Origin: Clostridia bacterium
GTDB taxonomy: Bacteria > Bacillota > Clostridia > Oscillospirales > Acutalibacteraceae
Assembly: GCA_017441385.1 (NCBI GenBank)
Contig: JAFRXY010000028.1
Location: 1 to 43,373, forward strand
Direction of reading: 5' to 3'
DNA length: 43,373 bases
Below the pieces are notes generated by a model. That model saw only the letters and a list, made by a program, of their open reading frames with translations. It had not been told where the DNA came from and did no database searches. Below are positions 1 to 43,373 of the stretch, in pieces. Position numbers and translations under genes: made by a program. Numbering within the stretch: the first letter of the stretch is position 1; each line of letters begins with the position of its first letter.

Positions 1-1
1 T

Positions 2-1597
2 CATATCGGAAGGTTCGCCTATCAGAAAAATCACGATTTTCTGATAGATATTTTCAGTGAGGTGTATCAAAAAAACAGCAGCGCCGTACTTCTTCTTGTC
101 GGAGAGGGGGCGCTTCAGGATAATGTAAAGCAAAAGGTTCAGGCGCTTGGACTGGATGCCGCGGTGCGTTTTTTAGGCGTGAGAGAGGATGTGAACAGAC
201 TTTATCAGGCCTTCGACGTGTTCTGCCTTCCGTCGAGGTATGAAGGGCTGGGGTTGGTGCTGATAGAGGCGCAAACAGCCGGATTGCACTGTGTTTTTTC
301 CGATATTGTACCTGAAGATGCGGATATTGTACCTGAATATGTTTTGAGACTTTCTTTGAATCAATCGGCTATTTCTTGGGCTGAAAAAATTATGGAGTTA
401 GAATACAAAGACAGAGATTTATTTCATTTTTCTGAGAAATATGATTTATCGATTCAGTCTAAAAATCTTGAAAAATTTTACGTATTAGCTGAGAAAAGCA
501 TTTACCAGAAGAGGGAAATCACTGCTATGAAAAAAGCAATTATTATGTCTGCCAAATATGCTCCCGGACATTTTTCACATATGCTTGCCTATGACAAGCT
601 CTTCCGGTCAATAGGATATGATTCCGCTATGCTGCTGGCGGAAGGCTATAAGGATTTTCAAAAAGACTATCCTGAATACAGTTATCTGTCCTTGGGGCAA
701 ATCGGATTGATCAGGGCTGATGTTTTGCTGATTTATAACATGTCCGCGAAGGACTCAAAATATATTAAAACGCTTAAAAAGAACAATCCTGACATCAAGG
801 TGTTTTTTGTTTATCATGAGCCTTGGTTCGGATACAAAAAATGGCTGGATGATTTGCGAAGCAAGAGAGAGTCGTTCAAGGACAGCATAAAAACGCTTGG
901 CAGATATTTCTTTGTCAGACCGATATTGAAGAAGACAGATACCGTTCTTCTTCCGTCCCAAAAAGCGGAGGAATACTATACCAAAATCTGCGTGAGAATC
1001 AACAGTCATTACACGCTGTTTCCGTTGGTTTTTACCGACGAGGCAGGATCGGTTGACCTTAGCGTGAAAAAATATTTTTCTTTTGTTTCCACCGTTCAGA
1101 ATTCCAAAAATTTCTCCATGTTTCTGGATTATGTAAAATATAAATCAAAAAAGGATCCGGAAGCATTATTCCAGATTGCTACCAGAACAGATATTACGGA
1201 TGATCTTGACAGGGAATTGCGGGATCTGATCGATCGGAATAGGCTCATTGTCGTTCACGGACATTCTCTCTCCAACCGGGAGATCAATCAGGCCTATGCC
1301 ATCAGCAATTGCACATGGATGCTCTACAACCGTTCTACACAAAGCGGTGTGATCTGCAAATCCTTTATGTTCGGAGCGCCAGTGATTGCCTCCAAGATTG
1401 GCAGCTTTCAAGAAATTGTAGCGCCGGAAAACGGTATTATTCTCTACGGTTCCTATACGCTTGACGATATCGACAACGCTTATGAAAGAATAAGGGGCAA
1501 TCTTGCCGCGTTGTCCGATGGGGCGAGAGATACTTTTATTTCACGGTTTTATTATGGAAATCATGTTGACAGGTTCAGGGAGATTATTGAAAACTAA
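2..1597 (+). CDS. Double glycosyltransferase, 5' partial
   Basis: The frame is open from base 2 with no start in the window; the first visible residues (HIGRFAYQKNHDFLIDIF) are the typical opening of the C-terminal Rossmann half of a GT4 glycosyltransferase. That half continues to about base 520 with the family signature E-G-L-G-L-V-L-I-E-A-Q. From an in-frame ATG at 527 a second glycosyltransferase-like unit of 356 residues begins (MKKAIIMSAKYAPGHFSHM), ending with a donor-binding-like stretch (SGVICKSFMFGAPVIASKIG). A GAGGGA ribosome binding site (511–516) precedes that ATG by 10 bases, so this may be two former genes joined in frame, or two proteins with internal initiation. It should transfer sugars to a cell-surface polysaccharide repeat unit in the cytoplasm, as the neighbours suggest. 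Sugar specificity cannot be read from sequence. Confidence 0.8.
   Translation, partial: HIGRFAYQKNHDFLIDIFSEVYQKNSSAVLLLVGEGALQDNVKQKVQALGLDAAVRFLGVREDVNRLYQAFDVFCLPSRYEGLGLVLIEAQTAGLHCVFSDIVPEDADIVPEYVLRLSLNQSAISWAEKIMELEYKDRDLFHFSEKYDLSIQSKNLEKFYVLAEKSIYQKREITAMKKAIIMSAKYAPGHFSHMLAYDKLFRSIGYDSAMLLAEGYKDFQKDYPEYSYLSLGQIGLIRADVLLIYNMSAKDSKYIKTLKKNNPDIKVFFVYHEPWFGYKKWLDDLRSKRESFKDSIKTLGRYFFVRPILKKTDTVLLPSQKAEEYYTKICVRINSHYTLFPLVFTDEAGSVDLSVKKYFSFVSTVQNSKNFSMFLDYVKYKSKKDPEALFQIATRTDITDDLDRELRDLIDRNRLIVVHGHSLSNREINQAYAISNCTWMLYNRSTQSGVICKSFMFGAPVIASKIGSFQEIVAPENGIILYGSYTLDDIDNAYERIRGNLAALSDGARDTFISRFYYGNHVDRFREIIEN
302..337 (+). repeat. 15-bp direct repeat inside the glycosyltransferase gene
   Basis: The 15-mer gatattgtacctgaa occurs at 302–316 and again at 323–337, a 21-bp period that keeps frame and duplicates D-I-V-P-E in the protein. 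It lies in the donor-side loop where GT4 enzymes usually have a single S-D-x-I-P-x-E segment, so it looks like a small recent in-frame duplication. Confidence 0.7.
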
Positions 1598-1635
1598 TTG
1601 CTCCACAATGAATTGATTAAAAGGTGAGAAAAAGA

Positions 1636-2733
1636 GTGATTGTTTATTATTCAATTCTTGCGTATCTGCTTTATTTAGGTGTAATGAAGAAATTATGCGA
1701 AAAGTATGAAAAATCCGACAGTGTTATTGTTGCGATAGCTGTTTTGATTTTGTTTGTTTTCGCTGCCATGAGAAGCGTTAATGTGGGCGCTGACACACGT
1801 CAGTATTGTGGGCATTTTAGTGAATTGGCCCAAACTCCGTGGTTGAAACTTCCGGCATATGAAAGCCGGCGTTACGGAACTTTGGAATTAGGCTACAAGG
1901 TCATGAACAAGTTGCTTGCTGTATTCCGGGAACCGCAGACAATCACAATTGTCAACAGCATTTTGCAGATCGGTCTGATAGCGATTGTCATTTACAGGCA
2001 ATCCAAAGATAAATGGCTCAGCATTTTTTTATATTTTTCTTTTTGCTTTTATCAGACTGCGTTAAATCTGACGCCCAGCTCCTACGTTTCCTATTTCATG
2101 TTTTTGACGTTCCCTTTTATCAAAGATAAGAAGCTGATCAAATTTTTGATTATGATCGGTATTGGAATGCTGTTTCATACTTCGGCAGTTTTCTTTCTGC
2201 CTTTGTATTTCTTATCAAAAGTGAAATTCAATAAAAAGACTTTTACGGTGGGATGTATCGTTTCCGTCTTGATATTTTTATTCTATTCTGTATTTATACA
2301 AATTATCACTGCTATTCTTCCCCAAAAGTACATTCACTATATTGACAATACAAAAGAAAGAACAGGAAATACCATAGAACTGCTTGTTTTGGTTGTACAG
2401 CTTGTTGCGTTGGTGTTTTGCTATATGCAGCTTGAAAAAGATAAAAAATCATCTGTCATTCAAGAAAACAATCTGGTAGTATGGATGCTGTTTTACGAAA
2501 TTATCCTTTATCTTCTTTCTATGATTGCTCCTATGTTCCAAAGAGGCGCGTTTTTGTTTTCGCCCTATTTTATCATTATCATTCCCAATCTTATCAGTAA
2601 AATCAGCGATGAGAGACGCAGACAGTGGGTCACGGTCGGAATGACCGTGTACGGTACCGCACTGTATATTCTCAGGGTCAGTATTAACAATGTCGGTACC
2701 ACGATGCCTTATGAATTTTTCTTTAATCGGTAG
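1636..2733 (+). CDS. EpsG/Wzy-like polysaccharide polymerase
   Basis: A multi-pass membrane protein of about 365 residues, with roughly ten hydrophobic segments. Near the N-terminus it has R-S-V-N-V-G-A-D-T-R-Q-Y, which matches the R-x-x-x-V-G-x-D-T-x-x-Y signature of EpsG-family proteins that polymerise exopolysaccharide repeat units at the outer face of the membrane. I chose GTG 1636 as start because an AAGGTGAG ribosome binding site (1621–1628) sits 7 bases upstream; the in-frame GTG at 1624 lies inside that site. It follows the glycosyltransferase gene by 38 bases in the same direction and is probably co-transcribed. The family call is fairly safe; the substrate is unknown. Confidence 0.75.
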   Translation: MIVYYSILAYLLYLGVMKKLCEKYEKSDSVIVAIAVLILFVFAAMRSVNVGADTRQYCGHFSELAQTPWLKLPAYESRRYGTLELGYKVMNKLLAVFREPQTITIVNSILQIGLIAIVIYRQSKDKWLSIFLYFSFCFYQTALNLTPSSYVSYFMFLTFPFIKDKKLIKFLIMIGIGMLFHTSAVFFLPLYFLSKVKFNKKTFTVGCIVSVLIFLFYSVFIQIITAILPQKYIHYIDNTKERTGNTIELLVLVVQLVALVFCYMQLEKDKKSSVIQENNLVVWMLFYEIILYLLSMIAPMFQRGAFLFSPYFIIIIPNLISKISDERRRQWVTVGMTVYGTALYILRVSINNVGTTMPYEFFFNR

Positions 2734-2748
2734 ATTTATACAGTCTGA

Positions 2749-2880
2749 CGGCATGCGGAATACTTTTTGCCCCGCTATTATTATGATGTTCATGCGGACG
2801 GATGCAGAAAGATTGTTTCAGATTTAAAAGCAGAGACTCCGAAAAAATATTTCTTGATTCAGTATTATTGTGAGGGGTAG
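2749..2880 (+). pseudogene. Remnant of a lost gene (3' end only)
   Basis: Between the polymerase stop and the next gene one frame is open for 43 codons, from just after a TGA at 2746 to TAG at 2878–2880. It reads like real protein (AEYFLPRYYYDVHADG, then KKYFLIQYYCEG) with a coding-like composition, but it has no start codon or ribosome binding site. The likeliest reading is the C-terminal stub of a gene deleted from the polysaccharide cluster. I do not recognise the family. Confidence 0.45.
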
Positions 2881-2889
2881 AACTCCATT

Positions 2890-4047
2890 ATGAAAAAGGT
2901 CGCAATAGTCACTCTTTATCATAACAATCATAACTTCGGGGGGCAGTTGCAGGCTTACGCTTTGCAGCATGTTGTAGCTTCCTACGGCTATATTTGCGAT
3001 ATAGTTGATTATAACCCACAAAATAAGTATAAAAAATTAAAAACTCTCACTGTCGGTACGCTACTTGTACGTTTTTATCATAAAACTCAGATGAAGATTC
3101 ATCAGTGGGTGAATCCTCAGATGAAGACGGATTTCCGAAAAAAAGCCGATCTTTTCCGACAGTTTATGAACTCCATTCCACATACCGAGGAGATTACTAA
3201 CGATCGCATTTCAGCCATAACCTCTGATTATGATTGCTGGATAGCAGGCAGTGATCAGATTTGGAATCCGGAAGCATTTACAGGCGGTTCATTATACTTG
3301 CTTGAGGGAGTGCTCGGGAAAAAAGTATCCTACGCTGCCAGCAGCATGAACGCAAAATTCACGCTTGCTCAGGCACATGTGCTTCGAAAGTCCCTCGATA
3401 GTTTCAGTGACATTTCCGTCAGAGAAGAAGGTCTTGAGAAGACAATTTCTGAAATATCCGGAAAGCCCGTTACTACAGTACTTGACCCCACTTTGTTACT
3501 TGGTGCGGGGGACTGGGATAAAGTGACCGTTCAACCTCAGATGACAGAAAAATATGCTTTTGTCTATGTGATAGGCGTATCCACTGATGTTCGAAGAAGA
3601 ATTTCTGACTATTGCAAAAAGAATCGCTTTCAAATGGTAATTGTTCCTCACGCACAGGGGTGGTACAAAGCGGCGGATGAGAGGTATTTCGATGTTCAGG
3701 CAGCGGCAATAGGCCCTGCTGAATGGTTAGGCTATATCAAAAATGCGGAAATCATTTTTACAGATTCTTTTCACGGCACGATTTTTTCGGTTAATTATCA
3801 TAAGAAGTTTGTGTCATTTGAAAACCTTTCGGGAGACGCCGAAAAGGACAGCGGATTAAGAAAGTACAGTATTCTCCGCCGATTAGGGTTAGCCGACAGA
3901 TGTGTTCCTTATTCATATGATTTGAATTCGGAAATACTTGCAGAAGATATTGATTACGCAAGTGTTGACCAAAGGCTGCAAGAACTCAGAAAACATTCAG
4001 AGAGCTATCTTGCAAAGGCGTTGGGACTTGCCGAGGATAAGGACTGA
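2890..4047 (+). CDS. Polysaccharide pyruvyl transferase family protein
   Basis: A 385-residue protein starting MKKVAIVTLYHNNHNFGGQL, the characteristic N-terminus of the polysaccharide pyruvyl transferase family (CsaB/WcaK-like), which includes enzymes that put ketal-linked pyruvate on surface glycans using phosphoenolpyruvate. Other family marks are the W-I-A-G-S-D-Q-I-W-N-P segment near residue 120 and the T-D-S-F-H-G-T-I-F segment near residue 295. It sits four bases upstream of an F420-hydrogenase-beta-like Fe-S protein gene; this pairing is common in clostridial polysaccharide clusters, where the exact reaction of neither partner is well established. A GAGGGG ribosome binding site lies 13 bases before the ATG. 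Confidence 0.8.
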   Translation: MKKVAIVTLYHNNHNFGGQLQAYALQHVVASYGYICDIVDYNPQNKYKKLKTLTVGTLLVRFYHKTQMKIHQWVNPQMKTDFRKKADLFRQFMNSIPHTEEITNDRISAITSDYDCWIAGSDQIWNPEAFTGGSLYLLEGVLGKKVSYAASSMNAKFTLAQAHVLRKSLDSFSDISVREEGLEKTISEISGKPVTTVLDPTLLLGAGDWDKVTVQPQMTEKYAFVYVIGVSTDVRRRISDYCKKNRFQMVIVPHAQGWYKAADERYFDVQAAAIGPAEWLGYIKNAEIIFTDSFHGTIFSVNYHKKFVSFENLSGDAEKDSGLRKYSILRRLGLADRCVPYSYDLNSEILAEDIDYASVDQRLQELRKHSESYLAKALGLAEDKD

Positions 4048-4051
4048 TTGA

Positions 4052-5227
4052 ATGACAGTAAAAATTATTGAATCGAACAAAACGTGCACGGGGTGTTTTG
4101 CCTGTTATAATACATGCCCTAAATCCGCGATAAAAATGGAGCTGATCGACGGGTTTTACAAGCCTGTTATCAGTCAAACCGCTTGTGTTTCGTGTGGAAT
4201 GTGTGTGTCGGTTTGTCCTCAGAACAGTGATGTGAGGATTACAAACTATCAAACCAAGGCCTATGCGTGCAAGAACAATGATAATGCCGTAAGAGTAAAA
4301 AGTTCGTCCGGCGGAGTTTTTACAGTACTGTCAGAAAGCGTTCTGTCGGAAGGCGGCGTTGTGTACGGAGTCGCCTTTGACAAACAATTCCTGACACACC
4401 ATATAAGAGTGGATAGTATGATCGACATGGTGAAATTGCGCCGTTCAAAATACCTACAGTCGTATGTCGGAGATGTATTCAAAAACATTAAGAGGGATAT
4501 GACGGAAGGAAGAAAGGTGTTGTTTTCCGGAACGCCATGTCAGTGCGCAGGGCTTAACGCTTATCTTGAAGGAAACCGAGAGAATCTGATTATTGTGGAA
4601 GTATTGTGCCATGGGGTGCCAAGTCCTGTTATTTGGAAAAACTATCTGGATTACAGAGTAAAAAAGTCCAAGAATAGTTCCCGGGTGGAGAATTGCATGT
4701 TCCGTACTAAAGACGCCTGTCGCAGCGCGAGCTGGAACAATTCATATATGTATATCAAGCTGGATAGTGAGGATTACATAGTTAACAGCGATTCCGATCC
4801 CTTTATGATGCTGTTTGCGCGTTCCGACATTATTCTGAATGACTCCTGCTATGAATGTCGGTACAGAGAACTTGTCAACCGTGGATTTGCCGATATTTCT
4901 CTATGTGATTTCTGGAATATCGACAGAATTGCTCCTTCATTTAATGATGGCGGCGGGATATCATTAATGATGATACATTCCCAAAGTGGAGAGAACTTGG
5001 CAGAAGAATGCATAAAAACTATGGCAGTTGCTGAGGTGGAGCCTCAAAGAGCGTTGCTATTAAATTCATCTTCCCATCAGCCAAAACAAATCAATCAAAA
5101 TAGTAAGGTCAGATCATCGCTTATCCGGTTTCCGGCAAAATTCGGACGCATTTATTTCACCTATTTGCCTGTTATTTACGGCAGAAAAGTGATCGATAAA
5201 ATCAAAAAAATACTCAAGAGGCAATGA
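4052..5227 (+). CDS. F420 hydrogenase beta-like Fe-S protein
   Basis: A 391-residue protein. The N-terminus carries two 4Fe-4S cluster motifs of ferredoxin type, C-T-G-C-F-A-C-Y-N-T-C-P and C-V-S-C-G-M-C-V-S-V-C-P. The rest matches the coenzyme F420 hydrogenase/dehydrogenase beta subunit N- and C-terminal domains, including S-S-G-G-V-F near residue 86, F-S-G-T-P-C-Q-C-A-G-L near residue 158 and a second cysteine group (C-Y-E-C-R-Y) near residue 270. In polysaccharide clusters such proteins accompany pyruvyl transferase-like genes and are assumed to be cytoplasmic redox enzymes, not true hydrogenase subunits. Its stop overlaps the flippase start by four bases (ATGA), indicating translational coupling. 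Confidence 0.85.
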   Translation: MTVKIIESNKTCTGCFACYNTCPKSAIKMELIDGFYKPVISQTACVSCGMCVSVCPQNSDVRITNYQTKAYACKNNDNAVRVKSSSGGVFTVLSESVLSEGGVVYGVAFDKQFLTHHIRVDSMIDMVKLRRSKYLQSYVGDVFKNIKRDMTEGRKVLFSGTPCQCAGLNAYLEGNRENLIIVEVLCHGVPSPVIWKNYLDYRVKKSKNSSRVENCMFRTKDACRSASWNNSYMYIKLDSEDYIVNSDSDPFMMLFARSDIILNDSCYECRYRELVNRGFADISLCDFWNIDRIAPSFNDGGGISLMMIHSQSGENLAEECIKTMAVAEVEPQRALLLNSSSHQPKQINQNSKVRSSLIRFPAKFGRIYFTYLPVIYGRKVIDKIKKILKRQ

Positions 5228-6651
5228 ACGTGAACAAAAAATCTGTTATCAGAAATATTTCGTACAGCTTCTTAGCCAATATTCTTTCCTTATTTCTTGG
5301 AATACTGGCCACATTCCTGTTCCCTAAGTTCCTGAATGTGGCAGGGTACGGTTATTATCAGCTGTATATTTTTTACACAGGTTACCTTATAATGACAGCA
5401 CTTGGAATGGCCGACGGCGTTCAGCTCAGAATTGCCGGAAATGAGTATAATAAACTTGACTTTGATGATCAAAGTTCTTTATTCTGGCTTTCGTCAATGA
5501 TTCAGGTTGCGATATATGCCGTTCTTCTTTTAGCGGCTGCCGTATTGGTTCCCGATGCAAATAAAAGATTCACACTCATCTGCGCTTGCTTGGTCGGATT
5601 CGTCACTCACCCCCGGTATTATCTTTACACGCTCCTTCAAGGCGTGAACCGATTGAAGGAATATGCTCATATTATCATTACCGAGCGCTCCATTTCGATT
5701 GTAGTGAGTGTCATTGCGCTGCTGCTGGGCTGCCGGGATTTCAGGCTGATGATCATTTTCGACGTGATCGGAAGAATCCTCTCCTTTATGCTTGCCATGT
5801 CATTCTGCAAGGAGATTGTGTTCCGCAGGCCTGTGATTGACAAGAGCATAGTTACAAAGTCCATTTCCTATATCCTTTCGGGCGTGATGATTCTCTTTGC
5901 CACGCAGACAAGCAGCATCGTCATTGGCGTAAACCGTTTCGGTTTTGAACGTCAGTGGGGAATAGAGGAATTCGGCAAGATTTCCCTCGCCATTGCGCTT
6001 TCCAATATGGTGCTGAGGTGCGTCAATTCCATCTCCGTGGTCATGTTCCCGACCCTGCGGAATGTCGAGCCAAAGAAGCTGCCGGAGATTTACAAAAAAA
6101 TCAACGCAATGCTTATGACGACTATTTTCATCTTCATGTGCCTTTTCAAGCCCGGATGTTATATAATAGGCTGGTGGCTTCCCCAGTATGCGGGCAGCCT
6201 GAAATATTCTATTCTGCTGCTGCCGATATGCATTTACGAGTGCAAGTATTCGCTGCTCATCAATACCAACCTGAAAACACTGAATAAAGAAAAAATTATC
6301 GGCGCCATCAACGCGATTTCGGTGGCGGTTTCGCTCGTCACCGCTGTCGTAAGCATTGCTTTGCTGAAAAATATGGAGCTTGCCATCGTTGGAATTCTGG
6401 TGGCCTTAAGCGTCAGAAGCATGATCGGAGAATGGTTTATCGGAAGATTATTCCATATCAGTGTTATGGAAAATATTGTCTCTGAATTTATTCTTTCCGT
6501 CATGTTTATTTTCTGTATGTATTACAACAGCGGCGTTATTTACTATTTACTGTATACTGCGGTCGTGTGCGGTTATATGTATCTGGAAAAAAACGAACTT
6601 CTGGCAATTATTGGAAAATTCAACCAAATCAGCAGCAAGAAGCCGATCTGA
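5224..6651 (+). CDS. Wzx-type polysaccharide flippase
   Basis: A 475-residue, very hydrophobic protein with about twelve to fourteen predicted membrane spans and the N-terminal pattern of the MOP/PST transporter superfamily (S-V-I-R-N-I-S-Y-S-F, then G-I-L-A-T-F-L-F-P-K-F). Such proteins flip lipid-linked oligosaccharide repeat units across the cytoplasmic membrane, upstream of the polymerase encoded at 1636. It overlaps the preceding gene by four bases and is the last gene of the polysaccharide cluster. No clear terminator follows, but a new promoter starts at 6711. Confidence 0.8.
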   Translation: MNVNKKSVIRNISYSFLANILSLFLGILATFLFPKFLNVAGYGYYQLYIFYTGYLIMTALGMADGVQLRIAGNEYNKLDFDDQSSLFWLSSMIQVAIYAVLLLAAAVLVPDANKRFTLICACLVGFVTHPRYYLYTLLQGVNRLKEYAHIIITERSISIVVSVIALLLGCRDFRLMIIFDVIGRILSFMLAMSFCKEIVFRRPVIDKSIVTKSISYILSGVMILFATQTSSIVIGVNRFGFERQWGIEEFGKISLAIALSNMVLRCVNSISVVMFPTLRNVEPKKLPEIYKKINAMLMTTIFIFMCLFKPGCYIIGWWLPQYAGSLKYSILLLPICIYECKYSLLINTNLKTLNKEKIIGAINAISVAVSLVTAVVSIALLKNMELAIVGILVALSVRSMIGEWFIGRLFHISVMENIVSEFILSVMFIFCMYYNSGVIYYLLYTAVVCGYMYLEKNELLAIIGKFNQISSKKPI

Positions 6652-6710
6652 CAGTTTCTATCGGGCATGAAGCGCGATTTGTAAAAATTATTTTTTTTCT
6701 GAGATATGTA

Positions 6711-6739
6711 TTGATTTATTATAGCGTTTGTGATAAAAT
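6711..6739 (+). promoter_or_regulatory. Sigma-A promoter of the secreted-protein gene
   Basis: TTGATT (6711–6716), a 17-base spacer and TAAAAT (6734–6739). Transcription would begin near 6746, 35 bases before the TTG start at 6781. This separates the secreted-protein/peptide unit from the polysaccharide cluster. Confidence 0.7.
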
Positions 6740-6780
6740 ACAAATGCAATAATATATATTTTTTTCAAGGAGTGACCGTT

Positions 6781-9700
6781 TTGAAAAAGCAAATTTGTAA
6801 GCCGATATGGAAACGCTGTTTCACGTTTGCGCTTTCAGCAGCACTGGTCATGCAGATGATCGCGACTCCGTCGCTGACTGCATTTGCCGCTGCTGATGAT
6901 GCCGCAGCGATCAGCGCGTCCGATCTGAAACCGGTAGAATCCGTTTCCTCTGCACCTGTGGAAGAAGCGGAATCTGTCGAAACTCCGGCAGCGGAGGAAC
7001 CGAAAGCCGAAGAACCTAAAGTCGAGGAGCCGAAAGCCGAGGAAGTTGTCGTCCCCGAACTGAAAGCCCCCCCCGCAGAGGCAGAAAAAGCCGATGCGGT
7101 GAGCTATGTTGACGAGAACGGAAATACGGCAACTGTTTCCGACTACAATGTTGTGGACGAATCCACCACTTCCATGAGCGGGAGTGAGAAGGATGGCTGG
7201 TATGTTGTCAACGCGAATGTGACGGTAAGCAAAAGCATTGTTGTCACCGGAAACGTCAAGCTGATTCTCTGTGACGGCTATACCCTGACCGCGAATTATG
7301 GCATCGGCGTTTCTACCGGTAATTCTCTTACAGTCTATGTCCAGTCCGAAGGTACCGGCGCACTCACGGCAAAAGCGTACAAGAAGAACTCGAATACCTA
7401 TGCCGCCATAGGCGGGTATGGAAAATCCAAAGGCGCTACACGTCGGGCCGGTACGATTACGATTAACGGCGGTAATATCAAAGCGACCTCCTCGACAAGT
7501 TATAACTGTGCGGCTATTGGCGGTCTTCAGAGTGACGCAGCTGATAAAATAACGATCAATGGTGGTATCGTTTCCGCGTCCGTTGAAGGCTATTCACAAT
7601 CTCTTTATGCCGCTATTGGCTATGGCTACGGTGGTGACAATTCCAAAGCCGGTGAAGTTTTTATCAACGGCGGTCAGGTCACAGCTACAGGACCCTCCGG
7701 TAAAGGCGTCGGCATCGGCGCAAAGGACGGCATTACCCTCAGCCACAGCCATTACACTGATTTTATCAATGCGTCCGGCTATAACCCTGCTCCCACGCTG
7801 AGCAAGGACTTCATGATCAAGGACACTTCCACACAGGCTACCAGCAGCAATGCAGGCGGTAAAACCATCGTCCCTCGCTACAAGGTTGTGTTCTATGATA
7901 CCGACGGTACAACCGTTCAGACGACCGTCTATGTTGCCGGCGGCAAGAAGGTTACCGAGCTTCCGGCCTATACCCCCGCGGAAGGATTTGTCTTCAAGGG
8001 CTGGAAGGACAAGACGACCGGCGAGGCATTTACGACTGATGAAATAATCAAGGGCGATAGAGAGATTGTCGCCGACTGCGAAAAGGACGCCTTCACCGTC
8101 ACATTCTACAATTGGGACGAAACCGTGATCTCGACTGTCGATGTCATTAATGGACAGCGTCCCCAGTTCCCTGATATGAGCGAATGCCAGCCGAAGGAAG
8201 GCTACAATTTCTCTGAGGCTTGGTTCGACAAGGCCACCGGCGAGGAGTTCGGGGAAGAGGAAGTGATCACCTCCGACAGAGAACTGATTGCGGGTCTCAA
8301 GGCGAAATCCTACCGCATCGACTACGATCTCGGCGAAGGCGGCACAGCGGAGAATCCTGTCAACTACACCATCGAAACCGAAACATTTACCCTCAATAAC
8401 CCCACATGGGAAGGCTACAAATTTATCGGCTGGACAGGCGCCGGCTATGACGAACCTACCATGGAGATTACCATTGCAAAGGGCACCACAGGCGATATGA
8501 AGTTCACGGCGCACTGGGAAACAGTCAAATGCACAATTACATTTGACATCGACTCGGGTTGTGAAATCAAAGTCCTTGCCATTGATCCTGAAACCGAAGG
8601 CGACGATCAGAGTACACAATCCGGTCGGTACATTGAAGACGGTGAAAAAGTGGATTACGGCACTGTGCTTGAAGTTCTGGTGACAGTGAAACCCGGTCGC
8701 TGGATTAGCGACGGTTCAAATTATAGCGGGGATATTAAAGTTACAGAAGATACGACCATTTGCATAGTGACTGCTCCGTATGTTTACTCACTGGAAGTCA
8801 TTCATGAACACGGCGCTGAACCCACCTTCAGTTGTGCAGATCCCAACAATCTTCACTACGGCGACGAGGTTACAGTTACTCCCGGTGAGGCGGAAGAAGG
8901 CTATGAATTCATCGGCTTTTATCGCACCAATGGCGTGAAGCTGTATTATGACGAAGCCAATCCGGACTATACCTTTACTGTTACAGGTGATACGACCATC
9001 GAAGCCCGTTATCAGAAGGTCGGCAATACCGTTACATTCATTTCCAGCGGTCAGATTGTCAAATCCGAAACCTACGAAACCTTTACAGAAAATGATTTCC
9101 CGGCTGATCCTGCCGCTCCCACCGGTTACAAGTTCAGCGGCTGGAGTAAGACAGCAGAGCAGATCAATGAAGCTCTTCAGACCGGAAGTGTCACCGTGGA
9201 AGCCCAGTTTGAAGCGGTGCAGGAAAGCTTTACCGTTTCAATTTACAACGGCGAGGCAGAGGAACCCGAGACTGTTGAATGCGAACAGAGCAAAATTATC
9301 ACCAGAATTGCTGCTAAAGTGAACGGTAAAAACTTCGCTTACTGGACGCTTGATGATGACATTATCTCCTACAATACCACTGTATCCTATATTGCGACTC
9401 AGGACGGTGTGCTGAGAGCGGTTTACTCAACCGAAGCAGTCGAGGCCATCGGCACAGCTACTCTTAAAACTGCCAAATACAATGTTGAGGCCAGAAAGCT
9501 CGTCATCAATGTCTATCTTGCACTTCCCAACGACAACTGCAAAATTGTGAAGGCCGGATTGATAGCGGCTTCTGCCGAAGGAGATTTTGATCCCGAAAAT
9601 CAGCAGCTGACCGATGAGCTTAGTGGCACCGGCGTGTATAAGAAGTCACTGGCGTCAGCTGTCGGCAAGTCTGTGCCTGTCGATTATACATGGACCAAGA

Positions 9701-10182
9701 CAAACGTCGCCCCCGGCGACAAATGGTATGTGTGTGCCCGTCTTGAATATACCGATGAAAACAATAATCCTCAGGTGATTTACGGAGATATGTTTACCTT
9801 TATTGCCGGTAACGACTATGATTCTTCCGAAAAGGGCACCGCGACAATCCGCTCGATATCCTATAATGAAGACACAAAGGTCGCAACATTCAAGGCTTAT
9901 CTCACCGTTCCGGAGAATGCCGTCATTGTCAAGGCTGGTTTGGTAGCGGCTTCGTCAACATCTGAAAAATTCAATTCCGAAACCGATGTTCTGACTTCCT
10001 CCAACGCGGATTACGCCAAATCCTTGGCTTCGGCTGTGGGCAAGTCCGCTCCTGTCGACTACACTTGGAATAAGACGAACGTTGAAGTGGATTGGTATGC
10101 ACGCGCATGGCTGGTCTACGACCTTGAGGGAACCCGTCACACCGTTTACGGCGACCTTGAACTCTTAAAGGTCGGAAAGTAA
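6781..10182 (+). CDS. Large secreted InlB-repeat protein
   Basis: A 1,133-residue exported protein. The start is TTG 6781, eight bases after AAGGAG (6767–6772); an in-frame ATG at 6730 overlaps the promoter and is not used. Residues 1–36 form a Sec signal peptide (K-K, hydrophobic core, cleavage near A-F-A/A). Next come a Pro/Glu/Ala-rich linker (about 55–105) and a Gly/Asn-rich region with repeated I-T-I-N-G-G strands suggesting a beta-helix (about 140–340). From about 365 to 880 there are Listeria-Bacteroides (InlB B-type) repeats with the recurring G-[YF]-x-F-x-G-W core. Two copies of an approximately 115-residue C-terminal module follow (from residues 891 and 1019). There is no LPxTG motif, transmembrane tail or SLH domain, so anchoring is unexplained. 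It lies 34 bases before a tiny peptide gene and is probably co-transcribed with it. Confidence 0.85.
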   Translation: MKKQICKPIWKRCFTFALSAALVMQMIATPSLTAFAAADDAAAISASDLKPVESVSSAPVEEAESVETPAAEEPKAEEPKVEEPKAEEVVVPELKAPPAEAEKADAVSYVDENGNTATVSDYNVVDESTTSMSGSEKDGWYVVNANVTVSKSIVVTGNVKLILCDGYTLTANYGIGVSTGNSLTVYVQSEGTGALTAKAYKKNSNTYAAIGGYGKSKGATRRAGTITINGGNIKATSSTSYNCAAIGGLQSDAADKITINGGIVSASVEGYSQSLYAAIGYGYGGDNSKAGEVFINGGQVTATGPSGKGVGIGAKDGITLSHSHYTDFINASGYNPAPTLSKDFMIKDTSTQATSSNAGGKTIVPRYKVVFYDTDGTTVQTTVYVAGGKKVTELPAYTPAEGFVFKGWKDKTTGEAFTTDEIIKGDREIVADCEKDAFTVTFYNWDETVISTVDVINGQRPQFPDMSECQPKEGYNFSEAWFDKATGEEFGEEEVITSDRELIAGLKAKSYRIDYDLGEGGTAENPVNYTIETETFTLNNPTWEGYKFIGWTGAGYDEPTMEITIAKGTTGDMKFTAHWETVKCTITFDIDSGCEIKVLAIDPETEGDDQSTQSGRYIEDGEKVDYGTVLEVLVTVKPGRWISDGSNYSGDIKVTEDTTICIVTAPYVYSLEVIHEHGAEPTFSCADPNNLHYGDEVTVTPGEAEEGYEFIGFYRTNGVKLYYDEANPDYTFTVTGDTTIEARYQKVGNTVTFISSGQIVKSETYETFTENDFPADPAAPTGYKFSGWSKTAEQINEALQTGSVTVEAQFEAVQESFTVSIYNGEAEEPETVECEQSKIITRIAAKVNGKNFAYWTLDDDIISYNTTVSYIATQDGVLRAVYSTEAVEAIGTATLKTAKYNVEARKLVINVYLALPNDNCKIVKAGLIAASAEGDFDPENQQLTDELSGTGVYKKSLASAVGKSVPVDYTWTKTNVAPGDKWYVCARLEYTDENNNPQVIYGDMFTFIAGNDYDSSEKGTATIRSISYNEDTKVATFKAYLTVPENAVIVKAGLVAASSTSEKFNSETDVLTSSNADYAKSLASAVGKSAPVDYTWNKTNVEVDWYARAWLVYDLEGTRHTVYGDLELLKVGK

Positions 10183-10216
10183 ACAGACGCTCATCAACAC
10201 GAAAGAGGTGAAAGAA

Positions 10217-10324
10217 ATGGCTTTGAAATATGAACAGCTTGAAATGGAAGTCATCGTGTTTGATGTGGAAGATGTGATTACCACATCCGGCGAGGAAGTT
10301 ATTCCCGGCATTGAAACCGACTGA
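10217..10324 (+). CDS. 35-residue putative precursor peptide
   Basis: A 35-codon gene with AGAGGTG (10204–10210) six bases before ATG 10217. The peptide begins MALKYEQLEMEVIVF, continues with an acidic D-V-E-D-V-I-T-T-S-G motif and ends EEVIPGIETD. It has no signal peptide, is strongly acidic, and the Thr-Thr-Ser-Gly stretch could accept a modification. Position is the main functional clue: it follows the secreted protein and precedes an HPr-kinase-like ATPase, a PqqD-like protein and a nucleotidyltransferase, the order expected for a RiPP precursor with tailoring enzymes. I recall similar short peptides with an E-[DN]-V-I-x-T-S core from clostridial genomes, but know of no assigned product. 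Coding status is well supported by the ribosome binding site and spacing; its role as a modified precursor is inference. Confidence 0.75.
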   Translation: MALKYEQLEMEVIVFDVEDVITTSGEEVIPGIETD

Positions 10325-10368
10325 TGACATTCCGACATTATTTCTTTTGACACACACCATCAGATAAA

Positions 10369-10404
10369 ACAAACGGCAGGCTGCTTCGGTTGTCTGCCGT
10401 TTGT
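10369..10404 (+). terminator. Hairpin between peptide gene and enzyme genes
   Basis: A perfect 11-bp stem (acaaacggcag at 10369–10379, ctgccgtttgt at 10394–10404) closes a 14-base loop. Only a weak T-rich tail follows (tataaaataac), so it would act as a partial terminator or an RNA-stabilising end. That would give more peptide mRNA than enzyme mRNA, a usual arrangement in precursor-plus-enzyme operons. Confidence 0.65.
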
Positions 10405-10451
10405 TATAAAATAACAAAACCGGGGCAAAGAAAATGTAAAGGAGCAGGCGC

Positions 10452-11186
10452 ATGATAACGCGTACTTACCGGTTTGCCGGCAAAATCATAGAGATATCCT
10501 CCGTATATCATTATGTTCATCAATATTGCGAAGAATATGCTGCAACGGGTACGCCGGATTTTTCGGTAATCACCGATGAGGAAGATATCGACTATGAACG
10601 GAAGAAATCACGGCTGGAAGATATTGCCTTCGGCCGTGAAATGCGGGAATATTCCTCTCCGTATCTTGAATCGCTTGCGGTTTACCGAAAGATTGCCGAA
10701 AGAATGCCGGCATATGATACCGTTCTTTTTCACGGCTCGGTTGTCGCAGTAGACGGCGAGGGCTATCTCTTTACCGCAAAGAGCGGTACAGGAAAGTCCA
10801 CCCATGCGCAATTATGGGTAGATTATTTGGGAGATCGTGCAAAAATAATCAATGACGATAAGCCGCTGATTCGGATTGACGGAAGCACCGTCACGGCATT
10901 CGGAACGCCCTATAACGGCAAGCACCGGCGGGGGTGCGCTCTTTGTGTTCCGCTCCGAACCATCTGTGCGCTGGAGCAGGCGGCGGACAATCACATTGAG
11001 CGGGTAGAAAAGAATGCACTGTATCCGCTGCTGGTACAGCAGGTATACCGGCCTTCGGATCCGGTAATGCTTGCCAGAACGCTTACTCTCCTTGACTGCA
11101 TGACGGAACATGTGAGTCTGTACCGCTTAGGCTGCAATAGGGATGTGGAGGCGGCGATCGTTTCCTATCAGGGAATGAAAGGATAG
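10452..11186 (+). CDS. HPr-kinase-like P-loop ATPase
   Basis: A 244-residue protein whose central part resembles the HPr kinase/phosphorylase fold: F-H-G-S-V-V-A-V, then a Walker A loop G-T-G-K-S at residues 112–116 and an acidic N-D-D-K-P segment at about 133–137 where HprK has its Walker B/catalytic region. It lacks the N-terminal domain of true HprK and its gene is not near ptsH. Short HprK-like kinases of this type occur in lasso-peptide clusters; PadeK of the paeninodin cluster phosphorylates its precursor. By analogy this enzyme may phosphorylate the 35-residue peptide. AAAGGAG (10438–10444) precedes the ATG by seven bases, and the PqqD-like gene follows after six bases. Confidence 0.75.
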   Translation: MITRTYRFAGKIIEISSVYHYVHQYCEEYAATGTPDFSVITDEEDIDYERKKSRLEDIAFGREMREYSSPYLESLAVYRKIAERMPAYDTVLFHGSVVAVDGEGYLFTAKSGTGKSTHAQLWVDYLGDRAKIINDDKPLIRIDGSTVTAFGTPYNGKHRRGCALCVPLRTICALEQAADNHIERVEKNALYPLLVQQVYRPSDPVMLARTLTLLDCMTEHVSLYRLGCNRDVEAAIVSYQGMKG

Positions 11187-11192
11187 AATACC

Positions 11193-11453
11193 ATGAAACT
11201 GAATTCAAATTTTATTGTTCATCAGACAGATAAAGATACCGTTATCGTACCGACCGCTTCCGCGGCTTTTTCGGGCGTGGTAAAAGGAAATAAGACGCTC
11301 GGCAGCATTGTAAAGCTGCTGCAAAACGACGTGACGGAAGAAACTATTATCGCAGAAATGAAGAAAATTTTCGACGCGCCGGAGGGGATGATTGAACGCG
11401 ACGTGCGTAACGCCATTGGCGAGCTTCGCAAAATCGGAGCTATTGAAGAATAA
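11193..11453 (+). CDS. PqqD-like peptide-binding protein
   Basis: An 86-residue protein with PqqD-family character: an N-terminal two-strand section (K-L-N-S-N-F-I-V-H, then D-T-V-I-V-P), a small-residue stretch (S-G-V-V-K-G-N-K-T-L-G-S-I) and a winged-helix-like remainder (L-L-Q-N-D-V-T-E-E-T-I, then R-D-V-R-N-A-I-G-E-L-R-K-I-G-A-I). PqqD domains act as RiPP recognition elements that hold the leader peptide for modifying enzymes. It sits directly between the HprK-like ATPase and the nucleotidyltransferase, consistent with delivering the 35-residue peptide to either. The family is clear at low sequence similarity; the partner is inferred. Confidence 0.75.
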   Translation: MKLNSNFIVHQTDKDTVIVPTASAAFSGVVKGNKTLGSIVKLLQNDVTEETIIAEMKKIFDAPEGMIERDVRNAIGELRKIGAIEE

Positions 11454-11511
11454 TAGCGGCACTCCCATTCATTTGTGAATCTGAATTATAGAAGATTGGA
11501 GTGGAAGGATT

Positions 11512-12621
11512 GTGGCAGTTCTGACGGAAGAAGAATATATCAGTACAGCAAAAGAAGTGTCATATCTGGCGGCATGCGCTGTAAATGGGGAAAAACCGGA
11601 CAAAGAAAGAGTTGCACAGATGAATCCTGATCATCTCTTTTACGTTGCCAAGCGTCATCAGCTTGCGGCCGTCACCGCGATTGCCTTGGAAAGCGCAGGC
11701 GTCAAAATTGCCGAATTTACACAGGCCAAGGGGAAGGCAATACGAAAAAACGCAGCGCTGGACATTGACAGGGCCGCGCTGGCGGAACGGCTGGAAGCGG
11801 AGCAGATCTGGTATGTGCCGCTCAAAGGAGCTGTTCTAGCGGACTATTATCCGCAATTCGGCATGCGGGAGATGTCGGACAACGATATTCTGATTGACGC
11901 GGGTCGTGCCGGAGATGTAAAGGAAATAATGAAGTCCATCGGCTTTGCGGTGGAGCAATTCGGCAAAGGAATTCACGACGAATATTACAAACAGCCGGTC
12001 AGTCATTTTGAAATGCACCGCGCTCTTTTCTTTTCGTATGATGATCAATTGTATGAATATTACAAGGATGTTGCATCGCGGCTGAAACAGGAGGACGGCA
12101 CTTCGGCGCGTTTTTTCAGCAATGAGGATTTTTATATCTACCTCATAGCGCATGAATACAAGCATTTTTCAGGAGCGGGAACCGGGCTGCGCTCCCTGCT
12201 GGACATTTATGTGTTCTGGCGGAAATTCGGGGAAGAACTGGACAAAAGTTATTTAGAGAAAGAATTCGAACGGCTTGGCATTGCGGATTTCGAAAAGAAA
12301 AACCGAAGCCTTGCGCTGCGGCTTTTTTCCGGAGAAGAACTTTCGGAGCAGGAAGAAGAACTGCTGCGTTATTTTGTTCTGTCAGGAGTATTCGGAAACA
12401 CACAGAATCAGATTGCGAAGCGCGGGCGCTGGCGTTATGTTCTGGAAAATATATTTGTGCCCTACCGCCGAATGGTGACGGAGTATCCGTTTCTGCGCAG
12501 ATTGCCCTTCCTGCTGCCGTTTTGTTGGATTTTGTGGTTAAAAAGGCAGTTGGTTAAAAACCGAAAACGAATTTTTCTTAAGCTAAGAGTCATCTTCAAT
12601 CTCAGAAAAAAGAAAAAATGA
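11512..12621 (+). CDS. NTP_transf_5-like nucleotidyltransferase
   Basis: A 369-residue protein with the marks of the uncharacterised nucleotidyltransferase family (PF14907 type): P-L-K-G-A-V-L-A-D-Y-Y near residue 103, then R-E-M-S-D-N-D-I-L-I-D with the metal-binding pair D123/D125, followed by a conserved H-F-E-M-H-R segment and a mainly helical C-terminal half ending in a basic tail (R-K-K-K-K). Members occur next to PqqD and HprK-like genes in peptide-modification clusters, where they may add a nucleotide to the peptide or a partner; the reaction here is unknown. The start is GTG 11512, with GGAG (11498–11501) ten bases upstream. No signal peptide is present. Confidence 0.75.
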   Translation: MAVLTEEEYISTAKEVSYLAACAVNGEKPDKERVAQMNPDHLFYVAKRHQLAAVTAIALESAGVKIAEFTQAKGKAIRKNAALDIDRAALAERLEAEQIWYVPLKGAVLADYYPQFGMREMSDNDILIDAGRAGDVKEIMKSIGFAVEQFGKGIHDEYYKQPVSHFEMHRALFFSYDDQLYEYYKDVASRLKQEDGTSARFFSNEDFYIYLIAHEYKHFSGAGTGLRSLLDIYVFWRKFGEELDKSYLEKEFERLGIADFEKKNRSLALRLFSGEELSEQEEELLRYFVLSGVFGNTQNQIAKRGRWRYVLENIFVPYRRMVTEYPFLRRLPFLLPFCWILWLKRQLVKNRKRIFLKLRVIFNLRKKKK

Positions 12622-12652
12622 AATTTTTTTCTAAAAAACCGTTACCTTTTCA

Positions 12653-12694
12653 TTGACCTCAGCGTGTTCTATTATGTAAGGATGCGCTGAGGTC
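12653..12694 (+). promoter_or_regulatory. 10-bp inverted repeat around a putative promoter
   Basis: A perfect inverted repeat (gacctcagcg at 12655–12664, cgctgaggtc at 12685–12694) encloses 20 bases. A TTGACC (12653–12658) overlaps the left arm and AT-rich TATTATGTA lies in the centre, although the spacing to any -10 is shorter than standard. It is 28 bases before the first gene of the sigma-factor operon and could be an operator, a non-standard promoter or a terminator for the upstream operon. Confidence 0.45.
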
Positions 12695-12722
12695 TTTGGC
12701 AATTCCGGAAGGAGGACGTAAA

Positions 12723-14015
12723 ATGAAATTTTTCTCAATTATTTCGCAAGCAGACATTTCAAACCGTGTCAGCCATTGGTTTGGCAAAGGCGAGGGGGAA
12801 GGGAATGCCCACCGGCGCACCTTCCTGCGGGTGGCGGCGGTCGCGCTGGCGGCGGGGATTCTATTGGCCTCCCCGCAGGTGAAGGCCGTGCTCTGTTCGG
12901 CCGGCGAATGGCTGGGAAATCTCGCGGGCGGTCATCCGGAAAGGTTTTCCGACGGTTTTGAGATCGTGGATTACGGGTACGATTATGTGGCGTTGCGCAA
13001 GACGGTCAGCCCTCTGCATCAGACCCTTGCGGTGGGTGATTTTGAATTCACCTTTCAGGACCTGCTCTGTCACGATTATCTTTCGGGAGAGTATACATAC
13101 GAATCAAACACACTGGCCGTGCCGGTGAGAGTGGCATTCAAGGGTGACAAAGAAACCTACGGAGCATACATGCCGCCTTACGATATGAAATTCAATCTGG
13201 CCGGGTATAGGGAAAACAAAAAGGTGATCGAGCTTTCCTTTACCTATCAGGGGCTGTTTCACGAAGTCGGCGACGAGATGTATCCCGTCATGGACTGCTT
13301 CACACAGTATTATCCCACCAAATTCATCAACGGAAAGCCCTCGCCGACCAATCAGTATCTTACGGTGTATTACGGAAGAATCGTTTACATGGACACTGAT
13401 TTGCTGGTGAAAAACTATAAGCAGTACTTGCAGGCAATCTACGACGCGAACGAACTGTTTTACGGACATGAGGATTACGGCCCTACAGGGTATTATTTCG
13501 ACTTTTATTCTGACAGAACGGAAGATGACGCGGAAGAAACGGATAGTCTGGCCAACTGGAACAACGGAACCAAAGAGCTTTATCAGCAGGGGATTGATGA
13601 ATGTGACCGCATGAGCGATGCTGATAGGAAGGAATTAAAAGAGCAGTTCGACGACTCCCTTGCCTTTGCGCTTTCTCCCGACGGCTGGGGATATTATGAG
13701 CCCGGTATGGAAGGCTTGGGAGAATACAAAATGATTGCAGCCTTATCTCCCGACAGATATGAGATCACCACAGCGGAGCTTTCCACCTATACCGCGACGG
13801 GATATAAGATTGTCAAGACGCGCTCATATAATATAAAGGACACGGTTTACGACAGCTTTGTCAATCGGTTTGTGGTCAAATGGAAGGATATGCAGAAAAC
13901 GGAATACCGTGTGGTCAACAGGGACTATTTGGACCGTTTGAAGCGGGGAAACCCCGAAGCGGCCGGGGAACTCAGCGAGTATACGCCGGTGGAATTCCGT
14001 GAAATCGACGATTGA
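12723..14015 (+). CDS. Membrane-anchored paralogue of the anti-sigma protein
   Basis: A 430-residue protein. The start is ATG 12723, six bases after AAGGAGGA (12709–12716). A short basic N-terminus with R-R-T-F-L-R (residues 31–36) leads into one hydrophobic segment (about 36–58), so it is anchored or exported; the R-R-x-F-L pattern resembles a Tat motif but also suits a simple stop-transfer anchor. The outer part is clearly homologous to the protein at 14533: both have V-G-D-F-E-F or I-G-D-F-E-I, Y-G-[AG]-Y-M-P and F-I-N-G-K-P-[ST]-P. It lacks the longer cytoplasmic N-terminus of that protein, so it may be a sensor or decoy partner and not itself a sigma binder. I do not recognise a named outer domain. 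Confidence 0.7.
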   Translation: MKFFSIISQADISNRVSHWFGKGEGEGNAHRRTFLRVAAVALAAGILLASPQVKAVLCSAGEWLGNLAGGHPERFSDGFEIVDYGYDYVALRKTVSPLHQTLAVGDFEFTFQDLLCHDYLSGEYTYESNTLAVPVRVAFKGDKETYGAYMPPYDMKFNLAGYRENKKVIELSFTYQGLFHEVGDEMYPVMDCFTQYYPTKFINGKPSPTNQYLTVYYGRIVYMDTDLLVKNYKQYLQAIYDANELFYGHEDYGPTGYYFDFYSDRTEDDAEETDSLANWNNGTKELYQQGIDECDRMSDADRKELKEQFDDSLAFALSPDGWGYYEPGMEGLGEYKMIAALSPDRYEITTAELSTYTATGYKIVKTRSYNIKDTVYDSFVNRFVVKWKDMQKTEYRVVNRDYLDRLKRGNPEAAGELSEYTPVEFREIDD

Positions 14016-14042
14016 TTGACAGGCAAGGAGAATGTGAATGAG

Positions 14043-14540
14043 ATGACGAATCAGGAAGTAATCGAGCAATACGCCGATCTGGTGCATTATCTGGCGCTGA
14101 ACCGGACGAGCCAGCCGTCGGACGCGGACGACGTGTTTCAGGAAGTCTTTTTGAGATACATACAGAAAAGCCCGAAATTCCGGGACGAGGAGCACGGCAA
14201 GGCATGGTTCATCAAGGTGACGGTGAATGTCTGCAACAGCCTTTTCCGCGAACAGCAGAGGCGCATGCAGAATGAGCAGGAAATCGAAACGGCGGAGGAC
14301 GTTCCGTCGGACGAGGATTTTGCGGCCTCGCTCGACGGGAAGGCATCCTTTTCGGAGCTGCTTTCCAGGCTGAAGCCGCGATACCGTGAAGTATTGCTGC
14401 TGCGGTTTGACTGCGGCTACCCGATCAAGGTCATCGCCAGACTGACAGGCGAAAATGAGGGAACGGTCAATATGCTGCTCATGAGGGGAAAGAAGCAGCT
14501 CAAAGATTTGATGGAGAAGGGAGACGATCAGCATGAGTGA
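14043..14540 (+). CDS. ECF-type RNA polymerase sigma factor
   Basis: A 165-residue sigma-70 family protein of the extracytoplasmic function type. Region 2 contains D-A-D-D-V-F-Q-E-V-F-L-R-Y and W-F-I-K-V-T-V-N-V-C. Region 4 contains L-K-P-R-Y-R-E-V-L-L-L-R-F and a helix-turn-helix (Y-P-I-K-V-I-A-R-L-T, then E-G-T-V-N-M-L-L-M-R-G). The start is ATG 14043, 12 bases after AAGGAG (14025–14030); an in-frame TTG at 14016 precedes the ribosome binding site. The gene overlaps the next by eight bases, the usual coupling of an ECF sigma factor with its anti-sigma factor. It directs RNA polymerase to a stress regulon, probably concerning the envelope. Confidence 0.9.
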   Translation: MTNQEVIEQYADLVHYLALNRTSQPSDADDVFQEVFLRYIQKSPKFRDEEHGKAWFIKVTVNVCNSLFREQQRRMQNEQEIETAEDVPSDEDFAASLDGKASFSELLSRLKPRYREVLLLRFDCGYPIKVIARLTGENEGTVNMLLMRGKKQLKDLMEKGDDQHE

Positions 14541-15951
14541 GCGTAAAATCATTGATTTTGCAAAGGAAAAGGAAAGACTTCTTTCTGAAAGAAACGGTCA
14601 GGACGATTCCGACCAGGCCATCCGGCCGGTTGATCTGGCGCTAAAGGATTATCACGCGCCGGAGGAGCTGAAACGCAGGACGCTGGCGGCGATGGACAAA
14701 ATGGCGGAGGAAAAGAGAGAACGCGACCGCCGGCGCGGCAGGGTGGTCAAGCGGGTTATCGCAACGGCGGCGATCATCGCGCTGGTGCTGGCGTGTACGC
14801 CGCTCGGCGGAATGGTGGTCAGCGCGGCGGAGTCATTCTTGGGAAGGATTTTCGGCACCTATACCTCCCGCGTCATCGACGTCAGCGGGGAATGCTACAA
14901 AGAGCCGGTGGCGGTGGATTACGGCAACGGGGAGGCCGCCGTGCTGCTGAAAATCGGCAATCTGAATCAGTACGTCAATATCGGCGATTTCGAGATTGAA
15001 TTCGGCAAGGTCATGGTGTGTCAGAATGTCGGACTGGACGATAATGCTGACGGTATGGATGAAAAAGGAGAGAGCAGCTCCTATGACGGCATTTACGAAA
15101 GCAATCTCCTGATGCCTGTCCGGGTCACCCACTGCGGCCCCAAAACCCTGTACGGCGGCTATATGCCGGGATTCCAGCTTCAATTCACCGTGGCGGGCTA
15201 CAAGGACGGTCAAAAGGCTGTGGAATTTGAAATGTCCGGTCAGGGGCTATACAGCGAGGATGGCGACGAGATCTACCCTGTGAAGTTACGCGAATTCGGC
15301 GCTTACAATGTGTATCCGACGCACTTCATCAACGGAAAGCCCACGCCCAAGAACAGCTTTCTGTTCAAATATACCGGCGGGCTGTCCTATTTCAATTCCG
15401 ACCTGCTGGCGCAGCATTATGAGGAATATCTTGCGTCGGAAGAGCAGAGGACGGATTACATCTGGGGCAATAACCACTGGTATCAGGAGGAAAAAAAGAA
15501 CCGCGAGAAGGATTCCGCCGCCCGGAAGCCTTTGAGCGACAAAGAACGGGAGAACATCAGGAAGAAATGGGATAAAATCCGTCTGAGTGGCGGATGGTAT
15601 TATGACGGAGAAAGTGAGCAATTTTTTTCCGCTTATGACGTGGTGATGGCCATTCAGCCCGACCAATTTGTCGTGACATCCGTGACGCTGCTGACGGACA
15701 AAATCTCGGGCTACACCGTCTCGAAAAAGGACGATCCCGAACAGCCTTCCACCGGCTACGGCATTTACAATGAACGCTGCTATGTCATCTGGAAGAACCC
15801 GCAGGACGTGGAGTACCATATTCTCAACAAAGACTACCAGGATGATCTGAGCGACGCCGACCTGCTGAATGAGGCCGATCAGGTTCAATCATGGGAAGCC
15901 GTTCCATTTTACGATTCCGCCGACAGCAGCGGCCGTAAAAAGCATTTTTAG
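14533..15951 (+). CDS. Probable anti-sigma factor, single-pass membrane protein
   Basis: A 472-residue protein with a charged cytoplasmic N-terminus (residues 1–70, E/K/R-rich helices), one membrane helix (about 71–97) and a large outer domain. Its overlap with the sigma gene, the cytoplasm–membrane–outside layout and a cytoplasmic part long enough to bind a sigma factor make an anti-sigma role likely. The outer domain is paralogous to that at 12723 (shared Y-G-G-Y-M-P, V-A-G-Y and F-I-N-G-K-P-T-P) and would sense the signal. There is no zinc-binding H-x3-C-x2-C motif of the ZAS class. Its stop codon coincides with the left end of a repeat element. Confidence 0.7.
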   Translation: MSERKIIDFAKEKERLLSERNGQDDSDQAIRPVDLALKDYHAPEELKRRTLAAMDKMAEEKRERDRRRGRVVKRVIATAAIIALVLACTPLGGMVVSAAESFLGRIFGTYTSRVIDVSGECYKEPVAVDYGNGEAAVLLKIGNLNQYVNIGDFEIEFGKVMVCQNVGLDDNADGMDEKGESSSYDGIYESNLLMPVRVTHCGPKTLYGGYMPGFQLQFTVAGYKDGQKAVEFEMSGQGLYSEDGDEIYPVKLREFGAYNVYPTHFINGKPTPKNSFLFKYTGGLSYFNSDLLAQHYEEYLASEEQRTDYIWGNNHWYQEEKKNREKDSAARKPLSDKERENIRKKWDKIRLSGGWYYDGESEQFFSAYDVVMAIQPDQFVVTSVTLLTDKISGYTVSKKDDPEQPSTGYGIYNERCYVIWKNPQDVEYHILNKDYQDDLSDADLLNEADQVQSWEAVPFYDSADSSGRKKHF

Positions 15952-16040
15952 GAAACGCTGAATAAGTCGATTCTCGCACCGCTCAAGCGGGCATCCTCGC
16001 GGCGCGGAATCGACGGCTGTGCCTACATTCAGCGTTTCCT
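15950..16040. repeat. 91-bp palindromic element with 14-bp terminal repeats
   Basis: Perfect 14-bp terminal inverted repeats (aggaaacgctgaat at 15950–15963, attcagcgtttcct at 16027–16040) enclose an inner inverted pair (gtcgattc / gaatcgac) and a small cgct-caag-cg hairpin, so the element can fold along its whole length. It has no coding frame. It resembles a MITE or a REP-like extragenic palindrome inserted at the end of the anti-sigma gene. An 11-base part of its terminus (aaacgctgaat) recurs at 34126 in another inverted repeat. Confidence 0.65.
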
Positions 16041-16063
16041 TAGCAAATAATAAAAAACATTCC

Positions 16064-16109
16064 AAGTCCGGCAGGGGAGATGACCCGTTCCTTCTTTGCC
16101 GGACTTTTT
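16064..16109 (+). terminator. Rho-independent terminator of the sigma operon
   Basis: Stem aagtccggca (16064–16073) pairs with tgccggactt (16097–16106), followed by a run of T's to 16109. It ends transcription from the sigma/anti-sigma operon before the pgi promoter. Confidence 0.8.
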
Positions 16110-16188
16110 CCGCCACAGAAAACGGAGCATGAAATTTTGAACAAATTATTAAAAGCATGAAAAAAACTCAAATTTTGCATGCTGTGAC

Positions 16189-16217
16189 TTGCAAACCGGT
16201 GACAAATCATGTATAGT
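16189..16217 (+). promoter_or_regulatory. Promoter of pgi
   Basis: TTGCAA (16189–16194), a 17-base spacer and TATAGT (16212–16217). It implies a transcript start near 16224, which excludes the upstream in-frame ATG at 16209 and supports ATG 16251. Confidence 0.75.
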
Positions 16218-16250
16218 ATTGGTGTATCTAATTTTAGGAGGCTATTTTAT

Positions 16251-17591
16251 ATGGCTGTATCAATAAATTGCAAACATATCGCCGGTTTTGTATCGGCGGA
16301 GGAAATTCAGGCGATCGCTCCTGAAATCGCCGCCTCACATAAAACCCTTCACGACAAGAGCGGCGCCGGCAACCATTTTCTCGGCTGGATGACGCTCCCC
16401 ACCGACTACGACAAGGACGAATTCGCCCGCATCAAGGCGGCCGCTGAAAGAATCAGGCAAAACAGCGAAGTCTTTGTGGTCATCGGCATCGGCGGTTCCT
16501 ACCTCGGCGCGAGGGCTGCCATTGAATTTGTCAAGTCCCCCAACTACAACCTGCTCTGCAAGGACACCCCGCAGATTCTCTTCACGGGCAATTCCATCAG
16601 CTCCACCGCGCTCAATGAAGTCATCGAGCTGTGCAAGGACAGGGACTTCTCGGTCAATATGATCTCCAAGTCGGGCACCACCACCGAGCCGGCCATCGCC
16701 TTCCGCGTGCTGCGCGGCATTCTGGAGGAGAAATACGGCAAGGAGGGCGCAAGAGAGAGAATCTTCTGCACCACCGACAAGGCAAGAGGCACATTGAAGC
16801 AGCTCGCCACCGAGGAAGGCTATGAGACCTTCGTCGTGCCGGATGACGTGGGAGGCCGTTTCTCAGTGCTGACCGCCGTCGGTCTGCTGCCCATCGCCGT
16901 TGCCGGCTGCGATATAGACAAGCTCATGGCGGGCGCGAAGGAAGCGCAGGACAGCCTTTGCTCCACCGATCTCAATGAGAATCCCGCCTATATGTATGCC
17001 GCGGTCAGGAACATCCTCTACCGCAAGGGCTATACCACCGAGCTTCTGGTGAGCTACGAGCCTTACTTCCAGATGATGAACGAGTGGTGGAAGCAGCTCT
17101 ACGGCGAGAGCGAGGGCAAGGACAACAAGGGTATTTTCCCAAGCTCGGTCATCTTCTCCACCGACCTTCATTCCCTCGGTCAGTACATTCAGGACGGCGA
17201 GCGCAACCTCTTTGAAACCGTCATGCAGATTGAAAAGCCCAAGAGCGAGGTGATTCTCGGCACCATGGAAGGCAACGGCGACGGGCTAAACTTCCTCGCC
17301 GGCAAGACCATGGACTTCGTCAACAAAAAGGCGTTCCAGGGCACGGTTCTCGCCCACAACGACGGCGGCGTGCCGAACATCGTGCTTTCCATCCCCGAAT
17401 CCGACGAATTCCAGCTCGGCTGGCTGATTTACTTCTTCGAGAAGGCCTGCGCCGTTTCCGGCTACACCCTCTGCGTCAACCCCTTCAACCAGCCCGGCGT
17501 TGAGGCTTACAAGAAGAACATGTTCGCCCTTCTCGGCAAGCCCGGCTACGAGGAGCAGAAAGCCGCCCTTGAAGCGCGCCTCGGCGAGTAA
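16251..17591 (+). CDS. pgi: Glucose-6-phosphate isomerase
   Basis: Interconverts glucose-6-phosphate and fructose-6-phosphate in the cytoplasm, linking glycogen and glucose metabolism to glycolysis. The 446-residue protein has the sugar-phosphate-binding SIS pattern ([27 protein letters not shown]) and the PGI signatures ([20 protein letters not shown]). Length fits the short Firmicutes enzyme. The start is ATG 16251, nine bases after AGGAGG (16236–16241). It is monocistronic or weakly linked to the small P-loop gene downstream, with no strong terminator between them. Confidence 0.97.
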
Positions 17592-17609
17592 ATCTGCTTT
17601 TCTATATTC

Positions 17610-17652
17610 AAGCCCGCAAGGGCTTCCTCAACTCCAAACTCCAAACTCCAAA
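17610..17652. repeat. Hairpin plus (AACTCCA)3 heptamer repeat
   Basis: A GNRA-loop hairpin (aagccc-gcaa-gggctt, 17610–17625) is followed by three exact copies of AACTCCA (17630–17650) and a partial fourth. It lies between pgi and the P-loop gene, 26 bases before the next start codon. Confidence 0.8.
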
Positions 17653-17677
17653 ATAATATAATCAGGAGGTCATTGAC

Positions 17678-18094
17678 ATGATCACACTTCTCACAGGCAA
17701 AAAAGGTTCCGGCAAGACCAAGAAGCTCATCGAGCTGACTCACGAGGCGGTCGTCAATTCCAAGGGCAACGTCGTCTGCATAGAAAAGGGCGACACCCTG
17801 ACATTCGACGTCGACCACAACGCCAGACTGGTCAATATCGAAGGCTACGGCATTTCGGGCTATGAAGGACTTTACGGCTTCATCAGCGGTCTTTGCGCCG
17901 GCAACTACGATATCACCGATATTCTGGTGGACTCCACCCTCAAGATCGGCAGCTCCGACCTCAACCGTCTGACGCCCTTCCTGACCCGGATCAAGATGCT
18001 CACCGACACCGCGAAGGTTCACATCACCTTCTCCGTTTCCGCCGATTCCGCCGATCTGCCGGAGGAAATCTTCAAAATGGCTGAAATTAAGTGA
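17678..18094 (+). CDS. Small P-loop ATPase-like protein of unknown function
   Basis: A 138-residue protein beginning MITLLTGKKGSGKTKKLIEL with a clear Walker A motif (G7–T14, G-K-K-G-S-G-K-T). A hydrophobic strand ending in an acidic residue (D-I-L-V-D-S) near residue 88 could be Walker B. There is no transmembrane segment. Similar proteins in clostridia are sometimes labelled as PilT-like or twitching-motility proteins, but it is far too short for PilT and lacks its other boxes. The ribosome binding site is AGGAGG (17664–17669). It lies between pgi and yceD, which have their own promoters. Function unknown; nucleotide binding is likely. Confidence 0.7.
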   Translation: MITLLTGKKGSGKTKKLIELTHEAVVNSKGNVVCIEKGDTLTFDVDHNARLVNIEGYGISGYEGLYGFISGLCAGNYDITDILVDSTLKIGSSDLNRLTPFLTRIKMLTDTAKVHITFSVSADSADLPEEIFKMAEIK

Positions 18095-18123
18095 GGAATA
18101 AATAGATAAATTAAAAAAATCTA

Positions 18124-18152
18124 TTGACAAAGCCGGCTTGATTCTTTATAAT
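18124..18152 (+). promoter_or_regulatory. Perfect consensus promoter of yceD–rpmF
   Basis: TTGACA (18124–18129), a 17-base spacer and TATAAT (18147–18152): an exact match to the housekeeping sigma consensus in both boxes, suiting a highly expressed ribosomal protein transcript. Confidence 0.9.
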
Positions 18153-18194
18153 ATATTATCGAGTGTATAATTATACGAGGTGTATTGTTTTATT

Positions 18195-18692
18195 ATGCCG
18201 CTTGAATTGAATGATATATTTGTTACGCCCGACAGCAGTCTCGCGGTTGACGAGTGCTTTGTGTATGACGATCTCTCCGCCGAGGGGGAGGAGCTGGTGG
18301 TTTCTCCCGTCAGGGTCAAGGGGCAGGTTCGTAACACCGGCGGTCTGGTGGAGCTTTGCTATACGGCGGAGTTCCGCTATTCCAAGCCGTGCGACAGGTG
18401 CCTTACCGTCGCCGGGAAAGCGGTCAGGCAGGATTTTGTTCACACGCTGGCGCTTTCCGCCGAAAACGAGGACAATGACGACATTATCATCGTGGCGGGA
18501 TACACTCTCGACTTGTTCAGTCTGGTAAGAGACGATATTCTATTGGAGATGCCCTTCAAGCACCTCTGTTCCGAGGATTGTCTGGGACTCTGCCCGACAT
18601 GCGGTAAGAATCTCAACGAGGGAAGCTGCGGCTGTCAGAAGCAGGCGGTTGACCCCAGAATGGCGGTTCTCGATGAACTGTTCTCCGACTGA
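18195..18692 (+). CDS. yceD: YceD family protein (DUF177)
   Basis: A 165-residue protein of the YceD/DUF177 family, nearly always encoded directly before rpmF and linked to 23S rRNA accumulation in some bacteria and plants. It has the family's C-R-x-C-type first pair (Y-S-K-P-C-D-R-C-L) and the C-terminal cysteine cluster (C-S-E-D-C-L-G-L-C-P-T-C-G) ending in C-G-C, probably zinc binding. The start is taken as ATG 18195; GAGGTG (18177–18182) lies 12 bases upstream, a long gap. An in-frame GTG at 18180 overlaps that site. It is expressed from the consensus promoter at 18124 together with rpmF. Confidence 0.9.
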   Translation: MPLELNDIFVTPDSSLAVDECFVYDDLSAEGEELVVSPVRVKGQVRNTGGLVELCYTAEFRYSKPCDRCLTVAGKAVRQDFVHTLALSAENEDNDDIIIVAGYTLDLFSLVRDDILLEMPFKHLCSEDCLGLCPTCGKNLNEGSCGCQKQAVDPRMAVLDELFSD

Positions 18693-18731
18693 AGACTGAT
18701 GGCTTTATTCTAATCAAGGAGGTGCTGAAAA

Positions 18732-18920
18732 ATGGCGGTACCCAAGAGAAAAACTTCCAAGGCAAGAAGAAACAGCAGACGCTCCAGCGTATGGAAGCTC
18801 GATGCTCCCACTCTCATGAAGTGTCCCAACTGCGGCGAGTACAAGAGACCTCACCGTATTTGCAGTAACTGCGGCTTTTACAAAGGTCGTGAAGTTATAA
18901 AAATGGGCGAAGACAAATAA
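18732..18920 (+). CDS. rpmF: 50S ribosomal protein L32
   Basis: A 62-residue ribosomal protein with the canonical start [18 protein letters not shown] and two zinc-ribbon pairs (C-P-N-C and C-S-N-C), so it is the zinc-binding (C+) form. AAGGAGG sits seven bases before the ATG. It follows yceD by 39 bases and is closed by a terminator at 18948. The zinc-binding form often has a zinc-free paralogue elsewhere; none is visible here. Confidence 0.98.
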
Positions 18921-18947
18921 TTTCTTCTGACTTTGCAATCTGAAAAG

Positions 18948-19006
18948 AAGCGGCTAGGTGATCAACGGCGGATTTTCCGTATGTTGTTTGATACAGCCGC
19001 TTTTTT
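18948..19006 (+). terminator. Terminator of yceD–rpmF
   Basis: Stem aagcggct (18948–18955) with agccgctt (18995–19002) and a T run to 19006. The 39-base loop is itself self-complementary (atcaa/ttgat and cgga/tccg), so the whole forms one long hairpin. Confidence 0.8.
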
Positions 19007-19044
19007 ATTTTGATTAATCATCCTATCGCAAGGAGGAAACAGTC

Positions 19045-20349
19045 ATGCCCGTTACCGTAAGCGAAACGCAGAGCGGCGGTCTGGCGGAGAAGCACGGCAT
19101 GGAGCCGGGAGACAGAATCCTCTCCATCAACGGCAACGAAATCAATGACATTCTGGACTACCGGTTTTATGAAACCGACCGTCTGCTTCGTATCCTGCTG
19201 GAAAAGAGCGACGGCAGCCGGCGGGAACTCACCGTCCGCAAGGGGCAGTACGATTCACTGGGGGTGGAATGCGGCACCTACCTCATGGACAGGCAGCGTT
19301 CCTGCCGCAACAAGTGCGTCTTCTGCTTCATCGACCAGCTTCCCAAGGGAATGCGCAAGTCGCTCTATTTCAAGGACGACGACGACCGGCTTTCCTTCCT
19401 TTTCGGCAATTACATCACGCTGACCAATATCGACGAGCGGGAGATCGACCGCATCATCAAAATGCGCATTTCGCCGGTGAATATCTCGGTGCACACCACC
19501 AACCCCGCGCTTCGGGTGAGGATGATGAAGAATCCCCACGCGGGAGAGGTTCTCCGGTTTATCAAAAAACTGGCCGACGGCGGCATTCGCCTCAACTGCC
19601 AGATTGTGCTCTGTCCGGAATGGAATGACGGCGCGGAGCTGAACCGCACGCTGTGCGACCTGACGGAATTGTGTCCCGCCGTGCAGAGCGTCGCGGTCGT
19701 TCCCGTCGGGCTGACCAGACACCGGGAAGGTCTGGAACCGCTGCGGATGTTCACGCCGGAGGAATGCGGCGAAGTGATCGACCAGATCGAGCAATTCGGC
19801 GATCAATGCGTCGCGAAATTCGGCAGCCGGATTGTCTATCCCTCGGATGAATTCTATCTGAGCGCCGGTCGTGAGATACGCGGCGAGGAATTCTATGAGG
19901 ATTACGCCCAGCTCGAGAACGGCGTGGGCATGGTCTCCCTGCTGCAAAATGAATTCCTCGCGGCGATGGAAGACGAGGAAGGGGACGACGGGCATTACAG
20001 CGCGTCGGTCGCCTGCGGCACAAGTATTGCGCCGATTTTGAAAAAAATCCTTGACCTCGCGGGGAAAAAATGGCATAATGCTAATTGGAAGGTTTATCCG
20101 ATCGTCAATCACTTTTTTGGTGAAAAGATAACCGTTTCCGGTCTTATCACAGGACAAGACCTGACTGCACAGCTTCACGGCAAAGAGCTGGGGGAGAGAC
20201 TGCTGATTTCTTCCTCCATGCTGGAAAGCACCGGAAGCATGTTCCTCGACGACAGGACGCTGGAGGAGGTGGAGCGCGACCTCGGCATTCCCGTGGCGGC
20301 GGTCAACTGCGACGGGTACGAGCTGCTGGACGCTCTGCTGGGGCGCTGA
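19045..20349 (+). CDS. DUF512 Fe-S protein with PDZ and radical-SAM-like domains
   Basis: A 434-residue protein. The N-terminus is PDZ-like (G-L-A-E-K-H-G-M-E-P-G-D-R-I-L-S-I-N-G). A C-R-N-K-C-V-F-C motif (C87, C91, C94; C-x3-C-x2-C) follows, as in radical SAM enzymes, then the DUF512 C-terminal region (V-P-V-G-L-T-R-H-R near residue 220). The family is widespread in Clostridia and cyanobacteria and usually sits next to der; its substrate is not established. The ribosome binding site is AAGGAGG (19030–19036). The gene runs into der after 29 bases, so the two are probably one operon with plsY and gpsA. Confidence 0.9.
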   Translation: MPVTVSETQSGGLAEKHGMEPGDRILSINGNEINDILDYRFYETDRLLRILLEKSDGSRRELTVRKGQYDSLGVECGTYLMDRQRSCRNKCVFCFIDQLPKGMRKSLYFKDDDDRLSFLFGNYITLTNIDEREIDRIIKMRISPVNISVHTTNPALRVRMMKNPHAGEVLRFIKKLADGGIRLNCQIVLCPEWNDGAELNRTLCDLTELCPAVQSVAVVPVGLTRHREGLEPLRMFTPEECGEVIDQIEQFGDQCVAKFGSRIVYPSDEFYLSAGREIRGEEFYEDYAQLENGVGMVSLLQNEFLAAMEDEEGDDGHYSASVACGTSIAPILKKILDLAGKKWHNANWKVYPIVNHFFGEKITVSGLITGQDLTAQLHGKELGERLLISSSMLESTGSMFLDDRTLEEVERDLGIPVAAVNCDGYELLDALLGR

Positions 20350-20378
20350 ACCCGTTTTGAAAGGGTGTAATACAAAAA

Positions 20379-21707
20379 ATGTCAAAACCAATCGTAGCGG
20401 TGGTGGGTCGCCCGAATGTCGGCAAATCCACCCTGTTCAACAAGCTGGTGGGACGCCGGCTCTCCATCGTGGAGGATACGCCCGGCGTCACACGCGACAG
20501 AATCTACGGCGACAGCGAATGGCGCAGCCGCCCCTTCCTGCTGATCGATACGGGCGGCATTGAACCCGCCTCCGACGACGTGATTCTGTCCCAGATGCGC
20601 AGTCAGGCGCAGCTCGCCATTGATTCCGCCGACGTGATCATTATGGTCACGGACATGCGCTCCGGAGTGGTGGCCACCGATATGGAGGTCGCCGCCATGC
20701 TGCAAAAAAGCGGCCGTCCCGTCGTGCTTTGCGTCAACAAATGCGATTCCATCGGCAATCTGCCGCCGGATTTTTATGAATTCTACAATCTCGGTCTGGG
20801 CGAGCCCTATCCCGTTTCGGCGGTGCACGGTCACGGCACCGGCGATCTGCTGGACGCGGTGTTTGAATTCTTCCCGTCCGAAACTCCCGAGGAACAGGAC
20901 GAGGAATACATCAAGGTCGCCATCATCGGCAAGCCCAACGCGGGCAAATCCTCGCTGGTCAACAAGGTGGCGGGGGAGGAAAGGGTGATTGTCTCCGACA
21001 TTGCCGGAACCACCCGCGACGCCATCGACACCGTCATAGAAAACGAAAAGGGCAAATTCATCTTTATCGACACGGCCGGCATCCGCCGCAAGAGCCGCAT
21101 TAAGGATAATGTGGAGAAGTACAGCATCATCCGCGCCGAGGCCGCCGTCGACCGCGCCGACGTCTGCGTCATCATGATCGACGCGACCGAGGGCTTCACC
21201 GAGCAGGATTCCAAGGTAGCCGGCATCGCGCACGAGGCGGGCAAGGGCTGCATTATCGCGGTCAACAAATGGGACGCCATCGAGAAGGACGGCGGCACCA
21301 TGAATACCTTCCGCAAGAAGCTGGAGAGCGATTTCTCCTTCATGTCCTACGCGCCGATCATCTTCATTTCGGCCAAAACGGGGCAGAGAATCGACCGGCT
21401 CTTCGAGCTGATCACCTATGTCTCCAACCAGAATTCCACCCGCATTTCCACCGGCATGCTCAACGACGTGCTGGCAGACGCGACGGCAAGGGTGCAGCCT
21501 CCCTCCGACAAGGGCAAGCGGCTGAAAATCTACTATATCACCCAGCCCTCGACCAAGCCTCCGACCTTCGTCTGCTTTGTCAACAACGCCGATCTCTTCC
21601 ACTTCTCCTACCAGCGGTATCTGGAGAATAAAATCCGCGAGACATTCGGTCTGGAAGGAACGCCGGTGCGCTTCATTATCCGCGAACGCGGTGATTCCAA
21701 GAAATAG
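20379..21707 (+). CDS. der: Ribosome biogenesis GTPase Der (EngA)
   Basis: A 442-residue tandem GTPase needed for 50S subunit maturation. Both G domains are complete: G1 G-R-P-N-V-G-K-S-T near residue 10 and G-K-P-N-A-G-K-S-S near residue 183; G3 D-T-G-G-I and D-T-A-G-I; G4 N-K-C-D and N-K-W-D. The C-terminal KH-like domain ends F-I-I-R-E-R-G-D-S-K-K. Length is normal. It is flanked by the DUF512 gene and plsY, the standard clostridial order. Confidence 0.98.
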   Translation: MSKPIVAVVGRPNVGKSTLFNKLVGRRLSIVEDTPGVTRDRIYGDSEWRSRPFLLIDTGGIEPASDDVILSQMRSQAQLAIDSADVIIMVTDMRSGVVATDMEVAAMLQKSGRPVVLCVNKCDSIGNLPPDFYEFYNLGLGEPYPVSAVHGHGTGDLLDAVFEFFPSETPEEQDEEYIKVAIIGKPNAGKSSLVNKVAGEERVIVSDIAGTTRDAIDTVIENEKGKFIFIDTAGIRRKSRIKDNVEKYSIIRAEAAVDRADVCVIMIDATEGFTEQDSKVAGIAHEAGKGCIIAVNKWDAIEKDGGTMNTFRKKLESDFSFMSYAPIIFISAKTGQRIDRLFELITYVSNQNSTRISTGMLNDVLADATARVQPPSDKGKRLKIYYITQPSTKPPTFVCFVNNADLFHFSYQRYLENKIRETFGLEGTPVRFIIRERGDSKK

Positions 21708-21761
21708 TCTTTTCTAGAATGAACCTATTCCCCGAAATCTTACTTTGCGGAGGTATATACA

Positions 21762-22484
21762 ATGGAACTTATCACCACATTCGGACTGCCGATCCTGATT
21801 TCGGCGGTCATCGCCTACCTGCTGGGCAGCATCAGCTTTGCCATTCCCGTGACCAAGCTCTTCACGGGAAAGGACATCCGCACGATGGGAAGCGGAAACG
21901 CCGGATTCACCAATGTGCTCCGGTGCGTCAGCATTCCCGCGGCAGTCATCACCTTCATCGGCGATTTCGCCAAGGGCATCTGTTCGGTGTTCATCGGCGA
22001 GATGGTGTTCAACCTGATGTGCCCCGGCGTGCCGGATATTGACAGCATCGCCAAGGTCGGCGCGGGCATCGCGGGACTCTTTGCCCTGCTGGGACATCTC
22101 TTCCCGCTGTATTTCGGATTCAAGGGCGGCAAGGGCGTGCTCATCAGCGCCGGCATCATCTGCGCGCTTGATTGGAAGTGCTTTTTGCCTTTAGTGGGTA
22201 TTTTCCTGATTGCGCTTGCCATCACCAAGACGGTTTCCAAATGCTCGCTGACGGTGGCGGTATGCTATCCGATCATCACGCTGCTGTTCAATCTTTTTGT
22301 TTATAAATCGTCGGCATGGCTGCCGATGACGCTGATCGCGCTCTGCTTCGCGGCCGTGGTCATTTACATGCACCGCGCCAATATCAGGCGGATTCTGGAC
22401 GGCACCGAGCCGAAGACCATCGCCCGCAAAAAAGGCGCCCCCGAGCCGCCCCGCGACCCTGACGGCAAAAAAGAAGAAAAATAA
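21762..22484 (+). CDS. plsY: Glycerol-3-phosphate acyltransferase PlsY
   Basis: A 240-residue membrane protein that transfers an acyl group from acyl-phosphate to glycerol-3-phosphate, the first step of phospholipid synthesis. It shows the PlsY motifs G-S-I-S-F-A-I-P near residue 20, G-S-G-N-A-G-F-T-N near residue 42 and G-F-K-G-G-K-G-V near residue 122, plus five or so membrane spans. It carries a charged 30-residue tail (A-R-K-K-G-A-P-E-P-P, then K-K-E-E-K) beyond the usual length near 200. Its neighbour gpsA makes the acceptor substrate. The ribosome binding site is GCGGAGG before 21762. Confidence 0.96.
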   Translation: MELITTFGLPILISAVIAYLLGSISFAIPVTKLFTGKDIRTMGSGNAGFTNVLRCVSIPAAVITFIGDFAKGICSVFIGEMVFNLMCPGVPDIDSIAKVGAGIAGLFALLGHLFPLYFGFKGGKGVLISAGIICALDWKCFLPLVGIFLIALAITKTVSKCSLTVAVCYPIITLLFNLFVYKSSAWLPMTLIALCFAAVVIYMHRANIRRILDGTEPKTIARKKGAPEPPRDPDGKKEEK

Positions 22485-22509
22485 ATTAAATCGGGAGGAT
22501 TGTAAAAAT

Positions 22510-23514
22510 ATGAAAAAAATCGTAGTATTGGGTTCCGGCGGATGGGGTACGGCCATGGCCATTTCCGCCGTTTCCACAGGGAATGATGTGACCGTCTGGT
22601 CGGCTTTTCCGGAAGAAATCGAACGCATTGTTTCCAGCGGGGAGAATCCCCTGCTGCCCGGCATCCAAATGCCCGAGGCGCTGAAATTCACCGCTGATCT
22701 GAATGTTGTGAAGCAGGCGGACATCATCATCACCGCCGTTCCGTCCTTCGCCGTGGCAAGCGTCGCGCAGAAGGTCGCGGAGGTCGGCATTCCGGCCTCC
22801 ACCGTGCTGGTGAACATCAGCAAGGGCTTTGATCCCAAGACCTGCAACCGGCTTTCGCTCACCCTGCAGGAAGCGCTGCCGGACAACAAGGTCGCCGTGC
22901 TCTCCGGTCCTTCCCACGCCGAGGAAGTGGCGCGGTTCATTCCCACTGCGCTGGTGGCGGCTTCGACTGACAGAGATACCGCCCTCATGCTTCAGGAGAC
23001 CTTCACTACCGCCAAGCTCCGCGTCTACACCAACAAAGATGTGGTGGGCGTTGAACTTGGCGGCGCCATCAAGAATGTGATTGCTCTTGCCGCCGGCATT
23101 ACCGACGGACTGGGTCTGGGCGACAACAGCAAGGCAGCCCTTATGACCCGAGGACTCAGCGAGATCGGCCGACTCGGCAAAGCGATGGGCGGCAACGAAA
23201 AGACCTTCGCCGGACTCACCGGCATCGGCGACCTGATCGTCACCTGCACCAGTATGCACAGCCGTAACCGCCGCGCCGGCATTCTCATCGGCGAAGGCGT
23301 TCCGGTGGAGGAAGCCATCAAAAAAATCGGAACGGTGGAAGGCTACCACGCGGCGAAGCTGGCGCATGAGCTGAGAAACCGCTACAATGTGGACATGCCG
23401 ATCATGGACGCCTGCTACAGGGTGTGCTACCAGGGAGCGAATGCCGCTGAGGAAGTTGCCCTGCTCATGACCCGTCCCACAAGGCACGAGGACGACGAAA
23501 CATGGCTCGACTGA
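22510..23514 (+). CDS. gpsA: Glycerol-3-phosphate dehydrogenase [NAD(P)+]
   Basis: A 334-residue cytoplasmic enzyme reducing dihydroxyacetone phosphate to glycerol-3-phosphate for lipid synthesis. The N-terminal dinucleotide fold shows V-L-G-S-G-G-W-G-T-A-M-A, and the catalytic region has G-V-E-L-G-G-A-I-K-N-V-I-A-L-A-A-G near residue 180 with the conserved lysine. T-G-I-G-D-L-I-V-T-C near residue 235 is also diagnostic. It follows plsY by 25 bases with a GGGAGG ribosome binding site, giving a functional plsY–gpsA pair. Confidence 0.97.
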   Translation: MKKIVVLGSGGWGTAMAISAVSTGNDVTVWSAFPEEIERIVSSGENPLLPGIQMPEALKFTADLNVVKQADIIITAVPSFAVASVAQKVAEVGIPASTVLVNISKGFDPKTCNRLSLTLQEALPDNKVAVLSGPSHAEEVARFIPTALVAASTDRDTALMLQETFTTAKLRVYTNKDVVGVELGGAIKNVIALAAGITDGLGLGDNSKAALMTRGLSEIGRLGKAMGGNEKTFAGLTGIGDLIVTCTSMHSRNRRAGILIGEGVPVEEAIKKIGTVEGYHAAKLAHELRNRYNVDMPIMDACYRVCYQGANAAEEVALLMTRPTRHEDDETWLD

Positions 23515-23600
23515 AGCGCTCACATTCGTTCGCTAAATGAATAGTGAATAATGAATAATGAATGATGAATGATGAATAAGGAATAATTGAGGAGCGCTTC
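23513..23600. repeat. Seven heptamer repeats bracketed by 9-bp inverted repeats
   Basis: Seven consecutive 7-mers of consensus RRTGAAT occupy 23536–23584 (aatgaat, agtgaat, aatgaat twice, gatgaat twice, aaggaat). They are bracketed by gaagcgctc (23513–23521, overlapping the gpsA stop) and its exact complement gagcgcttc (23592–23600), so the RNA could close a stem with the array in the loop. A second small hairpin (agcgc-ttc-gcgct) follows at once. Confidence 0.85.
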
Positions 23601-23630
23601 GCGCTGGAAAATAATTGAGAGGCGTTGAAA

Positions 23631-24440
23631 ATGAGCTACAGCGGTTTGGTGATGGACATTGACGGGACGCTGTATAATTCCGCTAAGCGCATTACGGAGG
23701 CTACCAGACAGGCGATCTTCCACGCGAGAGAAGCGGGCAAAATTATCGCTATCGCGTCCGGCAGGCCTGTTCCCGGTATTGACGACGTCTGCCGCAGGCT
23801 GGAATTGGACGAAAAAGGCGGCTATATCATGGGCTGGAACGGCGGCAGGATTTTCAACGCGCAGACGGGCGAAGTGATCTCCGAAACCTGCCTTCCCGAT
23901 GGCATTGTCCCGGAAATTGCCACGCTGGCGGCGGAATACGACGCGCCTGTGGAAGCGCAGACTTCCGATGCGATTGTTTCCGAACAACCGGACGACCCAT
24001 TCATTCAACTGGAGGCAAGGCTGAATCATATGACCGTCGATAAAATCGGGTCGCTGGCGGATTATACCCGGCACCCGATCTACAAGTGCATTATCACCGG
24101 CAGCGACGAAAAGCTGGTTCATCTGGAACAGGTTGCTTCGCGGCATTTTGCCGGACGGCTCAGCGTCTTCCGCTCCGAACCCTATTTTCTTGAAATACTG
24201 CCCTTCGGCATTGACAAGGCCCACGCCATCGATCTTCTGGCCGAGCATCTCGGACTAACCCATCAGGATTTCATCGCCTGCGGGGACGGCTTCAACGACC
24301 TTTCCATGATCCGGCACGCCGGTCTGGGCGTGGCCATGGCCAACGCGCAGCCGGTGGTCCGGCAGAACGCCGACTACGTCACCGCTTCCTGTGACGAGGA
24401 CGGTCTGGTGCCGGTCATCGAGAAATTCCTTCTGGCATGA
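23631..24440 (+). CDS. Cof-type HAD-family phosphatase
   Basis: A 269-residue haloacid dehalogenase-type hydrolase, subclass IIB. All four motifs are visible: I, D-I-D-G-T-L (nucleophile aspartate near residue 8); II, A-S-G-R-P; III, the lysine of F-G-I-D-K-A-H-A-I; IV, C-G-D-G-F-N-D-L-S-M. Members dephosphorylate sugar phosphates, FMN or other small phospho-metabolites in the cytoplasm; the substrate cannot be deduced. The start is ATG 23631, eight bases after GAGAGG (23617–23622). It is separated from gpsA by the heptamer array and followed by a terminator. Confidence 0.9.
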   Translation: MSYSGLVMDIDGTLYNSAKRITEATRQAIFHAREAGKIIAIASGRPVPGIDDVCRRLELDEKGGYIMGWNGGRIFNAQTGEVISETCLPDGIVPEIATLAAEYDAPVEAQTSDAIVSEQPDDPFIQLEARLNHMTVDKIGSLADYTRHPIYKCIITGSDEKLVHLEQVASRHFAGRLSVFRSEPYFLEILPFGIDKAHAIDLLAEHLGLTHQDFIACGDGFNDLSMIRHAGLGVAMANAQPVVRQNADYVTASCDEDGLVPVIEKFLLA

Positions 24441-24455
24441 CAGTTGCATATTTAC

Positions 24456-24494
24456 AAAAGCAGCTTTGAATGAATTCAGGGCTGCTTTTGTTTA
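24456..24494 (+). terminator. Terminator after the HAD gene
   Basis: aaaagcagc (24456–24464) pairs with gctgctttt (24481–24489), followed by a T-rich tail. It is close to symmetric and could act on both strands. Confidence 0.75.
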
Positions 24495-24512
24495 ATTTTA
24501 ATAAAATTTTCA

Positions 24513-24541
24513 TTGCAATCAGCGGATTAATGGTGTATGAT
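24513..24541 (+). promoter_or_regulatory. Promoter of the nitroreductase gene
   Basis: TTGCAA (24513–24518), a 17-base spacer and TATGAT (24536–24541), 38 bases before the start codon. Confidence 0.7.
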
Positions 24542-24578
24542 ATTTGTATATGAAAAATGAGGACAAGAGGTGAAGCAA

Positions 24579-25334
24579 ATGGAGATGAAGGACGCGATTG
24601 TTGCGCGGCGTTCGGTGAGAAGCTACACCGGTCAGCCACTTGACCCGCTGCTGATCGACGATCTCGCGGAATTCATTTCGGGTATCCGACCGCTTCACGA
24701 CAACATTCCTGTGGACGTCATGCTCTATGAGCAAGAGGATTTTCATATGGAATTTGCCCGCTCCGCCATGTACAGGGCGACGGATTTTGTGGTGATCCGT
24801 TCCGCGATGAGTATTCGCGGTTATCTGCAAAACGCCGGGTTCATCGGCGAGCAGATCGTACTCTGGCTTACCCACAGAGGCATTGCCACCTGCTGGGCGG
24901 GCATGGCTAAGCAGAAATCCCAGCCCTCCCGCGGGGAATTGCCCTACGTGATCGCAGTGGAATTCGGCCGGGGCAACAACGCGCCCTTCCGCCGTCTGCC
25001 GGAGGAATCGCCGCGGAAAAAGCTGCACGAATATCTTCTCGGCGAAATCAGCCGTCCGGAATTCCTACCCGTGCTGGAGGCGGGCAGGCTCGCGCCCTCC
25101 GCCGTCAATCTCCAGCCGGTGCGGTTCCTGACCGCGGAGGATTCCATCTTCATCTGCCGGAAGAAGCCGCCGGTGCAATATAAATATCTCGACGATACCC
25201 AGCAGATCGATGTGGGAATCGCTATGGCGAATATGTTTGTCGCCTGCGACGGAGCATGCGCCTTCACCCGCCAGAGCAGCCCGCCTGTGCTGCCGGAAGG
25301 GATTTTCTACGAATACACCATGAAGCTGAATTGA
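24579..25334 (+). CDS. Nitroreductase family protein
   Basis: A 251-residue flavoprotein-like protein. The N-terminal I-V-A-R-R-S-V-R-S-Y-T (FMN-binding R-R-S-x-R) and the later R-L-A-P-S-A-V-N-L-Q-P (family S-[AG]-x-N-x-Q-P) are nitroreductase signatures. The middle matches the TM1586-like nitroreductase group, including G-I-A-T-C-W-A-G. The order, with the R-R-S start and the A-P-S-x-x-N-x-Q motif far apart near residue 180, is typical of this two-lobed subgroup. The start is ATG 24579, eight bases after AAGAGG; the GTG at 24570 overlaps that site. Natural substrate unknown. Confidence 0.85.
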   Translation: MEMKDAIVARRSVRSYTGQPLDPLLIDDLAEFISGIRPLHDNIPVDVMLYEQEDFHMEFARSAMYRATDFVVIRSAMSIRGYLQNAGFIGEQIVLWLTHRGIATCWAGMAKQKSQPSRGELPYVIAVEFGRGNNAPFRRLPEESPRKKLHEYLLGEISRPEFLPVLEAGRLAPSAVNLQPVRFLTAEDSIFICRKKPPVQYKYLDDTQQIDVGIAMANMFVACDGACAFTRQSSPPVLPEGIFYEYTMKLN

Positions 25335-25420
25335 GTCAGGCGGCGCTGAATCGGAAAATATTGCAAACGCATTATTTATATTTTTACTATTATTTCTTTT
25401 TTGCACGGAGGTAATTGACT

Positions 25421-26497
25421 ATGGCTAAACGCAGAGTCGGTATTTTGACAAGCGGCGGAGACTGTCCCGGTCTGAACGCCGCGATCAGAGGTGTGGCTTA
25501 CTCCTCATTTAACTTGATGGACGTAGAATTCGTGGGTATCAACGACGGCTACAAGGGGCTGATTGACGGCACCTACCACGTCATGAAACCGGATGATTTC
25601 ACGGGCCTGCTGACCCTCGGCGGCACCATTCTCGGCACCAGCCGCCAGCCCTACCGCAACATGCGTGTCATCGAGCAGGACAACGTCGACAAGGTTGCGG
25701 CCATGAAGAAGAATTACAAGGACATGAAGCTCGACTGCCTTGTCACTCTTGGCGGCAACGGTACCCACAAGACCGCCAACCTTCTCAGCGAGGAAGGGCT
25801 GAATGTCATCGGCCTTCCCAAGACCATTGACAACGACATTTACGGTACCGACGTGACCTTCGGTTTCCACAGCGCGGTGGACATTGCCACCGATGTGGTG
25901 GACAGAATTCACACCACCGCCAACAGCCACGGCCGTGTGATGGTCATTGAAATCATGGGCAACAAGGCGGGCTGGCTCACGCTCTACGCCGGCATCGGCG
26001 GCGGCGCGGACGTCATTCTCCTTCCGGAAATCCCCTACGACATCGACAAGGTCATCGAAACGGTGGAAAAGCGCACCCAGAAAAAGAGAAAGTTCTCCAT
26101 CATCTGCGTCGCGGAAGGCGCCATCGACCTCGAGGAATCGGTCATGAAGAAGAAAAAACGCATAGAAAAACGCGCTGCGGAGAATTACACCTCCGTCAGC
26201 TATCGCGTCGCCGACCAGATTCAGAAGGCAACCGGCATGGAGGCGCGTGTGGTGGTTCCCGGACATTATCAGAGAGGCGGTTCGCCCTCGGCTTATGACC
26301 GCGTGCTGGCTACCCAGTTCGGCGCGTACGCCGCGCAGCTCATCAAGGATGAGAATTACGGCAACACCGTCGCCATGATTAAGGGAAAGGTGGGACACAA
26401 CCCGCTTTCCGAGGTTGCCGGAAAGACCAAATTCGTCCCGGTGGACTGCGAGATCATCAAGACCGCGAAGATGACGGGAGCGAGCTTTGGCGACTGA
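25421..26497 (+). CDS. pfkA: 6-phosphofructokinase
   Basis: A 358-residue glycolytic kinase acting on fructose-6-phosphate. Visible motifs are G-I-L-T-S-G-G-D-C-P-G-L-N-A-A, the donor loop L-G-G-N-G-T (N113, G114), P-K-T-I-D-N-D (K134) with the catalytic aspartate, and P-G-H-Y-Q-R-G-G-S-P-S. In the usual scheme glycine after G-G-x suggests ATP, while lysine before T-I-D-N-D is the PPi or mixed-clade state, so this is the non-allosteric mixed (G/K) clade. The start is ATG 25421, nine bases after GGAGG (25407–25411). Its gene lies between a nitroreductase and the glycogen operon, with pgi also in the window. Confidence 0.95.
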   Translation: MAKRRVGILTSGGDCPGLNAAIRGVAYSSFNLMDVEFVGINDGYKGLIDGTYHVMKPDDFTGLLTLGGTILGTSRQPYRNMRVIEQDNVDKVAAMKKNYKDMKLDCLVTLGGNGTHKTANLLSEEGLNVIGLPKTIDNDIYGTDVTFGFHSAVDIATDVVDRIHTTANSHGRVMVIEIMGNKAGWLTLYAGIGGGADVILLPEIPYDIDKVIETVEKRTQKKRKFSIICVAEGAIDLEESVMKKKKRIEKRAAENYTSVSYRVADQIQKATGMEARVVVPGHYQRGGSPSAYDRVLATQFGAYAAQLIKDENYGNTVAMIKGKVGHNPLSEVAGKTKFVPVDCEIIKTAKMTGASFGD

Positions 26498-26889
26498 CAA
26501 AAAAGGTAGGAGGTAGGAGTAAACTGCATATCCTCTGCATGATTACAGGATTCCCGTCTTTTTGGCGTTATTTCCGAGAAAATTTATCAGAATTGGAAAT
26601 TTCTCTTCTTTTCACAAACTGATTGCTTTGATTCTGGCGTTTTGCACAATCTGCGTTTAATTTTGTCGCGCTAATGAGATTTAACGTGAAATTTCCTACT
26701 CTATCTTCTGCAAATTCATCCAAAAACTGAGCATTACCTACAAAAATGATTTCTGCTTTACATTTTTTTTATAAGAATCGTGCTAAAAATGCTTGCATTT
26801 TGGCATATAATTTGGTATGATATAAGCGTAACCATATATACTTTTATTGGTGATTACGGGTTATTATTTCTTTTAGGAGTTGAAGCAAA
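26498..26889 (+). promoter_or_regulatory. 392-bp intergenic region with the glycogen operon promoter
   Basis: The non-coding gap between pfkA and glgB. It opens with two copies of the heptamer GGTAGGA (about 26505–26518). A weak hairpin (atcct/aggat) with a short T run near 26550–26563 may end pfkA transcription. The middle is AT-rich with no coding frame. The promoter is TTGCAT (26793–26798), a 17-base spacer and TATGAT (26816–26821), leaving a leader of about 62 bases before glgB. No riboswitch was recognised. Confidence 0.7.
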
Positions 26890-29289
26890 ATGAGCAACGA
26901 AACCAACATCTCATCGGGAGGAAATCTGGCACAGCATCTGTTTTACGAAGGTAAAAATGTGCGCGCTTACGATTATCTCGGTGCACACCGTCAGAGCGAC
27001 GGTTCGGTAGTTTTCCGCACATGGGCGCCTAATGCCAAGTCCATTTCGGTTGTCGGTGATTTCAACGACTGGAATCCGCAGGCCAACTACATGTACAAGT
27101 GCAACAGCGGCGGCGTGTGGGAATGTGAAATTCAGGGTGTAGGCGATTTTTGCGTTTACAAGTACTGCGTGGAGTCCAACTGGAACACCATGACCCAGAA
27201 GAGCGACCCCTACGGCTATCATTTCGAGACACGTCCTTCCAACGCGACCCGCTTCTATGATATAGAGGGTTATGAGTGGAACGATCAGGAATGGCAGGCA
27301 AACCAGTCTCCCGATAAGCTCGACAAGCCGATGAACATCTATGAGATGCATGCCGGCTCCTGGAGAACATACCCCGACGGCAATCCCTTCGGTTATGTCA
27401 AGCTGGCGGAGGAACTTGTTCCTTACATTAAGGAAATGAATTACACACATGTGGAGCTTATGCCGATGACCGAGTATCCCTATGACGGTTCATGGGGCTA
27501 TCAGGTGTGCGGCTACTACGCTCCCACATCCCGTTACGGTGAGCCGAAGGACTTTATGAAGTTCGTCGACATCATGCACCAGAACGGCATCGGCGTCATC
27601 ATGGACTGGGTTCCCGCCCACTTCCCGAAGGACGCGCACGGTCTATACCGTTTCGACGGCACACCGACATATGAATATTCCGACTGGCGCAAGGGCGAGC
27701 ACAAGGAATGGGGTACCTGCGTATTCGATTTCGGACGCAATGAAGTACGTTCCTTCCTCATTTCCAACGCTCTCTTCTGGCTCGATAAGTATCACATCGA
27801 CGGCCTGCGCGTGGACGCTGTCGCTTCGATGCTCTACCTCGACTACAACCGCAACAACGGCGAATGGATGCCCAATATCTACGGCGGTCACGAGAACCTC
27901 GAAGCCGTTGAGTTTCTCAAGATGCTCAACACCGCCGTCAACAAGTACTATCCCAACGCGATGATGATCGCCGAGGAATCCACCGCATGGCCGCAGGTCA
28001 CAGGCAAGCCGGAGGACGGCGGTCTGGGCTTTACCTTCAAGTGGAACATGGGCTGGATGAACGACTCCATCCGTTATTTCTCGATGGATCCGATCTACCG
28101 TTCCTATGATCACAACCTTCTGACTTTCTCGCTGATGTACGCCTTCTCCGAGCATTTCGTCCTCGCCCTGTCCCACGACGAAGTGGTGTACGGCAAGGCA
28201 TCCATGCTCCAGAAGATGCCGGGCGATTACTGGCAGAAGTTCGCCGGTCTGAGAGCTTTCATGACCTACGTCATGGCGCACCCCGGCAAGAAGCTCACCT
28301 TCATGGGGGCCGAAATCGGTCAGTTCGACGAGTGGAATTTCCAGAAGCAGCTCGACTGGAACCTGCTGGAATATCCCATGCACGCCAAGCTCAAGGAATT
28401 CAACAAGCAGCTCAACAAATTCTACCTCGATCATCCGGAACTCTGGGAAGTCGACAATTCATGGCACGGATTCCAGTGGATCGCTTTGGACGACTATCAG
28501 CAGTCGGTCATCAGTTTCCGCAGAATCGACAAGTTGGGCAATGAGCTTATCGCCATCTGCAATTTCTGCCCGATGAGACGCGAAGGCTATCGCATCGGTG
28601 TTCCGGTACACGGCAGATACACCCAGATATTCTCCTCCGATTCCGCAGAATTCGGCGGTACCGGCGAGAATAACGGCACCGTTGCCAGCAGCGAGGACTT
28701 CCCGATGCACGATCAGGAGCAGTCCATCGCGGTCAATCTGCCTTCGCTCTCCGTCCAGTTCTATCAGCTCTCCGCCAGACTGCCCAAGAGACCCAAGCCC
28801 GAGCCGGAGCCTGAAGAAGAGGAAGAAGCCGAAGTGACCGAGGCCGCCGAGGAAACTGCCCCCGAAGCAGCCGAAGAAGCGGCACCCGCAGAAGCAGCAG
28901 CAGAGGAATCCCCCGCACCCAAGAAGCGGGGCGGGAGAACCAAGAAGGCATCCGAGCCTGCTCCTGAAGCAGCGGAAGAAGCGGCGCCTGTGGAAGAAGC
29001 AGCGGAAGAAACACCCGCACCCAAGAAGCGCGGCGGCAGAACCAAGAAGGCAGCCGAACCCGCTCCGGAAGAAGCGGCACCCGCAGAAGCAGCAGAGGAA
29101 ACCCCCGCACCCAAGAAGCGCGGCGGCAGAACCAAGAAGGCAGCCGAACCCGCAGCAGCGGAAGAAGCTGCACCGGCAGCGGAAGAAACACCCGCACCCA
29201 AGAAGCGCGGCGGCAGAGCCAAGAAGGCAGCCGAACCCGCTCCGGAAGTTCCCGCAGCGCCTGTTTCCGAAGAACCGGCAGCCGAGTAA
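26890..29289 (+). CDS. glgB: Glycogen branching enzyme with repeat-rich tail
   Basis: Makes alpha-1,6 branches in glycogen. The 799-residue protein has an N-terminal CBM48-type domain (V-F-R-T-W-A-P-N-A, then V-G-D-F-N-D-W-N) and a GH13 catalytic barrel with an intact site: nucleophile D309 in G-L-R-V-D-A-V, acid/base E362 in A-E-E-S-T and D430 in L-S-H-D-E. The all-beta C-domain ends near residue 635. The remaining 160 or so residues are an Ala/Glu/Pro-rich tail with four basic blocks P-A-P-K-K-R-G-G-R-[TA]-K-K-A (near 675, 709, 739 and 768), absent from typical GlgB of about 630 residues. The ribosome binding site is AGGAG before the ATG. First gene of glgBCDA. Confidence 0.95.
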   Translation: MSNETNISSGGNLAQHLFYEGKNVRAYDYLGAHRQSDGSVVFRTWAPNAKSISVVGDFNDWNPQANYMYKCNSGGVWECEIQGVGDFCVYKYCVESNWNTMTQKSDPYGYHFETRPSNATRFYDIEGYEWNDQEWQANQSPDKLDKPMNIYEMHAGSWRTYPDGNPFGYVKLAEELVPYIKEMNYTHVELMPMTEYPYDGSWGYQVCGYYAPTSRYGEPKDFMKFVDIMHQNGIGVIMDWVPAHFPKDAHGLYRFDGTPTYEYSDWRKGEHKEWGTCVFDFGRNEVRSFLISNALFWLDKYHIDGLRVDAVASMLYLDYNRNNGEWMPNIYGGHENLEAVEFLKMLNTAVNKYYPNAMMIAEESTAWPQVTGKPEDGGLGFTFKWNMGWMNDSIRYFSMDPIYRSYDHNLLTFSLMYAFSEHFVLALSHDEVVYGKASMLQKMPGDYWQKFAGLRAFMTYVMAHPGKKLTFMGAEIGQFDEWNFQKQLDWNLLEYPMHAKLKEFNKQLNKFYLDHPELWEVDNSWHGFQWIALDDYQQSVISFRRIDKLGNELIAICNFCPMRREGYRIGVPVHGRYTQIFSSDSAEFGGTGENNGTVASSEDFPMHDQEQSIAVNLPSLSVQFYQLSARLPKRPKPEPEPEEEEEAEVTEAAEETAPEAAEEAAPAEAAAEESPAPKKRGGRTKKASEPAPEAAEEAAPVEEAAEETPAPKKRGGRTKKAAEPAPEEAAPAEAAEETPAPKKRGGRTKKAAEPAAAEEAAPAAEETPAPKKRGGRAKKAAEPAPEVPAAPVSEEPAAE

Positions 29290-29468
29290 TTCCCTTTCAC
29301 ATCCACAGGCGTGAACGCGGCGGAAGAAATGTCTCCCTGAAAACGCCTGCTCATTCAGACGATACAAACAGCCACGCAAGGCGGCGTTCACAACGGCGCT
29401 GCCTTGCTGTGCTGTATGCTGAAAATTGAAAACACTTTACAAGCGATACGCAAGGAGGAATAACAAAC

Positions 29469-30686
29469 ATGTATCCAAAGCAAGAATGTATTGCGATGCT
29501 GCTTGCCGGCGGACAGGGCAGCCGACTCTATGCCCTGACCAAGAGAATCGCCAAGCCTGCGGTACCCTTTGGCGGCAAGTACAGAATCATAGATTTTCCG
29601 CTGTCCAACTGCGTCAATTCCGGCATTGACACCGTCGGCGTGCTGACGCAGTACCAGCCCCTCGTGCTCAACGATTATCTCGGCAACGGACAGCCATGGG
29701 ATCTTGACACCATGTACGGCGGCGTTCACGCCCTTCCGCCCTATCAGGGCACACACGGCGCGGACTGGTACAAAGGCACCGCCAACGCGATTTATCAGAA
29801 TATTCCCTTTATTGAGAGATACAATCCCGACTATGTGGTTATTCTTTCGGGCGACCACATCTACAAGATGGACTACTCCGAAATGCTGGCCTACCACAAG
29901 TCCCACAAGGCAGCCTGCACCATCGCCGCCTATCAGGTTCCGATGGAAGAAGCCTCCCGCTTCGGTATCCTCAACTGCCATGAGGACGGCTCCATCTATG
30001 AATTCGACGAGAAGCCGAAGGTACCCAAGAGCAACAACGCCTCCATGGGCATCTATATCTTCAGCTGGGATAAGCTGCGCAAGTATCTCGAAATGGACGA
30101 AGCCAACCCGAACAGCTCCAATGACTTCGGCAAGGACGTGCTTCCCGCCATGCTGAACGCCGGCGAGAAGATGGTCGCGTGGAAGTTTGAAGGCTACTGG
30201 AAGGACGTCGGAACCATCGACTCCCTGTGGGAAGCCAACATGGACCTGCTCGATCCCAACGATCCGCTGGAAATGTCCGATCCTTCATGGAGAATCTTCA
30301 CCCGCAATCCCGTCATGCCGCCTCACTATGTCGGCAAGAACGCGGACTGCCAGAATTCCCTTGTCACCGAGGGCTGCATGGTCAACGGCAAGCTGGAATT
30401 CTCCATTCTCTTTGAGGGAGTACAGGTGGAGACCGGCGCGAAGGTGACCGAGTCCATCATCATGCCCGGCGCCAAGATCATGGAAGGCGCCGTGGTGCAG
30501 TTCGCCATTGTCGCTGAGAATGCCGTCATCGGCCCCGGCGCTGTGGTTGGCGAACGTCCCGAACAGATGGAAAACAGAGACGACTGGGGCATTGCCGTGA
30601 TCGGCGGCGGCGTCAAGGTGGGCGCTAACGCTGTGGTCAAGGCAAAGGCAATGGTCGAAGAGGATATTCCGGAGGTGACAAAGTAA
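29469..30686 (+). CDS. glgC: Glucose-1-phosphate adenylyltransferase, catalytic subunit
   Basis: Forms ADP-glucose from ATP and glucose-1-phosphate, the committed step of glycogen synthesis. The 405-residue protein keeps the active-site elements: A-G-G-Q-G-S-R-L near residue 13, [17 protein letters not shown] near residue 105, [10 protein letters not shown] with the metal aspartate, and E-F-D-E-K-P-K. The C-terminal left-handed beta-helix is present. AAGGAGG precedes the ATG. The stop overlaps the glgD start (TAATG at 30684–30688), so the subunits are translationally coupled. The 179-base gap after glgB has small imperfect hairpins but no clear promoter or terminator. Confidence 0.97.
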
Positions 30687-31801
30687 TGAGAGGAAATAAC
30701 GTAGTAGGTATCATTTTTTCCAATATGCATGACGATACCATGCAGCAGGTCACCAATATAAGAACATTCGGCTCGGTGCCCTTCGGCGGCAGATACCGCA
30801 CCATTGACTTCCCGCTCTCCAACATGGTCAATTCTGGCGTCAACAAGGTGGGCGTTATCACCAAGAGCAATTACCAGTCGCTCATGGATCATCTCGGTTC
30901 CGGCAAGGCATGGGATCTTTCCAGAAAGAGCGAAGGTCTGTTCATACTGCCTCCTTTCGGCAACGGCAATCAGATGTATAACAACCGCATTGAGGCGCTC
31001 GACGGTATTTCCAGCTTCCTGAAAAACTGCAATGAGGAATACGTCATTCTCGCCGACTGCGACATGATATGCAACATCGACTTCAAGAAGGTTCTCGACG
31101 CGCATCTCGACACCAACGCCGATATCACCATCGTCTACAAGAACGGTGAAATGCCGGCTGATCTGGGCGAACCTGTCGTTCTGGAACTGAACGGGCAGGA
31201 CAAGGTTACCGATATCGTTGTCGGCGCACAGAAAGACGAAAAAGTGAGCTGGAGCATGGGATTCTATGTGATGAAAAAGGCCTTCCTGCAAAAGGTCATC
31301 GCCGAAGCCGTCAGCAGAAACCGCAGCAATTTCGTCCGTGACATTCTCCAGAGAGGCGTGCTGCAAGACAAGATCTACGGCTACCGCTTTGAAGGCTACG
31401 TCGGAGCGCTGGATTCTATACAGTCCTACTTCAACGTCAATATGGATCTGATGAAGTGGGATGTGCTGAAAGACCTCTTTAATCCCATGCGTCCCATCTA
31501 CACCAAGGAAAGAGACGAAATGCCCACCCGGTACGGTCTGGGTTCCGTCGTTTCCAACTCCCTGATTGCCGACGGATGCGTCATTGAGGGCGAAGTCAAG
31601 AACTGCGTGCTCTTCCGGGGCGTTCATGTCGGCAAGGGCTGCAAGCTCTCCAACTGTATTATTATGCAGGACACCGTGATCGGCGACAACACCGTGCTCG
31701 ATTATCTGATCAGCGATAAAGACGTGACATTCAGCGATGGCAAGGCAATGATTGGCACAGAGTCCTACCCGATTTACGTTTCAAAGGGCAGCGTGGTCTG
31801 A
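30686..31801 (+). CDS. glgD: GlgD, non-catalytic ADP-glucose pyrophosphorylase subunit
   Basis: A 371-residue paralogue of GlgC typical of Firmicutes. It shares V-P-F-G-G-R-Y-R-T-I-D-F-P-L-S-N but lacks the N-terminal A-G-G-x-G-x-R-L nucleotide loop (it has I-I-F-S-N-M-H-D-D). The S-G-D-H metal site is replaced by A-D-C-D, as in known GlgD proteins that tune the activity of GlgC in a heteromer. It overlaps glgC by one base. Confidence 0.95.
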   Translation: MRGNNVVGIIFSNMHDDTMQQVTNIRTFGSVPFGGRYRTIDFPLSNMVNSGVNKVGVITKSNYQSLMDHLGSGKAWDLSRKSEGLFILPPFGNGNQMYNNRIEALDGISSFLKNCNEEYVILADCDMICNIDFKKVLDAHLDTNADITIVYKNGEMPADLGEPVVLELNGQDKVTDIVVGAQKDEKVSWSMGFYVMKKAFLQKVIAEAVSRNRSNFVRDILQRGVLQDKIYGYRFEGYVGALDSIQSYFNVNMDLMKWDVLKDLFNPMRPIYTKERDEMPTRYGLGSVVSNSLIADGCVIEGEVKNCVLFRGVHVGKGCKLSNCIIMQDTVIGDNTVLDYLISDKDVTFSDGKAMIGTESYPIYVSKGSVV

Positions 31802-31848
31802 ATTACTTCCGAACCACACACAGATCTCGATAAGGACGGTTTTATGAT

Positions 31849-33279
31849 ATGAGAGTTTTGTATGTAACAAGCGAGGCCATGCCCTTTGCCTATTCCAGCG
31901 GGCTGGCCGAAGTAGCGGGCTGCCTGCCATACGCTTTGCGTCAGCGACTCGTGACCTGCCGCGTGGTCATGCCGCTCTACGAAGGAATCCCGCAGGAGCT
32001 GAAGGACAGCATGAAGTTCATCGTCAGCCTTTCGGTGCCTGTGGCGTGGAGACGTCAGTACTGCGGTGTATTTGAAGCCCGATACAGAGGCGTGGACTAC
32101 TATTTTATCGATAATCAGTATTACTTCAAGCGCAAGGGCTATTACGGCCATTACGATGATCTGGAGAGATTTGCGTTCTTCTCCCGCGCCGTTCTGGAAA
32201 TGCTGCCCTATGTGGACTACAAGCCCGACATTATTCATGCCAACGACTGGCAGACGGCCCTCGTGCCGGTGTATTATCACCTTTTCTACTCCAAGAACGA
32301 GTGGTTCTATGGCACCAAGACGGTCTTTACCATTCACAATATCCAGTATCAGGGTAAGTACGGCATGGAACTGGTGGAGGAAGTTCTCGGCATTCCCGAG
32401 GAGGAAAAGGGCCTTGTGGAATTCGATGACAGCATCAACCTGCTCAAGGGCGCGATAGAAACGGCCAATGTCGTCACCACTTCCAGCCAGACCTACGCCG
32501 AGGAGTTGCGCGACCCGTGGTTCTCTTTCGGATTGGATTCCATTATCCGCGACCGCTGGTCGAAGATCCGGGGCATTCTCAACGGTCTTGACACCGCCGC
32601 CTACAATCCTGAAACCGATATGATGACCTACGCGCAGTACGGCGACGATTCCTTCATCAAGGGCAAGTGGGATAATAAGCGCGAACTCCAGCGCCGGCTG
32701 TTCCTGCCGGAGCGCAAGGACGTGCCGATGATCGGTATGGTGAGCAGCATGGTTACCCCCAAGGGTATGGATATTCTGCGCGACGTGCTGGAAGAGCTGC
32801 TGCAATACGCCGACGTGCAGTTTGTCATTCTCGGCTCGGGCGATTGGGAGTACGAGGAATATTTCCGGCAGATGCAGGAGAAGTACCGCGACAAGTTCGT
32901 CGCCTGCTTCGGATTCATTCCCGAGCTTGCCCGCAAGATCTACGCGGCGAGCGATATTTTCCTGGTGCCCTCCAAGCTGGCGCCCGGTTCGACATCCCAG
33001 ATGGTGGCGCTGCGCTACGGCGCCATTCCGATTGTGCGTGAAACCGGCGCATTGCGTGACACGGTTTCGGACAGCGCCGACGGATACGGCAACGGCTTCG
33101 TCTTCCAGGCCTACAACGGCAGAGAGCTGCTCAACACCATCTACCGCGCACTCGGCGGCTATTCACACCGCGAAGGCTGGTGGATTCTGGTCAGACGCGC
33201 CATGAACTGCGACAACAGTTGGAAGAAACGCGCCAAGCAGTACCACAATCTCTACAAGGAAATTCTGGGCGAGGAATAA
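31849..33279 (+). CDS. glgA: GlgA-like glycogen synthase with altered active site
   Basis: A 476-residue GT5 family protein of full length that aligns with E. coli GlgA almost without gaps by eye (V-L-Y-V-T-S-E, I-H-A-N-D-W-Q, T-I-H-N-I-Q-Y-Q-G, G-I-L-N-G-L-D, R-Y-G-A-I-P-I-V-R-E-T-G). Several catalytic positions differ. The K-T-G-G-L loop is Y15-S-S-G-L, so Lys15 and one glycine are lost. The S-R-L-T motif arginine is Ser300 (V-S-S-M-V-T-P-K-G; Lys305 kept). The E-P-C-G-L loop with the catalytic Glu377 reads A378-P-G-S-T. The frame is intact and codon use normal, so it is expressed; it may be a non-catalytic partner or use another mechanism. It follows glgD by 47 bases. Confidence 0.9.
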   Translation: MRVLYVTSEAMPFAYSSGLAEVAGCLPYALRQRLVTCRVVMPLYEGIPQELKDSMKFIVSLSVPVAWRRQYCGVFEARYRGVDYYFIDNQYYFKRKGYYGHYDDLERFAFFSRAVLEMLPYVDYKPDIIHANDWQTALVPVYYHLFYSKNEWFYGTKTVFTIHNIQYQGKYGMELVEEVLGIPEEEKGLVEFDDSINLLKGAIETANVVTTSSQTYAEELRDPWFSFGLDSIIRDRWSKIRGILNGLDTAAYNPETDMMTYAQYGDDSFIKGKWDNKRELQRRLFLPERKDVPMIGMVSSMVTPKGMDILRDVLEELLQYADVQFVILGSGDWEYEEYFRQMQEKYRDKFVACFGFIPELARKIYAASDIFLVPSKLAPGSTSQMVALRYGAIPIVRETGALRDTVSDSADGYGNGFVFQAYNGRELLNTIYRALGGYSHREGWWILVRRAMNCDNSWKKRAKQYHNLYKEILGEE

Positions 33280-33308
33280 CATTTCGCTTCATTCTAAATA
33301 AAAATTCC

Positions 33309-33352
33309 GCCGTGCGGTTTTCCGGTGAATGCCGGATTCCGCACGGCTTTTT
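33309..33352 (+). terminator. Terminator of the glycogen operon
   Basis: gccgtgcgg (33309–33317) pairs with ccgcacggc (33339–33347), with an inner ccgg/ccgg pair, followed by TTTTT. Confidence 0.88.
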
Positions 33353-33353
33353 C

Positions 33354-33380
33354 GTAAAAAAAGACCAACCGGAGCGGTCA
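33354..33380 (-). terminator. Terminator of the XRE regulator gene
   Basis: Read on the minus strand, a short stem (accg-ctc-cggt inside gacc/ggtc) is followed by seven T's. It faces the glycogen operon terminator, as expected for convergent genes. Confidence 0.6.
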
Positions 33381-33388
33381 GTCTGTGG

Positions 33389-34090
33389 TTATTTATTATC
33401 CTTAGAAAAATCCATCGCGTGCTCCGCGCTTCTTATCAGATTCATCAGTGAAGAAGCGTAGAGCTGGTAATCGCGGTTGATGCTGTCAAATGACATGCCA
33501 AGAGACTCACTGTCGGCAAGAGGCTTCATTCCGTCGATTTCCCTTCCCGCAGCAAGGGCACGGATGCGGGATTCGATGATGCTCATGGAGGCGTCGGAGA
33601 AGCCCTGAAAAGAGTGTTCCGCAACAGAGAAAAAACTGGAAGAATTCTGCGGATTGGCGGAATATAATATGCGGAACATCTTATAGACTGCGATCATCTG
33701 ATAAACCGAAATCTGATTGGTGAGATCCTGATTGTCCAGCTTTTGCAGCAGGTCAAAGATGATATTCAGGGAATTGGCAATCAGTTTTTTGTTGAGAATC
33801 GGCAGGGTAGAGCCTTTCAGAATATTGTCATCGTTGTCCTCAGGGTCGGGAAGATCATTGACCGTGAGCTTCGCGCCGCTGCGGTCGGACGTCCTGCCCA
33901 GCAGATAGTCGCAGGAAACGCCGTAATAATCGGCAATTTTAATCAGAAAATCCAATCCGCATTCCCTTGCGCCACGCTCGTAATGGGAGAGAAGCGCCTG
34001 CGAAATGTTGAGATCGCGTGCCGCGTCCTTCTGGGTAATGTTCCGTTCGGTTCGCAGCAGCGTAATAATTCGCGGAAAGCTGTCGTTCAA
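33389..34090 (-). CDS. XRE-family transcriptional regulator
   Basis: A 233-residue protein. Residues 6–66 form an XRE helix-turn-helix domain (T-Q-K-D-A-A-R-D-L-N-I-S-Q-A-L-L-S-H-Y-E-R-G, then Y-Y-G-V-S-C-D-Y-L-L-G-R). The remaining 165 residues are mostly helical and not recognised, presumably a dimerisation or sensing domain. The start is TTG (34088–34090) with GAGGTG eight bases upstream on the minus strand. The 5' leader contains a 10-bp inverted repeat. It is divergent from the histidine phosphatase gene and convergent with glgA; regulation of either neighbour is possible but unproven. Confidence 0.88.
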   Translation of the reverse strand: MNDSFPRIITLLRTERNITQKDAARDLNISQALLSHYERGARECGLDFLIKIADYYGVSCDYLLGRTSDRSGAKLTVNDLPDPEDNDDNILKGSTLPILNKKLIANSLNIIFDLLQKLDNQDLTNQISVYQMIAVYKMFRILYSANPQNSSSFFSVAEHSFQGFSDASMSIIESRIRALAAGREIDGMKPLADSESLGMSFDSINRDYQLYASSLMNLIRSAEHAMDFSKDNK

Positions 34091-34125
34091 TGGATTTTCA
34101 CCTCGATTTCCTCATAAGGATAATG

Positions 34126-34151
34126 AAACGCTGAATTATCTTTCAGCGTTT
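34126..34151. promoter_or_regulatory. 10-bp inverted repeat in the regulator leader
   Basis: aaacgctgaa (34126–34135) and ttcagcgttt (34142–34151) form a perfect hairpin with a 6-base loop, 36 bases before the XRE start codon on the minus strand. It may be an autoregulatory operator or a leader hairpin. The sequence aaacgctgaat is shared with the ends of the 15950 element. Confidence 0.55.
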
Positions 34152-34163
34152 TTGAATTAATAC

Positions 34164-34192
34164 TTGATTCTGTTGAGAATAAAAGATATAAT
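34164..34192 (+). promoter_or_regulatory. Promoter of the histidine phosphatase with palindrome in the spacer
   Basis: TTGATT (34164–34169), a 17-base spacer and TATAAT (34187–34192). A small palindrome, attct-gttg-agaat (34167–34180), overlaps the -35 box and spacer, where binding by the neighbouring XRE protein would block polymerase. The leader to the start codon is about 105 bases. Confidence 0.6.
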
Positions 34193-34304
34193 AAAAGAAG
34201 AAATATCACGCAGATACCTTCATTCCGAATAACATTAATGATAGCATAAACCGGGTGTCTTTGCAAGAGTTATTTATAACAATTTGTCATTTGGAGGCAG
34301 CTTT

Positions 34305-35009
34305 ATGAAAACTTACCAAATTCATCTGCTCAGACATGGCATTACTGACGGAAATATTCAAGGGCAGTACATCGGCAGCAAGGATGTCCCGCTCAATGAC
34401 TTGGGGATAGAGAATATCCGCGCACTCGACGAAAATTTCATCTATCCCGGTGCGGCGGCCTACTTCACCAGCCCCATGCAGCGCTGCAAACAGACGCTGG
34501 GACTGATTTATCCTGACGTCAGACCCATCGTGATTGAGGAATTCCGCGAGTGCGATTTCGGGGAATTCGAGGGACTGACCGCCGAGGAGCTGAGCGGCAG
34601 CGAGGATTTCGCGAAATGGCTTGCTTCGGACGGTCATGCCGCGCCTCCGAGCGGGGAATCGGGGGTGGCATTCGGCCGGCGCGTCTGTCAGGCGTTTGAA
34701 AAAATTGTGGGCGCGCTGCTGGAAACCGGCACCCCTTCCGCCGTGATCATGACCCACGGCGGCGCGATTTCCACCCTGCTGGCGCAATACGGACTGCCCG
34801 AAGCGGGCATAGCGGATTGGGCGATGGACCCCGGCTGCGGCTATTCGGTGAGGATTCACCCCCAGCTCTGGACGGCGGCGCGGAAGGTGGAAGTCTATCA
34901 GAGAATCCCCCTGCCGCGGGAGGAAGAAGAATGGTACGAGAGCGAATATTTCATTGCGGACGCGCCGGAGGGAGAGGAAGAAGCCGGTCAGGAGGAAGAA
35001 TCGGAATAA
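34305..35009 (+). CDS. Histidine phosphatase family protein
   Basis: A 234-residue member of the phosphoglycerate-mutase-like superfamily. It has the phospho-histidine motif L-L-R-H-G-I-T near residue 8, the acidic catalytic segment F-R-E-C-D-F-G-E-F-E-G near residue 80 and the second histidine in M-T-H-G-G-A-I near residue 150. The set fits the CobC/PhoE-type phosphatases more than glycolytic mutase, which is longer. A Glu-rich tail ends the protein. The start is ATG 34305, seven bases after GGAGG (34293–34297). Substrate unknown. Confidence 0.88.
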   Translation: MKTYQIHLLRHGITDGNIQGQYIGSKDVPLNDLGIENIRALDENFIYPGAAAYFTSPMQRCKQTLGLIYPDVRPIVIEEFRECDFGEFEGLTAEELSGSEDFAKWLASDGHAAPPSGESGVAFGRRVCQAFEKIVGALLETGTPSAVIMTHGGAISTLLAQYGLPEAGIADWAMDPGCGYSVRIHPQLWTAARKVEVYQRIPLPREEEEWYESEYFIADAPEGEEEAGQEEESE

Positions 35010-35047
35010 AAAAAACAGCCGCGCACCGGAAAAAGGCGCACGGGCTG
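35008..35047 (-). terminator. Terminator of the HPr-like gene
   Basis: On the minus strand an imperfect GC-rich stem (cagcc…ggctg outer pairs, inner gcgc region) is followed by eight T's. Two mismatches on the plus strand become G·U pairs on the minus strand, which supports minus-strand use. The T run overlaps the stop codon of the convergent phosphatase gene. Confidence 0.75.
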
Positions 35048-35075
35048 ATTGACTTCTTTCATTTGATAAATTCCG

Positions 35076-35309
35076 TCATACAAGATTCTTGGCGATTCGG
35101 CGCAGATAAGCGGCGGCGGCGGCTTCGTCGGCGTGAATGCCGAGCGTTACCTCCCGGCCGAGGTCAAGGCCGAAGACCGAGAGAATGGACTTTGCGTCGG
35201 CGGTATACCGGCCGGCGATGAGGTCAATGTCAAAGGGCTGCGTCATCGTGATGTTGACGAATTCCTTGATGTCGTTGACCGTGTTGAATTTGATGCTTTT
35301 TTTGATCAT
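35076..35309 (-). CDS. HPr-like protein lacking the phosphorylatable histidine
   Basis: A 77-residue protein with the HPr fold pattern: K-K-S-I-K-F, the helix D-I-K-E-F-V-N-I-T, then A-D-A-K-S-I-L-S-V-F-G-L (HPr K-S-I-M-G-V-M-S-L) and the C-terminal helix D-E-A-A-A-A-A-Y-L. The G-I-H-A-R-P-A segment with His15 is missing and replaced by N-D-I-K-E-F, so it cannot carry phosphate for sugar uptake. Ser41 matches the Ser46 regulatory site phosphorylated by HprK. This is the pattern of Crh in Bacillus, a CcpA co-regulator. It has its own consensus promoter, a structured leader and a terminator. A regulatory role is inferred. Confidence 0.8.
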   Translation of the reverse strand: MIKKSIKFNTVNDIKEFVNITMTQPFDIDLIAGRYTADAKSILSVFGLDLGREVTLGIHADEAAAAAYLRRIAKNLV

Positions 35310-35360
35310 TTAAATAAATTTCCCCTTCCACAAAACACAAAAAAGCAAAATCTATGTCAA

Positions 35361-35426
35361 AGCTGAGGGGATTCTCCGTGAGAGGCGGAACCAAGTGAGT
35401 GTTTCACACCCTCCGGCCCCTCAGCT
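35361..35426 (-). ncRNA. Structured 5' leader RNA of the HPr-like gene
   Basis: A perfect 10-bp stem (agctgagggg 35361–35370, cccctcagct 35417–35426) encloses, in minus-strand order, a 6-bp hairpin (gggtgt-gaa-acactc, one G·U) and a 4-bp hairpin (tccg-cctctca-cgga), a three-way-junction shape. The predicted transcript start near 35427 puts the element at the extreme 5' end, about 50 bases before the HPr-like start codon. It matches no riboswitch class I know by sequence. Confidence 0.55.
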
Positions 35427-35433
35427 GTGACCC

Positions 35434-35462
35434 ATTATAAAACCTTGTGAAAGTTTTGTCAA
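35434..35462 (-). promoter_or_regulatory. Perfect consensus promoter of the HPr-like gene
   Basis: On the minus strand TTGACA (35462–35457), a 17-base spacer and TATAAT (35439–35434), both boxes exact. Strong constitutive transcription is expected unless the leader intervenes. Confidence 0.9.
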
Positions 35463-35575
35463 TGTGCAATTCGACAGACATATTCTAAACACTTCCTTAT
35501 AATTATATGAAGATTACAAAAAAATGTGCTTTGTTTGTGCAATACGACAAAGTTCTACCATTCGGAGGATGTAAA

Positions 35576-36064
35576 ATGGAAAGAAGAGACAAAGTCAATT
35601 ATTATCTGGACTTGGCCGAGATGGTTTCCCAGCGGGGCACCTGTCTGAGAAGGCGGTACGGCGCGGTGATCGTCAAGAATGACGAGGTGATTTCCACCGG
35701 CTATGTCGGCGCGCCGAGAGGACGGCGCAACTGCACCGACATGGGGCGCTGCATCCGGGAGGAACTGAAAGTCCCGCGCGGGGAACGCTATGAGCTTTGC
35801 CGCAGCGTTCACGCGGAGCAGAACACTATCATCAGCGCTTCCCGCAACGAGATGATCGGCAGCTCCCTCTTTCTGGTGGGAATCGACGCGGGTACCGGCG
35901 ATTACGTGGCCAACGGCAACTGCTGTTCCATGTGCAAGCGCATGATCATCAACGCGGGCATTGCCAAGGTGTATATCCGCGACACCAAGGACGAATACCG
36001 GGTGATCGAGGTGCAGAGCTGGATTGACAACGATGAGTCAGTAGAAGGAATAATGGGATATTGA
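35576..36064 (+). CDS. Deoxycytidylate deaminase-type protein
   Basis: A 162-residue zinc-dependent deaminase, most like dCMP deaminase (ComEB type), which makes dUMP for thymidylate synthesis. Zinc ligands and the catalytic glutamate are in V-H-A-E-Q-N-T-I and the C-C-S-M-C segment. The N-terminal Y-G-A-V-I-V-K-N-D-E and Y-V-G-A-P-R-G substrate motifs are present, as is the C-T-D-M-G-R-C insert. The start is ATG 35576, seven bases after GGAGG (35564–35568). A TATAAT at 35498–35503 would start transcription near 35510, excluding the upstream in-frame ATG at 35507. Confidence 0.92.
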   Translation: MERRDKVNYYLDLAEMVSQRGTCLRRRYGAVIVKNDEVISTGYVGAPRGRRNCTDMGRCIREELKVPRGERYELCRSVHAEQNTIISASRNEMIGSSLFLVGIDAGTGDYVANGNCCSMCKRMIINAGIAKVYIRDTKDEYRVIEVQSWIDNDESVEGIMGY

Positions 36065-36107
36065 TGCCGGATAGTACAAGGAAAAAACCGGAAAAAACTA
36101 CAAAAAG

Positions 36108-36138
36108 TTAACAATGTCCTGTGTCGATATGGTATAAT
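36108..36138 (+). promoter_or_regulatory. Extended -10 promoter of the P-type ATPase gene
   Basis: TGGTATAAT gives an extended -10 with TATAAT at 36133–36138. The nearest -35-like box is TTAACA (36108–36113) with a long 19-base spacer. The start codon is 34 bases downstream. Confidence 0.6.
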
Positions 36139-36172
36139 ATAAAAAACGCAATCATTCAGGAGGTTTTAGCGA

Positions 36173-38833
36173 ATGAAAATCATTGGTTTGACCGATGCTG
36201 AAGTGGCCGAGTCCAAAGCGAAGTACGGCGACAACAGCATGACCGAGCAAAAGGGTGAAACCTTTTTGCAAAAGTTGTGGGGGAATTTTCAGGATCCGAT
36301 GATCCGGATTCTCTGCTTTGCCCTCATTGTCAATGTGGCGCTCTGTATTATGGGACAGGCTGACTGGTTTGAGCCGATCGGCATTACGGCGGCCATTCTC
36401 ATCGCCACGCTGGTTTCCACCTATTCCGAGTACAACAACGAGAATGCTTTCCAGAAGTTACAGGAGGAAGCCTCCCGCATTATGTGCAAGGTCTACCGCA
36501 ACGGCGAAATTGCCGAGGTTGCCATCAATGACCTTGTGGTGGGCGACTGCATTCTGCTGCAATCGGGCGATAAGATTCCCGCCGACGGTATTATGATTGA
36601 CGGCGACCTGAAAGTCGATCAGTCGGTGCTCAACGGAGAAAGCGCGGAAGCCCGCAAGATTGCCGTTCCCGAGGATTACACCGAGAAGGACGAGCCGCTC
36701 GACTTCCTCAATGAATACAAGGTGTTCCGCGGGGCGGTGGTCTGTTCCGGCAACGGCGTGATGAAGGTCACGGTGGTGGGCGACAGCTCGGTCTACGGCA
36801 AGATTGCCAGTGAATTGCAGCAGGACGACGACCGGCAGTCTCCGTTGCAGGTCAAGCTCTCCAAGCTGGCCAACGGCATCAGCAAATTCGGCTACATCGG
36901 CGGCGCACTGATCGCGGTGGCCTATCTTTTCATGCGCTTCTTTGTGATGAATCACTTCAACGGCGCGGAAATTTCCGCATATTTCTCCAATACAGGCAAT
37001 GTCGTACATGACTGCGTGGAAGCGCTGATGTTCGCCGTCATCATCATCGTCATGGCGGTTCCGGAGGGTCTTCCGCTCATGGTGGCGCTGGTTTCGGCCA
37101 TGAATATGAACAAAATGCTCAGGGACAACGTGCTGGTGCGCAAAATTGTGGGTATCGAAACCGCCGGCAGTCTGAATATTCTGTTCAGCGACAAGACCGG
37201 CACCATCACCAAGGGCAAGCTGGAGGTCGTCACCTTCATCGACGGCAATCTCAGCGAGTACAAAGGCATCAACGACATTCCCGGCACACTGGGCGATCTC
37301 ATCACCATGAGCATCAAGAACAACACCGACTCGGTGATTTCCGGCGAGGGAGAGAGCCTGAAAATCGTCGGCGGCAACGCTACCGAACGCGCGGTTCTCG
37401 GCTTTGCGGTGAACAGCGCCAAGGTCTTTGACGCACCTAAGGTCAGTTCCATTCCCTTCAACAGCACCAATAAATATTCCGCTTCCACCGTCGGCCGGAA
37501 CGGTCGGTATCTTACCCTGATCAAGGGCGCTCCCGAAAAAATGCTTGCTAAATGCAAGTATTATTACGCCAAGGACGGCAGCCGGCTTCCCCTGAAGAAT
37601 TCCGCCGAAATCGACGCCAAGATGGACGAGCTGGCAACCCGCGCCATCCGCGTGCTTGCCTTTGCCACTTCCGACAGCGTGATCTCCGACGGCAGACTCC
37701 CCGAGGACGACTGGACGCTGGTGGGCTTCGTCGGTATCCGTGATGAAGTTCGCCCCGAATCCATTCTGGCCATCAAGGAAGTGCACCGCGCCGGCGTGCA
37801 GGTGGTCATGATCACCGGCGACCGCAAGGAAACCGCCGTCGCCATCGCCAAGGATTCCGGCATACTGAAAAAGGAAAGCGACCTTGTCTTTACCTCCGAC
37901 GAGCTTGCCCGCATGTCGGATGAGGAAATCAGCAAGGTTATCCGGAAAATCCGCGTCATCGCCCGCGCTCTGCCCTCCGACAAGAGTCGTCTGGTGCGTA
38001 TCGCGCAGGAGAGAAATCTCGTGGTCGGTATGACGGGCGACGGGGTGAACGATTCACCTGCCCTCAAAAAAGCCGACGTGGGCTTTGCCATGGGAGGCGG
38101 TACCGAAGTTGCCAAGGAAGCGGGAGACATCGTGATTCTGGATGACAACTTCCTCTCCATCGAAAAGGCAATTCTCTACGGACGCACCATTTTCAACAGC
38201 ATCCGCAAGTTCATCGTGTTCCAGCTCACCATCAATATCTCCGCGGTGCTGATTTCCTTCATCTGCCCGCTGCTCAATCTGAGCAACCCGCTTACCATCA
38301 CCCAGATTCTCTGGGTCAACCTCGTCATGGACACTCTCGCGGCTCTTGCCTTCGGCGGCGAACCGGCGCTCCGCAGATTCATGCGCGATAAGCCCAAGAA
38401 GCGCGACGAGAGCATTATCAGCCAGTCCATGTGGTCATCCATTCTGGTGGGCGCATGGTACACCGTGACAGTGAGTCTGGTATTCATTCTTGCCGGCAAA
38501 AACTGGATGTACGAATGGCGTTATTTCCCGGAGATTCACATGACAGGCTACTTTGCACTTTTCATTTTCATTGCCGTCTTCAACGCCTTCAACGCCAGAA
38601 CCGAGAAGCTCAACCTTTTCGACAACATCACCCGCAACAAGAACTTCCTCAAGATCATGGCGCTTGTCGCGGTGGTGCAGATTCTTCTGACATACCTCGG
38701 AGGAGATATCTTCCAGTGCTACGGCCTGAATATCGAGCACTGGTGCCTGATCCTCATTCTTGCCATTGCCGTCATTCCCGTTGATCTCATCCGGAAGTGC
38801 GTGATGAAAATGTTGTCTCCCGATATGAAGTAA
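36173..38833 (+). CDS. Calcium-transporting P-type ATPase
   Basis: An 886-residue P2-type cation pump, best matched to the Ca2+ (SERCA/PMCA) group. It has the M4 metal-binding P-E-G-L-P (residues 297–301), the phosphorylation motif D-K-T-G-T (D340), K-G-A-P-E-K, M-I-T-G-D and the hinge T-G-D-G-V-N-D-S-P-A-L. The actuator loop reads L-N-G-E-S (E156) instead of the usual L-T-G-E-S, keeping the catalytic glutamate. About ten membrane spans are predicted. It should export Ca2+ or a similar ion at the cytoplasmic membrane. AGGAGG precedes the ATG. The gene is monocistronic, with its own terminator. Confidence 0.94.
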   Translation: MKIIGLTDAEVAESKAKYGDNSMTEQKGETFLQKLWGNFQDPMIRILCFALIVNVALCIMGQADWFEPIGITAAILIATLVSTYSEYNNENAFQKLQEEASRIMCKVYRNGEIAEVAINDLVVGDCILLQSGDKIPADGIMIDGDLKVDQSVLNGESAEARKIAVPEDYTEKDEPLDFLNEYKVFRGAVVCSGNGVMKVTVVGDSSVYGKIASELQQDDDRQSPLQVKLSKLANGISKFGYIGGALIAVAYLFMRFFVMNHFNGAEISAYFSNTGNVVHDCVEALMFAVIIIVMAVPEGLPLMVALVSAMNMNKMLRDNVLVRKIVGIETAGSLNILFSDKTGTITKGKLEVVTFIDGNLSEYKGINDIPGTLGDLITMSIKNNTDSVISGEGESLKIVGGNATERAVLGFAVNSAKVFDAPKVSSIPFNSTNKYSASTVGRNGRYLTLIKGAPEKMLAKCKYYYAKDGSRLPLKNSAEIDAKMDELATRAIRVLAFATSDSVISDGRLPEDDWTLVGFVGIRDEVRPESILAIKEVHRAGVQVVMITGDRKETAVAIAKDSGILKKESDLVFTSDELARMSDEEISKVIRKIRVIARALPSDKSRLVRIAQERNLVVGMTGDGVNDSPALKKADVGFAMGGGTEVAKEAGDIVILDDNFLSIEKAILYGRTIFNSIRKFIVFQLTINISAVLISFICPLLNLSNPLTITQILWVNLVMDTLAALAFGGEPALRRFMRDKPKKRDESIISQSMWSSILVGAWYTVTVSLVFILAGKNWMYEWRYFPEIHMTGYFALFIFIAVFNAFNARTEKLNLFDNITRNKNFLKIMALVAVVQILLTYLGGDIFQCYGLNIEHWCLILILAIAVIPVDLIRKCVMKMLSPDMK

Positions 38834-38881
38834 GCGGATTATTCAATGTGATGTATATTTATTCTCCATAAAAATTCAAAG

Positions 38882-38926
38882 CAACACACGCTGTTTGTTA
38901 ATTGTCGAACAACGTGTGTTGTTTTT
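38882..38926 (+). terminator. Terminator of the P-type ATPase gene
   Basis: caacacacg (38882–38890) pairs with cgtgtgttg (38913–38921), with an inner tgtt/aaca pair, followed by TTTTT. Confidence 0.85.
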
Positions 38927-38979
38927 ATATTCTTTAAACAAAATTCACAAAATCTTCCGATTCATCTATGCTGCTCTTC

Positions 38980-39009
38980 TTGACAGTTTGTTGAATTTTA
39001 TAGTATAAT
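38980..39009 (+). promoter_or_regulatory. Promoter of the citrate synthase gene
   Basis: TTGACA (38980–38985), an 18-base spacer and TATAAT (39004–39009). The leader is about 113 bases and AT-rich. It includes a possible tiny reading frame (ATG 39065, nine codons) directly after TGGAG, and a cggc-atac-gccg hairpin next to the ribosome binding site. Confidence 0.8.
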
Positions 39010-39128
39010 ATTAGTGTATTATTTTGGTATCTGCTATTCTGTTACTATTTTATTTATAGTGGAGATGTATATTATGTATACACAAAATAGATAACTATAA
39101 ATCGGCATACGCCGGAGGGAGAGCGACA

Positions 39129-40460
39129 ATGACAAACAAGGAACTGAATCAATATTCCACAGGCAAGAGAGACATTTGCATTGCCAACGACACAATCTCA
39201 GACGTATTGTTCAAGGAATACGGCGTCAACCGCGGTTTGCGCGACGTTAACGGCAAGGGCGTGCTGGCAGGACTCACCAGAATCTCCAAGATCACTTCCT
39301 TCAAGGATATCGACGGGGTCAAGACCCCTTGCGACGGAGAACTCTGGTACCGCGGCTATAAAATCAACACACTGATCGAAGAGCTGAACCGATACGAATT
39401 CGGATTTGAAAAGACCGCCTACCTGCTGCTCTTCGGAGAAAAGCCCTCACAGCGGGAGGAGGACGAATTCTGCTATATGCTCGGCAAGTGCATGAAGCTG
39501 CCGGTCAATTTCACCCGCAACGTCATCATGGAAGGCCCTTCCCGCGACATCATGAATTCCATGACCAAGAGCATTCTCACCCTTGCCTCCTACGACAAGG
39601 AGGTCAATTCCGCCACGCTGGAATGCTGCATCCGGCAATGTCTGGAACTCATCGCGGTTTTCCCGATGTTGGCGGTCTACGGCTACCACGCCTACAACCA
39701 CTACATGAACGACGCCAGCATGTATATTCACCGCCCCCGTCCGGAGCTTTCCACCGCCGAGAATATCCTCAGAATGCTGCGTCCCGACCGTTCCTACACC
39801 CGTCTGGAGGCGAAGGTGCTGGATATCGTGCTCATGCTGCATATGGAACACGGCGGCGGCAATAATTCCACCTTTACCACCCGCGTGGTCACGTCCTCCG
39901 GCTCGGATACCTATTCCGCCATCGCGGCGGCCATGTCCTCCCTGAAAGGCCCCAAGCACGGCGGCGCGAACATCAAGGTCATGGAGATGATCGGGGATAT
40001 CCGCAAGCATGTGTCGGATAAGACCGACCGCGAGGAGGTCAGAGCCTATCTGGAAAAAATCATCGACGGCAAGGCCTTTGACGGCAAGGGACTGATCTAC
40101 GGCATGGGTCACGCGGTCTATTCGGTTTCCGACCCGAGAGAGCGGATTCTCAAATCCTATGTCGAAAAGCTGGCTACCGCCAAGCACGAGGAAGAGAACA
40201 TCACCCTTTACAATATCATAGAAGAAGAAGCGCCCAAGCTGATTGCCGAGAAGCGCCATATCTTCAAGGGCGTCAGCCCCAATGTGGACTTCTACAGCGG
40301 CTTTGTCTATGAAATGCTGGGCATTCCGGTGGAATTGTACACCCCTCTCTTTGCCATCGCGAGAATCGTCGGGTGGAGCGCCCACCGCATTGAGGAAATG
40401 ATCGGCATGAATAAGATCATTCGTCCGGCCTACATGAGCGTGATGGACGAACTCGAATAG
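39129..40460 (+). CDS. gltA: Citrate synthase
   Basis: A 443-residue enzyme condensing acetyl-CoA and oxaloacetate to citrate. It contains the family's catalytic regions: M-E-H-G-G-G-N-N-S-T-F-T near residue 238 (first histidine), G-M-G-H-A-V-Y near residue 328 (second histidine) and the aspartate in N-V-D-F-Y-S-G-F-V-Y near residue 385. The N-terminal helical part is longer than in the 370-residue Gram-positive enzymes and resembles the approximately 450-residue form common in Clostridia. No other TCA gene adjoins it, so it probably serves glutamate synthesis. 2-Methylcitrate synthase activity is not excluded. The ribosome binding site is GGAGGGAG. Confidence 0.93.
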   Translation: MTNKELNQYSTGKRDICIANDTISDVLFKEYGVNRGLRDVNGKGVLAGLTRISKITSFKDIDGVKTPCDGELWYRGYKINTLIEELNRYEFGFEKTAYLLLFGEKPSQREEDEFCYMLGKCMKLPVNFTRNVIMEGPSRDIMNSMTKSILTLASYDKEVNSATLECCIRQCLELIAVFPMLAVYGYHAYNHYMNDASMYIHRPRPELSTAENILRMLRPDRSYTRLEAKVLDIVLMLHMEHGGGNNSTFTTRVVTSSGSDTYSAIAAAMSSLKGPKHGGANIKVMEMIGDIRKHVSDKTDREEVRAYLEKIIDGKAFDGKGLIYGMGHAVYSVSDPRERILKSYVEKLATAKHEEENITLYNIIEEEAPKLIAEKRHIFKGVSPNVDFYSGFVYEMLGIPVELYTPLFAIARIVGWSAHRIEEMIGMNKIIRPAYMSVMDELE

Positions 40461-40477
40461 CAGGCTAAAGGATGGAT

Positions 40478-40521
40478 AACGGTACGGGGAAAGTGAGAAA
40501 ACAACCGTGCCGTTATTTTTT
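40478..40521 (+). terminator. Terminator of the citrate synthase gene
   Basis: aacggtacgg (40478–40487) pairs with ccgtgccgtt (40505–40514), one U·G pair, followed by ATTTTTT. Confidence 0.87.
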
Positions 40522-40614
40522 GTAGAAATTATTAAGTTTTGTGATATATATTGTTAAAGAACTGTTAATGAATATGGTTTATATTGTATATATTGAAAGG
40601 AACGGTGATTCTAT

Positions 40615-41178
40615 ATGGCTGTAAATCTTAGAAAAGGCGACAAGGTCAATCTTACCTCCGCCAGCAACCGTGTCAGCGGCGTGATTGTCGGTCTGGGCTG
40701 GGATAGCGCCGGGGAAGGCAGCGCGGCGGTGGACTGCGACGCTTCCGCCATTATCTGCGGCGTGGACGGCAAGGCGTCCGACGTCATCTACTTCGGCAAA
40801 ATGCGCAGCGTCAATGACGCGGTGGTCTATACCGGCGACAGTCAGACCGGCGAAGGCAACGGCGACAACGAGCGCATCTATATCAATTTCACCAAGCTGC
40901 CGCAGAATATCGGCAAGATTGTCATTTCCGCCAATATTTACGACGCGAAGGCCAAGCGCCAGCACTTCGGCATGATCAATAACGCTTTTGTGCGGGTGCT
41001 CAACTGGAAGACGGGGCAGGAGATGTGCCGCTTCAATCTCACCGACAATTACAGCGGCATGACGGGCATCATTGCCGCCGAAATCTTCCGCACCTCCGCG
41101 GGCTGGGATTTTTTGCCTATCGGCAAGGCCGTTCAGGAGGCCAGCCGGTTGCAGTCGATTGTACGGCTGTATCAGTAA
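40615..41178 (+). CDS. TerD family protein (first copy)
   Basis: A 187-residue protein of the TerD family, Ca2+-binding beta-sandwich proteins named after tellurite resistance and found in many stress and envelope operons. Typical features are the start M-A-V-N-L-R-K-G-D-K-V-N-L-T, V-G-L-G-W-D, D-C-D-A-S-A-I, then acidic Ca2+-site residues around G-D-N-E-R-I and the end A-G-W-D-F-L-P-I-G. It is the first gene of a three-gene unit with an unknown helical protein and a second TerD. The ribosome binding site is AAAGGAA. The upstream 90 bases are AT-rich, with no promoter I would call firmly. Confidence 0.92.
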   Translation: MAVNLRKGDKVNLTSASNRVSGVIVGLGWDSAGEGSAAVDCDASAIICGVDGKASDVIYFGKMRSVNDAVVYTGDSQTGEGNGDNERIYINFTKLPQNIGKIVISANIYDAKAKRQHFGMINNAFVRVLNWKTGQEMCRFNLTDNYSGMTGIIAAEIFRTSAGWDFLPIGKAVQEASRLQSIVRLYQ

Positions 41179-41203
41179 TGTTTGTTTCGGAGGAATCAAA
41201 AGC

Positions 41204-42193
41204 ATGAAATCCATACTATCCGATCATTCCCTGATGGACGCCATCGCCAATTCCGTCATCAGGGACAAGGACGGGCAGGACAGTCACCTTCCCGAAGGCT
41301 TCCGCCTGCCGGAGCTGGACAATGAAAAACTCTCGAAATTCGCCGACGGCGCGATAGACGGCATTTTCATCTACCACACCGACCATCAGCCGATTTCCGA
41401 AGAAGCGAGGGACGTCCTGATCAAGGCGATGAAGGCGGTTGGCAAGGGCAACAGAGATGAAGCGAAAAAACTCTTTGAGGAGCTGGGCACCCAAGCCCGC
41501 GCCATTTCCATTATCGACGACCTGCAACAATACATTCTGAGCCACAAAGAATCGGTTTCGGTCGACAGCGTGGTGAAATTCGCGCTGTATACGCTCTACA
41601 ACACCCAAGACCGCGAGTCGCTCAAATTCGCCCTGTCCATGCTGGAGCTTGTGCGGCTGGACGACGACAGTCTCAAAGAAACGCTACGGATTCTGGGGCT
41701 TTCGGACGAATTCACGCTGTTTGTCATCTTCATCATGCAGCAGTGGGAGAACGCGAACGAAGAAATCTTCCGTCTGGCGCGAAAGACGACAGGCTGGGGC
41801 AGGATTCACGCCATCGAGCGGCTGATTCCTGACACCCCTGAAATCAGGGAATGGCTGCTGCGCGAGGGGGTTCATAATTCCGTTCTGCCCGCCTACAGCG
41901 CGTTGAATTGCTGGGAAGGCTCCGAGGCGGAGAATCTTCTGTTTTCCTCCGACCTGTCGCCTGAGAATTTTTCCTATATCAGCGGGCTGATTTCCGCGCT
42001 GCTCGACGAAGGCCCCTGTCCCGGCATTTCCGAAATCGAGAAGGGCGAGGAAGTCATCAAGGCGTATTTACGCAAGGCAAAGGAAATGCCCGCCGATTGC
42101 ATCGACGGCGCGGTTCTTGACCGTATCAAGGAACACTTTACCGGCGTGGACGGCGAGATCACCTCGCTGGTTTCGCAGATTATTTTCAGATAA
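41204..42193 (+). CDS. Helical protein of unknown function in the TerD operon
   Basis: A 329-residue soluble protein that I do not recognise. The start is ATG 41204, nine bases after GGAGGA (41189–41194), 25 bases past the first TerD gene. The sequence is predicted to be almost entirely helical, with repeating pairs of amphipathic helices (for example S-V-V-K-F-A-L-Y-T-L-Y-N, L-K-F-A-L-S-M-L-E-L, I-H-A-I-E-R-L-I-P) suggesting a HEAT- or ARM-like solenoid, possibly a scaffold. It has no signal peptide, membrane segment, Walker motif or cysteine cluster. Placement between two TerD genes implies a joint complex. Confidence 0.75.
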   Translation: MKSILSDHSLMDAIANSVIRDKDGQDSHLPEGFRLPELDNEKLSKFADGAIDGIFIYHTDHQPISEEARDVLIKAMKAVGKGNRDEAKKLFEELGTQARAISIIDDLQQYILSHKESVSVDSVVKFALYTLYNTQDRESLKFALSMLELVRLDDDSLKETLRILGLSDEFTLFVIFIMQQWENANEEIFRLARKTTGWGRIHAIERLIPDTPEIREWLLREGVHNSVLPAYSALNCWEGSEAENLLFSSDLSPENFSYISGLISALLDEGPCPGISEIEKGEEVIKAYLRKAKEMPADCIDGAVLDRIKEHFTGVDGEITSLVSQIIFR

Positions 42194-42204
42194 AGGGGAG
42201 AAAT

Positions 42205-42765
42205 ATGACCATGAAAACGCAGTTGGATAAAAATATCAGCAAAATCCGCGTGGGGCTTGACTGGACATCCGGCAAGGAATACAGTTTTGACCTCGACCTT
42301 TCGGCGTTCCTTCTGGACGAAAAGGATCTGGCGCGGAACGACGGGGATTTTGTTTTCTATAATAATACCGTTTCGGTGAATGAAGCGCTTGTTCTGAGCG
42401 GCGATGACCGCAGCGGCATGATAGACGGAACCAACGAGTCGGTTTTTACCGATCTGGAAAAAATTCCGGAGAATATTGCCAAGGTGGTGTTCTGCGTGAC
42501 TTTTGACGATAACGCCGAAGACCATATATTCGGTGAAGCCGAGAGCATTGTGCTTTCCGCCAGTAAAGTGACCGATGAATTCGACAAGGGAGATACCCCC
42601 TTCTTTTCCGTTGATCTGGCGAAGCATTGCAACCTCAGCAGCGCGATGGCTGTGCTGGAAATCGCCAGATGCGAGGAAGGCTGGGAGTACGATACGATCT
42701 GCGACAGCGCCGAATTCGGTCTGCTGGAGCTGTGCAGCCGTTACGGACTTGCCGTGGAAGTGTGA
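42205..42765 (+). CDS. TerD family protein (second, divergent copy)
   Basis: A 186-residue TerD-type beta-sandwich, divergent from the first copy. It retains I-R-V-G-L-D-W-T-S-G, the acidic D-L-D-L-S-A-F-L-L strand (compare D-C-D-A-S-A-I-I), S-G-D-D-R-S-G with the later acidic loop, and a C-terminal E-G-W-E-Y-D. AGGGGAG (42194–42200) could serve ATG 42205 (four bases) or ATG 42211 (ten bases); the second spacing is more usual. It is the last gene of the operon, 12 bases after the helical gene and 29 bases before a terminator. Confidence 0.85.
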   Translation: MTMKTQLDKNISKIRVGLDWTSGKEYSFDLDLSAFLLDEKDLARNDGDFVFYNNTVSVNEALVLSGDDRSGMIDGTNESVFTDLEKIPENIAKVVFCVTFDDNAEDHIFGEAESIVLSASKVTDEFDKGDTPFFSVDLAKHCNLSSAMAVLEIARCEEGWEYDTICDSAEFGLLELCSRYGLAVEV

Positions 42766-42794
42766 TTCCGCGCTAGCCAAGCTAATATATAGAC

Positions 42795-42829
42795 CGGCGT
42801 GCCTTCCCGGATGTGCGGAGGGTGCGCCG
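42795..42829 (+). terminator. Terminator of the TerD operon
   Basis: A 13-bp stem (cggcgtgccttcc 42795–42807, ggagggtgcgccg 42817–42829) with three G·U pairs and a 9-base loop, followed by a T-rich stretch. The bases to 42939 contain nothing else I can identify. Confidence 0.78.
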
Positions 42830-42939
42830 AGATTTTCACTTTATGGGGAAAACGATCTTGCAAATCGACGATAATTGTTCAGGGAAACACAGCACATTCC
42901 ACAAGGATGAAAAAAGTCGGAAAAAACCGAAAAAAACAC

Positions 42940-42968
42940 TTGACATTCATGGAAGGCTGTGGTAACAT
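42940..42968 (+). promoter_or_regulatory. rRNA operon promoter P1
   Basis: TTGACA (42940–42945), a 17-base spacer ending ggctgtgg and TAACAT (42963–42968). It is the first of three tandem promoters with matching spacer ends and matching start regions (…aagctgtcacagag). Confidence 0.85.
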
Positions 42969-43102
42969 AGTGAAGCTGTCACAGAGAGCCGCAAGCCGGA
43001 GGAGCGCAGAAAGCCGCCCAGGAGAGGGAAAAGAGCTGGCGCGGGAAGGCGAGCGGAGCGAAGTCGGGCTGAAAAAATTTCGTAAGAAAAAGAAAAAAGC
43101 CC

Positions 43103-43131
43103 TTGACAAAAGAAAAAGGCTGTGATAGAAT
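43103..43131 (+). promoter_or_regulatory. rRNA operon promoter P2
   Basis: TTGACA (43103–43108), a 17-base spacer ending ggctgtga and TAGAAT (43126–43131), followed by agacaagctgtcgcggag, which matches the region after P1. It lies 163 bases after P1. Confidence 0.88.
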
Positions 43132-43209
43132 AGACAAGCTGTCGCGGAGGCGGGCGGTCAGGGGCCGAAAAATTTCTAAAGAAAATCTTAAGAAATTTTA
43201 AAAAAGGTC

Positions 43210-43238
43210 TTGACAAACGCTTGCGGATGTGATAGAAT
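43210..43238 (+). promoter_or_regulatory. rRNA operon promoter P3
   Basis: TTGACA (43210–43215), a 17-base spacer ending ggatgtga and TAGAAT (43233–43238), followed by agaaaagctcgcacggag. It lies 107 bases after P2. Confidence 0.88.
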
Positions 43239-43244
43239 AGAAAA

Positions 43245-43373
43245 GCTCGCACGGAGAGCGTGATGAGCAAAGCTGAATAGAATTCAGCGCAGAACCTTGA
43301 AAATTAAACAACGAAACGACAAAGAAACCTGTAATTCCTTGAGTGATTTGCTGAGAAGCAAGTACTCAAAAGA
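43245..43373 (+). ncRNA. 16S rRNA leader (start of an rRNA operon, partial)
   Basis: The transcribed leader after P3 has a gctgaa/ttcagc hairpin (43272–43288), then gcagaaccttgaaaatt, which matches the antitermination/boxA-type leader sequence seen before 16S genes in Firmicutes (…AGAACCTTGAAAA…). Near the end a hairpin (ttgagt…actcaa with inner ttgct/agcaa, about 43339–43369) fits the processing stem. The mature 16S sequence has not begun by the window end. Confidence 0.75.

Follow-up and report, generated by a model that had tools for sequence, protein, structure and literature searches.

In the window (the whole stretch of DNA analysed, 43,373 nt), a small peptide gene lies between the gene for a large secreted protein and three genes for putative tailoring proteins:

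6781..10182 (frame from 6730), + strand: large secreted protein of about 1130-1150 aa, with a signal-peptide-like N-terminus and Flg_new / InlB B-repeats; its C-terminal region includes '..ARAWLVYDLEGTRHTVYGDL..'
10204..10210, + strand: AGAGGTG, ribosome-binding site for the peptide, read from the sequence and kept in the ortholog
10217-10324, + strand: peptide gene of 35 codons, encoding the 35 aa MALKYEQLEMEVIVFDVEDVITTSGEEVIPGIETD
10217..10288, + strand: 24 codons for the peptide leader, with YxxLxM, F and EDVITTS (from alignments of 68 unique peptides and of 32 peptides)
10289..10324, + strand: codons of the acidic, variable tail GEEVIPGIETD, then the stop codon
10367..10405, + strand: strong hairpin between the peptide and kinase genes (folding, z -3.4)
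10452-11186, + strand: HprK-like kinase; H94, K115, D135 and D136 form the His-Lys-Asp-Asp set of lasso-peptide kinases
11193-11453, + strand: PqqD/B1-type RiPP recognition element (RRE), over the Pfam cut-off for PF05402
11512-12621, + strand: NTP_transf_5 nucleotidyltransferase-like protein (3.5e-42)

EPS-type genes precede this cluster.

The peptide gene starts 34 nt downstream of the secreted-protein gene, a gap already given correctly in the first-pass annotation of this DNA, and AGAGGTG directly precedes its ATG; starting instead from the GTG at 10208 would lengthen the peptide to 38 aa, but that codon overlaps the ribosome-binding site. Over 22 leader codons compared with the ortholog, five differences are silent and two are not. 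The hairpin reported earlier after the peptide gene is borne out by folding and also present in the nearest ortholog (G016), although a simple terminator scan did not list it; it probably terminates the transcript that carries secreted protein and peptide. The window genome carries a second copy of the peptide, downstream of a biotin ligase gene.

Of 297 genomes from one bacterial family, 75 hold relatives of the peptide at E <= 0.01, spread over 36 of the family's 107 genera; this exceeds chance (an E-value expectation of about three, with at least five of the 75 holding members used in the profile). The small gene is real. Genomes hold up to ten peptide genes, with differing tails. The family leader of ~24 residues is constant, with the pattern YxxPxM...F..EDVITxS. 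Among the 68 unique peptides aligned, which were selected partly by the leader profile itself, 67 have the Ser at the leader end, 54 match [YF]xxPx(L/M/I/V/F), and 31 have Gly immediately after the Ser; the window peptide carries YxxLxM where most relatives carry YxxPxM. The short frame is thus conserved among related genomes, and across these peptides it has the form of a RiPP precursor, short with a conserved leader and a variable core. The tails are acidic in 65 of 66 and as short as 9 residues, and 18 of the 66 contain no Ser/Thr, so that tail phosphorylation cannot be general. Pfam and NCBIfam scans of 32 members gave no convincing family for the peptide; the best NCBIfam match was a thiopeptide precursor model (three members, 0.013) and the best Pfam match involved a single member (0.091).

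The three downstream genes were correctly called in the first pass as kinase, PqqD and nucleotidyltransferase genes. The kinase scores 0.004 against Pfam Hpr_kinase_C, under the curated cut-off. Its AlphaFold model (pLDDT 95.7) finds HPr kinase/phosphatase structures as best Foldseek matches (1.3e-6, with a TM-score by query of only 0.35), followed by PEP carboxykinases at about 1e-5. H94, K115 and D136 are invariant in an alignment of 19 sequences, with D135 at 90% or more, and all four are invariant in an alignment of 17. PMC9266682 and PMC10368454 describe this His-Lys-Asp-Asp set as the motif of lasso-peptide kinases, and with the HprK-like fold of the model, at modest TM-scores, it identifies the protein as a predicted lasso-type kinase. 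The PqqD protein is a B1-type RRE by similarity: PF05402 is over its cut-off, and the best match of the family profile is the solved lasso B1 protein TbiB1 (7e-12).

Two further candidate components were missed at first because both lie on another contig of the window genome, where the gene for an S26-like protein and an ABC exporter gene stand side by side. Ser, His-Arg and Gly-Asp are invariant among 14 aligned S26-like sequences. The top Foldseek matches are SipA, SpsB, UmuD and LexA, with a best E of only 2e-3, and sequence matches are weak (0.003 in the PDB and, under the cut-off, 2e-6 for NCBIfam signal peptidase I). As modelled, the protein has an S26/S24 (S26/LexA-like) fold that keeps Ser and His as predicted catalytic residues, along with Gly-Asp; an N-terminal membrane segment is not evident in the alignment. 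ABC exporter genes occur at seven peptide or kinase loci.

This equipment resembles that of the paeninodin (pade), pseudomycoidin (psm) and Bradymonas (bsf) lasso clusters, which have an HprK-like kinase with the H-K-D-D set, a discrete PqqD-type B1 RRE, a nucleotidyltransferase, an ABC exporter and the leader motif YxxPxL. Unlike those clusters, the present system has an S26-like peptidase in place of a PF13471 protease over cut-off; its precursors are scattered and coupled to secreted proteins, its leaders end in EDVITxS, and its tails are short and acidic. The lasso leader protease PF13471 (B2, transglutaminase-like) has no match in the window genome, as the first-pass annotation had it, and is over the curated cut-off in only four of the 297 genomes; the 29 window proteins scanned include no lasso cyclase family, which is asparagine-synthetase-like. 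Lasso precursors combine a YxxPxL leader with Thr(-2), Gly1 and an Asp/Glu at 7-9 that closes the ring; among our 68 peptides the leader pattern and the Gly have the frequencies given above. A lasso peptide was rejected on the PF13471 result and on tail length. We also considered a bacteriocin or toxin function, within a class of RiPPs resembling lasso peptides, since lasso clusters are known to contain an RRE, a kinase and a nucleotidyltransferase (PMC9266682 and PMC10368454); this is highly improbable given the 293 genomes without the protease over cut-off, the missing cyclase in the proteins scanned, acidic tails of as few as 9 residues, and a tie to secreted enzymes and adhesins that would be unusual for bacteriocins.

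Across the 297 genomes the peptides and the enzymes go together. At E <= 1e-45 the kinase is present in 71 of the 75 peptide genomes vs 40 of the 222 others (p 3e-34, odds ratio about 80) and, by genus, in 36/36 vs 13/71 (p 7e-18), while PqqD occurs in 73/75 vs 64/222 and the S26-like protein in 69/75 vs 56/222; the three profiles were partly built from peptide-adjacent genes, which favours the association somewhat. Kinase thresholds of 1e-10, 1e-45 and 1e-70 agree, with genomes having both peptide and kinase, peptide only, kinase only and neither numbering 72, 3, 65 and 157; 71, 4, 40 and 182; and 68, 7, 25 and 197, respectively. The peptide genomes lacking the kinase at 1e-45 are G001, G013, G031 and G296 (three genomes at 1e-10); the G013 peptide match is probably false. 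An RRE and modifying enzymes thus co-occur with the precursor, as in a RiPP system.

Locally the picture is looser. We fetched 40 regions, all around high-ranking matches, with distant members under-sampled. The kinase adjoins the peptide in 13 of them, where strong labels mark NTP_transf_5 at seven and S26 at ten; in the other 27, some cut by contig ends, no kinase was seen beside the peptide. The proposal of a RiPP-like peptide system tied to a surface protein is supported, with tailoring proteins of the paeninodin/pseudomycoidin type and without the lasso protease, but its fixed four-gene set has to be given up, the enzymes being common to scattered peptide genes. In view of these 27 regions, it is unlikely that the small frame serves to regulate the kinase operon. 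A Wzz/AAA_31 gene adjoins L018.

A possible objection is that the kinase, PqqD and NTP_transf_5 act elsewhere, on exopolysaccharide or another protein, and that the peptide co-occurs through shared lifestyle. One can point to the EPS-type genes before the window cluster, to the Wzz/AAA_31 gene, and to 40 genomes that have the kinase at 1e-45 with the peptide undetected. Enzymes without the peptide, a case raised in the first pass, are indeed found locally, in 17 genomes whose kinase locus has no peptide in the fetched stretch; at the genome level, however, 16 of these 17 carry a peptide outside that stretch at E <= 0.01 (14 at E <= 1e-4). Scanning for YxxP near kinase loci that lack a peptide gave only chance-like frames. 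We consider the objection very unlikely to hold in view of the odds ratio and the genus counts, the match of the leader motif to the lasso leader motif YxxPxL (as given in the lasso literature), and the 13 of 40 regions in which peptide and kinase adjoin.

The strongest feature at the local level is the association with secreted proteins, which the first pass mentioned in passing. A large, mostly secreted upstream neighbour is present at 32 of the 40 peptide loci (31 called by script as >= 300 aa within 150 nt, plus L088 by inspection), with a median gap to the peptide of 22 nt at the script-called loci; the same kind of neighbour as in the window recurs at other loci. By our own crude rule for signal-like N-termini, 27 of the 32 neighbours look signal-bearing vs 49 of 137 control frames from the same loci. 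The remaining eight loci have no large neighbour, some lying at contig ends, and at L085 the large neighbour is a tRNA-dihydrouridine synthase. In G319 and G320, with ten peptides each, 19 of the 20 peptides have a large neighbour, 17 of these signal-like; seven closely similar tails stand behind four unrelated kinds of protein, and six of those seven peptides overlap the upstream stop codon.

Tail type correlates as well with the upstream protein's body (r 0.45) as with its C-terminus (r 0.36); the leader, too, correlates with the C-terminus (r 0.51), so shared descent of the gene pairs explains part of the pattern. Mimicry of the upstream C-terminus by the tail was rejected as a general rule: the permutation result (p 0.0006, 34 pairs) is carried by L087 and L090, the only loci with strong likeness.

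Two other readings bear on these pairs. The peptides might be secreted pheromone-like RiPP signals made by the same enzymes, their position behind secreted-protein genes being co-regulation only. A leader with a variable acidic tail, an exporter, and many copies per genome with different tails would all fit; against this, closely similar tails occur up to four times per genome behind different secreted proteins, which leaves little signal diversity, and we hold this reading to be unlikely. Alternatively, the leader-like frame might be a scaffold that builds or carries a small molecule, as PqqA or TglA, the tail not being the product. The nearly invariant Ser at the leader end, the variable tail and a nucleotidyltransferase without assigned chemistry suit such a scaffold, but the correspondence of tail types with upstream-protein types would be needless for a mere carrier, and we regard it as quite unlikely.

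We favour, at about even confidence, the interpretation that the small gene encodes the precursor of an RRE-dependent peptide-maturation system serving secreted proteins. Its tail is probably a partner, anchor or maturation factor of the co-made secreted protein. Translation of one message would yield the secreted protein and its peptide. The RRE would grip the leader at YxxPxM/L...F, and the kinase would phosphorylate the peptide; the likeliest site is the invariant Ser that closes 'ITTS', the only hydroxyl in nearly every member. NTP_transf_5 may then add a sugar or nucleotide to the phosphate, like PsmN in pseudomycoidin. The S26-like enzyme, replacing the lasso protease B2, would cut near '..TS|G', a role assigned from position only. 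The ABC exporter would carry the tail out of the cell, where it would associate with the Sec-exported protein and act as its anchor, ligand or maturation factor; in the window genome, peptidase and exporter would be supplied from the other contig. On this interpretation, the system pairs tailoring enzymes of the lasso type with precursors scattered through the genome and does without a lasso protease; its chemistry is a proposal.

More tentatively, it may be that in Clostridia many Sec-exported enzymes and adhesins are each co-translated with their own peptide. Common cytosolic machinery (RRE, HprK-like kinase, sugar/nucleotide transferase, S26-like leader peptidase, ABC exporter) would mature and export this peptide, which would then anchor, activate or tag the protein at the cell surface, much like a C-terminal sorting signal that has been split off and is made as a RiPP. 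The peptides and their common enzyme set suggest that surface proteins are made or equipped in a manner not yet described, and a literature search, with most subscription papers and preprints outside its coverage, found no description of such a maturation route. The known products of lasso-type tailoring enzymes are free peptides, whereas here the same kind of enzyme goes with peptides genetically paired to secreted proteins. If the pairing is functional, it gives HprK-like, PqqD and NTP_transf_5 genes a role outside lasso clusters, introduces an S26-like leader peptidase into RiPP biology, and offers a defined substrate family on which NTP_transf_5 chemistry can be tested.

Parts of this arrangement have precedents. 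In prochlorosin-type RiPPs, one enzyme serves many scattered precursors; constant leader, variable core and scattering within one genome are shared with our peptides, but the enzymes differ and our precursors are coupled to secreted-protein genes. Partnerships of S26 signal peptidases with surface proteins are known, SipW/TasA among them, and there too an S26B-like Ser/His peptidase goes with secreted surface proteins; ours, by its alignment, has no evident N-terminal membrane segment and accompanies an RRE and a kinase. The SynChlorMet (Scm) cassette and HPr-rel A/B likewise have an HprK-like protein, and the cassette also includes a PqqD-like protein. The SynChlorMet/HPr-rel NCBIfam models score about 14 to 33 vs curated cut-offs of 125 and 200, and, as a difference from SynChlorMet, a radical SAM gene came up at just one of the loci viewed (L090). 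Four kinases were scanned against NCBIfam, and ScmC gave their best match (1e-5 to 3e-8).

The peptide encoded just behind the window's large secreted protein belongs to a real gene family. The window spans an entire contig (G000:C90) of an assembly of 2.66 Mb in 110 contigs, and the parts that the first-pass annotation had named in it (small peptide gene, HprK-like kinase, PqqD and NTP_transf_5) are all borne out. On the 3' side of the peptide gene come a strong hairpin and then the kinase, PqqD and NTP_transf_5 genes. The main features, including a second peptide copy in the same genome, are:

6730–10182: large secreted-protein frame, 1150 codons, signal-like N-terminus, Flg_new and Flg_new_2 repeats
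10217–10324 (+): peptide gene, 35 codons, good ribosome site, starting 34 nt past the secreted-protein frame
G000:C33:24986–26230 (locus L028): second peptide copy, behind a biotin ligase, with PqqD and NTP_transf_5

Exopolysaccharide-type genes (62–6651: glycosyltransferase, EpsG, pyruvyl transferase, FrhB-like, flippase) lie immediately 5' of the secreted protein. At 12696–15951, an ECF-type sigma factor (14016–14540) sits between two frames lacking Pfam hits; this group is perhaps a surface-stress unit.

The second copy, on contig 33, is 47% identical to the first with a single-sequence E of only 0.2, and was identified through its leader; its own PqqD and NTP_transf_5 genes come after it, and no kinase, S26-like gene or secreted neighbour was found within 16.5 kb. 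At the closest ortholog locus (genome G016, kinase 76% identical), secreted protein, peptide, kinase, PqqD, S26-like peptidase and NTP_transf_5 are consecutive, adjoined by a second set (peptide, PqqD, NTP_transf_5) in opposite orientation. The hairpin is retained there, and the 22 leader codons compared differ from those of the window at five silent and two non-silent positions. Searching 297 genomes of at least 90% completeness with a profile of 19 peptides (E ≤ 0.01) gave relatives in 75 of them, representing 36 of the 107 genera of the family; at least five of the 75 had contributed members to the profile. The leader of the 68 unique peptides, collected at 52 loci, retains Tyr (65/67), Pro (53/67), Phe (57/68), Asp (66/68) and Ser (67/68), counts biased upward because the same profile had selected the peptides. 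[YF]xxPx(L/M/I/V/F) occurs in 54 of the 68; PMC10368454 reports YxxPxL for lasso leaders. The 66 peptides splittable by motif have tails 9 to 77 residues long; 65 of these are negatively charged, and Ser or Thr is present in 48. One locus (L071:6048–6645) has four peptide genes in tandem, all with the shorter leader end DV(V/I)xTSG, with a PqqD gene next.

The peptide and the enzymes mostly occur in the same genomes. The kinase (E ≤ 1e-45) was found in 71 of 75 peptide genomes but only 40 of 222 others, with a p value (3e-34, 297 genomes) that is inflated by kinship of the genomes; other cut-offs agree, and at genus level the association persists (36/36 versus 13/71). PqqD (73/75 versus 64/222) and the S26-like protein (69/75 versus 56/222) behave similarly, the enzyme profiles being partly derived from genes adjoining peptides. 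The lasso leader protease PF13471 exceeds its cut-off in 4 of the 297 genomes and is absent from the window's genome; weak matches (39/297) are rarer in peptide genomes (4/75) than in others (35/222). The first-pass annotation had stated that its proposal would be refuted if the three enzyme genes consistently occurred without any such peptide. This situation does arise locally, in the fetched kinase stretches of 17 genomes, but does not hold genome-wide, because 16 of the 17 have a peptide elsewhere (E ≤ 0.01; 14 at E ≤ 1e-4), with up to ten copies per genome outside the kinase locus. In the remaining two of the 19 kinase-locus genomes (L006, L019), the peptide is adjacent to the kinase.

In the kinase alignment the His, the Walker-A Lys and the Asp-Asp pair are kept, the combination that PMC9266682 and PMC10368454 give for lasso kinases. 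The AlphaFold model of the kinase (pLDDT 95.7) gave HPr kinase/phosphatase as top Foldseek matches, with modest TM-scores. The PqqD profile hits TbiB1, a lasso RRE of solved structure (7e-12). Kinase relatives are often accompanied by an additional protein of about 155 aa, without a Pfam hit in the three members scanned. Because its alignment retains Ser, His-Arg and Gly-Asp, and because it weakly matches signal peptidases by sequence (0.003; NCBIfam 2e-6, below cut-off) and SipA, SpsB, UmuD and LexA by fold (best E 2e-3), we interpret this protein as a cytosolic peptidase of S26-like type. In the window's genome its gene is on contig 42, adjoining a divergent ABC exporter gene; ABC exporters also occur at L004, L041, L042, L090, L091, L095 and L102. 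A single 548-codon open frame (L077:6885–8528) has both an S26-like match (G262:C1:80911–81354) and an NTP_transf_5 match, possibly a fusion of the two enzymes. A radical SAM gene lies between kinase and PqqD at L090:6046–7542, so some members may be modified further.

We infer every chemical step by analogy. The RRE would bind the leader and the kinase would phosphorylate the peptide, the best candidate being the invariant Ser of ITTS; a sugar or nucleotide would then be transferred. Signal peptidases favour small residues before the cut, and the S26-like enzyme might cut near TS|G, where small residues precede the cut, with export as the last step. The pseudomycoidin nucleotidyltransferase PsmN is presumably an NTP_transf_5 member. 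According to PMC9266682 and PMC10368454, the paeninodin kinase phosphorylates a Ser of its precursor, PsmN adds hexoses to that phospho-Ser, and BsfB1 accelerates phosphorylation and helps leader removal.

RRE-dependent peptide maturation is of a known kind, but there is a fair chance that the role of this system is categorically new. No Pfam or NCBIfam family covers the peptide, three leader strings had no occurrence in the full texts searched, and literature searches on RRE, HprK, S26 and RiPP listed lasso, RRE, other RiPP and unrelated papers and turned up no description of it. In the accessible parts of two surveys, HPr kinase, PqqD and nucleotidyltransferase (rumen lasso peptides, PMC7533575) or HPr kinase (RiPPs of anaerobes, PMC4289311) adjoin lasso genes and the peptide is unmentioned.

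The kinase falls inside 13 of 40 fetched peptide-family regions; counting strong labels only, and with some regions stopping at contig ends, these 13 have PqqD in 12, S26-like in 10 and NTP_transf_5 in 7. A same-strand frame of ≥300 aa ends ≤150 nt upstream of the peptide at 32 of the 40 loci (31 by script, L088 by inspection; median gap 22 nt). By our own crude rule, which also counts membrane anchors, 27 of these 32 look signal-bearing, versus 49 of 137 control frames (≥300 aa, same loci). The 32 include one tRNA-dihydrouridine synthase (L085) and one LytR-CpsA-Psr protein (L082:6358–7425, minus strand); the other eight loci have no upstream frame, a short or distant one, or, at L077, the kinase itself. 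Further cell-wall genes, for another LytR-CpsA-Psr protein (L086:8315–9463, plus strand) and, with an ABC exporter, an acyltransferase/GH25 fusion (L042:2845–6377, minus strand), come after the kinase. At L084 (1047–4515 and 9150–12720), two secreted proteins in tandem share their C-terminus, and an identical peptide gene accompanies each; the first protein, the one scanned, is a subtilase/LRR protein. Duplication here seems to involve protein gene and peptide together.

Two genomes have ten peptides apiece. Of these 20, 19 lie ≤100 nt behind such a frame, which looks signal-like in 17 cases. Seven of the 20 have a common tail, GL(I/V)FGG...ESF..LFG/MFS, behind proteins of four kinds with unrelated bodies (one trio, one pair, two singles); three of four scanned had pectinesterase, GDSL-lipase and tyrosine-phosphatase domains, and no domain was found in the fourth. 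In six of these seven cases the peptide gene and the upstream stop codon overlap, by 1 or 4 nt, which suggests translational coupling. Most of the peptides sampled come paired with a secreted protein, and a single tail type is found with unrelated ones. It is therefore most likely that the product acts on such secreted proteins or together with them, in anchoring, folding or activation. The more alike two tails are, the more alike are the upstream C-termini (r 0.36, p 4e-4). Tail similarity also tracks that of the upstream body (r 0.45), however, and leader similarity that of the upstream C-terminus (r 0.51), so the pattern partly reflects common descent of the gene pairs. At two loci the peptide tail mirrors the end of the upstream protein (L087:6189–7408, minus strand, ...GWSDWWTPEF versus ...GWSDWWTPEY; L090:4309–5287, plus strand, ..IELPIIPVK versus ..SEDVIELPIITV); perhaps tail and protein end are both substrates there.
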